Below, in pieces: positions 1-37,150 of a stretch of 37,150 nucleotides of DNA; position 1 is the first letter of the stretch; each line of letters starts with the position of its first letter. The stretch is taken from positions 1 through 37,150 of the forward strand of contig DASXPS010000214.1 in assembly GCA_036493475.1 (NCBI GenBank). The letters run 5' to 3'. This DNA comes from Sporichthyaceae bacterium. GTDB taxonomy: Bacteria; Actinomycetota; Actinomycetes; Sporichthyales; Sporichthyaceae. A model generated the notes under the pieces. It was not told the DNA's origin, did no database searches, and saw nothing but the letters and a program-made list of their open reading frames with translations. The translations under genes and the position numbers were made by a program.

Positions 1-284
1 TGCTGGTGGTGCCCGGCCGGATGGTAGGACGGCGCCCCGTGCCCGAGGTGGGCATGGCGGACCAGGCCGAGCTCCTCGAGCAACTCCAGGGTGCGGTAGA
101 CGGTGGAGATGTTGATGCCGCTGGCGGTGCGTTGCACCTGCGTGGCGACCTGCTCGGGGGTGGCGTGTTCCAACTCCATCACCGCGGCCAACACCAGTTC
201 GCGTTGCGGGGTGAGCCGATAGCCCTTCTCCCGCAGGGTGACGCGCCAGTCCGGCTCGTCGTGGTGGGCGTGCGGCTCGGCCAT
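1..284 (-). CDS. Fur-family metal-responsive repressor (3' part missing)
   Basis: The frame opens with ATG at 284 and is still open at base 1, so 94 N-terminal codons are present. The protein shows the winged-helix core of the Fur family: LREKGYRLTPQRELVL near residues 17-32, then HATPEQVATQVQ and NISTVYRTLELLEELGLV, the recognition-helix region. It ends at AGHHQ, where the His-rich metal-binding loop normally begins, so the metal specificity (Fe, Zn, Ni or peroxide sensing) cannot be read. It follows nitrobindin by only a few bases on the same strand and is probably co-transcribed with it. From memory, streptomycetes also pair a FABP/nitrobindin gene with a Fur-type gene (Nur), which makes a Nur-like role possible but unproven. 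Family assignment is firm; subtype is open. Confidence 0.9.
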   Translation of the reverse strand, partial: MAEPHAHHDEPDWRVTLREKGYRLTPQRELVLAAVMELEHATPEQVATQVQRTASGINISTVYRTLELLEELGLVRHAHLGHGAPSYHPAGHHQ

Positions 285-286
285 CG

Positions 287-778
287 TCAGGCCCGTTCGA
301 GCTGCGCCGAGACGTGTGGCTGCAGAGGCAGCCCCATGGCCTCCATCTCGTACACCCACCCCAGCCGACCCTCGACCAGCCCGTAGAGCCGATGCCCGCG
401 CCGGTAGTCCTTCGCGGACTCCACCTTCACCACTTTGCGCGTGGCGATTTCGATGACCGGGCCGCGGATCTCGCCCTCCAGCGCCTCCAAGAAGCCGGTC
501 GGGTGGGTGAGCAGCACCTCGAGCACGCCCCCCTCACCGGGCCGCCAGAAGCCGGTCTCCATGGCCAGCGGGCGCAGCGGCTTCCCGTCCTCGTCCAGCG
601 CCCAGGTGCGGCTCGTGTAGTACAGGAACGGCTTGCCGTTCTGCGAGAACTCGATGCGCTGCCCGAACAGCGTGCGCTGGATCGTCGGGTACTCCACGAC
701 GCCCTCGCCCTCCCACGCGCCGAGCAGGAACGCCAGCGGCACGCAGAGCGGATGCAGGTCCGGCGGGATCTCGAACAC
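287..778 (-). CDS. Nitrobindin / FABP-like heme protein (peroxynitrite isomerase family)
   Basis: 163 residues from a GTG start at 778. The N-terminal LLGAWEGEGVVEYP is the GxWxGxG signature of the nitrobindin/THAP4 heme-binding beta-barrel family, and the C-terminal LQPHVSAQLER carries the His expected to be the proximal heme ligand. Members are small cytosolic ten-stranded barrels that hold ferric heme and scavenge or isomerise peroxynitrite or NO. The length matches the family (about 160-170). Mycobacterial relatives are Rv2717c and Rv0813c; the latter lies next to sseC/cysA, as this gene nearly does. The GTG lies four bases after the stop of a 31-codon ORF and the Fur gene follows closely, suggesting a three-gene operon. 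Family call is strong; the in vivo ligand is inferred. Confidence 0.9.
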   Translation of the reverse strand: MFEIPPDLHPLCVPLAFLLGAWEGEGVVEYPTIQRTLFGQRIEFSQNGKPFLYYTSRTWALDEDGKPLRPLAMETGFWRPGEGGVLEVLLTHPTGFLEALEGEIRGPVIEIATRKVVKVESAKDYRRGHRLYGLVEGRLGWVYEMEAMGLPLQPHVSAQLERA

Positions 779-781
779 CGG

Positions 782-877
782 TCAGCCCGTCCGCAGCAGA
801 CGCCAGGCCGCACGCAACGCGACGGTTGCCCCCAGCAGGGCGCCGGCGGCGAGCGCGCCGGCGAGCGCGGTGGTCAC
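782..877 (-). CDS. Predicted 31-residue single-pass membrane peptide
   Basis: GTG at 877 is preceded by GGGAGGACACC, a good ribosome-binding site, and opens a frame of 31 residues ending at 782. The peptide has an Ala/Leu/Gly-rich stretch of about 20 residues (ALAGALAAGALLGATVALRA) followed by a basic tail WRLLRTG, as in a single-pass membrane peptide with the positive end inside. The stop lies three bases before the nitrobindin start, so translation is probably coupled. No function can be assigned. Support comes from the RBS, the tight spacing and the hydrophobic profile; conservation could not be tested. Confidence 0.45.
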   Translation of the reverse strand: MTTALAGALAAGALLGATVALRAAWRLLRTG

Positions 878-1106
878 GGTGTCCTCCCGAGGGTTCGAGG
901 TCTGAGCTGAGTTTAGGCGGGTCGCGGGCGGGACGAAGGTGACACCACCGGAACTACGCGGACGAACCGTCAGCCCGGCGACATTCCCTTTCCGCAAAGG
1001 CCGTCCAGCGCGCTGACGCGTCCCGCGACCATGGCGCAGGGATGCAACCGGAGAGCGGCCGGTCGACGTATTAGGGGCAGGACCAACACCGGGAGACACC
1101 GCCTGC

Positions 1107-1625
1107 ATGGACCAGACCCGCCGCGATGATGAGTTCCGCCAGTACGTCCTGCACCGCCGCCCCGACCTGCTGCGCACCGCAACGCTGCTCGGCGCGGGCG
1201 ACCCTCACCTGGGCGAGGATCTCGTCCAGATCACCCTGACCAGGTTGTATGTGGCCTGGCCCCGGGTGCGGCCGCAGACCCGCGACGCCTACGTGCACCG
1301 CGCGTTGGTGAACGCGGCCATCGACGAAGGGCGTCGCCGCAAACGGCGCCCGGAGATCCCCACCGAGACGATGCCCGATCGGCCCGCGCCGGAACTGCCC
1401 GACGCGCTCACCGACGGCCCGCTGCGCGAGGCGCTGGGTGCACTGCCCAGCCGTATGCGCGCCGCGGTCGTGCTCGTGCACTGGCTCGACCTGGACACCG
1501 ACGCCGCCGCCGCCGCACTGGGCTGCCGGGCCGGGACCGTGAAGAGCCAGGCCTCGCGGGGTGTCGCCAAGTTGCGCATCCTGCTCGACGCCCACCCCTA
1601 CGCCACCTCCGGAGGTACCCGATGA
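1107..1625 (+). CDS. ECF sigma factor, SigE-like family
   Basis: 172 residues from ATG 1107 with GGGAG eight bases upstream. Region 2 is seen at residues about 15-80 (LLRTATLLGAGDPHLGEDLVQ, then TRLYVAWPRV and the basic ALVNAAIDEGRRRKRR). Region 4 is at about 105-160, with LPSRMRAAVVLVHWLDLDTDAA, then LGCRAGTVKSQASRGVAKL as the DNA-binding helix-turn-helix. The length and RRRKRR linker fit the actinobacterial 'SigE family' group of ECF factors. Its stop overlaps the ATG of the next gene as ATGA, so the two are translationally coupled. The downstream product has one membrane segment and is the likely regulator or partner. The regulon is unknown. Confidence 0.9.
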   Translation: MDQTRRDDEFRQYVLHRRPDLLRTATLLGAGDPHLGEDLVQITLTRLYVAWPRVRPQTRDAYVHRALVNAAIDEGRRRKRRPEIPTETMPDRPAPELPDALTDGPLREALGALPSRMRAAVVLVHWLDLDTDAAAAALGCRAGTVKSQASRGVAKLRILLDAHPYATSGGTR

Positions 1626-2317
1626 CCGACCTGCACCCCATGTTCGAGGACCTGGCCGGCACGTCCGGCCCGATCAACTCCGGCGTTCTGGACGCGGACC
1701 TGCTCCGCGGCCGGCGCGCCCTTCGCGCCCGTCGTCGCAACGTCCTGGCCGGCGGCACGTTCGCGTTGGCCGCCGTGGTCGGGGTGTCCGCCCTCTCGCT
1801 GGGCGGCTCCTCCGGCGCCTCCGCGCCGAACATCGCGGCTGCCCCGATCACCGCACCGGTGACCGTGCCGGTGCAAACCCCGCACATCTCCTTCGTCGCC
1901 TACACCGGCGACCAGGCGGCCCCCGGGTTCCGGGTCGACTCGATCCCCGACGGCTGGAAGATGCAGGGCGTCTCGCAGTACGCCCTCAACATCGTCCCGC
2001 CGGGCCTGCACACGGACATGAACAGCTTCGTCGGCAAGCTCGTGGTGATGCTGGAGTCCGCCGACGCCGACCCGAGCGACCTGTCCAACCTCCCGGACGG
2101 CATCACCGTCACCCACACCACGGTGGACGGCCGGCCGGCCGTGATTTTCAAGGAGGGGACGGACTCCACGGCCTCGGCCTCGCTGCACTGGACCGACGCC
2201 GCCGGGCACCGCATCGACGTGCAGTGGCCGCAGAGCGCCGGCTGGAGCGACAACGAGATGACCCAGTTCGCGACCGGCGTCCACGTGCTGGGCGCCGCCA
2301 AGGCGGGCCGGGGCTGA
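1622..2317 (+). CDS. Membrane-anchored protein coupled to the ECF sigma factor
   Basis: 231 residues, starting at an ATG that overlaps the sigma-factor stop. The N-terminal 40 residues are cytoplasmic with a basic RGRRALRARRRN just before one membrane helix (VLAGGTFALAAVVGVSALSL, about residues 41-60). A roughly 170-residue extracytoplasmic domain follows (GFRVDSIPDGWKMQGVSQY, later HRIDVQWPQSAGWSDNEM). The topology resembles an anti-sigma factor, but the short cytosolic part shows no zinc-binding HxxxCxxC motif. Such single-pass proteins commonly follow SigE-type ECF genes in actinomycetes. It could be an anti-sigma factor, a sensor or simply a target of the sigma factor; the sequence does not decide. 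Confidence 0.75.
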   Translation: MTDLHPMFEDLAGTSGPINSGVLDADLLRGRRALRARRRNVLAGGTFALAAVVGVSALSLGGSSGASAPNIAAAPITAPVTVPVQTPHISFVAYTGDQAAPGFRVDSIPDGWKMQGVSQYALNIVPPGLHTDMNSFVGKLVVMLESADADPSDLSNLPDGITVTHTTVDGRPAVIFKEGTDSTASASLHWTDAAGHRIDVQWPQSAGWSDNEMTQFATGVHVLGAAKAGRG

Positions 2318-2325
2318 GGTCGGCG

Positions 2326-2355
2326 ATGGCGCCCGCCGCATAGGTTGGGCGCCAT
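2326..2355 (+). promoter_or_regulatory. Hairpin over the dsrE-like start codon with a leaderless-type -10
   Basis: ATGGCGCCC (2326-2334) and GGGCGCCAT (2347-2355) form a perfect 9-bp inverted repeat with a 12-nt loop; the right arm contains the AT of the start codon. TAGGTT at 2341-2346 fits the actinobacterial -10 (TANNNT) and lies seven bases before ATG 2354, the spacing expected for a leaderless transcript. No Shine-Dalgarno sequence precedes the ATG. The repeat could also be a weak terminator for the upstream pair or an operator. Confidence 0.4.
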
Positions 2356-2716
2356 GAGCCGATCCCTCGTGGTCAAGGTCACCGCCGGCGCTGATGCACC
2401 GGAACGCTGCAGCCAGGCGTTCACGGTCGCCGCGGTGGCCGCCGCCTCGGGTGTCCCCGTTTCGCTGTGGCTGACCGGGGAGAGCGCTTGGTTCGCTCTC
2501 CCCGGTCGGGCCGCCGAGTTCGACTTGCCCCACGCGCAACCGCTGCCCGAACTGATCGACACCATTCTGACGTCCGGTCAGATCACCCTGTGCACCCAAT
2601 GCGCCGCCCGCCGCGACATCAAACCCGACGACGTCCTCCCCGGCATCCGCATCGCCGGCGCCGCCGTCTTCGTCACTGAGGCCCTCGCCGAAAACGCCCA
2701 AGCCCTCGTCTACTAG
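2354..2716 (+). CDS. DsrE-family protein
   Basis: 120 residues from ATG 2354. It begins SRSLVVKVTAGADAPERCSQ and contains VAAASGVPVSLWLTGESAWFAL, the Rossmann-like alpha/beta layout of the DsrE/YchN family. The later LCTQCAARRDI supplies two Cys three residues apart at the position of the family's reactive or metal-binding site, followed by IRIAGAAVFVTEAL. Relatives act in sulfur transfer or as small cytosolic oligomers of unknown role. Here it is the last gene before a hairpin repeat and may have its own leaderless promoter. The domain call is good; a sulfur-relay role is inferred only from the Cys pair and the sulfur genes 1.5 kb away. Confidence 0.75.
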   Translation: MSRSLVVKVTAGADAPERCSQAFTVAAVAAASGVPVSLWLTGESAWFALPGRAAEFDLPHAQPLPELIDTILTSGQITLCTQCAARRDIKPDDVLPGIRIAGAAVFVTEALAENAQALVY

Positions 2717-2735
2717 GGCGGGGCGGGCTGCGCTT

Positions 2736-2804
2736 CTCCCCCGAGTGTGTAGTTGCGCAGGCCATACGGGCCGTTAGAGCTGCATAACTGCACACTCGGG
2801 GGAG
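2736..2804. repeat. Long hairpin repeat, copy 1 (upstream of the DUF559-type gene)
   Basis: Two 25-nt arms (2736-2760 and 2780-2804) are inverted complements at 22 of 25 positions, separated by a 19-nt loop. The core reads CCCGAGTGTG then TAGTTGCGCAG on the left and CTGCATAACTG then CACACTCGGG on the right. The same structure, with the same loop length, recurs at 3781-3843 on the other side of the next gene. No poly-T tract follows, so it is not a plain intrinsic terminator. Confidence 0.85.
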
Positions 2805-2864
2805 TTGTGCACAGGCGAGGCGATTGCCTGCGCAAGGATCGCGGCGAACGGCAGGGTGTGCCGC

Positions 2865-3746
2865 ATGGTTGAGCACCCCAGACCCGGCGGCGCGTTCCCG
2901 AGCACCGACCGCGTGCGCCTCGGCATTACTCGAGGCGTATTGCAGGGACCGCGGTACCGGACGGTGCACCGGGGAGTCCACGTCGGCCGGGACGAACAGC
3001 TGGAACTCGAGGATCGCTGCCGCGCGCTCGGCCTCATCCTCGGACCCGACGCCGTCTTCAGTCATCACACCGCCGCCGCACTGCACGGTGCACCCGTTCC
3101 CGACGAGCCGTTGCTGCACATCAGCACCACGGCGACCGTCGAACCCCGCATCGACGGGGTCGTCGCTCACCGGCTGCGGGATGTGGGTCCGACTCACACA
3201 CTCAGCGGCCTGCGCCTCACCTCACCGGCCCGCACCTTCGTGGATCTCGCGGCGTTCCTGGACCTCACGAATCTCGTGTGCACCGGCGACGTGCTCGCCG
3301 TCCGAGAGACGGCCGGCGTGGCATCACTCCGTCGGCAGATCTTGCTGGGTGGTGGCCGGCGCGGTATTCGCCTGGCTCGTCGGGCGATCGAGTTGATCAA
3401 CCCACGATCGAAGTCGTACATGGAATCGAAGCTGCGCTTGATGCTTGTGCTCGCCGGGTTGCCGGAGCCGGACGTGAACAAGGACGTCTACGACGCGCGC
3501 GGCAAGAAGGTCGCCTGCCCGGATCTGTCGTGGCGACCGGTACTGCTCGGGCTGCAGTACGAGGGCAACCATCACCGCATCGACGCGCGCCAGTGGCATC
3601 GCGACATCGGCCGGGACGAAGACATGGTGGAACTGGGTTGGACGATCTTGCGCATCACCGCGGACGACGTCAACGTCACCCCGGCGGCCACCATCGTGCG
3701 CATTCGCCGCGTGTATGACCGACTGTCCCGCAAGCGCGCAGCATGA
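2865..3746 (+). CDS. AbiEi-like/DUF559 protein (VSR-type endonuclease fold)
   Basis: 293 residues if read from ATG 2865; upstream in-frame starts exist (TTG 2805, GTG 2856) but the first touches the hairpin. The N-terminal part (LGITRGVLQGPRYRTVHRGVHV) resembles the winged-helix start of AbiEi-type antitoxins. The C-terminal 110 residues match the VSR/DUF559 nuclease fold: SKSYMESKLR, GLPEPDVNKDVYD, CPDLSW (D220), then LQYEGNHHRIDARQWHRD and ELGWTILRIT. Many relatives have E-Y-D-G where this has Q-Y-E-G, so one acidic catalytic residue may be shifted or missing. No toxin gene is adjacent. The gene is flanked on both sides by matching hairpins, as expected of a small mobile or domesticated cassette. 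The fold is well supported; substrate and activity are unknown. Confidence 0.75.
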   Translation: MVEHPRPGGAFPSTDRVRLGITRGVLQGPRYRTVHRGVHVGRDEQLELEDRCRALGLILGPDAVFSHHTAAALHGAPVPDEPLLHISTTATVEPRIDGVVAHRLRDVGPTHTLSGLRLTSPARTFVDLAAFLDLTNLVCTGDVLAVRETAGVASLRRQILLGGGRRGIRLARRAIELINPRSKSYMESKLRLMLVLAGLPEPDVNKDVYDARGKKVACPDLSWRPVLLGLQYEGNHHRIDARQWHRDIGRDEDMVELGWTILRITADDVNVTPAATIVRIRRVYDRLSRKRAA

Positions 3747-3780
3747 TCGCGCCGCAGCGCCGCACCAGTCCTGCATAACT

Positions 3781-3843
3781 CTCCCGAGTGTGTAGTTGTG
3801 CAGGCTTAGCGGCCTGTTTGGGCTGCACAACTACACACTCGGG
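3781..3843. repeat. Long hairpin repeat, copy 2 (downstream of the DUF559-type gene)
   Basis: The arms at 3783-3803 and 3823-3843 are perfect 21-nt inverted complements around a 19-nt loop. The arm sequence (CCCGAGTGTGTAG, TTGTGCAG) matches copy 1 nearly base for base, and 12 of 19 loop positions also agree. An extra half-arm fragment, CTGCATAACT, lies directly before it at 3771-3780 and is identical to part of the right arm of copy 1. It sits between convergent gene ends and could serve as a bidirectional transcription stop. Confidence 0.9.
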
Positions 3844-3861
3844 TGACTACCGCACCCGCAC

Positions 3862-4164
3862 TCAGGCGGGGAGGGCGACCTCGACCTCGGCGATGCTGCC
3901 GATGGTGGCAGTTACGGCTTGGTCGGCCTTGGCGCCGGGGGCCAGGGTGCGCAGCGTCCACTCCCCCGGGCCGGCGAAGAACCGGAAGTGGCCGGTGGCG
4001 GAGGTGGGGACCTCCGCGGTGAACTCACCGGTGCGGTCCAGCAGCCGGACGTAGGCGCCGGCCACGGGTTGGCCGCCCTTGGTCACCACGCCCTGGATGA
4101 TCGCCTCCTTGCCGGGGTCCACGTTCGCGCCCAACGCCGGGCCACCCGCGGTCGCGCCGCACAT
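3862..4164 (-). CDS. sseC: SseC-like protein (DUF1416)
   Basis: 100 residues. After a short MCGATAGGPALG start comes a beta-sandwich, carboxypeptidase-regulatory-like fold: KEAIIQGVVTKGGQPVAGAYV, RLLDRTGEFTAEVPTSATG, HFRFFAGPGEWTLRTLAPG. This pattern and length match the DUF1416/SseC proteins (Rv0814c, Rv3118) that lie directly downstream of cysA thiosulfate sulfurtransferases. Its ATG overlaps the cysA stop by one base (TGATG), so the two are translationally coupled. The biochemical role is not established; the fixed pairing implies assistance to sulfur transfer, perhaps in thiolated-cofactor synthesis. Identification is strong, function inferred. Confidence 0.9.
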   Translation of the reverse strand: MCGATAGGPALGANVDPGKEAIIQGVVTKGGQPVAGAYVRLLDRTGEFTAEVPTSATGHFRFFAGPGEWTLRTLAPGAKADQAVTATIGSIAEVEVALPA

Positions 4165-5027
4165 CAGGCCACCCCGCCCTCGGGGTCACCGGGGTTGTCG
4201 CCCAGGGTGATCGGCACGCCGACCAGCGCGCCGTACTCGGTCCACGAGCCGTCGTAGTTGCGCACGTTGGTCTGGCCGAGCAGCTCGTGCAGCACGACCC
4301 AGGTGTGCGCCGAACGCTCGCCGATGCGGCAGTACGCGATGGTGTCCTTGCCGAAGTCCACGCCCGCGTCTTGATACAGCGCGGTGAGCTCGGCGTCGGA
4401 CTTGAACGTGCCGTCGTCATCGGCCGCCTTGGACCACGGAATGTTCACCGCGGTCGGCACGTGCCCGCCCCGCTGCGACTGCTCCTGCGGCAGGTGCGCC
4501 GGCGCCAGGATCCGCCCGGCGTACTCGTCCGGCGAACGCACGTCGATCAGGTTTTCCTTGCCCAGCGAGTCCAGCACGTCGGAGCGGAACGCGCGGATCG
4601 AGCGGTCCTGGGGCTTCGCGACGTACGTCGTGGCAGCACGCGAGGGCAGCTCAGTGACCTGCTCGCGGGAGTCCAGCTCCCACTTCTTGCGGCCACCGTC
4701 CAGCAGCTTCACATCACCGTGCCCGTAGAGCTTGAAGTACCAGTACGCGTAGGCCGCGAACCAGTTGTTGTTGCCGCCGTAAAGCACCACGGTGTGGTCG
4801 TTGCCGATGCCCCGGGAGGACAGCAACGCCTCGAACTGCTCCTTGGACACGAAGTCGCGGCGCACCGCGTCCTGCAGGTCCTGCTTCCAATCCAGGCGCA
4901 CCGCGTTGCGGATGTGCCCCTTCTCGTACGCGCTGGTGTCCTCGTCGACCTCGACGAGGACGACGCTCGGGTCGTCGAGATGTGCCTCGACCCAGTCGGC
5001 GTCGACGAGCACGTCATTGCGGCTCAT
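4164..5027 (-). CDS. cysA: Thiosulfate sulfurtransferase (two-domain rhodanese)
   Basis: 287 residues from ATG 5027, which has AGGAAA about nine bases upstream; an in-frame ATG at 5057 would add ten residues and is less likely. Two rhodanese domains are visible: an inactive N-terminal one (DDPSVVLVEVDEDTSAYEKG, HTVVLYGGNNNWFA) and an active C-terminal one (NLIDVRSPDEYAG, HVPTAVNIPWSKA). The catalytic loop is YCRIGERSAHTW with Cys233, the CRxGxR(S/T) loop of thiosulfate:cyanide sulfurtransferases and close to mycobacterial CysA2/CysA3. The enzyme moves sulfane sulfur from thiosulfate to acceptors in the cytosol. It forms an operon with sseC and follows a Cys-rich leader ORF that probably makes expression depend on cysteine supply. 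Confidence 0.95.
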   Translation of the reverse strand: MSRNDVLVDADWVEAHLDDPSVVLVEVDEDTSAYEKGHIRNAVRLDWKQDLQDAVRRDFVSKEQFEALLSSRGIGNDHTVVLYGGNNNWFAAYAYWYFKLYGHGDVKLLDGGRKKWELDSREQVTELPSRAATTYVAKPQDRSIRAFRSDVLDSLGKENLIDVRSPDEYAGRILAPAHLPQEQSQRGGHVPTAVNIPWSKAADDDGTFKSDAELTALYQDAGVDFGKDTIAYCRIGERSAHTWVVLHELLGQTNVRNYDGSWTEYGALVGVPITLGDNPGDPEGGVA

Positions 5028-5157
5028 GGCGAATGTTTCCTTCCTGACGATGGGCATGGTTCATCGATCCGCACACAGGGCGGAGGAGGATCAGACGGGG
5101 CAAGCACGACGCCGCAACGGCGTCAGCACGGGGAAGAGGACTCGCAGACCGCCTGAT

Positions 5158-5238
5158 TCAGGCGTGCGGACACAGGCAGCCGGCGACACGGCACAGATCC
5201 ACTGCGCGCCGCTTGGTGAGCTGCACATCCCACAACAT
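5158..5238 (-). CDS. Cys-rich leader peptide upstream of cysA-sseC
   Basis: ATG 5238 opens a 26-residue frame ending at 5158, about 130 bases before the cysA start. The peptide contains TKRRAVDLCRVAG followed by CLCPHA, so its three Cys codons (TGC, TGC, TGT) fall in the last eleven residues. The RR-x-VDL-x-RVA core is that of the short 'putative leader peptides' found before sulfur-metabolism genes in actinobacteria. In mycobacteria, leaderless polycysteine ORFs before the same cysA operon attenuate expression according to cysteine supply. A -10-like TAGGAT seven bases before the ATG supports leaderless translation. No Shine-Dalgarno is present. The motif match is specific; the attenuation mechanism here is inferred by analogy. 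Confidence 0.8.
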   Translation of the reverse strand: MLWDVQLTKRRAVDLCRVAGCLCPHA

Positions 5239-5245
5239 GCCCACG

Positions 5246-5251
5246 ATCCTA
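5246..5251 (-). promoter_or_regulatory. Probable -10 of the leader peptide/cysA operon
   Basis: On the minus strand TAGGAT ends seven bases before the A of the leader-peptide ATG, placing transcription start at or next to that A. A loose -35 candidate, TTGTGC, lies at 5276-5271. The promoter falls between the lmeA-like stop codon (5257) and the leader. Confidence 0.45.
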
Positions 5252-5256
5252 CGTTC

Positions 5257-5991
5257 TCAAGCGACGAACGGCACAAGCGCCCGGGGAAGCCGCGCCACCG
5301 GGAGCGCCGGCCCGGCCGCCGATTGATCCTTGCTGGACAGCGCGACGTTGTCCCCGGAGAAGCTGAAATGGAGTCCGTCGGCCTGCGGATCCAGCGTGAC
5401 GTTCAGATTCGGCGGGACGTCGCGCAAGGGCACCCGGATGTCCGGCACCTGACGCGCGGCGATGCCGGCGTCCCCGGTCTCCGAGATGTCCACCTGCTCC
5501 GGCTTGATCAGTAACGTCTCGCCCTCAATACGCGGCCGCCCGGACGCCGAGGCGGTCAGTTCTCGCCCCAGCACGGTGACCTCGGTGGTGATCCGCACCA
5601 GTCCCGACCCGCCGAAATCCACCCGCAATGGCTTGGCGGCCTCGGTCAGCGCGTCATAGGTGATCAACCCGTCGCCGGAGATCTGCTCGGTGGTGATCCC
5701 GTCGCCGTGTCGACTGACCCCGTGCAGGTCCGCGTGCAGCCGGGCGATCTGCACCTTCCCGCCGTCCGCATCCACGACGTCGATCACCGCATGCCGGATC
5801 CTGCCGCGCATCAGCTCGGTCAGGAACGGGAAGCCGCCCAGGTCCACATTCGGCCGATCCGGGGTGGACAGCGTCGTCTTGATCCGCCCGGCCGCCACCC
5901 GCTCCACCGCGAGCTGGCCCCCCCGGTCGGCGACCAGCGCCAACACGGCCAACACGATCAGCACGATCACGGTGATCTTTCCCAAGCGCAC
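5257..5991 (-). CDS. LmeA-like phospholipid-binding protein (DUF2993)
   Basis: 244 residues from GTG 5991, four bases after the stop of the preceding gene. One N-terminal membrane or signal segment (KITVIVLIVLAVLALVADR, residues 4-22) leads into an extracytoplasmic domain typical of DUF2993: NVDLGGFPFLTELMRGRIRH, then DADLHGV-type strands and a C-terminal half rich in beta structure (PNLNVTLDPQADGLHFSFSG). M. tuberculosis LmeA (Rv0817c), a periplasmic lipid-binding protein needed for mannan elongation of lipomannan, occupies the same position relative to cysA and glnR. The family call is good. Whether this organism makes lipomannan cannot be judged here, so the role is inferred from family and synteny. 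Confidence 0.8.
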   Translation of the reverse strand: MRLGKITVIVLIVLAVLALVADRGGQLAVERVAAGRIKTTLSTPDRPNVDLGGFPFLTELMRGRIRHAVIDVVDADGGKVQIARLHADLHGVSRHGDGITTEQISGDGLITYDALTEAAKPLRVDFGGSGLVRITTEVTVLGRELTASASGRPRIEGETLLIKPEQVDISETGDAGIAARQVPDIRVPLRDVPPNLNVTLDPQADGLHFSFSGDNVALSSKDQSAAGPALPVARLPRALVPFVA

Positions 5992-5995
5992 TGCG

Positions 5996-6838
5996 TCATC
6001 CCACCAGCAGTCGGCCGAGGACGTACGACGCGGGTGCCGCCAAGACCACCGGCAGTGCCGAACCCACCACCAGGATGGCCTCCCCGGAACGCCGCGCCTC
6101 TCGCGCGGCGGACCGTCTCGCGGCTCGGCCCGCGGCCCGTCCGGCGGGCACGGCCGTGGGAACCACCGGCGCCGGATGCGCCAGATCCCAGGCCACGTAC
6201 TCCGCTGCCCGCCGCCCGGCCACCGCCGACAGCGCGGCGACCGCGGCCAGCAGCGCAATCTCTGCGGTGTCCATGTCACCGGCGATCAGACCCGCCACCG
6301 TGCCCAGCACGGTGGCCACGGCGAACGCGGACGCCTCGGCGAGATTGGGCGGCAACGGCGCGGCGAGCACCGCGGTGGCCACACCGGCGGCCAGCACCGC
6401 GACCACGGTGACCGTCTGCCCGTGCGTCGCGCCGCGCTCGGCCAGCAGCGTGGCCGCGAGCAACGAGAGCACCACCGCGCTCACCGTGGCGGTGAGCGAT
6501 GCGGTCACCCGCTCCCGACCATCGGTACGCACCAACTGCATCGCGATGGCAGCCGCCACGGCCGGCCCGAGTACCCCGGCCAACGGCCCCAGGGACGGGT
6601 CACCGCCACGCACCACCATCGCGATATCGCCGACGAACCCGCCGGCGATGGCCAACAGCGCACCCGGATCGCGGCCCGGCACCCCGAGCACGGCGTACCA
6701 GCCGACCACCAGCAGCGTCTGCGCGATCAGCACCGGCACCAGCAGTGCCGTCTGTCCGAGCAGGGAAGCCACCACCCCGGCCACGGTGACCGCGAGCGCC
6801 GCCGCCGACCCCATCGGCAGGCGGAACGGGGTCGTCAC
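5996..6838 (-). CDS. Polytopic membrane protein of unknown function
   Basis: 280 residues from GTG 6838; TTG 6859 and ATG 6814 are other possible starts and none has a clear RBS. Several hydrophobic helices are evident (AAALAVTVAGVVASLLGQTA, LLVPVLIAQTLLVVGW, LLAIAGGFVGDIAMVV, VVAVLAAGVATAVLA, VLGTVAGLIAGD). A cytosolic basic Arg/Ala-rich loop (AAGRAARRSAAREARRSGEA) follows, then a last helix (ILVVGSALPVVLAAPASYVLG). No known transporter or enzyme motif was recognised. It is directly followed by the LmeA-like gene and likely forms an operon with it, which suggests a cell-envelope role, but this is context only. Confidence 0.75.
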   Translation of the reverse strand: MTTPFRLPMGSAAALAVTVAGVVASLLGQTALLVPVLIAQTLLVVGWYAVLGVPGRDPGALLAIAGGFVGDIAMVVRGGDPSLGPLAGVLGPAVAAAIAMQLVRTDGRERVTASLTATVSAVVLSLLAATLLAERGATHGQTVTVVAVLAAGVATAVLAAPLPPNLAEASAFAVATVLGTVAGLIAGDMDTAEIALLAAVAALSAVAGRRAAEYVAWDLAHPAPVVPTAVPAGRAAGRAARRSAAREARRSGEAILVVGSALPVVLAAPASYVLGRLLVG

Positions 6839-6930
6839 GGCGCGGAAACAACGGCGCAAGACATCGGGCGAATCCTGCCAGACCCCCCGAGCGTCAGCGA
6901 GGGAGTCCGTTCTCCGCCAAAGGCGGCAAG

Positions 6931-7194
6931 ATGGGTTCTATGGCAATGGGCACGATCAGGTATTGGGCCGGCGCCCGCGCGGCAGCCGGCACGGAGACCG
7001 AGCCGTACTCCGCGGGCACCCTGGCCGAGGCGCTGGACGCCGCGCGCGCCGAACGCGGGCCGGAGTTCACCCGGGTGCTGTCGGTGTGTTCCTTCCTCAT
7101 CGACGGCGACCCGGTGGGCACCCGCCCGCACGGCGAGGTGGCGCTCCCCGAGGGCGCAACGGTGGAGGTGCTGCCGCCATTCGCCGGCGGATGA
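6931..7194 (+). CDS. MoaD/ThiS-family sulfur-carrier-like protein
   Basis: 87 residues from ATG 6931 (ATG 6940 and 6946 are close alternatives). It shows the ubiquitin-like beta-grasp pattern of MoaD/ThiS: IRYWAGARAAAGTETEPY, GTLAEALDAARAERGPEF, FLIDGDPVGTRPHGEVAL, TVEVLPPFAGG. The C-terminal Gly-Gly is the residue pair that is adenylated and turned into thiocarboxylate in molybdopterin or thiamin synthesis. No MoaE, MoeB or ThiF partner is in the window, so the pathway is undetermined. The last two genes of the window are molybdoenzyme-type (CoxM/CoxG) but 30 kb away. It lies alone before glnR, as a similar gene does in other actinomycetes. Confidence 0.85.
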   Translation: MGSMAMGTIRYWAGARAAAGTETEPYSAGTLAEALDAARAERGPEFTRVLSVCSFLIDGDPVGTRPHGEVALPEGATVEVLPPFAGG

Positions 7195-7288
7195 CTTCCG
7201 CACGACACATGTCTGACACACGCCCTGTGCGATTCTGGTTACCGGCAGAACGCACTGCACCCGACCGCGGGGCGGGACAAGGAGGCCG

Positions 7289-8032
7289 ATGAGCACCCTG
7301 CTGATATTGAGCAACGCAGCCCAACCGGCTACCGAGGTGCTGCCCGCGCTCGGACTGCTGCTGCACCAGGTGCGCCTGGCGCCCGCGGAGGTCTCCGCGC
7401 TGCTCGATGTGCCGCCCACCGATGCGCTGCTCGTCGACGGCCGCCGGGACCTGCCGCACGTGCGCGGGCTGTGCCGGCTGATCCGCACCACCGGCATCAC
7501 CTGCCCGCTGCTGTTGATCGCCACCGAGGGTGGGTTGGCCGCGGTCACCGCCGACTGGGGTGTGGACGACGTCGTGCTCAACACCGCGGGCCCGGCCGAG
7601 GTTGAGGCCCGGTTGCGGCTGGCCATCGGCCGGTTGGCCGGCATCGCCAATGACGACACCCCGGACGAGATCCGCAGCGGCGACCTGGTGATCGACGAGG
7701 CCACCTACACCGCCAAGGTTCGCAACCGCTACCTGGACCTCACGTTCAAGGAGTTCGAGCTGCTCAAATTCCTGGCCCAGCACCCGGGCCGGGTGTTCAC
7801 CCGCGCCCAGCTGCTGCAGGAGGTCTGGGGCTACGACTACTTCGGCGGCACCCGCACCGTCGACGTGCACGTGCGTCGGCTGCGGGCGAAGTTGGGCAGC
7901 GAACACGAGTCGCTGATCGGCACGGTGCGCAACGTGGGCTACCGATTCGTGGTGCCCAGCGTCACCGGCAATCGGGCCACCGTCGACGTCGAACTACCCG
8001 ACCAGTCCGAGACCGCCGACGACCCGCGTTGA
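7289..8032 (+). CDS. glnR: GlnR-type OmpR-family nitrogen regulator
   Basis: 247 residues from ATG 7289, with a full AAGGAGG at 7279-7285. The N-terminal atypical receiver ([36 protein letters not shown] with Asp50) and the C-terminal winged helix ([53 protein letters not shown]) match streptomycete and mycobacterial GlnR nearly motif for motif. GlnR is an orphan response regulator without a cognate kinase that controls ammonium assimilation, nitrate use and related genes; it works as a dimer around the conserved Asp. The position before mshD matches Rv0818-Rv0819. The call is firm. Interplay with PhoP in streptomycetes is established; the adjacent Pho genes here make it worth noting. Confidence 0.93.
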
Positions 8033-8051
8033 GCGAGCGCAGCGAGCGAAC
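8033..8051. repeat. Small GCGAGCG/AGCGAGC repeat, copy 1
   Basis: GCGAGCGCAGCGAGCGAAC follows the glnR stop codon directly. A near copy, GCGAGCGGTAGCGAGC plus AGAAC, follows pstB at 18185-18205. Elements of this type are scattered behind genes in many high-GC actinomycetes. It may be a dispersed intergenic repeat; function unknown. Confidence 0.45.
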
Positions 8052-8108
8052 CAATTGGCACCGGGTGCGCGTGGCCGATCGGCGCGCGGACCGCACGGAG
8101 GCCCGCCG

Positions 8109-8990
8109 TTGAGCGCGTCGGCGACGTATCCGGACGCCGCGGCCCGGACCGCGATCGCGGATCTGACCGCGGCCGCGACCGCCGCTGATGGCGCCGGCCC
8201 GTTCTCGGAGCAGATTCGCCTGGCCCTGGACGCCGCCCTGCCCGACCCCACCCACCTGCTGGTCCGGGACGGCGAGCGGGTGATCGGCTACGCGCAGGTC
8301 TGGCCGGACGGCATTTCGGAGTTGGCGGTGCACCCCGACTTCCGCCGGCGCGGCCATGGCCGGGAGTTGCTCAACCAGGTCCGCGCCACGGTGTCGGCGC
8401 CGCGGGTGTGGTCCTACGCCGGTCATCCCGGCGCCGACGCGTTGGCCGCCGAGGCCGGGTTGACCCGGGTGCGGGAGCTGTGGCGGATGCGTGCCCCACT
8501 GCCGGTCGGGCCCACCGCCGACCCGCCGGGCCCGGTGCCGCTGCCCGACGGGGTCAGTGTGCGTACCTTCGACCCCGCCTCCGACGCCGAGGCCTGGCTG
8601 GAGCTCAACCGGCTCGCCTTCGCCGGCCACAGCGAGCAGGGCCGGCTGACCCGCGCGGACCTCGACGCCCGCATGGCCACCGACTGGTTCGACCCGTCCG
8701 GATTCTTCCTGGCCGAGCGTGCGGGTCGGTTGGTGGGCTTCCACTGGACCAAAGAGCACCCGGCCGGCCCGGATCGCCCCGCGGCCGGAGAGATCTACGT
8801 GCTCGGTGTGCACCCCGCCGAGCACGGCGGAGGTCTCGGCCGGGCACTCACCCGGATCGGGCTGCGCCACCTCAGCAGCCGCGGACTGACCACGGCGCTG
8901 CTGTACACGGATGCGACCAACGCCCCCGCGGTGGCGGTCTATCGCCGGATGGGCTTCGAGGTGGAGGCGAGCAGCGTGATGTTCGCCTGA
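8109..8990 (+). CDS. mshD: Mycothiol synthase
   Basis: 293 residues from TTG 8109, chosen because GGAGG lies about seven bases upstream; the longer in-frame ORF from 8055 has no RBS. Two tandem GNAT domains are seen. The first has LLVRDGERVIGYAQVWPD, ISELAVHPDFRRRGHGRELL and VWSYAGHPGADALA. The second has WLELNRLAFAGHSEQGRLTR, RMATDWFDPSGFFLAER, VGFHWTKEH, GEIYVLGVHPAEHGGGLGRA and LYTDATNAPAVAVYRRMGF. This architecture and these motifs define MshD, which acetylates the cysteine amine of Cys-GlcN-Ins with acetyl-CoA, the last step of mycothiol synthesis. It follows glnR, as in mycobacteria. It converges with phoD, with seven bases between the stops. Confidence 0.95.
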   Translation: MSASATYPDAAARTAIADLTAAATAADGAGPFSEQIRLALDAALPDPTHLLVRDGERVIGYAQVWPDGISELAVHPDFRRRGHGRELLNQVRATVSAPRVWSYAGHPGADALAAEAGLTRVRELWRMRAPLPVGPTADPPGPVPLPDGVSVRTFDPASDAEAWLELNRLAFAGHSEQGRLTRADLDARMATDWFDPSGFFLAERAGRLVGFHWTKEHPAGPDRPAAGEIYVLGVHPAEHGGGLGRALTRIGLRHLSSRGLTTALLYTDATNAPAVAVYRRMGFEVEASSVMFA

Positions 8991-8997
8991 CCCTCAG

Positions 8998-10692
8998 TCA
9001 GGTCCGTTGCAGGCCTGGGTTCCCGTCCTCGATCACGAACGACGCCCCGATATGCGCCGGCGACAGCGGGATGGACACCTTGTCCAGGGTGTGGAAGTCC
9101 GCGCGCAGTTCGTGCGCATTCGCCCGGCAACGCACCCAGCCCCGCCGCCCGTCGTAGTACTTCAGATACGGGAAGGCACGCATCGTGTCGCGCGCCCACG
9201 ACTGGGTCGGTGTTCCATCGCCCATGGTGCTGATCGAGGTGGTGACCAGCTCCGACCCGATCGGACGGCCGCGGTCGCGGAACAGGTCGGAATGGATGTC
9301 CGTCGCCCAGTGCGAGTGCACGTCGCCGGTGAGGATCACCAGGTTGCGCACGTCCGCCGAACGGACCGAGTCCAACAGGCGCTGCCGCGCGCCGGGGTAA
9401 CCGTCCCAGCAGTCGATATTCATCTTGGGGTAGGGGTAGGGCACCCCGAGGGAGTCGATCAGCTTCGGCGCCGGCGTGTACATCACCTGTTGGGCCAGCA
9501 GCGTCCACACCGCGTCCTGCCGGTGCAGCTGGGTGTCCAGCCACTTCTCCTGCGCCGGACCCATGATGCTGCGGCCGAGGTCCACGTGATCCAGGCAGCT
9601 CAGCTGGTCGCCGGTCAGACACACCTGCTTGTCCCGGTACTGCCGGGTGTCCAGCAGATGGAACGCGGCGGTGCGGCCCCATGGCACGGTACGGAACAGC
9701 TGCATGTGCGAGCCGGCCGGGTGGGCGCTGCGGCGCAGCGGCATGTGCTCCCAGTAGGCCTGGAAAGCCGCGGTCCGCATGGCCATGAAACCGGGTTGAT
9801 CGGCCGGATCCCAGGCATGGTCGCCCGCCCAGTTGTTCGCCACCTCATGGTCGTCCGGGACGACCAACCAGGGCGCCACCGCGTGCGCGGCCTGCAGGTC
9901 GAGATCGGTCTTGTACTGCGCATGCCGCAGCCGGTAATCGGCCGGCGTGCGCAGGTGCTCGCCGACGTGCGGACGTACCGCGCCGCTGGGCGGGGCCTCG
10001 AAACCCGCCTCGTACTCGTAGAGGTAATCACCGAGATTGAGAATAAGGTCCGGTTCGGCCTCGGCAATGTAGCGATAAGCGGTGAAATAGCCGTGCTCGA
10101 AATTCGCGCAAGTGGTGCTCGCGAAATCGATTGACGCTGGAATGCCGGGCGCCGGTGCGGTGCGGGTGTGGCCCATGCCAGAAATGTGCATTCCGTTCCG
10201 GAATCGGTACCAGTACTCCCGGCCCGGCCGCAGCCCGGTCACCTCGATATGCAGCGAGTGCGCCTCGGCGGCCGGCGCCGTGGCCTCGCCGCCGCGCACC
10301 ACGTTGGCAAAACCGGGGTCCTCGGCCACCTGCCACTGCACCCGGACGTCCTTGCCGGGATCCATGCCGCCCAGACCGTCGGGATCCAGCGGCGAGGGCG
10401 CCAGTCGCGTCCAGAGCACGAAGCCGTCCGGGGCAGGGTCTCCGGAGGCGATGCCCAGCGTGAAGGGGTAGGCGGTCAGTCCCGAGGTCAACGCCCCGAG
10501 CGTGCGGGTGGTTGACCCCAGGGGGGCCCGCGGGCCCTGCGCCGTGCGCGGCCACAACACGGGCGCGACGGCAGCGGCAGCACCGGCTCCGGCCAACAAT
10601 CCGTGGCGGAGGAATTTGCGTCGACTCAGCACGTAGTGATGGCAGCGCGGCAGACCGACGTGACGGGGGTTATCAGATGATGTGTTGGACAA
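8998..10692 (-). CDS. phoD: Secreted alkaline phosphatase D (PhoD family, Tat-exported)
   Basis: 564 residues from TTG 10692 (GAGGTGA about ten bases upstream; GTG 10632 is an alternative). The signal peptide has a twin-arginine motif, SRRKFLRHGLLAGAG, so the folded metalloenzyme is exported by Tat. An N-terminal beta-sandwich (LGIASGDPAPDGFVLWTRLA, GLRPGREYWYRFRNG) precedes the PhoD metallophosphatase core: STTCANFEHGYFTAYRYIAE, LNLGDYLYEYE, WLVVPDDHEVANNWAG, VILTGDVHSHWATDI. These residues bind the Ca/Fe centre of PhoD phosphodiesterase/phosphomonoesterases that release phosphate from extracellular esters and teichoic acids. A three-repeat PHO box lies about 110 bases upstream, so phosphate starvation probably induces it. 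Confidence 0.95.
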   Translation of the reverse strand: MSNTSSDNPRHVGLPRCHHYVLSRRKFLRHGLLAGAGAAAAVAPVLWPRTAQGPRAPLGSTTRTLGALTSGLTAYPFTLGIASGDPAPDGFVLWTRLAPSPLDPDGLGGMDPGKDVRVQWQVAEDPGFANVVRGGEATAPAAEAHSLHIEVTGLRPGREYWYRFRNGMHISGMGHTRTAPAPGIPASIDFASTTCANFEHGYFTAYRYIAEAEPDLILNLGDYLYEYEAGFEAPPSGAVRPHVGEHLRTPADYRLRHAQYKTDLDLQAAHAVAPWLVVPDDHEVANNWAGDHAWDPADQPGFMAMRTAAFQAYWEHMPLRRSAHPAGSHMQLFRTVPWGRTAAFHLLDTRQYRDKQVCLTGDQLSCLDHVDLGRSIMGPAQEKWLDTQLHRQDAVWTLLAQQVMYTPAPKLIDSLGVPYPYPKMNIDCWDGYPGARQRLLDSVRSADVRNLVILTGDVHSHWATDIHSDLFRDRGRPIGSELVTTSISTMGDGTPTQSWARDTMRAFPYLKYYDGRRGWVRCRANAHELRADFHTLDKVSIPLSPAHIGASFVIEDGNPGLQRT

Positions 10693-10799
10693 CAGCTGTA
10701 GTCACCTCTGGCGGGTGCACCCGTCCGGGTCGGATTCTGTCCCGACCTTTGGTTACACCCGGTGTCGACGTAATCCGGGCATTGCTTCGGATAAGCCGC

Positions 10800-10832
10800 G
10801 TGAGATGAACTTCAGGTGACGCGCGCCTGAAC
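10800..10832 (-). promoter_or_regulatory. PHO box (PhoP binding repeats) upstream of phoD
   Basis: Read on the minus strand, three contiguous 11-mers occur: GTTCAGGCGCG (10832-10822), CGTCACCTGAA (10821-10811) and GTTCATCTCAC (10810-10800). The streptomycete PhoP direct-repeat unit is GTTCACC plus four bases, and the units here match at 5, 5 and 6 of 7 core positions. A TTATCC -10-like element follows about ten bases further on. The box points at phoD. Confidence 0.8.
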
Positions 10833-10866
10833 ACGCCGGCAATGTGACCGCACCCCGGGATCAACA

Positions 10867-10915
10867 ATGAGTGACGTCAAGGGCCTGATGATAAATGTCA
10901 TCGCTTGACGGCTCA
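10867..10915. repeat. Nested inverted repeat upstream of the 147-residue secreted protein
   Basis: The outer arms ATGAGTGACGTCAAGG (10867-10882) and GCTTGACGGCTCAT (10902-10915) are imperfect inverted complements. Inside them GATGA-TAAATG-TCATC (10887-10902) is a second, perfect 5-bp inverted repeat. The region is markedly more A/T-rich than its surroundings. It may be an operator or cruciform in the divergent phoD/secreted-protein promoter region (10693-11003), which otherwise holds only the PHO box. Confidence 0.45.
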
Positions 10916-11003
10916 TATACCTCTGCTTTACCAATTTCACATCGCGGTTCTTATCCACGGGATCCGCGGAATTGCACAATTCGAGCAGAGAGCGAGAGAT
11001 CCC

Positions 11004-11447
11004 ATGCGCACTTCCGTCCGTTCCGCCGGCGTGCTGGCTGCGGCCACCGCCTGCCTTCTCGTCACGCTGCCGGCCGGTACGGCCGGGGCCGTGACCACGG
11101 GGGACGCCCCCAAGCCCGCCGCGCCGGCCCCGCCGCCCCGCGGCCAGATCGTCATCTGCAACCACAGCGGCTACATGTTCGACGTGTTCGCCGACGGCCC
11201 CTCGATCCGCGAGGACGACCTGGCCGGTTCCTTCGACGAGTGCACCGACTGGGCCCGGGTGCTGACCGGCAACTACGAAATCGGTTTCGCGCTGCGGGTG
11301 CCCTCGCAGCAGAACGTGATCATCCAGGCCCGCTTCAAGCGCGAGGACCACGTGTTCTACAAGGTCTTCAACGGCCAGGGCATCGTCAAGGCCAACGTCG
11401 GCCGGGACGAACTGACCCGCGTCGACCTGTACATCCCGCGCGCCTGA
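11004..11447 (+). CDS. Small secreted protein of unknown function
   Basis: 147 residues from ATG 11004, with GAGAGA about six bases upstream. A Sec signal peptide is clear (MRTSVRSAGVLAAATACLLV, TLPAGTAGA) with likely cleavage after about residue 29. The mature part starts with a Pro/Ala-rich stretch (PKPAAPAPPPRG) and then a compact domain: QIVICNHSGYMFDVFADGP, DEFD-like acidic segment around SFDECTDWARVLTGNYEIGF, KREDHVFYKVFNGQGIVKA, LTRVDLYIPRA. Two Cys (ICNH and ECTD) could form a disulfide. No known family was recognised. It is divergent from phoD and followed by a hairpin terminator, so it is probably a single-gene unit. Confidence 0.8.
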   Translation: MRTSVRSAGVLAAATACLLVTLPAGTAGAVTTGDAPKPAAPAPPPRGQIVICNHSGYMFDVFADGPSIREDDLAGSFDECTDWARVLTGNYEIGFALRVPSQQNVIIQARFKREDHVFYKVFNGQGIVKANVGRDELTRVDLYIPRA

Positions 11448-11462
11448 GCAACATCGGATGCC

Positions 11463-11499
11463 ACCCTGCCGGGTAGTCCTCTCTCCTATCCGGCAGGGT
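11463..11499 (+). terminator. Hairpin after the small secreted protein gene
   Basis: ACCCTGCCGG (11463-11472) and CCGGCAGGGT (11490-11499) make a perfect 10-bp stem with a 17-nt pyrimidine-rich loop, beginning 15 bases after the stop. Only a short T-poor tail (TCGTCCGTCC) follows, as is usual for actinobacterial terminators. Confidence 0.65.
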
Positions 11500-11529
11500 T
11501 CGTCCGTCCCGCCGCGGCCAGGCCCGGCA

Positions 11530-11551
11530 CGTCATCTGCTGTTAACCTGGG
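11530..11551 (+). promoter_or_regulatory. Possible PHO-box pair / -10 region before ppk
   Basis: CGTCATCTGCT and GTTAACCTGGG are adjacent 11-mers resembling PHO-box units (compare CGTCACC before phoD and the GTTCACC consensus). They end six bases before the ppk ATG. The second overlaps TAACCT (11543-11548), which could itself be a -10 for a near-leaderless transcript. Two weak units only, so this stays tentative. Confidence 0.3.
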
Positions 11552-11557
11552 CGCCCC

Positions 11558-13690
11558 ATGATCGAAGCAATGGACACCCCGGATTTCCCCGACGCCGGCA
11601 GCGAACCGGCGGATACCGTGCCCGCTTTGCCTGCCGACCGCTTCCTGGACCGTGAGGCCAGCTGGTTGGAGTTCAACCTGCGGGTGCTCGAACTGGCCGA
11701 GGACCCGGCGGTTCCCCTGCTCGAGCGGGCGCGCTTCCTCGCGATCTTCGCCGGGAACCTCGACGAGTTCTTCATGGTCCGGGTGGCCGGCCTCAAGCGC
11801 CGCATCGCGGCCGGTGTCGCGGTCACCTCGGCCAGCGGGCAGCAGCCGCGCGAGATTCTCGACCACATCCTCACCCACTCCGCGGCCGCTGCGCTGCGTG
11901 CCGCTCGTTGCTTCCGCGAGGAGCTGGCCCCGGCGCTGGCCAAGACCGAGATCGAGATCCTGCACTGGGAGGACCTGGAGCCGGCCGAGCAGGACCAACT
12001 GCGCGCGATGTTCCGAGAACGAGTGTTCCCGGTGCTCACTCCGCTGGCGGTGGACCCCGCCCACCCGTTCCCCTATATCTCCGGACTCTCGCTGAACCTG
12101 GCGGTCGTGGTGCGCAACCCGGCCACCGGCCGGGTCAACTTCGCCCGGGTCAAGGTGCCACCCTCGTTGCCACGGTTCCTCGCGGTCTCCGCGCTGCGCT
12201 TCGTCCCGCTCGAGGACGCCATCGCCGCCCACCTGCCCGAGTTGTTCGCGGGCATGGAGGTCGAGGCGCACCATGCCTTCCGGGTCACCCGCAACGCCGA
12301 CTTCGAGGTCGAGGAGGACGACACCGAGAACCTCCTGCAGGCCATCGAACGCGAACTGATGCGCCGCCGGTTCGGCCCACCGGTGCGTCTGGAGGTCGAG
12401 GAGAGCATCGATCCGGAGATTCGCGACCTGCTGGTCCGCGAACTCGGCGTGGCCGAGGCCGAGGTGTTCCCGCTGCCCGGCCCGCTGGACCTGGCCGGCC
12501 TGCACGCGATCGCCGACATCGACCGCTCCGAGCTGAAGTACCCGGCGTTCGTTCCGTCCACCCACCCCCACCTCGCGGAGGTGGAGACGTCCAAGGCGGC
12601 CGACGTGTTCGCCGCGGTGCGCGCCCGCGACGTGCTGCTGCACCACCCCTACGACTCGTTCTCCACCAGCGTGCAGGCGTTCATCGAGCAGGCCGCGGCG
12701 GACCCGGACGTGCTGGCCATCAAGCAGACGCTGTACCGAACCAGCGGTGATTCGCCGATCGTCGACGCACTCATCGACGCCGCCGAGGACGGCAAGCAGG
12801 TGGTCGCCCTGGTCGAGCTCAAGGCCCGGTTCGACGAGCGGGCCAACATCGCCTGGGCGCGCAAGCTGGAGCAGGTGGGCGCGCACGTCGCCTACGGCCA
12901 GGTCGGCCTGAAGACCCACTGCAAGCTGGCGCTGGTGGTGCGCCAGGAGGGCGATCGGCTGCGCCGCTACTGCCACATCGGCACCGGCAACTACAACCCG
13001 CGTACCGCCCGTACCTACGAGGACTTCGGCCTGCTCACCGCCGACCCGGTGGTGGCCGAGGACGTCACGCACCTGTTCAACGCGCTGTCCGGTTGGTCGC
13101 GCGGCACCTCCTACCGCAGGCTGCTGGTGGCGCCCAACTCGATGCGCACCGGGATCATCAGTCGCATTGAGGCCGAGGTGGCCCACCACCGCGCGGGCCG
13201 TCCGGCCGCGGTGTGGATCAAGGCCAACTCGGTGGTCGACGAGGCGATCATCGACGCGTTGTACCGGGCCTCGATCGCCGGTCTGCCGATCGACGTGTGG
13301 ACCCGCGGCATCTGCGCGATCCGACCCGGCGTGCCGGATTTGTCCAGCACGATCCGGGTACGCAGCGTGCTGGGTCGGTTCCTGGAGCACTCGCGGATCT
13401 ACGCGTTCGCCAACGGCGGTGACCCGGAGGTGTGGATCGGCAGCGCCGACCTGATGCACCGCAACCTGGATCGACGGGTGGAGGTACTGGTGCGGCTGAC
13501 CAGCCCGGACCACATCACCGAGCTGACCCAACTGACCGAAACCGCGTTCGCCGACCAGATCAGCGCCTGGCGGCTGGGCCCGACCGGGCAGTGGACCCGG
13601 CACAACGTCGACGACGAGGGTCGTCCGCTGACCGACCTGCAGGACTACTTGATCCGGGCGAAGTCGCGCCGCCGTGCCGAACCGGCGTGA
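11558..13690 (+). CDS. ppk: Polyphosphate kinase 1
   Basis: 710 residues from ATG 11558 (ATG 11570 possible), the usual PPK1 length. The N-terminal domain ([40 protein letters not shown]), the head ([20 protein letters not shown]) and two phospholipase-D-like catalytic domains are all recognisable. [11 protein letters not shown] carries the His equivalent to the autophosphorylated E. coli His435 (here His454), and [19 protein letters not shown] carries the second catalytic His (His473, the same 19-residue spacing). [13 protein letters not shown] and RVEVLVRL complete the active site. The enzyme reversibly makes polyphosphate from ATP. Its stop overlaps the start of the histidine phosphatase gene, so the two are coupled. 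It sits inside the phosphate island between phoD and pst. Confidence 0.97.
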
Positions 13691-14151
13691 CCCCGACAGT
13701 GATCGTGCTGCGGCACGGTCATGCGGTTTCCCGCGCTGACTGGTCCGGCCCGGACCGCGACCGACCGCTGCGTCCGAGCGGACGCCGGCAGGCCACCGCC
13801 CTGGTGGGCGTGGTGCGCGGTCACGACATCCGTCACGTGCTCAGCTCGCCGGCCACCCGGTGCGTGCAGACCATCGCCGAGGGGTTGACCGCCGCCGACG
13901 TGCACGCGGAATTGTTGCCGGGGCTCGACGAGGAGGCCACCGCGGCGCAGTTTGCGCACGCCGCCGCTGCCGTGGCCGGTCTGCTCACCGGGGAGTCCAA
14001 CGCGCTGGTGTGCAGCCATCGCCCGGTGCTGCCCGGGCTGTTCGCCGCGGTGGCCGGAGCGGGCGGACCACCGCCACCAACCGAACCACTGCGACCGGGG
14101 GAATTCATCGTGATCCGTGGGGCGGACGTGCTCAGCCGTGGTCGTAGTTGA
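13687..14151 (+). CDS. Histidine phosphatase (SixA / MutT1 C-terminal-domain type)
   Basis: 154 residues from GTG 13687, which overlaps the ppk TGA. It begins [20 protein letters not shown] with the RHG phosphohistidine loop. The phosphate-pocket motifs [30 protein letters not shown] and a C-terminal [14 protein letters not shown] with the second His follow. This is the histidine-phosphatase superfamily, closest in motif order to SixA and to the C-terminal half of mycobacterial MutT1, a Nudix-phosphatase fusion. From memory, a MutT1-type gene neighbours ppk in M. tuberculosis. Here no Nudix domain precedes it, since the upstream sequence is ppk itself. The substrate, perhaps a nucleotide, polyphosphate-related or protein phosphate, is unknown. 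Confidence 0.85.
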
Positions 14152-14211
14152 TCTCAATTCACCGTCTGCATCCCTCCCGGCAGCCCGATTGACGCGGCGT
14201 GTCCGACCGCG

Positions 14212-14255
14212 GTTCACCCCCCATTCACCTTGGGCCAGAAACGGGTTCATCCCTA
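14212..14255 (+). promoter_or_regulatory. PHO box upstream of pstSCAB
   Basis: Four in-phase 11-mers: GTTCACCCCCC (14212-14222), ATTCACCTTGG (14223-14233), a degenerate GCCAGAAACGG (14234-14244) and GTTCATCCCTA (14245-14255). Three of them match the GTTCACC PhoP unit at 6 or 7 of 7 positions. TAGCGT (14261-14266) is a plausible -10, so the last unit would replace the -35. The pstS start lies 56 bases downstream. Confidence 0.9.
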
Positions 14256-14310
14256 CGCCTTAGCGTCCGGCGGTAGTCAGCGTTACCCGCCCCCCGGAGA
14301 GGGACAACCA

Positions 14311-15474
14311 GTGAAGCTTCGCCCGCACGGACGCGTCGCCGTCACCCTCGGCGCCTGCCTGGCGTTGGCCGCCTGCGGCTCCGACAACAACACCGCGACC
14401 ACCAATCAGCAGCCGGTGAACGTTGCCCCGGTGAGTACCGTCCAGACCCCGTCCGCGGTTGCCACCACCGCATCGACGTCCTCGAACGGCATTTCCTGCT
14501 CCGGTTCCGGGGTGCTGAACGGTGAGGGTTCCACTGCCCAAGCCAACGCGATCAGCAGCTGGGTCTCCACCTATCAGGCCGCTTGCTCCGGCGTGACCAT
14601 CAACTACAACGGCACCGGTTCCGGTGCCGGCGTCAAGCAGTTCACCGCCAACCAGGTGGACTGGGCCGGTTCGGACTCCGCGCTCAAGCCCGAGGAGATC
14701 GACCCGGCCAAGGCCCGCTGCGGCGGCAACGACGTCTACGACATTCCGATGGCCGTCGGCCCGATCGCGGTGGCGTACAACCTGGCCGGCATCGACGGCC
14801 TGGTGCTGGACGGTCCGGCCATCGCCAAGATCTTCACTGGCAAGATCACCAAGTGGGACGACCAGGCCATCAAGGACCTGAACCCCTCGGTCAGCCTGCC
14901 GAGCAAGGACATCAAGGTCTTCTTCCGTTCCGATGAGTCGGGCACCACGGAGAACTTCGAGAAGTACATGGCCGCAGCCGGCGGCGGTAACTGGACCGCG
15001 GCGCCCGGCAAGGCCTTCGGCGGCGGCGTCGGTGAGGGCCAGACCAAGTCCGCCGGTGTGCAGCAGGCGGTCAAGGCCACCGACGGCGGCATCGCCTACA
15101 TCGAGTACTCCTACGCCAAGGACGCCAACCTCGGCGTGGCCAAGGTGAAGACCGGAACCGACGCGGTCGAGCTGACCGCAGAGAATGCGGGCAAGGCGCT
15201 GGCCGCGGCCACCCTGGTGGGCACCGGCAACGACCTGTCGCTGAAGCTGGACTACACGACCACGCAGCCGGGCGCGTACCCGATCGTGCTGGTGACCTAC
15301 GAGATCGTCTGCTCGAAGGGCCTGGACGCCACCAAGACCGGGATCCTCAAGTCCTTCCTGAGCTATCTGGCCTCCGACGCCGGCCAGCAGGCGATCTCCA
15401 GCATCGGCTACGGCACGCTGCCGGCGGACCTGGTCGCCAAGATCACCGCCTCCATCGCGGCCATCAGTGCCTAA
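14311..15474 (+). CDS. pstS: Phosphate-binding lipoprotein PstS
   Basis: 387 residues from GTG 14311, with GGAGAGGG eight bases upstream. A lipoprotein signal (VTLGACLALAAC) gives a lipobox ending at Cys in LAAC, so the mature protein is anchored to the membrane. A low-complexity Thr/Val/Ser linker follows, then the PstS fold: GSTAQANAISSWVSTYQAAC, INYNGTGSGAGVKQFTANQV, WAGSDSALKPEEI, IPMAVGPIAVAYNLAG, FFRSDESGTTENFEKYMAA, GGIAYIEYSYA. These loops bind phosphate (T/S, R and D residues). It is the first gene of pstSCAB and lies behind a strong PHO box. The short overlap with pstC indicates coupling. Confidence 0.97.
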   Translation: MKLRPHGRVAVTLGACLALAACGSDNNTATTNQQPVNVAPVSTVQTPSAVATTASTSSNGISCSGSGVLNGEGSTAQANAISSWVSTYQAACSGVTINYNGTGSGAGVKQFTANQVDWAGSDSALKPEEIDPAKARCGGNDVYDIPMAVGPIAVAYNLAGIDGLVLDGPAIAKIFTGKITKWDDQAIKDLNPSVSLPSKDIKVFFRSDESGTTENFEKYMAAAGGGNWTAAPGKAFGGGVGEGQTKSAGVQQAVKATDGGIAYIEYSYAKDANLGVAKVKTGTDAVELTAENAGKALAAATLVGTGNDLSLKLDYTTTQPGAYPIVLVTYEIVCSKGLDATKTGILKSFLSYLASDAGQQAISSIGYGTLPADLVAKITASIAAISA

Positions 15475-16456
15475 CGCCGCAACCCTCGAGTTCGCGGACC
15501 GGCCGGCGACCCCGGCCGGCCGCGGCATCGAGTGCGGCTCCCAGCGCGGCGACCGGATCTTCGCGGGTTTCGCCAAGGGGTCGGGCATCGCGATCATCGC
15601 CCTGGTGGCGATGGTCGCGGCCTTCCTCATCAAGACGGCGACGCCCTCGCTGTACCACGACCACGCGCGCTTCCTGTACTCACGGCAGTGGGATCTGACG
15701 CCGGGCAACCTGCACTTCGGGGTGGCCGGGATGTTCTACACCACGTGCTTGATCGCCGCGTTCGCCATGCTGTTGGCCGTGCCGATCGCGGTCGGCATCG
15801 CGTTGTTCCTGACCTTCTGGATGCCGCGCAAATACGCCGGGCCGCTGGCCGCCCTTATCGACCTGTTGGCCGCGGTGCCCTCGATCGTTTACGGCATCTG
15901 GGGCATCTATGTGCTGTCCCCGAAGCTGCAGCCATTCGCGGGCAAGCTGGAGGACGCACTGGGCTGGTGCCCGCTGTTCGCGCACACCGGGGTTTCCCGC
16001 GGCACGATCTTCACCGGCGGCGTGGTGCTGGGCATCATGATTCTGCCGATCATCACCGCGGTCAGCCGCGAGGTGTTCTCCCAGGTGCCCCAGCCGCAGG
16101 TGGAGGCCGCGCTGGGCTTGGGCGCCACCCGCTGGGAAATGGTCCGACTGGCCGTGCTGCCCTTCGGTCGCTCCGGCGTGGTGAGTGCCGCGATGCTCGG
16201 CCTGGGCCGCGCCCTCGGCGAGACCATCGCGATCACGCTGATCCTGTCCACCCCGCCGACCGGCGCGCCGTTCAAGGCCTCGCTGTTCAACGGCGGTGAG
16301 ACCTTCGCCTCGAAGATCGCGAACAACGCGCAGGAGTTCGACTCTCCGGCCAAGACCGGCGCCTTCATCGCCGCAGGCCTGATGTTGTTCATCCTCACCT
16401 TCGCGGTCAACGCCGTCGCGCGCATCATCGTGAACTCGGACAAAGGCAAGGCCTGA
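15467..16456 (+). CDS. pstC: Phosphate ABC transporter permease PstC
   Basis: 329 residues from GTG 15467, overlapping the end of pstS by eight bases. A cytosolic N-terminus (about 40 residues) is followed by six helices, for example IAIIALVAMVAAFLIKTATP and FYTTCLIAAFAMLLAVPIAV. The ABC permease coupling (EAA) loop is QPQVEAALGLGATRWEMVRL, then VLPFGRSGVVSAAMLGLGRA and LGETIAITLIL. With PstA it forms the channel for high-affinity phosphate import. Its stop and the pstA ATG share one base. Assignment follows from motifs and operon position. Confidence 0.96.
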   Translation: MPNAATLEFADRPATPAGRGIECGSQRGDRIFAGFAKGSGIAIIALVAMVAAFLIKTATPSLYHDHARFLYSRQWDLTPGNLHFGVAGMFYTTCLIAAFAMLLAVPIAVGIALFLTFWMPRKYAGPLAALIDLLAAVPSIVYGIWGIYVLSPKLQPFAGKLEDALGWCPLFAHTGVSRGTIFTGGVVLGIMILPIITAVSREVFSQVPQPQVEAALGLGATRWEMVRLAVLPFGRSGVVSAAMLGLGRALGETIAITLILSTPPTGAPFKASLFNGGETFASKIANNAQEFDSPAKTGAFIAAGLMLFILTFAVNAVARIIVNSDKGKA

Positions 16457-17385
16457 TGAGCACCGCATTTCTCGCCCATGACGTGAACGTCGCGGACCGC
16501 GCGGCCGGCCCGTTGTTGATCCCGGCGGCACGGGGGCGCCGGATTCGCAACCTGGCGGCCACCGCGTTCGTCACCCTGTCGTTCGTGGTCGCGGTGATCC
16601 CGCTGGTCTGGATCATCACCGAGGTGGTCGTCAAGGGCGCCCCTGATGTGTTCCACCCCAGCTGGTGGTCGCATTCGCAGAACGGCGTCACCGAGCGCCG
16701 CGAGGGCGGCGGCGCCTTCCACGCGATCACGGGTTCGGTGCTGCAGACCGCGGTCTGCGCGCTCATCGCGGTGCCGTTGGCCCTGATGGTGGCGATCTTC
16801 CTGGTCGAGTACGGCCGGGGCAGGTTGAACAGCGCGGTGGGCTTCATCGTGGACGTGCTCACCGGCATCCCGTCGATCGTGGCGGCGCTGTTCATCTACG
16901 CGCTGCTGATCACCACGTTCGGGTTCCAACGGCAGGGCTTCGCGGTCTCGCTGGCCCTGGTCCTGCTGATGATCCCGGTGGTGGTGCGTACCACCGAGGA
17001 GATGCTCAAGCTGGTGCCGGATGACCTGCGGGAGGCCTCCCTTGCGCTGGGCGTGCCGAAGTGGAAGACCACGGTGCGCATCGTCATCCCGACCGCGCTG
17101 CCGGGCATCATCACCGGCGTCATGCTCGGTATCGCCCGGGTCATCGGGGAAACCGCCCCGTTGCTGATCCTGGTCGGCTACTCGAAGACGATCAACAACA
17201 ACCTGTTCAGCGGGTTCCAGGGTTCGCTGCCCGGAATGATCCTCAACGAGGCCACCAACATCACGCTGAAGCCCGCAGAGGGCCGCGTCTGGGGTGCCGC
17301 ACTCACCCTCATCCTCATCGTGTTGACGCTCAACGTCGTCGCCCGACTGATTGCCCGTTCCACCTCCTCGCGCGCCAAGAAGTAG
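16456..17385 (+). CDS. pstA: Phosphate ABC transporter permease PstA
   Basis: 309 residues from ATG 16456. Helices include [20 protein letters not shown] and [20 protein letters not shown]. The PstA family stretch [20 protein letters not shown] and the coupling loop [20 protein letters not shown], then [20 protein letters not shown], are typical. It pairs with PstC in the membrane and lies ten bases before pstB. No odd features. Confidence 0.96.
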
Positions 17386-17395
17386 GGAGCCAACC

Positions 17396-18172
17396 ATGGC
17401 CAAGCGCATCGACCTCTCGTCGCTGAGCGTCTTCTACGGCAAGTTCCGCGCGGTGGACGACGTCAACATGAACATCGAGCCGAAGTCGGTGACCGCGTTC
17501 ATCGGCCCGTCCGGCTGCGGCAAGTCCACCCTGCTGCGCTCGCTGAACCGCATGCACGAGTTGGCCGGGCAGGGGCGCATCGAGGGCAAGGTGCTGCTCG
17601 ACGGCACCGACCTGTACGCCAGCAACGTGGACCCGGTCAGCGTGCGCCGCACCATCGGCATGGTGTTCCAGCGGCCGAACCCGTTCCCCACGATGTCGAT
17701 CTTCGACAACGTGGCCTCGGGTCTGCGGCTGAACGGCATACGCGACCGCAAGCGCGTCGCCGAGACCGTGGAGCGTTCGCTGCAGAGCGCGGGCCTGTGG
17801 AAAGAGGTCAACAATCGACTGAGCAAGCCCGCTTCCGGCTTGTCCGGCGGTCAGCAGCAGCGGCTGTGCATTGCCCGCGCGATCGCGGTGGAACCGCAGG
17901 TGCTGCTGATGGACGAGCCCTGCTCCGCGCTGGACCCGATCTCCACGCTGGCCATCGAGGACCTGATCCACGACCTTAAGCAGCGCTTCACCATCGTCAT
18001 CGTCACGCACAACATGCAGCAGGCCGCGCGCGTCTCGGACACCACCGCGTTCTTCAACATCGCGGGCACCGGTAAGCCCGGCAAGCTCATCGAGATCGAC
18101 GCCACCTCGCGGATCTTCTCCACCCCGTCGGAGAAAGCCACCGAAGATTACATTTCGGGACGTTTCGGCTGA
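17396..18172 (+). CDS. pstB: Phosphate ABC transporter ATPase PstB
   Basis: 258 residues from ATG 17396 (GGGAG at 17386-17390); the in-frame extension to 17351 lies inside pstA. Walker A is GPSGCGKS (residues 37-44), the Q-loop lies in [20 protein letters not shown], the signature is [16 protein letters not shown], Walker B is [15 protein letters not shown] and the switch His is in [15 protein letters not shown]. It powers phosphate uptake through PstCA. No phoU gene follows, although PhoU often completes this operon; the window's PhoU-like protein is the DUF47 gene 3.8 kb further on. Confidence 0.97.
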
Positions 18173-18184
18173 TCAAGAACTTCT

Positions 18185-18205
18185 GCGAGCGGTAGCGAGC
18201 AGAAC
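18185..18205. repeat. Small GCGAGCG/AGCGAGC repeat, copy 2, after pstB
   Basis: GCGAGCGGTAGCGAGC then AGAAC is a near copy of the element after glnR (8033-8051). Here TTCTGC (18181-18186) and GCAGAA (18199-18204) also pair as a short stem followed by CAAAAA, and ACCCA-GCGT-TGGGT (18232-18245) follows. One of these may end the pst transcript, but neither is a strong terminator. Confidence 0.4.
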
Positions 18206-18368
18206 AAAAAGCACCTTTCGGGAGAGTCCTGACCCAGCGTTGGGTTCTGGATTCCCTCCCGTGCGGCAGGCTTTGATCATGGTCTCCGTCGAGTCGTGGC
18301 ACCTGGCCGTGGACGTACCACAGTCCACGGCCTCTCCATTGGCGGCGGAGCTACACTCCACCGCGCCC

Positions 18369-19493
18369 ATGACCACATCGACACCCTCGCCCCGCGGCGG
18401 CCGCGCCCTGGCCTGGTACAGCCTGGCTCTCGGCGTGGCCGGCGCCGCCCTGCTGACCAAGGCGCCCAGCGGCAGCGCCTGGGCGGTCTACGGATTCGGC
18501 TGCCTGGCTCTGGCCGTGTGCTGCCTGATCATGGCCGCGCACCGCACGCTGAGCGCACGCTACGACGCCGGCAAGCCGGGGCTGGTGGAATTCGTGACGG
18601 CCAGGGTGGCCGGGGTGCAGCAGACGGGCCGCTCCGCGATCCGCGCCGTCACCCCACGGCCCCGGAGTGCGCCGGTCGTCGGGCTGGGCGCCGCTCGAGC
18701 CGGGCTGTCCGGCATGGGGGTCACCCAGGCGCGGGTGATCCGTTCGGAGTGGACCAAATTCCATTCGCTGCGTTCCACCAAGGTCGTGCTGTTCGTGGCC
18801 GCCCTGGTCACCATTGGGTTCGCCGCGATCGTCGGCGCGGTGGTGGCCGCGCAATGGGACACCCTGGACCCGATCTCCCGCGCCAGGTTCCGGGCGGCCA
18901 CCGACCCGCTGCAGGGCGTCGCGCTGTCCCAGTTGGCTGTCGGCGTGTTGGGCGTGCTGCTGATCAGTGGCGAGTACGCCACCGGGATGATCCGCTCCTC
19001 GCTCACCGTGGTGCCTCGCCGGCTGCCGATGCTCTGGGGCAAGCTCACTGTGTTCGCGGCGGTGGTCGGCGCAACCTGCCTGGCCTCCACCTTCGTCGCC
19101 TTTTATGTGGGACAAGCCCTGCTGGCCCGCAAGGGCCTCTCCGTGGGCATCACGGCCCCGCATGCGTTGCGCGGCGTGTTCGGCGCGGCGCTCTACCTGG
19201 TGATCATCGGCATCATGGGGCTCGGCCTGGGCACCCTGCTGCGCAACACCGCGGCCGCCATCTCCTCGCTGGTGGCGCTGCTGTTCGTGGTGCCGATCGT
19301 GCTGAACTTCCTCCCGCAGAGCATTTCCCACCACGTCACCCCCTACCTGCCGGATTCCGCCGGCGGCGCGTTCTGGGCGCACACCGACGGCTGGCGGGTG
19401 TCCTCTCCGACCGCCGCCCTGCTGGTGTTGTGCGCCTGGGCGGGCGGGCTGATTGCCGCCGCCACCTGGCGACTGTTGCGGGACGACGCATGA
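18369..19493 (+). CDS. ABC-2 type transporter permease
   Basis: 374 residues from ATG 18369; TACACT (18352-18357) is a plausible -10 just upstream, and longer in-frame starts (18240, 18279) lack support. The first 60 residues hold two helices (LAWYSLALGVAGAALLTKAP, YGFGCLALAVCCLIMAAHRT). After a basic linker comes the ABC-2 permease: VIRSEWTKFHSLRSTKVVLF, then about six helices including LAVGVLGVLLISGEYATGMI, RRLPMLWGKLTVFAAVVGAT and ALYLVIIGIMGLGLGTLLRN. The SEWTK-LRS start is typical of actinobacterial exporters. It overlaps its ATPase partner by four bases. The substrate is unknown. Confidence 0.88.
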   Translation: MTTSTPSPRGGRALAWYSLALGVAGAALLTKAPSGSAWAVYGFGCLALAVCCLIMAAHRTLSARYDAGKPGLVEFVTARVAGVQQTGRSAIRAVTPRPRSAPVVGLGAARAGLSGMGVTQARVIRSEWTKFHSLRSTKVVLFVAALVTIGFAAIVGAVVAAQWDTLDPISRARFRAATDPLQGVALSQLAVGVLGVLLISGEYATGMIRSSLTVVPRRLPMLWGKLTVFAAVVGATCLASTFVAFYVGQALLARKGLSVGITAPHALRGVFGAALYLVIIGIMGLGLGTLLRNTAAAISSLVALLFVVPIVLNFLPQSISHHVTPYLPDSAGGAFWAHTDGWRVSSPTAALLVLCAWAGGLIAAATWRLLRDDA

Positions 19494-20422
19494 TCGAGGT
19501 CCGTGGGCTGACCAAGCGCTACGGGGAGACGGTGGCCGTCGACAAGCTCTCCTTCACCGTGCCCTCCGGCGTGGTGACCGGCTTCCTGGGCCCCAACGGC
19601 GCCGGGAAGTCCACCACTATGCGCATGATCGCCGGACTGGACGCACCGTCCGCCGGGTCGGTGCGGGTCAACGGGCAGCGTTACCGGCGCACGGCCGCGC
19701 CGATGGCCGAGTTGGGCATCTTGCTCGAGGCGCGCGCGGTGCACACCTCCCGCTCCGCCTTCTACCACCTGCTGGCACTCGCCCAGAGCAACGGCATCGC
19801 GCGTGGTCGGGTCGATGAGGTCATCGACCTGGTCGGCCTGCGGTCGGTGGCCAAGCAGCGTGCTGGGGCCTTCTCCCTGGGCATGGGCCAGCGACTGGGC
19901 ATCGCCGCCGCCCTGCTCGGCGACCCACAGACCGTGGTGCTCGACGAGCCGGTGAACGGTCTGGACCCGGAGGGCATCCGCTGGGTCCGCGAACTGCTGC
20001 AGAACCTGGCCGCGGCCGGGCGCACGGTGTTCATCTCCTCCCACCTGATGAGCGAGATGGCGTTGACCGCGACCCGGCTGATCGTCATCGGTCGCGGCCG
20101 GCTGATCGCGGACACCACGGTGCAGGAGTTCGTGGCCCGCGCCTCCGGACGCACGGTCTTGGTGCGCACCCCGGACGAGGGGGTGCTCACCGCGCTGCTC
20201 TGCGGACCCGCGGTGCGGGTGCACACCGTGGAGCCGGGCCGGTTGCGGATCGAGGGGCTGTCCGCCGAGGAAGTCGGTGACCTGGCCTGGCGCAACAACA
20301 TCCGGGTGCACGAACTGACGGTGCAGCAGGCCTCGCTGGAAGAGGCCTTCATGGAGCTGACCGCGGGTGCCGTGCAGTACCAGGCCGGCTCCATTCAGCC
20401 CAACGGGCTGAGCACCGCGTAG
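19490..20422 (+). CDS. ABC-2 transporter ATP-binding protein
   Basis: 310 residues from ATG 19490 (ATGA overlap with the permease stop). Walker A is GPNGAGKS in VVTGFLGPNGAGKSTTMRMI. The signature region is FSLGMGQRLGIAAALL, a degenerate LSGGQ common in this exporter class. Walker B is TVVLDEPVNGLDPEGI and the switch His is in VFISSHLMSEMALTA. The C-terminal 80 residues (GRTVLVRTPDEGVLTALLCG, ELTVQQASLEEAFMELT) are the usual extension of drug/antibiotic-type exporters. It works with the preceding permease. The end overlaps the pit gene by 28 bases tail to tail. Confidence 0.93.
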   Translation: MIEVRGLTKRYGETVAVDKLSFTVPSGVVTGFLGPNGAGKSTTMRMIAGLDAPSAGSVRVNGQRYRRTAAPMAELGILLEARAVHTSRSAFYHLLALAQSNGIARGRVDEVIDLVGLRSVAKQRAGAFSLGMGQRLGIAAALLGDPQTVVLDEPVNGLDPEGIRWVRELLQNLAAAGRTVFISSHLMSEMALTATRLIVIGRGRLIADTTVQEFVARASGRTVLVRTPDEGVLTALLCGPAVRVHTVEPGRLRIEGLSAEEVGDLAWRNNIRVHELTVQQASLEEAFMELTAGAVQYQAGSIQPNGLSTA

Positions 20423-21387
20423 GCGCCCGCGCCGACCAACCCCGCCATCGGGATGGTCAACACCCAACCCAGCAGGATGTTGCCCGCCACACCCCAGCGC
20501 ACCGCGTTGAACCGTTTGGTGGCGCCCACCCCCATCACCGACGCGGTGATGGTGTGTGTGGTGGAGATCGGCGCGGCGTACACGTAGGCGGTGACGTACA
20601 ACACGATGGAGCCCACCGTCTGCGCGACGAATCCCCGCGCCGGGTCCAGGTCGATGATGCCGCGGCCCAGCGTGCGCATCACCCGCCAGCCCCCGGAGTA
20701 GGTGCCGGCCGAGATCGCCCCGGCCGAGGCCGCGGTGACCCACCACGGGATCGAGTCGTGGGGGTCAAGGTGATGGGACGTCAGCAAGGTCAGATAGATG
20801 ACGCCCATCGTCTTCTGCACGTCCTGGACCCCGTGCCCCAGCGCCATCGCGGTCGCGGACAGGACCTGTGCCAGACGGAAGCCGCGGTTGAGCGGACCAG
20901 GGCTGCCGTTCCGGAAGATCCACAGGATCGCGACCATCAGCAGGAACGCCGCCGCGAACCCGACCAACGGCGAGATCAGCATCGGAATCACGATCTTGTG
21001 CAGCACACCGTGCCATTTCACGGTGTTCGACGAGGCCAGCGCTGCGCCGATCAGCCCACCGAACAGCGCGTGCGAGGAGGACGAGGGCAGCCCGAAATAC
21101 CAGGTGAACAGATTCCACGCGATCGCCCCGGCCAGGCCGCCCAACACGATGATCAGGCCGTGTTCCCCGGCCGGGGTGGTGATGATGCCCTTACCGACGG
21201 TGGTTGCCACCTTGGTACCCAAGAAGGCACCGATGAAGTTCATCACCGCCGCCAGGGCCAGCGCGACTCGTGGGGTCAGCGCGCGGGTAGAGATGGAGAT
21301 GGCGATCGCGTTCGCGGCGTCGTGAAAGCCGTTGGTGTAGCCGAACCCGAGGGCGACCAGGACGACGATGACCGCCGTTGTCTCCAC
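20395..21387 (-). CDS. pit: Low-affinity inorganic phosphate transporter (PiT family)
   Basis: 330 residues from GTG 21387, directly abutting the DUF47 stop. The duplicated PiT signatures are both present: GYTNGFHDAANAIAISISTR at the N-terminus and LGHGVQDVQKTMGVIYLTLL in the second half. Around ten helices run through the sequence, including LPSSSSHALFGGLIGAALAS and APISTTHTITASVMGVGATK, the SSSH/STTH substrate loops. It imports metal-phosphate coupled to protons or Na+. It is co-transcribed with the DUF47 protein, a common arrangement, and probably shares its PHO box. Confidence 0.95.
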   Translation of the reverse strand: METTAVIVVLVALGFGYTNGFHDAANAIAISISTRALTPRVALALAAVMNFIGAFLGTKVATTVGKGIITTPAGEHGLIIVLGGLAGAIAWNLFTWYFGLPSSSSHALFGGLIGAALASSNTVKWHGVLHKIVIPMLISPLVGFAAAFLLMVAILWIFRNGSPGPLNRGFRLAQVLSATAMALGHGVQDVQKTMGVIYLTLLTSHHLDPHDSIPWWVTAASAGAISAGTYSGGWRVMRTLGRGIIDLDPARGFVAQTVGSIVLYVTAYVYAAPISTTHTITASVMGVGATKRFNAVRWGVAGNILLGWVLTIPMAGLVGAGAYAVLSPLG

Positions 21388-22008
21388 TCAGGATTCCTTC
21401 ACCGCGATGCTTTCCACGGTGTTGGCCACGTTCTCGAACGCGTCCGCGGCTGCCTCCAGCTGCTCCACGACCTCCTTGAGCTTGAGCACGCTCAGCGCGT
21501 CGTACTCGCCGCTGTACAACTTGGCCAACAGGCGCCGGTAGATCTGGTCCCCGGCGTTCTCCAGCCGGTTGATCTCGATCCAGTACTCGCGAAGGTTCTT
21601 CATCACCCGCAGCCGCGGCATCGCCTGCGCAGTGATCTCCGCGGCCCGCTCGAGCACCTCGACCTGGTCGGCCAGACCGGCGGGCAGTTCATCAATTTGG
21701 TAGAGCACCACCAGGTCAACCGCGGCGTCGATGGCGTCCATGACGTCGTCCAGGCTGGAGGCCAATCGGTAGATGTCCTCACGGTCGAACGGGGTCACGA
21801 AGGTGGAGTTGACCTCGCGCATGATGCCGTGGGTGATCTCGTCGCTGGCGTGTTCAGCGGCCTTCATCCGGTCGGCAATCTCTTGCCGTTCCGTCGGCGT
21901 CGAGCCCAGCAGCTCGGTCAGCAGGTTCACCCCGACCACGAGGTTTGCCGCCGAGGCGGCAAACATGTCGTAGAACGAGGTCTTGCGTGGGGTGAAGCGC
22001 AGGGCCAC
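21388..22008 (-). CDS. DUF47 / PhoU-like regulator of Pit
   Basis: 206 residues from GTG 22008. It is wholly helical, with the two PhoU-like metal-binding repeats: RMKAAEHASDEITHGIMREV, FVTPFDREDIYRLASSLDDV, MDAIDAAVDLVVLYQ, then IEINRLENAGDQIYRRLLAK and LEAAADAFENVANTVESIAV. The E-x3-D patterns bind Fe/Mn-type clusters in relatives. DUF47 proteins sit before pit genes and are thought to control phosphate uptake through Pit. It starts the DUF47-pit operon, 70 bases below a PHO box. Family call is firm; the control mechanism is not established. Confidence 0.9.
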   Translation of the reverse strand: MALRFTPRKTSFYDMFAASAANLVVGVNLLTELLGSTPTERQEIADRMKAAEHASDEITHGIMREVNSTFVTPFDREDIYRLASSLDDVMDAIDAAVDLVVLYQIDELPAGLADQVEVLERAAEITAQAMPRLRVMKNLREYWIEINRLENAGDQIYRRLLAKLYSGEYDALSVLKLKEVVEQLEAAADAFENVANTVESIAVKES

Positions 22009-22077
22009 GACATAGCTCCGGTCCGGACGGGACGGGCGGACCGCCCGATGCTACGGGGCGCGCTCCGGCGGCTGTCG

Positions 22078-22099
22078 TGCAGGTGACACCCGCCTGAAC
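22078..22099 (-). promoter_or_regulatory. PHO box upstream of DUF47-pit
   Basis: On the minus strand GTTCAGGCGGG (22099-22089) and TGTCACCTGCA (22088-22078) are adjacent 11-mers. They agree with the first two units before phoD (GTTCAGGCGCG, CGTCACCTGAA) at nearly every base. TAGCAT (22053-22048) is a possible -10. Only two units are convincing. Confidence 0.65.
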
Positions 22100-22166
22100 A
22101 GGTGACCAACGCCACATTACGCGCCCGAATACAGAATCCAGGTTTCTTTCAGGGTTTATCCATCTT

Positions 22167-22188
22167 TTTCACCCCAAATTAACCGGTG
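22167..22188 (+). promoter_or_regulatory. PHO-box-like repeats upstream of secreted protein A
   Basis: TTTCACCCCAA (22167-22177) and ATTAACCGGTG (22178-22188) are in-phase 11-mers resembling GTTCACC-N4, pointing to the gene at 22306. The region from 22130 to 22200 is A/T-rich, as a promoter would be. Match quality is modest (6 and 5 of 7 core bases), so this is a candidate only. Confidence 0.35.
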
Positions 22189-22305
22189 AATTCTGAAACG
22201 TGCGACCCCCTCGTTGCGATGCACGAATCAAGGGGGCAAATCCGCTTGAATGGGCGAAAACGCCCTCGCCGGAAATTCAAACTGACCGAAATCAGGAGCA
22301 CACCC

Positions 22306-23388
22306 GTGTCCAACCGCATGCAGCGCAGCCCCGCCCGGGCGGCCGCCCTCGCCGGTTCGATGGTGCTGATGGGCGCCATGACCGCGCCCGCCCACGCCGC
22401 CGATGCAGGCACCAGTCCCAAGTCCGGCTTCGACTGGACCAATGCCAGCTACATCCTCACCGTCCGGTCCGGCGGTATCGAGTTCTACGACCAGATTCCG
22501 CGTGATCTGCAGCAGGACGTCGGCTACAGCTTTGTGGAGCTGACGCACGACATCGGCCAGGATCAGGGCCAGTGCGAGTCCTGGGGCGCCGGCTACTGGC
22601 TGGGCCAGGAGGTCGAGGAGGGCGTGCTCGGCGCCGGCGCCGCACCGCCCGATGCCGGCGATGTCTCCGGTGGGTACCGCAACCCGACCACCTCGCGGCA
22701 GGTCCGCCCGAACCTGTCGGCCGGACAGAGCCAGTCCGACCGGCACCCGGCCGTGCACAACTACTTCCCGCCGGGTAACGACGTCTACGCGTTCAACCCC
22801 GAGGGTCCCGGCTACAAGTGGACCGCCACCTGCGACAACGACGTCAAGGGTCAGAGCCAGGGCGACGTGACGAACGCCGGCGGCGTGCAGGCGGCCGGCA
22901 GCACCTCGCAGGCCGTGCTGGACAAGACCACCGGTGTGTACACCGCCACGAGCCGCTCCTACGTCTTCGGCATCGAGGGCGCCACCGGCTTCGACAGCGC
23001 GTCGTCGTTCATGCAGATCACCAACCGTCCGAACTCCAACGCGACGATCACCTACCGGATGAGCTACTTCAACTCCGGTGGCCTGGACAAATCCGGCACC
23101 AACGGGGTCACCTTCGGCGGCACCGACGTCCCGGTGCAGGAGTTCGCCGACCAGTTCAACAACAACGCGAAGACCTTCTCGTCATCACTGTCCGCGGTCG
23201 GCCCGGCGGGGGCGGGCACGCTGCAGCCCGAGGTGGGCGTGTCCACCGACGGCGGCCGTTACTCGATCACCATCTCCGCCGGTCACGGCCACCTCGGCTT
23301 CAATGCTCGGCAGGGCGGCTTGGGCGAGGACCAGGGCGCACGGTTCGGCTCGATCACCTTCCAGGGGGTCTACGGCCAGGCCAGTTGA
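22306..23388 (+). CDS. Secreted protein A of an unrecognised tandem-duplicated family
   Basis: 360 residues from GTG 22306, with AGGAG eight bases upstream; the longer in-frame ORF from 22186 lacks an RBS. A Sec signal peptide ends near residue 31 (AALAGSMVLMGAMTAPAHA). The mature protein is acidic and rich in Gly, Asn and Gln. Blocks shared with its neighbour include GGIEFYDQIPRDLQQDVGYS, FVELTHDIGQDQGQCESWGA, YWLGQEVEEGVLGAGAAPPD, NPTTSRQVRPNLSAGQSQSD, HNYFPPGNDVYAFNPEGPGY and ISAGHGHLGFNARQGG. Two Cys (GQCESWG and ATCDNDV) are conserved in both copies and may form a disulfide. No catalytic motif or known domain was recognised. It lies between a PHO-box region and its paralog; a phosphate link is possible but unproven. 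Confidence 0.85.
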   Translation: MSNRMQRSPARAAALAGSMVLMGAMTAPAHAADAGTSPKSGFDWTNASYILTVRSGGIEFYDQIPRDLQQDVGYSFVELTHDIGQDQGQCESWGAGYWLGQEVEEGVLGAGAAPPDAGDVSGGYRNPTTSRQVRPNLSAGQSQSDRHPAVHNYFPPGNDVYAFNPEGPGYKWTATCDNDVKGQSQGDVTNAGGVQAAGSTSQAVLDKTTGVYTATSRSYVFGIEGATGFDSASSFMQITNRPNSNATITYRMSYFNSGGLDKSGTNGVTFGGTDVPVQEFADQFNNNAKTFSSSLSAVGPAGAGTLQPEVGVSTDGGRYSITISAGHGHLGFNARQGGLGEDQGARFGSITFQGVYGQAS

Positions 23389-23669
23389 ATTCCCACCGGC
23401 GCAGTTCGCGACACGCCCGATTTGGGACAGTGACCTGTGCCGGTTTCGACCGTTGTGTATTAGGGAGCGATTGGAATGTCCCGATTCGATCGGTCCTGCA
23501 ACACAACGTGATGATCTGCCCGTCCGTTAGTTACACTCCGTAGTGTTAGCAGGCTCATCTGGACGCGCCGCCGGAACGGTGCAACGTTCGGACAGATCCG
23601 ACCGATAGGGCTAACAGGTTCATACCCCGCCACACCCGTACCGGGATCCCCCACGCAGGAGCCATCACA

Positions 23670-24914
23670 GTGTCGAACAGCATCCAGACCAGAGTCCTCC
23701 CCTGGGCCAGCGCAGCCGGAGCCCTGGTACTCGTCGCGGGCACCATCGCCGCTCAGGCGGGCGCGGGAGCGGCCTCGGTTCCGTCCGCCGATTCGACCAC
23801 CCCCGCGGCCAACTCGCACGGTGTGCCGCTCTCCGTTGCCAAGGCGATGAACACCCAGCTCGCCGGGTTGGTCAAGCACCAGCAGAGCGCCCCCACCGCG
23901 GTCACCAAGGCGGCCCCCGCGGCCCCGGTCGCCACCACCGCGGACAAGAAGTCCGCGAAGTACGACTGGGAGAACTCCTCCTACATCTTCGACATCCGCT
24001 CCGCGGGCATCGAGTACTACGACAAGATCCCGCGCGACCTGCAGCAGGACCAGGGCTTCAGCTTCGTCGAGTTGACCCACGACCTCGGCCAGGACCAGGG
24101 CCGATGTGAGGCCTGGGGCGCCGCCTACTGGCTCGGCCAGGAGGTCGAGGAGGGCGTGCTCGGCTTCGGGGCCGCGCCGCCGGACGCCGGCAACGTCTCC
24201 GGTGGCTACCACAACCCGACCACCTCGCGTCAGGTCCGCCCGAACCTGTCGGCCGGACAGAGCGAATCCGACCGGCACCCCGCGGTCGTGAACTACTTCC
24301 CGCCGGGTAACGACCTGTACGCGATGAACCCCGACGGCCCCGGCTACAAGTGGACCGCCGCCTGCGATAACGACGTCAAGGGCCAGGGTCAGGGCGACGA
24401 CCTCAACATCGCGGGCTTCCAGTCGATCGGCAGCACGGCGGAGGCCTCGCTCGACAAGGTCACCGGTGTCTACGTCGGCACCAGCCGTGCATACTTCTTC
24501 GGGCTCGAGGGCGCGAGCGGCTTCGACAGCGGCTCGTCGTTCATGCAGATCACGAACCACCCGAACTCCGACGCCACCATCACCTACCGGATGAGCTACT
24601 TCAACTCCGGTGACAACAACAGCAAGAACGGCATCACGTTCGGCGGCACTGACGTGCCGGTCGAGGACTTCGCCAAGCAGTTCAACGACCAGGCCCAGTC
24701 CGGCTCCACCGCGATGGCCCCGGTGGGACCGGCGGGTGCGGCCACCCTCGCGCCCGAGGTCGGTGTGTCCACCGATGGTGACCGCTACTCGATCACCATC
24801 TCGGCCGGTCATGGCCACCTCGGCTTCGCCGCCCGTGATGGCGGCCTGGGCCAGGACCAGGGCGCGCGGATCGGGTCGGTCACCTTCTCGGGTGTCTACG
24901 GCAACGGCAACTGA
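23670..24914 (+). CDS. Secreted protein B, tandem paralog of protein A
   Basis: 414 residues from GTG 23670, with AGGAG about ten bases upstream. A signal peptide (WASAAGALVLVAGTIAAQAG) is followed by about 60 extra Ala/Thr/Pro-rich residues (PVATTADKKSAKYDWENSSY at the join) that protein A lacks. The remaining roughly 330 residues align with A end to end with few gaps: GIEYYDKIPRDLQQDQGFSF, ELTHDLGQDQGRCEAWGAAY, PTTSRQVRPNLSAGQSESDR, MQITNHPNSDATITYRMSYF. Both Cys are kept. The pair arose by tandem duplication, and the 281-base gap (23389-23669) holds no gene, so B probably has its own promoter. A UUCG-loop terminator follows. Function is unknown; the linker could tether the domain in the cell wall. 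Confidence 0.85.
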   Translation: MSNSIQTRVLPWASAAGALVLVAGTIAAQAGAGAASVPSADSTTPAANSHGVPLSVAKAMNTQLAGLVKHQQSAPTAVTKAAPAAPVATTADKKSAKYDWENSSYIFDIRSAGIEYYDKIPRDLQQDQGFSFVELTHDLGQDQGRCEAWGAAYWLGQEVEEGVLGFGAAPPDAGNVSGGYHNPTTSRQVRPNLSAGQSESDRHPAVVNYFPPGNDLYAMNPDGPGYKWTAACDNDVKGQGQGDDLNIAGFQSIGSTAEASLDKVTGVYVGTSRAYFFGLEGASGFDSGSSFMQITNHPNSDATITYRMSYFNSGDNNSKNGITFGGTDVPVEDFAKQFNDQAQSGSTAMAPVGPAGAATLAPEVGVSTDGDRYSITISAGHGHLGFAARDGGLGQDQGARIGSVTFSGVYGNGN

Positions 24915-24934
24915 AGCTGCGCAGCACCGTACGG

Positions 24935-24959
24935 AGCCGGTCCCCTTCGGGGGCCGGCT
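24935..24959 (+). terminator. UUCG-loop terminator after secreted protein B
   Basis: AGCCGG-T-CCCC (24935-24945), loop TTCG, then GGGGCCGGCT (24950-24959): a ten-pair stem with one bulged T and a stabilising UUCG tetraloop, followed by TCGTCGTTG. It starts 20 bases after the stop codon. Confidence 0.85.
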
Positions 24960-25055
24960 TCGTCGTTGACGGCGGAGGCACTCCGCGGCGGAACCAGCCG
25001 TCGCGTTCTGACGACTCGTGGGGAGGCGGGCCGCTCCGGCCGACCTTCGGCGCAA

Positions 25056-25076
25056 GATACCACCAGGGGGTATCAT
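25056..25076 (+). promoter_or_regulatory. CsoR operator overlapping the csoR -10
   Basis: GATACCACCAGGGGGTATC (25056-25074) is a pseudo-palindrome with GATACC/GGTATC ends around a C/G-rich centre, the form of CsoR-type copper operators. TATCAT (25071-25076) is one mismatch from TATAAT and lies seven bases before ATG 25084, so repressor binding would cover the -10. Copper-loaded CsoR would release it and express csoR-copZ-copA. Confidence 0.7.
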
Positions 25077-25083
25077 GGAGTCC

Positions 25084-25461
25084 ATGACGCCGACGGTTGA
25101 GCCGCACGACGCGCTGCCGCAGACGCAGGTGCGTCCCAGCGACGTGGCGCCGAGGGCGATCGAGCCCCCCGGCGAGCACAGCCGGGGCTACACCGCGGAC
25201 AAGGAGGTCTACCTCAAGCGGCTGCGCCGGATCGAGGGCCAGATCCGCGGTCTGCAACGCATGGTGACCGAGGACGCCTACTGCATCGACGTGCTGACCC
25301 AGGTGTCCGCGGCCACCAAGGCACTGCAGTCGGTCGCGCTCGGCCTGCTCGAGGAGCATCTCGGTCACTGCGTCGGCCATGCCGTGGACCACGGCGAGGC
25401 CGCCATGGAGGCCAAGGTCAAGGAAGCCGCCGAAGCCATCGCCCGCTTGGTCCGCTCGTAA
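25084..25461 (+). CDS. csoR: Copper-sensing repressor CsoR
   Basis: 125 residues from ATG 25084, chosen because a -10 (TATCAT) lies seven bases upstream, implying a leaderless message; ATG 25075 is inside the -10. After a disordered 36-residue N-terminus the CsoR four-helix fold follows: VYLKRLRRIEGQIRGLQRMV, DAYCIDVLTQVSAATKALQS, LLEEHLGHCVGH. The Cu(I) ligands Cys67, His92 and Cys96 form the C-H-C set that distinguishes CsoR from RcnR/FrmR relatives. It is the first gene of csoR-copZ-copA and is probably autoregulated through the overlapping operator. Confidence 0.93.
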   Translation: MTPTVEPHDALPQTQVRPSDVAPRAIEPPGEHSRGYTADKEVYLKRLRRIEGQIRGLQRMVTEDAYCIDVLTQVSAATKALQSVALGLLEEHLGHCVGHAVDHGEAAMEAKVKEAAEAIARLVRS

Positions 25462-25492
25462 CCCCACCAAAGCACCGAGGAGAGTCGAACCC

Positions 25493-25690
25493 GTGAGCAC
25501 CGTGTATTCGGTTCCCGGCATGACCTGCCAGCACTGCGTCGCCGCGATCACCAGCGAGGTCGGTCAGGTGCCCGGTGTGCAATCGGTGGTCGTCGACCTG
25601 GAGGCCAAGACCGTCACCGTGGACGCACCCTCGGTGGACGACGCCGCGCTGCGCGCCGCGATCGACGAAGCCGGATACGCGGTGGCCTGA
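25493..25690 (+). CDS. copZ: CopZ-type copper chaperone (HMA domain)
   Basis: 65 residues from GTG 25493, with GAGGAGAG nine bases upstream. The single heavy-metal-associated domain begins VYSVPGMTCQHCVAAITSEV, with the GMTCxxC copper loop at residues 9-15. It continues VPGVQSVVVDLEAKTVTVDA and ends DEAGYAVA, the beta-alpha-beta-beta-alpha-beta ferredoxin-like fold. It carries Cu(I) in the cytosol to the ATPase encoded three bases downstream. Length and motifs are standard for CopZ. Confidence 0.93.
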   Translation: MSTVYSVPGMTCQHCVAAITSEVGQVPGVQSVVVDLEAKTVTVDAPSVDDAALRAAIDEAGYAVA

Positions 25691-25693
25691 GCC

Positions 25694-27982
25694 ATGTTCC
25701 AGCGGGCGAGCGCTCCCCCGGAATCCGGCCGAACGGCACCGGGCTCCGGGACGCAGGTCGAACTCGCCGTCGGCGGGATGACCTGCGCGGCGTGCGCCGC
25801 GCGCATCGAGAAGAAGCTGAATCGACTCGACGGAGTCACCGCGGCGGTCAATTACGCCAACCGGACCGCGTCCGTGGACTACGACCCGGCGCTGGTCAGC
25901 CCGGACGAGCTGATCTTCACCGTGGCCCGCATTGGTTACTCCGCGGCGCTGCCGGCCGAGGACACCACCAAGGCGTTGGACGCCGAGGAGGCTCGCACCC
26001 AGCGCGATCTGCTCGTCCGGCTCCTGCTGGCCGTGCCGTTGAGCATCGCGGTGGTCGTTCTCGGCATGCGCGACGGGTTCTCCGTACAACACCTGGGCCA
26101 TGGCATGCACGACACGCACGGCACCGCTGGGACCTTGCGCTGGGTGTCCCTGTGGCTGACCACGCCCGTGGTGGCGTTCTGCGGCTTCCCGTTCCACCGC
26201 GCCGCGTTGCGGAATCTTCGGCACCGCGCCGCGACCATGGACACGTTGGTCTCCATGGGCACGGTGGCCGCATACCTGTGGTCGGTGTGGGCGGTGATCA
26301 GCGGCCGCAGCGAGGTGTACTTCGAGGCGGCGGCCGCGGTCACCACGTTTTTGCTGTTCGGCCGGTGGGCCGAGGCGCGCTCGCGGCGACGGGCCGGTGC
26401 CGCCATGCGCGAGTTGTTCGCGCTGGGCGCCAAGGAAGTCACCCTGCTCAACGAGAACGGCACCGAATGTCAGGTGGACGTCAGCCGGCTACGCGAGGGC
26501 GACCTGTTCGTGGTGCGGCCGGGCGAGAAGGTCGCGACCGACGGAGTCATCGAGCGTGGTGTGTCCGCGCTGGACCTGTCGATGATCACCGGTGAGAGCG
26601 TGCCGGTGGAACGCGGGCCGGGCGAGGAGGTGATCGGTGCCTCGATCAACGCCAACGGCCGGCTGGTGGTGCGGGCAACCCGGATCGGCTCGGCCACCGC
26701 GCTGGCCCAGATCGCCCGTCTGGTCGCCGAAGCACAGTCCGGCAAGGCCGACGTGCAACGGCTGGCGGACCGGGTGGCGGGCATCTTCGTGCCGGTCGTG
26801 CTCGGCCTGGCGCTGATCACCCTGACCGCGTGGCTGGCCATCACCGGCAACGTCGATGACGCATTCACCGCCACCGTTGCGGTGCTGATCATCGCCTGCC
26901 CGTGCGCGCTCGGCCTGGCCACGCCGACCGCGTTGATGGTGGGCACCGGGCGCGGCGCCCAACTGGGTCTGTTGATCCGCGGCCCCGAGGTGCTGGAGCG
27001 CACCCAGCGGCTGGACGTCATCGTGCTGGACAAGACCGGCACGGTGACCACCGGGAAAATGAGCGTGCATCAGGTGACCGTGCCGCCCGGCGCCGACCTC
27101 GACGAGGCGCTGCGCCTGGTCGGCGCCGCCGAGCACGCCTCCGAGCATCCCATCGCGCAGGCAATCGCCGGCTACGCGGCGGCCCGCGCGGAGTTGCCGG
27201 ACGCCGGCAAGTTCCGCGCGGTGTCCGGACTGGGCGTGATCGCCGAGGTCGAGGGACGCACCGTGGTGGTGGGCCGGCCGGGACTGCTCACCGAGCAGGG
27301 CCTGCACATCGACGCCGACCTACAGCGCGCGCTCGACGAGGCGGCGGCCGTCGGGCACACCGCGGTACTGGGCGGCTGGGACGGTGCGGCCCGCGTCGCG
27401 GTGGCGGTCGGCGACACCGTCAAGGAAAACGCGGCCGAGGCGATCGCAAGCATGCGCTCGCTCGGGCTCACCCCGTGGCTGGTCACCGGGGACAGCCGGG
27501 CGGCGGCACTGGCCACCGCGCGCATCGTCGGCATCGACGCCGAACACGTGGTCGCCGAGGTGCTGCCGCAGGACAAGGTCGACGTGGTGCGTCGGTTGCG
27601 TGCGGAGGGCCGGGCGGCCCGGCTGCGCGGGCGCAAGCACACCGTGGCCATGGTGGGCGACGGGGTCAACGACGCGGCAGCGCTGGCCGAGGCCGACCTC
27701 GGGTTGGCCATGGGCACCGGCACCGACGTGGCCATCCAGGCCGGTGACCTGACCTTGGTGCGCGGCGATCTGTCCGCGGCGCCGGACGCTATCCGGCTGG
27801 CCCGGCGCACGTTGGGCACCATCAAGATGAACCTGTTCTGGGCCTTCGCCTACAACGTCGCGGCGATCCCGTTGGCCGCGAGCGGCCGGCTGAATCCGAT
27901 GGTCGCGGGCGCCGCGATGGCCATGTCCAGCTTCTTCGTGGTGAGCAACAGCCTGCGGCTGCGCCGCTTCACCCCGTCCTGA
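25694..27982 (+). CDS. copA: Copper-exporting P1B-type ATPase
   Basis: 762 residues from ATG 25694. One N-terminal HMA domain (GMTCAAC, residues 28-34) precedes eight membrane helices. The actuator motif TGES is at 299-302, the membrane metal site is CPC at 402-404 (LIIACPCALGLATP), the phosphorylation motif DKTGT is at 446-450 (Asp446), HP is at 485-486 and GDGVND at 655-660. These features define a Cu(I)-exporting P1B-1 ATPase. A His-rich stretch (HLGHGMHDTHG, about 133-143) in the first extracytoplasmic loop may help release copper. It converges with the sortase gene, with three bases between the stops. Confidence 0.96.
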   Translation: MFQRASAPPESGRTAPGSGTQVELAVGGMTCAACAARIEKKLNRLDGVTAAVNYANRTASVDYDPALVSPDELIFTVARIGYSAALPAEDTTKALDAEEARTQRDLLVRLLLAVPLSIAVVVLGMRDGFSVQHLGHGMHDTHGTAGTLRWVSLWLTTPVVAFCGFPFHRAALRNLRHRAATMDTLVSMGTVAAYLWSVWAVISGRSEVYFEAAAAVTTFLLFGRWAEARSRRRAGAAMRELFALGAKEVTLLNENGTECQVDVSRLREGDLFVVRPGEKVATDGVIERGVSALDLSMITGESVPVERGPGEEVIGASINANGRLVVRATRIGSATALAQIARLVAEAQSGKADVQRLADRVAGIFVPVVLGLALITLTAWLAITGNVDDAFTATVAVLIIACPCALGLATPTALMVGTGRGAQLGLLIRGPEVLERTQRLDVIVLDKTGTVTTGKMSVHQVTVPPGADLDEALRLVGAAEHASEHPIAQAIAGYAAARAELPDAGKFRAVSGLGVIAEVEGRTVVVGRPGLLTEQGLHIDADLQRALDEAAAVGHTAVLGGWDGAARVAVAVGDTVKENAAEAIASMRSLGLTPWLVTGDSRAAALATARIVGIDAEHVVAEVLPQDKVDVVRRLRAEGRAARLRGRKHTVAMVGDGVNDAAALAEADLGLAMGTGTDVAIQAGDLTLVRGDLSAAPDAIRLARRTLGTIKMNLFWAFAYNVAAIPLAASGRLNPMVAGAAMAMSSFFVVSNSLRLRRFTPS

Positions 27983-27985
27983 ACG

Positions 27986-28675
27986 TCAGTCGACGCCGGG
28001 CCCGGGCGCGGGCACCGCGTACACCACCAGGTTGTACAGGTAGCGGTGCGTAGCGCGGTCGAACACACCGCCGCAGGTGATGAGGGCCAACCTGGGCGTG
28101 GCCTGTTGGGCGAACACACCGGTGTCGGCGAGATTGGCCGAGGGGTACTCCCCCACCTCGGTCACCGCCCATTCGGTGTGGGTGCCGGCCGCGTCGGTGA
28201 GCGCGACGGTGTCTCCCGGTTGCAGCCGGCGCAGGTTCACGAAGAAGCCCTCGCCGTAGCGCTCGGAGTCGACGTGGCCGTCGATAACCACCGTGCCGGT
28301 CCCGGCCGCGGGCGCGGCACTGCCGGCCCACCAGCCCAACCGGTTCGGGTCGTCCGGAATGGCCAGGTCACCCTCTGGCCAGACGCCGACCGGATCGATC
28401 GATGCGGTGATGCCGTCGCCGAACGGCAGCGCAAGTGCGGTCGGTGCGGGACCGGCCAGATTCACCGGTGCGAGCACCGGCGCCGCGGAGCCGCTGGACG
28501 AGGCGATGTCGCGCATAGCCACCAGCCGCGGCTGGGGGAAGGCCAGCGGCAGGGACAGCACGCCGGCCGTGCCGACGCTGAGCAGCCCGGCCGTCAGCAA
28601 CCCGTGTACCCACCCGGGCCGGCGTCGGCCGGCGGGGTGGGTCTCGGGGGTCATCGCCGGAGGCGAATCGATCAA
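27986..28675 (-). CDS. Class F-like sortase
   Basis: 229 residues from TTG 28675, which overlaps the ycnI stop as TTGA; ATG 28654 is an alternative. A membrane anchor lies at about 22-45 (WVHGLLTAGLLSVGTAGVLS). The sortase domain holds the catalytic His in GTVVIDGHVDSERYGEG, the Cys in LALITCGGVFD and the Arg in ATHRYLYNLVVYAVP. Spacing and the TCGG-FD-R-Y-N pattern fit the actinobacterial class F (sometimes E) sortases. These transpeptidases cut a C-terminal sorting signal on secreted proteins and join them to the cell wall or to other proteins. The coupling with ycnI suggests YcnI or another copper-related surface protein as substrate; this is inference. Confidence 0.85.
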   Translation of the reverse strand: MIDSPPAMTPETHPAGRRRPGWVHGLLTAGLLSVGTAGVLSLPLAFPQPRLVAMRDIASSSGSAAPVLAPVNLAGPAPTALALPFGDGITASIDPVGVWPEGDLAIPDDPNRLGWWAGSAAPAAGTGTVVIDGHVDSERYGEGFFVNLRRLQPGDTVALTDAAGTHTEWAVTEVGEYPSANLADTGVFAQQATPRLALITCGGVFDRATHRYLYNLVVYAVPAPGPGVD

Positions 28676-29496
28676 TGCCGGATCAGTCGGCGCGCACCGT
28701 AGGCAGCGGCTGCTAGACCGGCCAGCACGAACGGCAGCGGCGCTACCGGGATGCTGCGGTCGTTCGCGGCCTGGCCGCCGGTGCCCGCCTCGACGCTCGT
28801 CGGCGAGCTGGTCGAGGACGAGCTGCTCGAGGACGACGAGGTCGCCGCGGGTGTGGCGGTGGCGGCCGTCATGGTCCCCATCTTGTTCATCTCGGACATC
28901 GATCCGCTCGAACTCGAACCTGACGAGGTCGACGACGCGCTGTACTGATCGTGGTCACTGTCGTTGTCGACCTTGTTCGGATTGCTCAGGTCGAGGGTGG
29001 GGGCCGGGTGTGCGGGCTCCGGGGCGCCGGGCGCGGCCTGCTCGATCCAGCGCACCACGTTGCCGTCGCTGTAGGTCTGCAGCGCCTTGAAGACGACCGT
29101 GCCGCTGCTCGGCAGCTTGCCGACCCGGACCGGGAATTCCTCGTCGTTGTCCCCGGTGATCTGGCCGCCGGAGAAGACGATCGAGGTGCTGGTGACATCC
29201 GCCTTCCACCCGGACGGGGCCGTAGCGCTGACGTCGCTCAGCGGGGTGTCCGTGGGCAGGTCGATCTCGATCTTGGTGGTGCTGGCGTTGGCCTCTTCGT
29301 TGGGCACCTGGAAGATCAGGGTGCCACTGCCGCCGGGTTTGGCGTCCGCACTGTGCACGGTGACATGCGCGGCGGCCCCACCGGCGGCGGCGAGTACCAG
29401 CGCCGCAGCGCCCGACACGGCCACGGCGGCCCGGGTCGGCCAACGACGGTTGACGGAAATCGAACGGGCTTGGGTGCAACGGGGGGTGTTTCGCAT
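28672..29496 (-). CDS. ycnI: YcnI-family extracytoplasmic copper-binding protein (DUF1775)
   Basis: 274 residues from ATG 29496, with GAGGAAG about seven bases upstream. The signal peptide ends VLAAAGGAAA, so cleavage exposes His as residue 1 of the mature chain (HVTVHSADAKPGGSG), the Cu(II) ligand known in YcnI proteins. Family strands follow (TKIEIDLPTDTPLSDVSATA, WKADVTSTSIVFSGGQITGD) with the conserved Trp in NVVRWIEQAAPG. A long Ser/Thr linker with a Met-rich patch (SMSEMNKMGTMTAA) leads to a C-terminal helix (LPFVLAGLAAAAYGARRLIR) and basic tail. It binds copper outside the cell. The overlap with the sortase and convergence with copA mark one copper module. Confidence 0.92.
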   Translation of the reverse strand: MRNTPRCTQARSISVNRRWPTRAAVAVSGAAALVLAAAGGAAAHVTVHSADAKPGGSGTLIFQVPNEEANASTTKIEIDLPTDTPLSDVSATAPSGWKADVTSTSIVFSGGQITGDNDEEFPVRVGKLPSSGTVVFKALQTYSDGNVVRWIEQAAPGAPEPAHPAPTLDLSNPNKVDNDSDHDQYSASSTSSGSSSSGSMSEMNKMGTMTAATATPAATSSSSSSSSSTSSPTSVEAGTGGQAANDRSIPVAPLPFVLAGLAAAAYGARRLIRH

Positions 29497-29555
29497 GGGA
29501 CTTCCTCGCCTCCGACCAGGAACAACCTGAACGTGGCGGTACCCCGGCCGACGAG

Positions 29556-30683
29556 TTACATGTACAGGTGATCACCGAAGGTGTCGAATTTGATGCGGGA
29601 CAGCGAGATATCCCGATTCAGCGCCCGGTCGATCGTGCCGCGCACCATCTCCGGTGAACCGGCGATGTAGATGTCGTGGTCGGCCCAGTCGCCGTGGCCG
29701 AAGGCCACATCGGCGATCAGGCCCTGCTCGCCGGAATATCGGTCGTCCTCGGAAACCGCGGCGACCACGGTCAGCCAGCTGTGCTGGCGAGCCAGTTCCT
29801 GCATCGCGGGCAGGTCGTAGAGATCCTCGGGCCGACGGCCGCCGATGAACAGGTGCACCCGGCGGTACCAGTTCCACTTGGCCATGTCCTCGACGATCGC
29901 CTTCATCGGCGCCAGCCCGGTGCCGCCGGCAATCAGCACCAGATCCCGGGTCGAGGTGCGGTCGGCGACCATCGTGCCGGTGGCGTGGCCCAACCGAATG
30001 ACGTCGGCCGGGCGGGCGTGGTTCACCAACGCGTAGCTCACCCAACCGGCCGGGATGGCGCGCACGTGCAGTTCGAACAGGTTGTCCTCGCGCTGCGCGT
30101 TGGCCATGGAGAACCAGCGCCACACCCGCGGCCACCAGGGCGTCTCCACCGAGACGTACTGGCCGGCCTCGTAGGGGAAGGGCTGGTCGGGGCGGATGGT
30201 GAGCACCGCCAGGTCACGGGCGCGCAGCTCGTGGGAGACGATCTCGGCCAGCCACCAGTCCGGGGTGTCCAGCGCGGCTCGGCGCGCGGCCTCGATCATC
30301 GCCTGCGCGGCAAGGCTGTAGGCGCCCACCCAGGCAGATTCGATGTCCACGGTCCAGGCCTCGCCGGAGTACCGCTTGAGCGCGGCGATCAACGCGCGCC
30401 CGACGGCCTCGTAGTGCGCAGGCTTGGCGCCGAACTTGCGGTGATCGCGACCGAGCTGCTCGAGGAAGTTGTCCAGGAAATCCGGGCGGTCGGCGCTCTG
30501 CACGATGCGCACCAGGGCGCCGAAGAAGCGTTCGCGCTGTTGGTCCATCGCGGGCGGGAACATCTCGCGCACGCCGGGGTTCTCGATGAACAGCCGGGAG
30601 TAGAAATAGTTCGCCATCTTGTCGGCGACCGGCTCGACAAGGTCGAAGCTCTCCTTGATCAGGCGCGATTCCAACACGGCCAT
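29556..30683 (-). CDS. Globin-reductase fusion (flavohemoglobin-like)
   Basis: 375 residues from ATG 30683; the much longer upstream frame has no RBS and runs over the divergent gene. Residues 1-135 are a globin: Tyr28 in NYFYSRLF (B10), Gln48/49 in MDQQRERFFG (E7 region) and proximal His90 in KFGAKPAHYEAV. Residues 140-375 are a ferredoxin-reductase-like module: RWFSMAN (189-195) for FAD and IAGGTGLAPMKAI (251 on) for NAD(P)H, with a C-terminal FDTFGDH. Flavohemoglobins dioxygenate NO to nitrate. The weaker B10/E7 pattern resembles the divergent actinobacterial group, some of which may use other substrates. It is divergent from the acyltransferase gene. Confidence 0.88.
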   Translation of the reverse strand: MAVLESRLIKESFDLVEPVADKMANYFYSRLFIENPGVREMFPPAMDQQRERFFGALVRIVQSADRPDFLDNFLEQLGRDHRKFGAKPAHYEAVGRALIAALKRYSGEAWTVDIESAWVGAYSLAAQAMIEAARRAALDTPDWWLAEIVSHELRARDLAVLTIRPDQPFPYEAGQYVSVETPWWPRVWRWFSMANAQREDNLFELHVRAIPAGWVSYALVNHARPADVIRLGHATGTMVADRTSTRDLVLIAGGTGLAPMKAIVEDMAKWNWYRRVHLFIGGRRPEDLYDLPAMQELARQHSWLTVVAAVSEDDRYSGEQGLIADVAFGHGDWADHDIYIAGSPEMVRGTIDRALNRDISLSRIKFDTFGDHLYM

Positions 30684-30864
30684 CTCAGCTCGGACCCTCT
30701 CCTCCAACAACGGGCAGAGACCTGCCACAGCGTCTCGACGATACCCCGGTGAGCGTGGCGAGCTGCGCGTTTGCGCCGTTCGGGCAGCCGTCCCACCTGC
30801 ACCGATGCCCCGGGATGCGGACGAATCGGGCATGCTGGGTGCCCCGCGGCGAGCACGGAGCGGC

Positions 30865-32343
30865 ATGGACCAACTCAACGCCCTCGACCAGCAATTCCTG
30901 GCCGTGGAGAACGCCACACACACCGGACACGTGGCCGGGGTGTACCTGCTCGATCCCAGCGCGCTACCCGCCGCAGCGGTGTCGCTGGCCGATCTGCGGG
31001 CGGTGGTCGGCGAGCGCCTGCACTTGATGCCGCCGCTGTGTCGGCGCCTGGTCGAGGTGCCCTGGGGCCTGGATCGTCCGTACTGGATCCGGGCCGAGCC
31101 CAACCTGGCCGAGCATGTGCACCAGCACACCGTCGACCCACCCGGCGACGAGCGGGCGCTGACCGCGTTGATCGCCGCCCTGCACTCACGCGCGCTCAAT
31201 CGTGAACGTCCGCTGTGGGAGTTGCACCTCATCCACGGCCTGGCCGACGGCGCGCAGGCGGTCTACGGGAAGGTGCATCACGCCACCGTCGACGGGATGT
31301 CCGCCGGCGCGCTGCTCGGCAGACTGCTGGACCGCACCCCACCGGGCCCGGAGGCGGCTGCGCCGACCCCCGGCCCGGCGGGTCCCACCGAGCCGCCGCC
31401 GCGGCGACGCGAGCTGCTGCGCCGCGGGCTGGGCAACCTGGCCACCCACCCCGGCCGCGCGCTGCGTTCGGTGCCCCGATTACTGCCGCACTTCGACGAT
31501 CTGCCGGGAGCCAATCGCATCGCCGGGTCCACCCGCATCGCTGAGGTGGCCGACCGCGCGGCGCGGTTCGTGAAGCTGCCCGGCAGACCCGCCGACCTGC
31601 CCGCCCGCCGCCGCCTGCGGGTACCGCCCACCCCGTTCAACGCCCCGATCAGTGCCCGACGGGTGGTGGCGTTCTCCTCGGTGCCGGTGCGGGAGATCCG
31701 CGCCGCTCGCGCGGCGTACGGCTGCAGCGACAACGACGTGGTGCTCGCAATGTGCGCCGACGTGCTGCGCACCTGGCTGATCGCGCATGACGCGCTGCCG
31801 GACCGACCTCTGGTCGTGGGCGTTCCGGTCTCGTTGCGCGGCCGGGCATCGGACGCGACGCAGGGCGGCAACCAGATCTCGATGATGATCGCCCCGTTGC
31901 CGACCGACCTGGCGGACCCGGCCGAGCGACTGCGGGCGGTCGCCGAGGCGATGTTGGTGGCCAAACGGCGGCAGACCGCGATGCCCGAGGACTGGCTGGC
32001 CGACATCACCGACCTGGTGCCCGCGATGTTCACCGGCTTGACCGCCCGCGCTGTGGGGCGGGTGCTGCACGGGGCCGGCCGGCACCCGGTGAACCTGTTG
32101 ATCTCTTCGGTGCCGGGCCCGCACATCCCGCTGTATCTGGCCGGGGCGCGGATGGTCGCCCACTACCCGGTGTCCGCGATCTCCGACGCTCTGGGCGGGC
32201 TGAACATCACCGTGGTCGGGCACGACGGCGATCTGGACTTCGGTTTCGTCGCCTGTCCGCGGCTGGTGCCCGACCCGGCGGAGCTCGCCGACCGGGTGCC
32301 ACTGGCGCTGGCCGACCTACTGGCCGCTGCTCCGGGCCAGTGA
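30865..32343 (+). CDS. WS/DGAT-family O-acyltransferase
   Basis: 492 residues from ATG 30865, with GGAG four to eight bases upstream; ATG 30832 is possible. The N-terminus MDQLNALDQQFLAVENATHT is the family start. The catalytic HHxxxDG is KVHHATVDGMSAGA (138-144). The C-terminal half shows HPVNLLISSVPGPHIPLYLA and GGLNITVVGHDGDLDFGFVA, the conserved PGP and D-x-DFG-like blocks. Such enzymes join acyl-CoA to diacylglycerol or fatty alcohols to make triacylglycerol or wax esters, usually at the membrane. The two neighbouring alpha/beta hydrolases may act on related lipids. Its end overlaps the convergent hydrolase by 27 bases. Confidence 0.92.
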   Translation: MDQLNALDQQFLAVENATHTGHVAGVYLLDPSALPAAAVSLADLRAVVGERLHLMPPLCRRLVEVPWGLDRPYWIRAEPNLAEHVHQHTVDPPGDERALTALIAALHSRALNRERPLWELHLIHGLADGAQAVYGKVHHATVDGMSAGALLGRLLDRTPPGPEAAAPTPGPAGPTEPPPRRRELLRRGLGNLATHPGRALRSVPRLLPHFDDLPGANRIAGSTRIAEVADRAARFVKLPGRPADLPARRRLRVPPTPFNAPISARRVVAFSSVPVREIRAARAAYGCSDNDVVLAMCADVLRTWLIAHDALPDRPLVVGVPVSLRGRASDATQGGNQISMMIAPLPTDLADPAERLRAVAEAMLVAKRRQTAMPEDWLADITDLVPAMFTGLTARAVGRVLHGAGRHPVNLLISSVPGPHIPLYLAGARMVAHYPVSAISDALGGLNITVVGHDGDLDFGFVACPRLVPDPAELADRVPLALADLLAAAPGQ

Positions 32344-33204
32344 CGCGGTGCGGGTGATCGCGTCCCACAACACCGGCCACAGCTCCATCGGCATGTCGTG
32401 GCCCATGCCGGGCACCAACACCAACTCGGCTCCCGGAATCGCCCGCGCGGTCGCCTTGCCGCCGCTGACATGCACCAACGGATCGGCGGTGCCGTGGATG
32501 ACAACCGTCGGCACGCGAATGCCGGCCAGCGCTGCGGTGCGATCCGGGGAGGCCACGATCGCGGCGATCTGCCGCATGGTGCCGGCCGGGTTCAGCCCGC
32601 GACGGTAGGTGCGTCGGGCGCGATCTGCCTGGCGGGGGACGGCGGTCGCCATAAACCGGGCCGAACCGATACGCCGGTAGCCGGCCACACTGCGCTCGAC
32701 GTAGGCCTCCTCGCCGGGCGGCCAGGCGGCGAACATCCGGGCCAGGATTCGGGGCGCCACCCAGCCCACCTTGCGGGAACCGGTGGTGGACATCATCGAG
32801 GTCAGCGACAGCACCCGCTGCGGGGACTGGATGGCGATCTCCTGGGCGATCATCCCGCCCATGGACACCCCGACCACATGCGCGCCGGCGACCCCGAGGT
32901 GGTCCAGCAGCCCCACCGCGTCCGCGGCCATGTCCTCCAGCAGGTAGGGCGTCGCGGCGTCGCGGCGCAGCCACGAGGAGACCAGGCGCCCGGTGCCCGG
33001 CATCGCCTGGGACAGCCCGGCGTCGCGATTGTCGAACCGGATCACCCGGAACCCGCGGTCCACCAGGCCCTGGCAGAACTCGTCGTCCCACCAGATCAAC
33101 GGACCGCCCAGGCCCATGATCAGCAGCACCACCGGGCGTTCGGGCTCGCCGAGTACCTCGTAGCACAGCCGGACGCCGTTGACGTCGGCGAAGCACTCCC
33201 CCAC
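32317..33204 (-). CDS. Alpha/beta-hydrolase
   Basis: 295 residues from GTG 33204, with GGGGAG about five bases upstream. Fold landmarks: LLIMGLGGPLIWWDDEFCQG (oxyanion loop), FDNRDAGLSQ, the nucleophile elbow VVGVSMGGMIAQ (Ser in GVSMGG), the acid in VIHGTADPLVHVSGG and the His in VPGMGHDMPMEL. There is no signal peptide, so it acts in the cytosol. Similar proteins are annotated as esterases, lipases or bromoperoxidase-type hydrolases; the substrate cannot be read. It converges with the acyltransferase. Confidence 0.88.
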   Translation of the reverse strand: MGECFADVNGVRLCYEVLGEPERPVVLLIMGLGGPLIWWDDEFCQGLVDRGFRVIRFDNRDAGLSQAMPGTGRLVSSWLRRDAATPYLLEDMAADAVGLLDHLGVAGAHVVGVSMGGMIAQEIAIQSPQRVLSLTSMMSTTGSRKVGWVAPRILARMFAAWPPGEEAYVERSVAGYRRIGSARFMATAVPRQADRARRTYRRGLNPAGTMRQIAAIVASPDRTAALAGIRVPTVVIHGTADPLVHVSGGKATARAIPGAELVLVPGMGHDMPMELWPVLWDAITRTASLARSSGQ

Positions 33205-33310
33205 GGCTCCCCAGAATAGCTACGGAGTCGCACCCGGGTAATAACTGTCCGTGCCGGTATGATCACGTATTGCACACGAATGGCCGGTCCCATTTCGGTT
33301 AGACGTGACT

Positions 33311-33326
33311 TACTCTCGAACGAGTA
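33311..33326. promoter_or_regulatory. Short inverted repeat before the lipase-like gene
   Basis: TACTC-TCGAAC-GAGTA is a 5-bp inverted repeat with a 6-nt centre, 49 bases before ATG 33375 in the 170-base divergent region. It has the size of a small repressor operator. No regulator gene is adjacent, so this is weak. Confidence 0.3.
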
Positions 33327-33374
33327 CCCCCCGTGGGCGCCCGCTCCACGGTCAGGGCACAGGAGCCCGCCGCG

Positions 33375-34232
33375 ATGAAGATCGGTTCTCTACCGCTGCC
33401 GCATCTCTCGCTGCCCTGGCCGAACACCGAAACCCACCCGGCACTGTGCGCCGACGGGTTCACCCGGCCCAGCAGCGCCCGCGCGCTGCTCGACGAGCGG
33501 CGCGCGGTGCGCGAGATCGCCGCGCTGGTGCGCGACCCGGTGTTCCGCACCGGGGCGCCCGCAGGTGCCGGCCGCCCGGTCATGCTGATCCCGGGTTTCG
33601 GCACCGGCGACATGTCGCTGACCCTGCTGTCCCGCTGGTTGGCCCGCAACGGGTGGGCCACCGTGCCCTCCCGGGTGCACCTGAACATCGGTTGCGCCCG
33701 CCAGACCATGGAACACCTGGTGCGCCGCACCGAACTGGTGGCGCTGAGCCACGGCGCCCCGGTGACCCTGATCGGCCACAGCCTCGGCGGCGTCTTCGCC
33801 AAGGCCGTGGCCGTACGCCGGCCCGAGGTGGTGGCCGCGGTGGTGACGCTGGGCAGCCCGCTGCTGGCACCCACCGCCGCGCACCGCGTGCTGCTCGCCG
33901 ACGTGGCCATGCTGACCGCGCTGAGCAGGTTCGGCGTCGGACGGCTGGGTGCGCGGCGCATCGGCACCGGTCGACCCGGCAGCAACTCCCTGATGGCCGC
34001 CGACTGTGTGCGCGGCGAATGCGCCCACGCCGCCTGGCAGGAACTCCATGCCCCGTTCCCCGGCCGGGTCGGGTTCACCTCGGTGTACTCGCGCAGCGAC
34101 GGACTGATCGATTGGCACGCCTGCCTGGACCCGGCGGCCGAGGCGGTCGAGGTGGAGTCCAGCCACTGCGGCATGGCGGTGAATGCGGCGGTCTATCGGG
34201 CGCTCGCCGAGCGCCTCGAGGCCGCCGCATGA
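33375..34232 (+). CDS. Lipase-like alpha/beta-hydrolase
   Basis: 285 residues from ATG 33375, with AGGAG nine bases upstream; the ORF from 33333 adds 14 residues without support. The oxyanion segment is PVMLIPGFGTGDMSLTLLSR, the nucleophile elbow VTLIGHSLGGVFAKAVAVRR and then VVTLGSPLLAPTA. The Asp is in VYSRSDGLIDWHACLD and the His in SSHCGMAVNAAVY. This GHSLGG-then-GSP arrangement fits bacterial triacylglycerol-lipase or PGAP1-like hydrolases. No signal peptide is evident. It may act on the lipids made by the neighbouring WS/DGAT enzyme; that is context only. Confidence 0.85.
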   Translation: MKIGSLPLPHLSLPWPNTETHPALCADGFTRPSSARALLDERRAVREIAALVRDPVFRTGAPAGAGRPVMLIPGFGTGDMSLTLLSRWLARNGWATVPSRVHLNIGCARQTMEHLVRRTELVALSHGAPVTLIGHSLGGVFAKAVAVRRPEVVAAVVTLGSPLLAPTAAHRVLLADVAMLTALSRFGVGRLGARRIGTGRPGSNSLMAADCVRGECAHAAWQELHAPFPGRVGFTSVYSRSDGLIDWHACLDPAAEAVEVESSHCGMAVNAAVYRALAERLEAAA

Positions 34233-34335
34233 ATCGGGGACTTTTACACAGATGCCACCGTGCGGACCTCACCAATGCGATAGGCATAACCCCTGCACCA
34301 CATCGGCGCAGGTTCCAGCCGCCCGGGGGGTCCGC

Positions 34336-36135
34336 GTGAGAACTCCGTCCCGTCTGTTGGTCGGTGCGACCGCCATGGCGGGCCTGGCTGCCGGGGTCAC
34401 GGCCACGGCGCCGGGCACTGCTCTGGCCGCGGCCGATGCGACCGGTGCCGACCCAGCCATCGTGCGCGACGCCCTGGCCGCGCTGCGGGACAACGCCGCT
34501 CGGTTGGGCTTCGACACCGACCGCAAGGGCGTGCAGGGCCTGGGCAAGCAGTACCGGGTCAGGGTCACCGACGTGCTGCGCGACGCCAACGGGGCCGAGC
34601 ACGTCCGCATGGACCGCACCTTCGCTGGTCTGCCGGTACTCGGCGGCGACTTCGTGGTGCACCGCGCACCGGACGGCCGGTGGGTCGGCGCCAGCGCCAC
34701 CCTGCACCGCTCCCTGGACGCGCTCGGCCTGTCCCCGGTCATCGGCCCGGCGGCGGCCCTGCTGGACGCCGCGGTCGACACCGCCACCGCCCTCGCGGCG
34801 CCCCTCGGTGCCCCGGCTCTGGTGATCGACGCCCGGCACGGCGCGCCCGCGTTGGCCTGGGATGTGCAGACCGTCGGTACCCAACCGGACGGCACCCCCA
34901 GCCATCTGCACAGCTACGTCGACGCGGTGACCGGCGCGGTGCGCTTCCGGGACGAGACCGTGCAGACCCTGCGCGAGACCGGTGCGCCGAACAACGACGG
35001 GGCGGCTACCAACAGCACGGCGGACCATGTCCCGAGCGAGTTCGTGCGCAGCGCGGGGGCCGCCACCGCGAACGGCAAGGGTCGCTCCCTCTACGCCGGC
35101 GAGGTCCCGCTGCGCACCTCGTCCCTGAACAACGTGTTCGCGCTCAAGGACCTCACCCGCGGCGGCGGATACATCGGGGATGCCGAGGACACTGCGGACA
35201 ACTGCCTGTCGGTGGGCCTGCCGATCTGCACGTCGAACGCGCCGAGCAAGTTGTTCACCGACGACGACAACAGCTGGGGCGACGGCACCCAGGCCAGCCG
35301 GCAGACGGTCGCGGTGGACGCCCAATACGGCAGCAACACGACGTGGGATTTCTACAAGAACGTGTTCAAGCGGTCCGGGGTGGCCAACGACGGCGTCGGT
35401 GTTTACAGCCGCGTGCACTACGGCCGCCACTACGCGAACGCGTTCTGGAGCGACGACTGTCAGTGCATGACCTACGGCGACGGTGACGGCAAGCTGATCG
35501 GCCCGTTGGTTTCCCTTGACATCACCGGGCACGAGATCACCCACGGCGTCACCTCACGCACCGCGAAGCTCGGTAATGACGGGGAGTCAGGTGGTCTGAA
35601 CGAGGCCAACAGCGACATCTTCGGCACGATGATCGAGTTCTACGCGCACAACGCCAAGGACGTCGGCGACTACCTGATCGGCGAGACCTCCTTCGTCCAC
35701 GCCAAGGACAAGGATGGTAAGTACAACGCGATCCGCTATATGGACGAGCCCAGCCGGGACAAGTCCTCCCCGGATTGTTGGAACAACGCACTCGGCCAAC
35801 TCGACGTCCACCTGTCGGCGGGCGTCGGCGACCACTTCTTCTACCTGCTCTCCGAGGGCAGCGGGAAGAAGACCATCAATGGCATCCCCTACGACAGCTC
35901 GACCTGTGACGGTAAGGCCGTCAAGGGCATCGGCCGGGACGTGGCCGCCAAGATCTGGTACCAGGCATTGACCCGGTACTTCACCTCGGGCACCACCTAC
36001 GCCACCGCGCGCGGGGCAGTGGCCAGGGCCGCCACGGACCTGTTCGGGGCGAACTCCAAGGAGTTGGCCGCGGTGAACGCGGCCTGGGACGCGGTGAACG
36101 TGCACGTGGACGACGAGCAGTCCCCGCTGTTCTAG
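34336..36135 (+). CDS. Secreted M4 (thermolysin-like) metalloprotease precursor
   Basis: 599 residues from GTG 34336, six or seven bases after a GGGGGG purine tract. A signal peptide (LLVGATAMAGLAAGVTATAP) is followed by an inhibitory FTP/PepSY propeptide to about residue 220 (KQYRVRVTDVLRDANGAEHV, SHLHSYVDAVTGAVRFRDET). The catalytic domain has the zinc motif HEITH at 399-403 (DITGHEITHGVTSRT), the third ligand Glu in GGLNEANSDIFGTM, and the C-terminal active-site His region in GVGDHFFYLLSEG. It is exported and matures by removal of the propeptide, then degrades extracellular protein. Its stop shares CTAG with that of the convergent coxG-like gene. Confidence 0.95.
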   Translation: MRTPSRLLVGATAMAGLAAGVTATAPGTALAAADATGADPAIVRDALAALRDNAARLGFDTDRKGVQGLGKQYRVRVTDVLRDANGAEHVRMDRTFAGLPVLGGDFVVHRAPDGRWVGASATLHRSLDALGLSPVIGPAAALLDAAVDTATALAAPLGAPALVIDARHGAPALAWDVQTVGTQPDGTPSHLHSYVDAVTGAVRFRDETVQTLRETGAPNNDGAATNSTADHVPSEFVRSAGAATANGKGRSLYAGEVPLRTSSLNNVFALKDLTRGGGYIGDAEDTADNCLSVGLPICTSNAPSKLFTDDDNSWGDGTQASRQTVAVDAQYGSNTTWDFYKNVFKRSGVANDGVGVYSRVHYGRHYANAFWSDDCQCMTYGDGDGKLIGPLVSLDITGHEITHGVTSRTAKLGNDGESGGLNEANSDIFGTMIEFYAHNAKDVGDYLIGETSFVHAKDKDGKYNAIRYMDEPSRDKSSPDCWNNALGQLDVHLSAGVGDHFFYLLSEGSGKKTINGIPYDSSTCDGKAVKGIGRDVAAKIWYQALTRYFTSGTTYATARGAVARAATDLFGANSKELAAVNAAWDAVNVHVDDEQSPLF

Positions 36136-36758
36136 CGGCGCCGAGCCCTGCGCACCCCGAGCAGCACGACCAGCAGGGCGACCACGGCAGCCACCGGTGC
36201 CAGCCGCTTGAGCACCGGGGTGCCGGAGACGCCGAGCAGGTCGATCGCCTCCGGCTCCGCCCGGCTCACCGGTGCGTCAGTGCTCGGTTGCGGCGCAGCC
36301 TGCTGCGGTTCAACTTTTGGGGAGATCTGCTCGGCCAAACAATCGGTGAACATCCCCAGCAGTTTGTTGCTGACGTCGACCATGACCCCGCGACCGAACT
36401 GCGCCGGACGCCCGGTGATGGCCAGGTCGGTGGCGACGGTGACCTGGGTTTCGTCCCCGGAACCCTTGAGCACGGCGGTGATGGTGGCCGCCGCCGTGCC
36501 CGCGCCCTTGGCCTCCTTGCCGGAGGCCTTGATCACCAGACGGCGGTTCTCCACATCCTTCTCGAGAAACCTCGCGGTGCCGCCGTAGGTGACCGTGATC
36601 GGACCGACCTTGACCTTCACCCGACCGTCGAATTCGTCGCCGCGTACCTCGTCGAGCACCGCGCCGGGCATGCACGGCGCGAGGCGTTCGACGTCGAGCA
36701 GCACATCCCAGGCCTGTTCGACAGGGACCGGAACAGTGAATTCGTGTTCGAGCTGCAT
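36132..36758 (-). CDS. coxG: CoxG-like SRPBCC protein with C-terminal membrane anchor
   Basis: 208 residues from ATG 36758. The N-terminal 150 residues are a START/SRPBCC fold typical of CO-dehydrogenase subunit G: MQLEHEFTVPVPVEQAWDVL, LAPCMPGAVLDEVRGDEFDG, VKVGPITVTYGGTARFLEKD, TDLAITGRPAQFGRGVMVDV. A Pro/Ala linker follows, and the end is a membrane helix plus Arg tail (LAPVAAVVALLVVLLGVRRA). CoxG proteins are thought to tether CO dehydrogenase or related molybdenum hydroxylases to the membrane, which the anchor fits. It lies 33 bases after the flavoprotein gene in the same direction. Confidence 0.9.
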   Translation of the reverse strand: MQLEHEFTVPVPVEQAWDVLLDVERLAPCMPGAVLDEVRGDEFDGRVKVKVGPITVTYGGTARFLEKDVENRRLVIKASGKEAKGAGTAAATITAVLKGSGDETQVTVATDLAITGRPAQFGRGVMVDVSNKLLGMFTDCLAEQISPKVEPQQAAPQPSTDAPVSRAEPEAIDLLGVSGTPVLKRLAPVAAVVALLVVLLGVRRARRR

Positions 36759-36791
36759 GCCTGAATTTCCTCCTGAGCCTGAGCCGGAAGC

Positions 36792-37150
36792 CTAGGACAG
36801 ACCGGCGGCCGCCTTGACCGCTCGGTGGGTGAGAACCCGCGCCAACTCCTCGCGGTAGTCGGCTTGTGCGTTCTGGTCCGAGGCCGGGCGAGTGCCCTGC
36901 GCAGCCAGTTGCGCCGCGCCGTGCACCGCCCGGTCGGTCGCCTCCGCGCCGGCCAGCGCCTGCTCGGTCGCCGAGGCCCGCAGGTGCGTGCTGCCCATGT
37001 TGGTCAGCGCTACCCGCGCCTCGGCGATGTGCCCGTTGTCCCGGCGCACGGCCGCGGCCACACCCACGATCGACCAGGCCTGGGCGACCCGGTTGAACTT
37101 CTCGTAGTGAGTGCCCCAGCCATCACCGAGCTTCGGCACCCGGATGGAGG
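36792..37150 (-). CDS. FAD-binding subunit of a CO-dehydrogenase/xanthine-dehydrogenase-type enzyme (C-terminal part)
   Basis: The frame is open to the right edge, so only about 119 C-terminal codons are seen. The sequence (GTHYEKFNRVAQAWSIVGVA, ARVALTNMGSTHLRASATEQ, ALAGAEATDRAVHGAAQLA) matches the CO-dehydrogenase flavoprotein C-terminal domain of CoxM/CutM proteins, with YEKFNRVAQAW in place of the usual KFPHPASRYA. The N-terminal FAD domain and the large and small subunits should lie beyond the window. The adjoining coxG supports a molybdenum hydroxylase operon; the substrate (CO, nicotinate, purine or other) cannot be told without the large subunit. Confidence 0.88.
   Translation of the reverse strand, partial: SIRVPKLGDGWGTHYEKFNRVAQAWSIVGVAAAVRRDNGHIAEARVALTNMGSTHLRASATEQALAGAEATDRAVHGAAQLAAQGTRPASDQNAQADYREELARVLTHRAVKAAAGLS

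Follow-up and report, generated by a model that had tools for sequence, protein, structure and literature searches.

A nuclease-like gene bracketed by dispersed cognate palindromes in actinobacteria: a candidate REPtron-like system with an unrelated enzyme

A 37,150-nucleotide stretch of a Sporichthyaceae genome (contig DASXPS010000214.1 of assembly GCA_036493475.1), which we call the window, contains a gene for a nuclease-fold protein between two copies of one long palindrome. Do gene and palindromes belong to one system and, if so, is it a mobile cassette, a self-regulated unit or an enzyme with its own dispersed repeats? A preliminary description, made from the sequence of the window alone, had placed hairpins at 2736-2804 and 3781-3843, and we found both at these positions, folding far better than shuffled sequence (z = -6.6 and -8.4, with 0 of 200 shuffles equally good). 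The locus comprises the following features, listed with the evidence for each.

2728..2812, no strand: upstream palindromic element, 85 bp (alignment of genomic copies, folding); outer arm 2728-2737, inner arm 2741-2760, 19-nt spacer 2761-2779, inner arm 2780-2799, outer arm 2803-2812.
2865..3746, + strand: gene for a 293-aa AbiEi-like plus EDxHD/VSR-like nuclease protein (ORF, sub-cut-off Pfam MTES_1575 match, AlphaFold2, structure matches).
2865..3404, + strand: AbiEi-antitoxin-like part, residues 1-180, a winged helix and an antitoxin-like domain (structure matches, PADLOC).
3405..3743, + strand: EDxHD/VSR-type nuclease domain, residues 181-293 (structure matches, residue conservation); codons of conserved residues E187 at 3423, D220 at 3522, H237 at 3573 and D247 at 3603.
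3771..3855, no strand: downstream palindromic element, 85 bp (alignment of genomic copies, folding); outer arm 3771-3780, inner arm 3784-3803, spacer 3804-3822, inner arm 3823-3842, outer arm 3846-3855.

Aligning all genomic copies gave the 85-bp element a layout of outer arm (10 bp), 3 bp, inner arm (20 bp), spacer (19 bp), inner arm (20 bp), 3 bp and outer arm (10 bp). The inner arm reads CCGAGTGTGTAGTTGYGCAG, the core palindrome is about 59 bp long and each 33-bp half (CTGCGCAACT-13-AGTTGCGCAG) is an imperfect palindrome in itself. The gene starts 52 bp past the first element and ends 24 bp ahead of the second. Allowing up to three mismatches, the 20-nt arm pattern matched four times in the window compared to none in 100 shuffles. 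The arms of the second copy pair perfectly over 20-21 nt, in line with the 21 originally described, and those of the first pair with mismatches; the loops, reported to share 12 of 19 bases, share 11 of 19 by direct count. An extra half-arm fragment noted at 3771-3780 does exist, but it is the left outer arm of the second 85-bp element. Searching Rfam returned no known RNA, and an identity as integron attC was rejected upon inspection, the RYYYAAC/GTTRRRY core being absent from the arms.

Sequence libraries gave only weak matches for either part of the protein, whereas structure gave clear ones. The nuclease domain matched Pfam MTES_1575 below the cut-off (25.3 bits versus 38.2, 1.6e-5) and the PADLOC AbiEi models matched the AbiEi-like part at 2.4e-8. 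Comparing a confident AlphaFold2 model (pLDDT 91.8) with known structures, we found that residues 1-179 resemble a full-length AbiEi antitoxin (6y8q; Z 12.5 over 172 residues) and this part also resembles Rv2827c (1zel; Z 9.0), while residues 184-289 match the catalytic domain of I-Bth0305I (3r3p; Z 12.9, 2.4 A over 96 residues) and the nuclease domain matches VSR (1cw0; Z 11.4). Of the two parts proposed in the preliminary description, the AbiEi-like N-terminus is matched by structure and the VSR/DUF559 nuclease fold is clear by it. Because E187 and D220 are invariant in 133 homologs, and H237 (120 of 133) and D247 (128 of 133) are mostly kept, the nuclease active site is, judging from sequence, probably functional. 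We infer that the AbiEi-like part is a DNA reader; known AbiEi proteins bend DNA upon binding to paired inverted repeats (PMC7319586).

Further copies of the hairpin, which had been suggested as something to look for, occur in the host genome, where the palindrome is found at 11 sites. It is always a full doublet with a 19-nt spacer and is free of indels over 85 bp; pairwise identity among these copies is 0.77-0.96 in the core and inner arms and 0.43 in the spacer. Changes in the long stem show no compensation (78.5% paired versus 82.1% in shuffles), so what is maintained there is not a long hairpin, and pairing within each half is weakly favored. One dispersed element (contig C52, L024:5963-6047) lies just upstream of a gene with a C5 DNA methyltransferase-like start.

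Outside the host, the doublet was found in none of 59 related genomes, including one of the same genus, apart from one weak single-arm match, and the exact double-arm pattern had no match in 84,980 genomes (among which the host genome may be left out), as the palindrome sequence is lineage-specific. No relative was found among the viral contigs searched. A covariance model nonetheless recovered diverged palindromes in three other family genomes with close protein homologs; it matched in all four genomes with a close homolog compared to 5 of 56 others (p = 0.0003). In genome G002, related palindromes also occur closely spaced or in tandem, some with duplicated flanks (C1:2793576-2794053, 3759238-3759743 and 1208081-1208399; L093, L094 and L088).

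The type of palindrome follows the protein. A different palindrome, CGAAAGCGCAGAACSGTACG, stands on either side of the closest host paralog (46% identical), and each of the 10 close homologs examined across four family genomes has at least one flanking palindrome, of a type that goes with the protein clade. More distant host paralogs (C182 and C82; L034 and L036) have a strong one-sided hairpin of yet another sequence. A 30% identical homolog in the same-genus genome G001 (L128) has its own hairpin upstream, and its contig ends inside an apparent downstream copy.

To place these cases in a wider context, we took a census of palindromes scoring at least 14 at 80 named actinobacterial loci. Density was 1.70 per kb upstream and 1.92 per kb downstream of the homologs, compared to 0.07 per kb inside the gene and 0.04 per kb elsewhere. 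A hairpin was called upstream at 35 of 72 loci and downstream at 33 of 80, so that about half of the 80 loci are without a called hairpin on a given side. For 30 non-redundant loci with hairpins on both sides, the upstream and downstream copies of a locus had a median similarity of 28.5 compared to 6.0 between loci, and the best match of the downstream copy was its own upstream copy at 24 of the 30. Homologs across actinobacteria are thus repeatedly flanked by matched pairs; the preliminary description would have given up its proposal had the hairpin been confined to this locus and missing beside homologs, or had every relative carried the gene here with unrelated flanks, and neither is the case. 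It is highly improbable that these are ordinary transcription terminators or repeats standing beside the gene incidentally. Many dispersed copies do lie right behind stop codons, as terminators would, but the roughly 40-fold higher density beside the genes, the matched pairs, the presence of an upstream copy, the cognate-genome specificity and the sequence-specific conservation of the arms all argue otherwise. Unmatched hairpins around most homologs, which we looked for under this explanation, were not the pattern at loci with hairpins on both sides.

Palindrome and protein diverge together. Palindrome types vary from lineage to lineage (Jiangella, GTTGATCATGGAGAAG; Actinomadura, GTTGACTTGCGGCGTGTTGCCCTTA; Promicromonospora, CGTTGAGTGCTGGG; Arthrobacter, GCGAACTGGCAGCTAATG; Mycobacterium, GCCGAACGTGAACTCAGGGCGG), and palindrome similarity tracks protein identity (Mantel permutation, 0 of 500), a relationship lost below about 55-60% identity. 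Length holds at 59-61 bp in three distant genera. Jiangella has two protein clades and two palindrome types. The two cassettes of one Jiangella genome (G067) amount to a natural domain swap: their proteins are ~99% identical in the C-terminal part but differ over the first ~60 residues, and their palindromes differ in the inner arm, a single case that points to the winged helix as the reader.

Copy number is likewise tied to the cognate gene. Arthrobacter genomes with the cognate cassette hold about 15 copies each, with 29-31 arm matches in all three such genomes compared to 0-1 in 10 genomes that carry other versions of the cassette (Fisher p = 0.0035). In Jiangella, type A copies range from 0 to 42 per genome and are absent from two genomes with only the clade B protein, although co-occurrence alone is not significant (p = 0.13). 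The genome with 42 palindromes (G061; for example, L402-L409) is one in which the cognate gene was not found, including near palindrome pairs, and there the palindromes have apparently outlived the enzyme.

We also examined where the dispersed copies lie. Based on heuristic gene calls, and counting orthologous sites that are not independent, divergent gaps hold 0 of 37 Arthrobacter, 1 of 10 Jiangella and 0 of 8 host copies versus a background of 34 of 137, while Arthrobacter copies favor convergent gaps (17 of 37 versus 29 of 137). This preference is REP-like and unlike that of operators. It bears on a quite unlikely alternative, in which the palindromes are operators of an AbiEi-type repressor, governing its own gene or a regulon, and the nuclease domain is secondary. 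AbiEi and Rv2827c do repress their own promoters through inverted repeats (PMC7319586), a palindrome precedes the start by ~60 bp here and typically by 40-130 bp at homologs, and the sites are two-fold symmetric with a fixed geometry. However, avoidance of promoter-side gaps argues against a purely operator role, a second, downstream copy would be needless, and invariance of E187 and D220 is not what a secondary nuclease domain would lead one to expect.

Most dispersed Arthrobacter copies occupy sites common to several species, so no ongoing spread is visible. At 12 orthologous sites, identity is 91% in the arms, 79% in the spacer and 55% in the 40 bp alongside, indicating that the copies are either old and constrained or constantly re-copied. 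Two arm positions covary in Arthrobacter; Jiangella subfamilies switch both arms together, and copies within G061 do not covary. The geometry is fixed and the half-sites are symmetric, which suits a pair of protomers on duplex DNA at least as well as a hairpin. At three Arthrobacter loci (L342, L343 and L372), two neighboring siderophore-permease-like genes contain palindromes in-frame within their N-terminal coding region, where these encode GHYLPVRA-like peptides. The palindrome pairs of L342 and L343 were considered as a cassette and rejected, as they bracket no nuclease gene.

Is the cassette itself mobile? At the window locus, the order dsrE - nuclease - sseC - sseA is common to four family genomes, so this cassette is old, not newly inserted, and the earlier idea of a mobile cassette is not borne out as a recent insertion here. 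An empty site was sought in same-genus G001, whose contig (L325) ends inside sseC; this end and that of L128 suggest that assemblies may break at palindromes. Elsewhere, cassettes have relocated (in G067, Virgisporangium and Actinomadura): the two in G067 encode 94% identical proteins, the two in Virgisporangium aliadipatigenens are 82% identical, and both pairs have unrelated flanks. At one Arthrobacter site (L345:1124-3722; G072 C18), two near-identical 59-bp palindromes enclose a 2.5-kb unit with genes for a flavin amine oxidase and a RidA-family protein; two relatives (L349 and L365) have one palindrome there.

No precise empty site was found for a lone palindrome. A joined-flank search in Jiangella revealed presence and absence at one gene junction, with spacers too diverged for an exact junction, and one Arthrobacter palindrome is absent from G073 together with its neighboring spacer, a pattern that either an insertion or a deletion would explain. 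A 13.8-kb segment of G072, at a place where G073 has a palindrome, was rejected as a palindrome-bordered insert because its borders have no palindromes. Cassettes at fixed loci diverge as a unit, being roughly 44-80% identical in nucleotide sequence inside and mostly 85-100% outside, with sharp boundaries; an example is 58.6% protein identity beside a ~94% identical left flank. Such loci occur between close species (L162/L191, L169/L172 and L190/L207) and in Mycobacterium (L183/L212 and L203/L213), and reflect either replacement or very fast evolution.

These observations bear on two further explanations. The hairpin-gene-hairpin could be a ~1.1-kb transposon-like or homing unit with the palindromes as its ends and the dispersed copies as solo ends or miniature derivatives. 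The relocated cassettes with unrelated flanks, the palindrome-bordered 2.5-kb unit and the sharp identity boundaries would fit, but we consider this unlikely given the conserved synteny of the window cassette, the orthologous and constrained sites of most dispersed palindromes, the near absence of homologs from plasmids (2 records) and phages (1 record), and flanks in which no target-site duplication was recognized upon inspection. Alternatively, the protein could be a defense or anti-invader nuclease that cuts foreign or damaged DNA, with palindromes marking self DNA or titrating the enzyme. An AbiEi-like part joined to a VSR-like nuclease, and fast unit-wise divergence at fixed loci as in conflict genes, would suit such a role. 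It is nevertheless very unlikely, as the neighbors at the window locus are DsrE-like, DUF1416 and rhodanese genes rather than defense genes, there is no AbiEii toxin partner and the dispersed palindromes depend on the cognate gene version.

The closest known arrangement is the REPtron, in which a single chromosomal enzyme gene is flanked by its palindromes and cognate palindromes are dispersed intergenically and numerous where the cognate enzyme occurs, as inverted doublets whose ends are better conserved than the spacer, with enzyme-repeat co-evolution and a housekeeping-like distribution (PMC3116915, PMC8266576). Here too, a single enzyme gene stands beside its own, co-evolving palindrome type, doublet ends are conserved more than the spacer, the distribution is housekeeping-like and cognate palindromes are intergenic and correlated with enzyme presence, with G061 as the one exception. 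The enzyme, however, is AbiEi plus EDxHD/VSR instead of an HUH Y1 transposase of the IS200/IS605 type (no HUH/Y1 transposase Pfam match in 14 members), no GTAG-like tetranucleotide tag lies beside the aligned elements, and copies number in the tens rather than hundreds. The likeness to REP/RAYT drawn in the preliminary description consequently stands for the layout (dispersed copies, matched brackets and co-divergence) but not for membership: the layout is REPtron-like and the enzyme unrelated.

Other systems match in part. I-Bth0305I, an EDxHD homing endonuclease, shares the nuclease fold and conserved E/D/H/D residues and dimerizes on ~60 bp of DNA (PMC3943268), which agrees with the palindrome length of 59-61 bp. 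In contrast, the gene here is not in an intron or phage, has an AbiEi-like DNA reader and is bracketed by genome-dispersed palindromes; relocated cassettes exist, no allele was identified that the enzyme cuts, and the system is not demonstrably a homing endonuclease. The AbiEi-type fold recalls the AbiE type IV toxin-antitoxin systems, of which this is not a member because no toxin gene (AbiEii, DUF1814) is adjacent; the AbiEi-like part is also fused to a nuclease, and the palindromes are dispersed genome-wide. VSR mismatch endonucleases and DUF559/MTES_1575 proteins share the nuclease fold and give weak family matches, but the open-access literature searched holds no description of VSR, DUF559 or AbiEi proteins tied to dispersed palindromes.

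Our preferred explanation, to which we assign a probability of roughly 60%, is a two-part REPtron-like system, consisting of a chromosomal site-specific nuclease gene and dispersed cognate palindromes of ~59-61 bp, including the two on either side of the gene. Each arm would be read by the AbiEi-type winged helix of a single protomer, and two protomers would sit head to head on one palindrome, which could account for a spacer of fixed length and variable sequence. Precedents for such a placement are the paired inverted repeats bound by AbiEi and the I-Bth0305I dimer on its ~60 bp. The EDxHD domain would then nick or cut in or near the spacer, and repair of the break would copy and homogenize palindromes where they already exist, now and then leave additional sequence between a pair of copies and, over long times, spread palindromes to gene 3' ends. 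The upstream copy would probably also let the protein limit its own expression.

More tentatively, and with somewhat less than even odds, the locus may represent a class of repeat systems that reside in genomes without any dependence on HUH transposases. In such systems, an AbiEi-EDxHD nuclease would co-evolve with its ~60-bp palindromes and, by cutting, maintain and spread them, and inserted genes would dock at the palindromes. Among domesticated enzymes that live alongside dispersed palindromes of their own, the known example is REP/RAYT, for which the way the repeats spread is still unsolved. Finding the same layout around a second enzyme, unrelated and common in actinobacteria, would mean that such arrangements have more than one origin, and would offer dozens of natural enzyme-palindrome pairs for probing the recognition code, the cut and how copies are made. 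A target is also suggested for the many proteins whose only annotation is DUF559 or AbiEi-like.

Follow-up and report, generated by a model that had tools for sequence, protein, structure and literature searches.

The window, a stretch of 37,150 nucleotides from a member of the Sporichthyaceae, contains two tandem genes for secreted proteins on the forward strand. Paralog A (22306..23388) encodes 360 residues and paralog B (23670..24914) encodes 414. Each opens with a GTG codon, at 22306 and 23670, respectively, which is preceded a few bases upstream by AGGAG, and third-position GC is high in both reading frames. Both open frames are genuine genes. Both proteins begin with Met-Ser-Asn, carry a Sec-type signal peptide recognizable by inspection, and share a β-rich domain of ~320 residues. 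BLASTP aligned A and B with 242 identities out of 316 (77% over 316 residues, E=0), and the long identical blocks quoted in the original prediction, which had described two exported proteins of this kind, were found. The two cysteines that it had called conserved occupy equivalent positions (90 and 176 in A, 146 and 232 in B) and are kept in nine of nine close family members; this conservation does not extend to the two distant paralogs described below. The additional linker that it had ascribed to B is an insertion of roughly 55 residues between the signal peptide and the domain. In the sister species (genome G001), both complete tandem copies also carry the B-type insertion; hence A, which is devoid of it, is the exception. 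The pairwise dN/dS of A and B is ~0.38, which indicates that the duplicates are under purifying selection with both copies kept, in agreement with the selected function proposed for them.

Divergent from A, on the reverse strand, lie a DUF47/PhoU-like gene (PF01865; 21388..22008) and the gene of a Pit low-affinity phosphate transporter (PF01384; 20395..21387), a conserved neighbor of the family. The pstSCAB genes and ppk are located beyond them. csoR and copA come after B, and the tandem copies sit between Pit and csoR-copA. Specifically, positions 8998-18172 hold genes for a PhoD-like alkaline phosphatase, polyphosphate kinase, and PstS, PstC, PstA, and PstB, with a PHO box before pstS, and positions 25018-29496, adjoining B, encode a CsoR repressor, an HMA chaperone, a CopA ATPase, a sortase, and a YcnI-like DUF1775 protein. 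A thermolysin-like M4 secreted metalloprotease is encoded at 34183-36135. In the three genomes of a second genus, Sporichthya (G002, G003, and G004), the family has a single copy, again divergent from DUF47-Pit and with pst close by. Two copies occupy this place on one contig of G001, and another contig stops inside a third copy, which is followed by csoR-copA. From these layouts on two contigs, which are not joined, we infer that G001 probably has three copies in this block. A lipoprotein encoded near one of the G001 copies turned out to be an ordinary solute-binding protein. The same placement across two genera makes the phosphate adjacency, already pointed out in the original prediction, a conserved fact and not a coincidence of one genome.

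Whole-genome searches located the family in all five Sporichthyaceae genomes examined, with three members in the window's genome (G000), five in G001 of the same genus, and one each in G002-G004. None of the other genomes sampled from the class (n=394) and the phylum (n=396) has a member; in the genomes sampled, the family is restricted to Sporichthyaceae and lineage-specific. When genome contigs were scanned, B alone as query gave no match and the family alignment retrieved one Sporichthya MAG contig; tblastn of the family against plasmid sequences gave no match. Pfam returned nothing for A, B, and four relatives, with no match for A and B at E up to 10. NCBIfam gave no match for A and B up to E=10, the one chance match elsewhere in the tests having an E of 0.29. 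No PDB sequence matched A or B with E<0.1, and the best PHROGs match (E=0.023 over 52 residues) is at chance level. Weak matches outside the family, namely the amidohydrolase L010 and L055-L061, scored no better than E=0.053 with the profile of the family and were discarded. The A/B family is therefore, as had been claimed, without a recognized relative in Pfam, NCBIfam, PHROGs, and PDB sequences, and it is real and previously undescribed. G000 and G001 each have one distant single-copy paralog (L003, 1402-2445, and L014, 1480-2535 on the minus strand), which shares 22-30% identity with the rest, has a different cysteine pattern, CLLGCEPPC, and is not preceded by the promoter element described below. 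These two paralogs form a branch of their own within the family. In the tree, tandem copies cluster by genome, A with B and the three G001 copies together, which means that tandem amplification or gene conversion took place independently in each species.

The AlphaFold models of B (pTM 0.61) and the Sporichthya domain (pTM 0.78) both have a long antiparallel β-meander and one long helix near domain residue 232-247. Foldseek searches against the PDB and viral models found nothing below E=0.001, the best matches having an E of at least 0.007 and a TM of about 0.2. With a second aligner, VIA-align, the best Z was 6.7 and 5.2 for the two models, mostly against porins, and Z up to 6.7 falls, per the aligner's notes, in a range common without a true match. 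In these searches the modeled domain had no significant match to a recognized fold, and no fold is assigned to it from them; a weak fold match is no evidence for a new fold.

The adjacency to DUF47-Pit and pst, kept in two genera, and the presence of PhoD-like phosphatase and polyphosphate kinase genes in the same window would be in line with A and B being phosphate-starvation exoproteins of the PhoP regulon, which bind or scavenge phosphate ligands and serve the Pst/Pit importers. PHO boxes were scored as upstream 11-bp direct repeats of the GTTCACC type with 300 shuffles as control. The box upstream of pstS (GTTCACC-CCCC-ATTCACC; 14212..14229, forward strand), used as comparison for the family promoters, is clear: no shuffle out of 300 was as good in the window, G002, and G003, and two Sporichthya genomes have a perfect box before pstS. 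Before the family, in contrast, 5 of 300 shuffles were as good as the best repeat for A, and 11 of 300 for the first G001 copy. The distance from these weak repeats to the -35 box downstream of them is 9-19 nt. The one at A (22167..22184, forward strand; TTTCACC-N4-ATTAACC, 11 of 14 positions identical to GTTCACC-N4-GTTCACC) could serve either A or the divergent DUF47-Pit operon, and both repeats, although they speak for PhoP control, may belong to the latter. Repeats before B and the three Sporichthya family copies are not significant in the shuffle test. The original prediction had also raised Ca or phosphate binding, for which no motif was found in the proteins, nor did Pfam and NCBIfam reveal a phosphatase or binding-protein domain. 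The shared promoter described next indicates a PKS and not pho genes. PhoP-controlled scavenging is a rather unlikely role for the two proteins. A phosphate function of A and B is possible.

All eight family copies with readable upstream DNA are preceded, 79-120 nt from the start codon, by the element TG[AC]AACG-N15-[CG]CGAT. In A, it reads TGAAACG-N15-GCGAT (22194..22220, forward strand) and lies 112 nt before the start codon; in B, it reads TGCAACG-N15-CCGAT(A) (23580..23606, forward strand), at a distance of 90 nt. Across the 24.6 Mb of the five genomes, the exact version TGAAACG-N15-CCGATA has five occurrences, every one of them before a family member. TGMAACG-N15-SCGAT, the form fitted to all eight family copies, has 17 matches in the five genomes versus five for the reversed pattern. 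Eight of the 17 are the family and three precede an orthologous PKS gene; the others, in unrelated genes and for the most part either within coding sequence or confined to one genome, were treated as background. The relaxed form TGAAAC-N17-CGATW, which was picked after the three PKS matches had been seen, has 10 matches versus none for the reversed control. Half of the 10 precede family members, and the other half precede the orthologous PKS, once in each genome. The lone G000 match is the PKS, because the elements of A and B are slight variants. Only family sequences went into deriving the element, and the PKS matches took no part in its first form, so that the PKS match in three genomes, and then in the other two, is a largely independent result. 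The element, shared by these two loci exclusively, is strong sequence-level evidence for a link between the family and the PKS. The original prediction, drawn from one stretch of sequence, was right about the family and its adjacency, but the strongest clue, the element shared with the PKS, was not visible there.

The PKS gene preceded by the element is the first of an operon, which encodes NMO-KS-AT-ACP-KR and KS-AT-DH-PPTase proteins, an ACP, an alpha/beta hydrolase, a glycosyltransferase, and methyltransferases. Judged by its domains, this make-up is that of a lipid synthase of the PUFA-synthase/heterocyst-glycolipid type. The orthologous operons preceded by TGAAAC-N17-CGATT are L081 (G000:C55), L082 (G002), L083 (G001:C37), L084 (G004:C20), and L078 (G003:C10), and the -10 part of the element before them is [GA]CGATT. 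Of 394 class genomes, 53 have homologs of the N-terminal part of the PKS, and the element was found in none of 25 of the best homologs from other families. The window's genus also has another PKS of this type, with 55-58% identity in the N-terminal part (G000:C172:34590-35900 and G001:C87:67005-68312); a search with the strict pattern gave no match in its vicinity in either genome.

We then considered what kind of element this is. An AAC-containing -35 box, a -10 box with CGxx, a spacer of about 16-17 nt, and a position upstream of a gene, the hallmarks of ECF promoters used here, are found in the sequences of the eight family copies and the five PKS operons, and the element is probably an ECF-sigma-type promoter. 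The nearest described actinobacterial case among those checked is sigma-D of C. glutamicum, whose promoters have GTAAC[A/G] at -35 and GAT at -10 and whose regulon builds the mycomembrane (PMC6338062). No sigma gene adjoins the family or the PKS locus in the stretches read, and the strict element search of five genomes found none that carries the element. The window itself encodes an ECF sigma factor of the SigE-fam_strep type (TIGR02983; 1107-2317), ~20 kb from A and B and without the element upstream; the gene overlapping its downstream end may encode its anti-sigma factor. ECF factors frequently autoregulate. The search having found no autoregulated sigma gene, the element might instead be the site of a transcription factor, either repressor or activator, since two boxes at fixed spacing could equally be bound by a regulator; the two-locus regulon would then be real but not ECF-driven. 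The AAC and CGAT boxes, the 17-nt spacing, and the distance of 79-230 nt to the start codons nonetheless fit an ECF promoter, and we consider a transcription-factor site quite unlikely.

The -10 half of the element, GCCGATA, also resembles GCCGATAA of the flagellar consensus (-35 TAAA, -10 GCCGATAA; PMC8325347), and two FliA/WhiG-type sigma genes score above the family cut-off in each of the genomes searched. A flagellar/WhiG promoter of the sigma-28 family would place A and B in motile-spore or sporulation biology. However, the -35 half is TG[AC]AAC in all copies, which is ECF-like and not TAAA, the PKS copies depart from the flagellar -10 box by reading [GA]CGATT, and flagellin was not found in G000 and G001, though family and element are present in the two genomes. 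This promoter type was rejected on account of the -35 box and the flagellin absence in two carriers; a sigma-28 origin of the element is highly improbable, and flagellar roles of A and B are unlikely. Flagellin genes are present in the second genus (G002-G004, with a fragmentary match only in G004), and none was found in the window's genus.

Taking together a family that is under selection, lineage-specific, and equipped with export signals, its conserved position at the phosphate genes, and an element shared with the lipid-type PKS only, the most economical explanation is an ECF envelope regulon with proteins acting at the surface. We tentatively favor a lineage-specific, probably ECF-controlled envelope regulon of two loci, in which the A/B family would form or organize a surface layer together with the PKS lipid; A and B probably help build the cell surface. 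In this regulon, an envelope or developmental signal would activate one ECF sigma factor, which would drive two loci only, the A/B family genes and the PKS operon. The PKS operon would make a long-chain lipid, which is probably glycosylated. The family proteins would be exported via Sec, fold as disulfide-containing β-meander domains, and assemble with or organize the PKS lipid as an outer surface layer, an assembly suggested by genomic context, as no fold match is significant. Tandem amplification beside the phosphate importers would raise dosage and yield variants with and without the N-terminal spacer.

A lipid role leaves the conserved phosphate neighborhood unexplained. Lipid and phosphate observations would be joined if A and B formed a channel through a glycolipid outer layer, as a functional analog of mycobacterial Msp porins, which are required for phosphate uptake in M. 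smegmatis (Wolschendorf 2007, cited in PMC13098993). The promoter in common with the lipid PKS and the phosphate-importer neighborhood would both be accounted for, and outer-membrane porins make up most of the top fold matches. These matches nevertheless have chance-level scores (Foldseek E of at least 0.007, TM about 0.2; Z at most 6.7), and such a channel has very little probability in our estimation. Also very unlikely is a new two-locus ECF envelope system in which the PKS and the β-domain family build a non-mycolate outer layer and the protein passes phosphate. Returning to the envelope regulon, an orphan protein family becomes testable via a control element at about ten places in five genomes, and the element ties it to a class of lipid-type PKSs that is widespread but whose function is obscure. 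If true, the regulon would provide a new actinobacterial surface-layer component and a pointer to the role of the PKS product, and would raise the question of what connects a layer of this kind with phosphate import.

Several known systems resemble parts of this arrangement. The SigD/RsdA system of C. glutamicum also has AAC[A/G] at -35 and GAT at -10 and controls lipid-envelope genes together with secreted proteins (PMC6338062), but the -35 box here is TG[AC]AACG instead of GTAAC[A/G], the loci are apparently only two, and the secreted proteins are not mycolyltransferases. The chaplins and rodlins of Streptomyces, under sigma-BldN, are ECF-controlled secreted surface proteins of filamentous actinobacteria (title of Bibb 2012, in the reference list of PMC6767563); A and B differ from them in having no family match and a much larger domain. 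Msp porins are likewise secreted β proteins, and their loss impairs phosphate uptake. A and B give weak porin-like fold matches, but have no sequence or significant fold match to Msp porins. Finally, actinobacterial PKSs of the PUFA/heterocyst-glycolipid type have the NMO, KS, AT, ACP, KR, DH, and PPTase domains found here. Those from elsewhere are without the element (25 compared), and only the Sporichthyaceae copies carry it.
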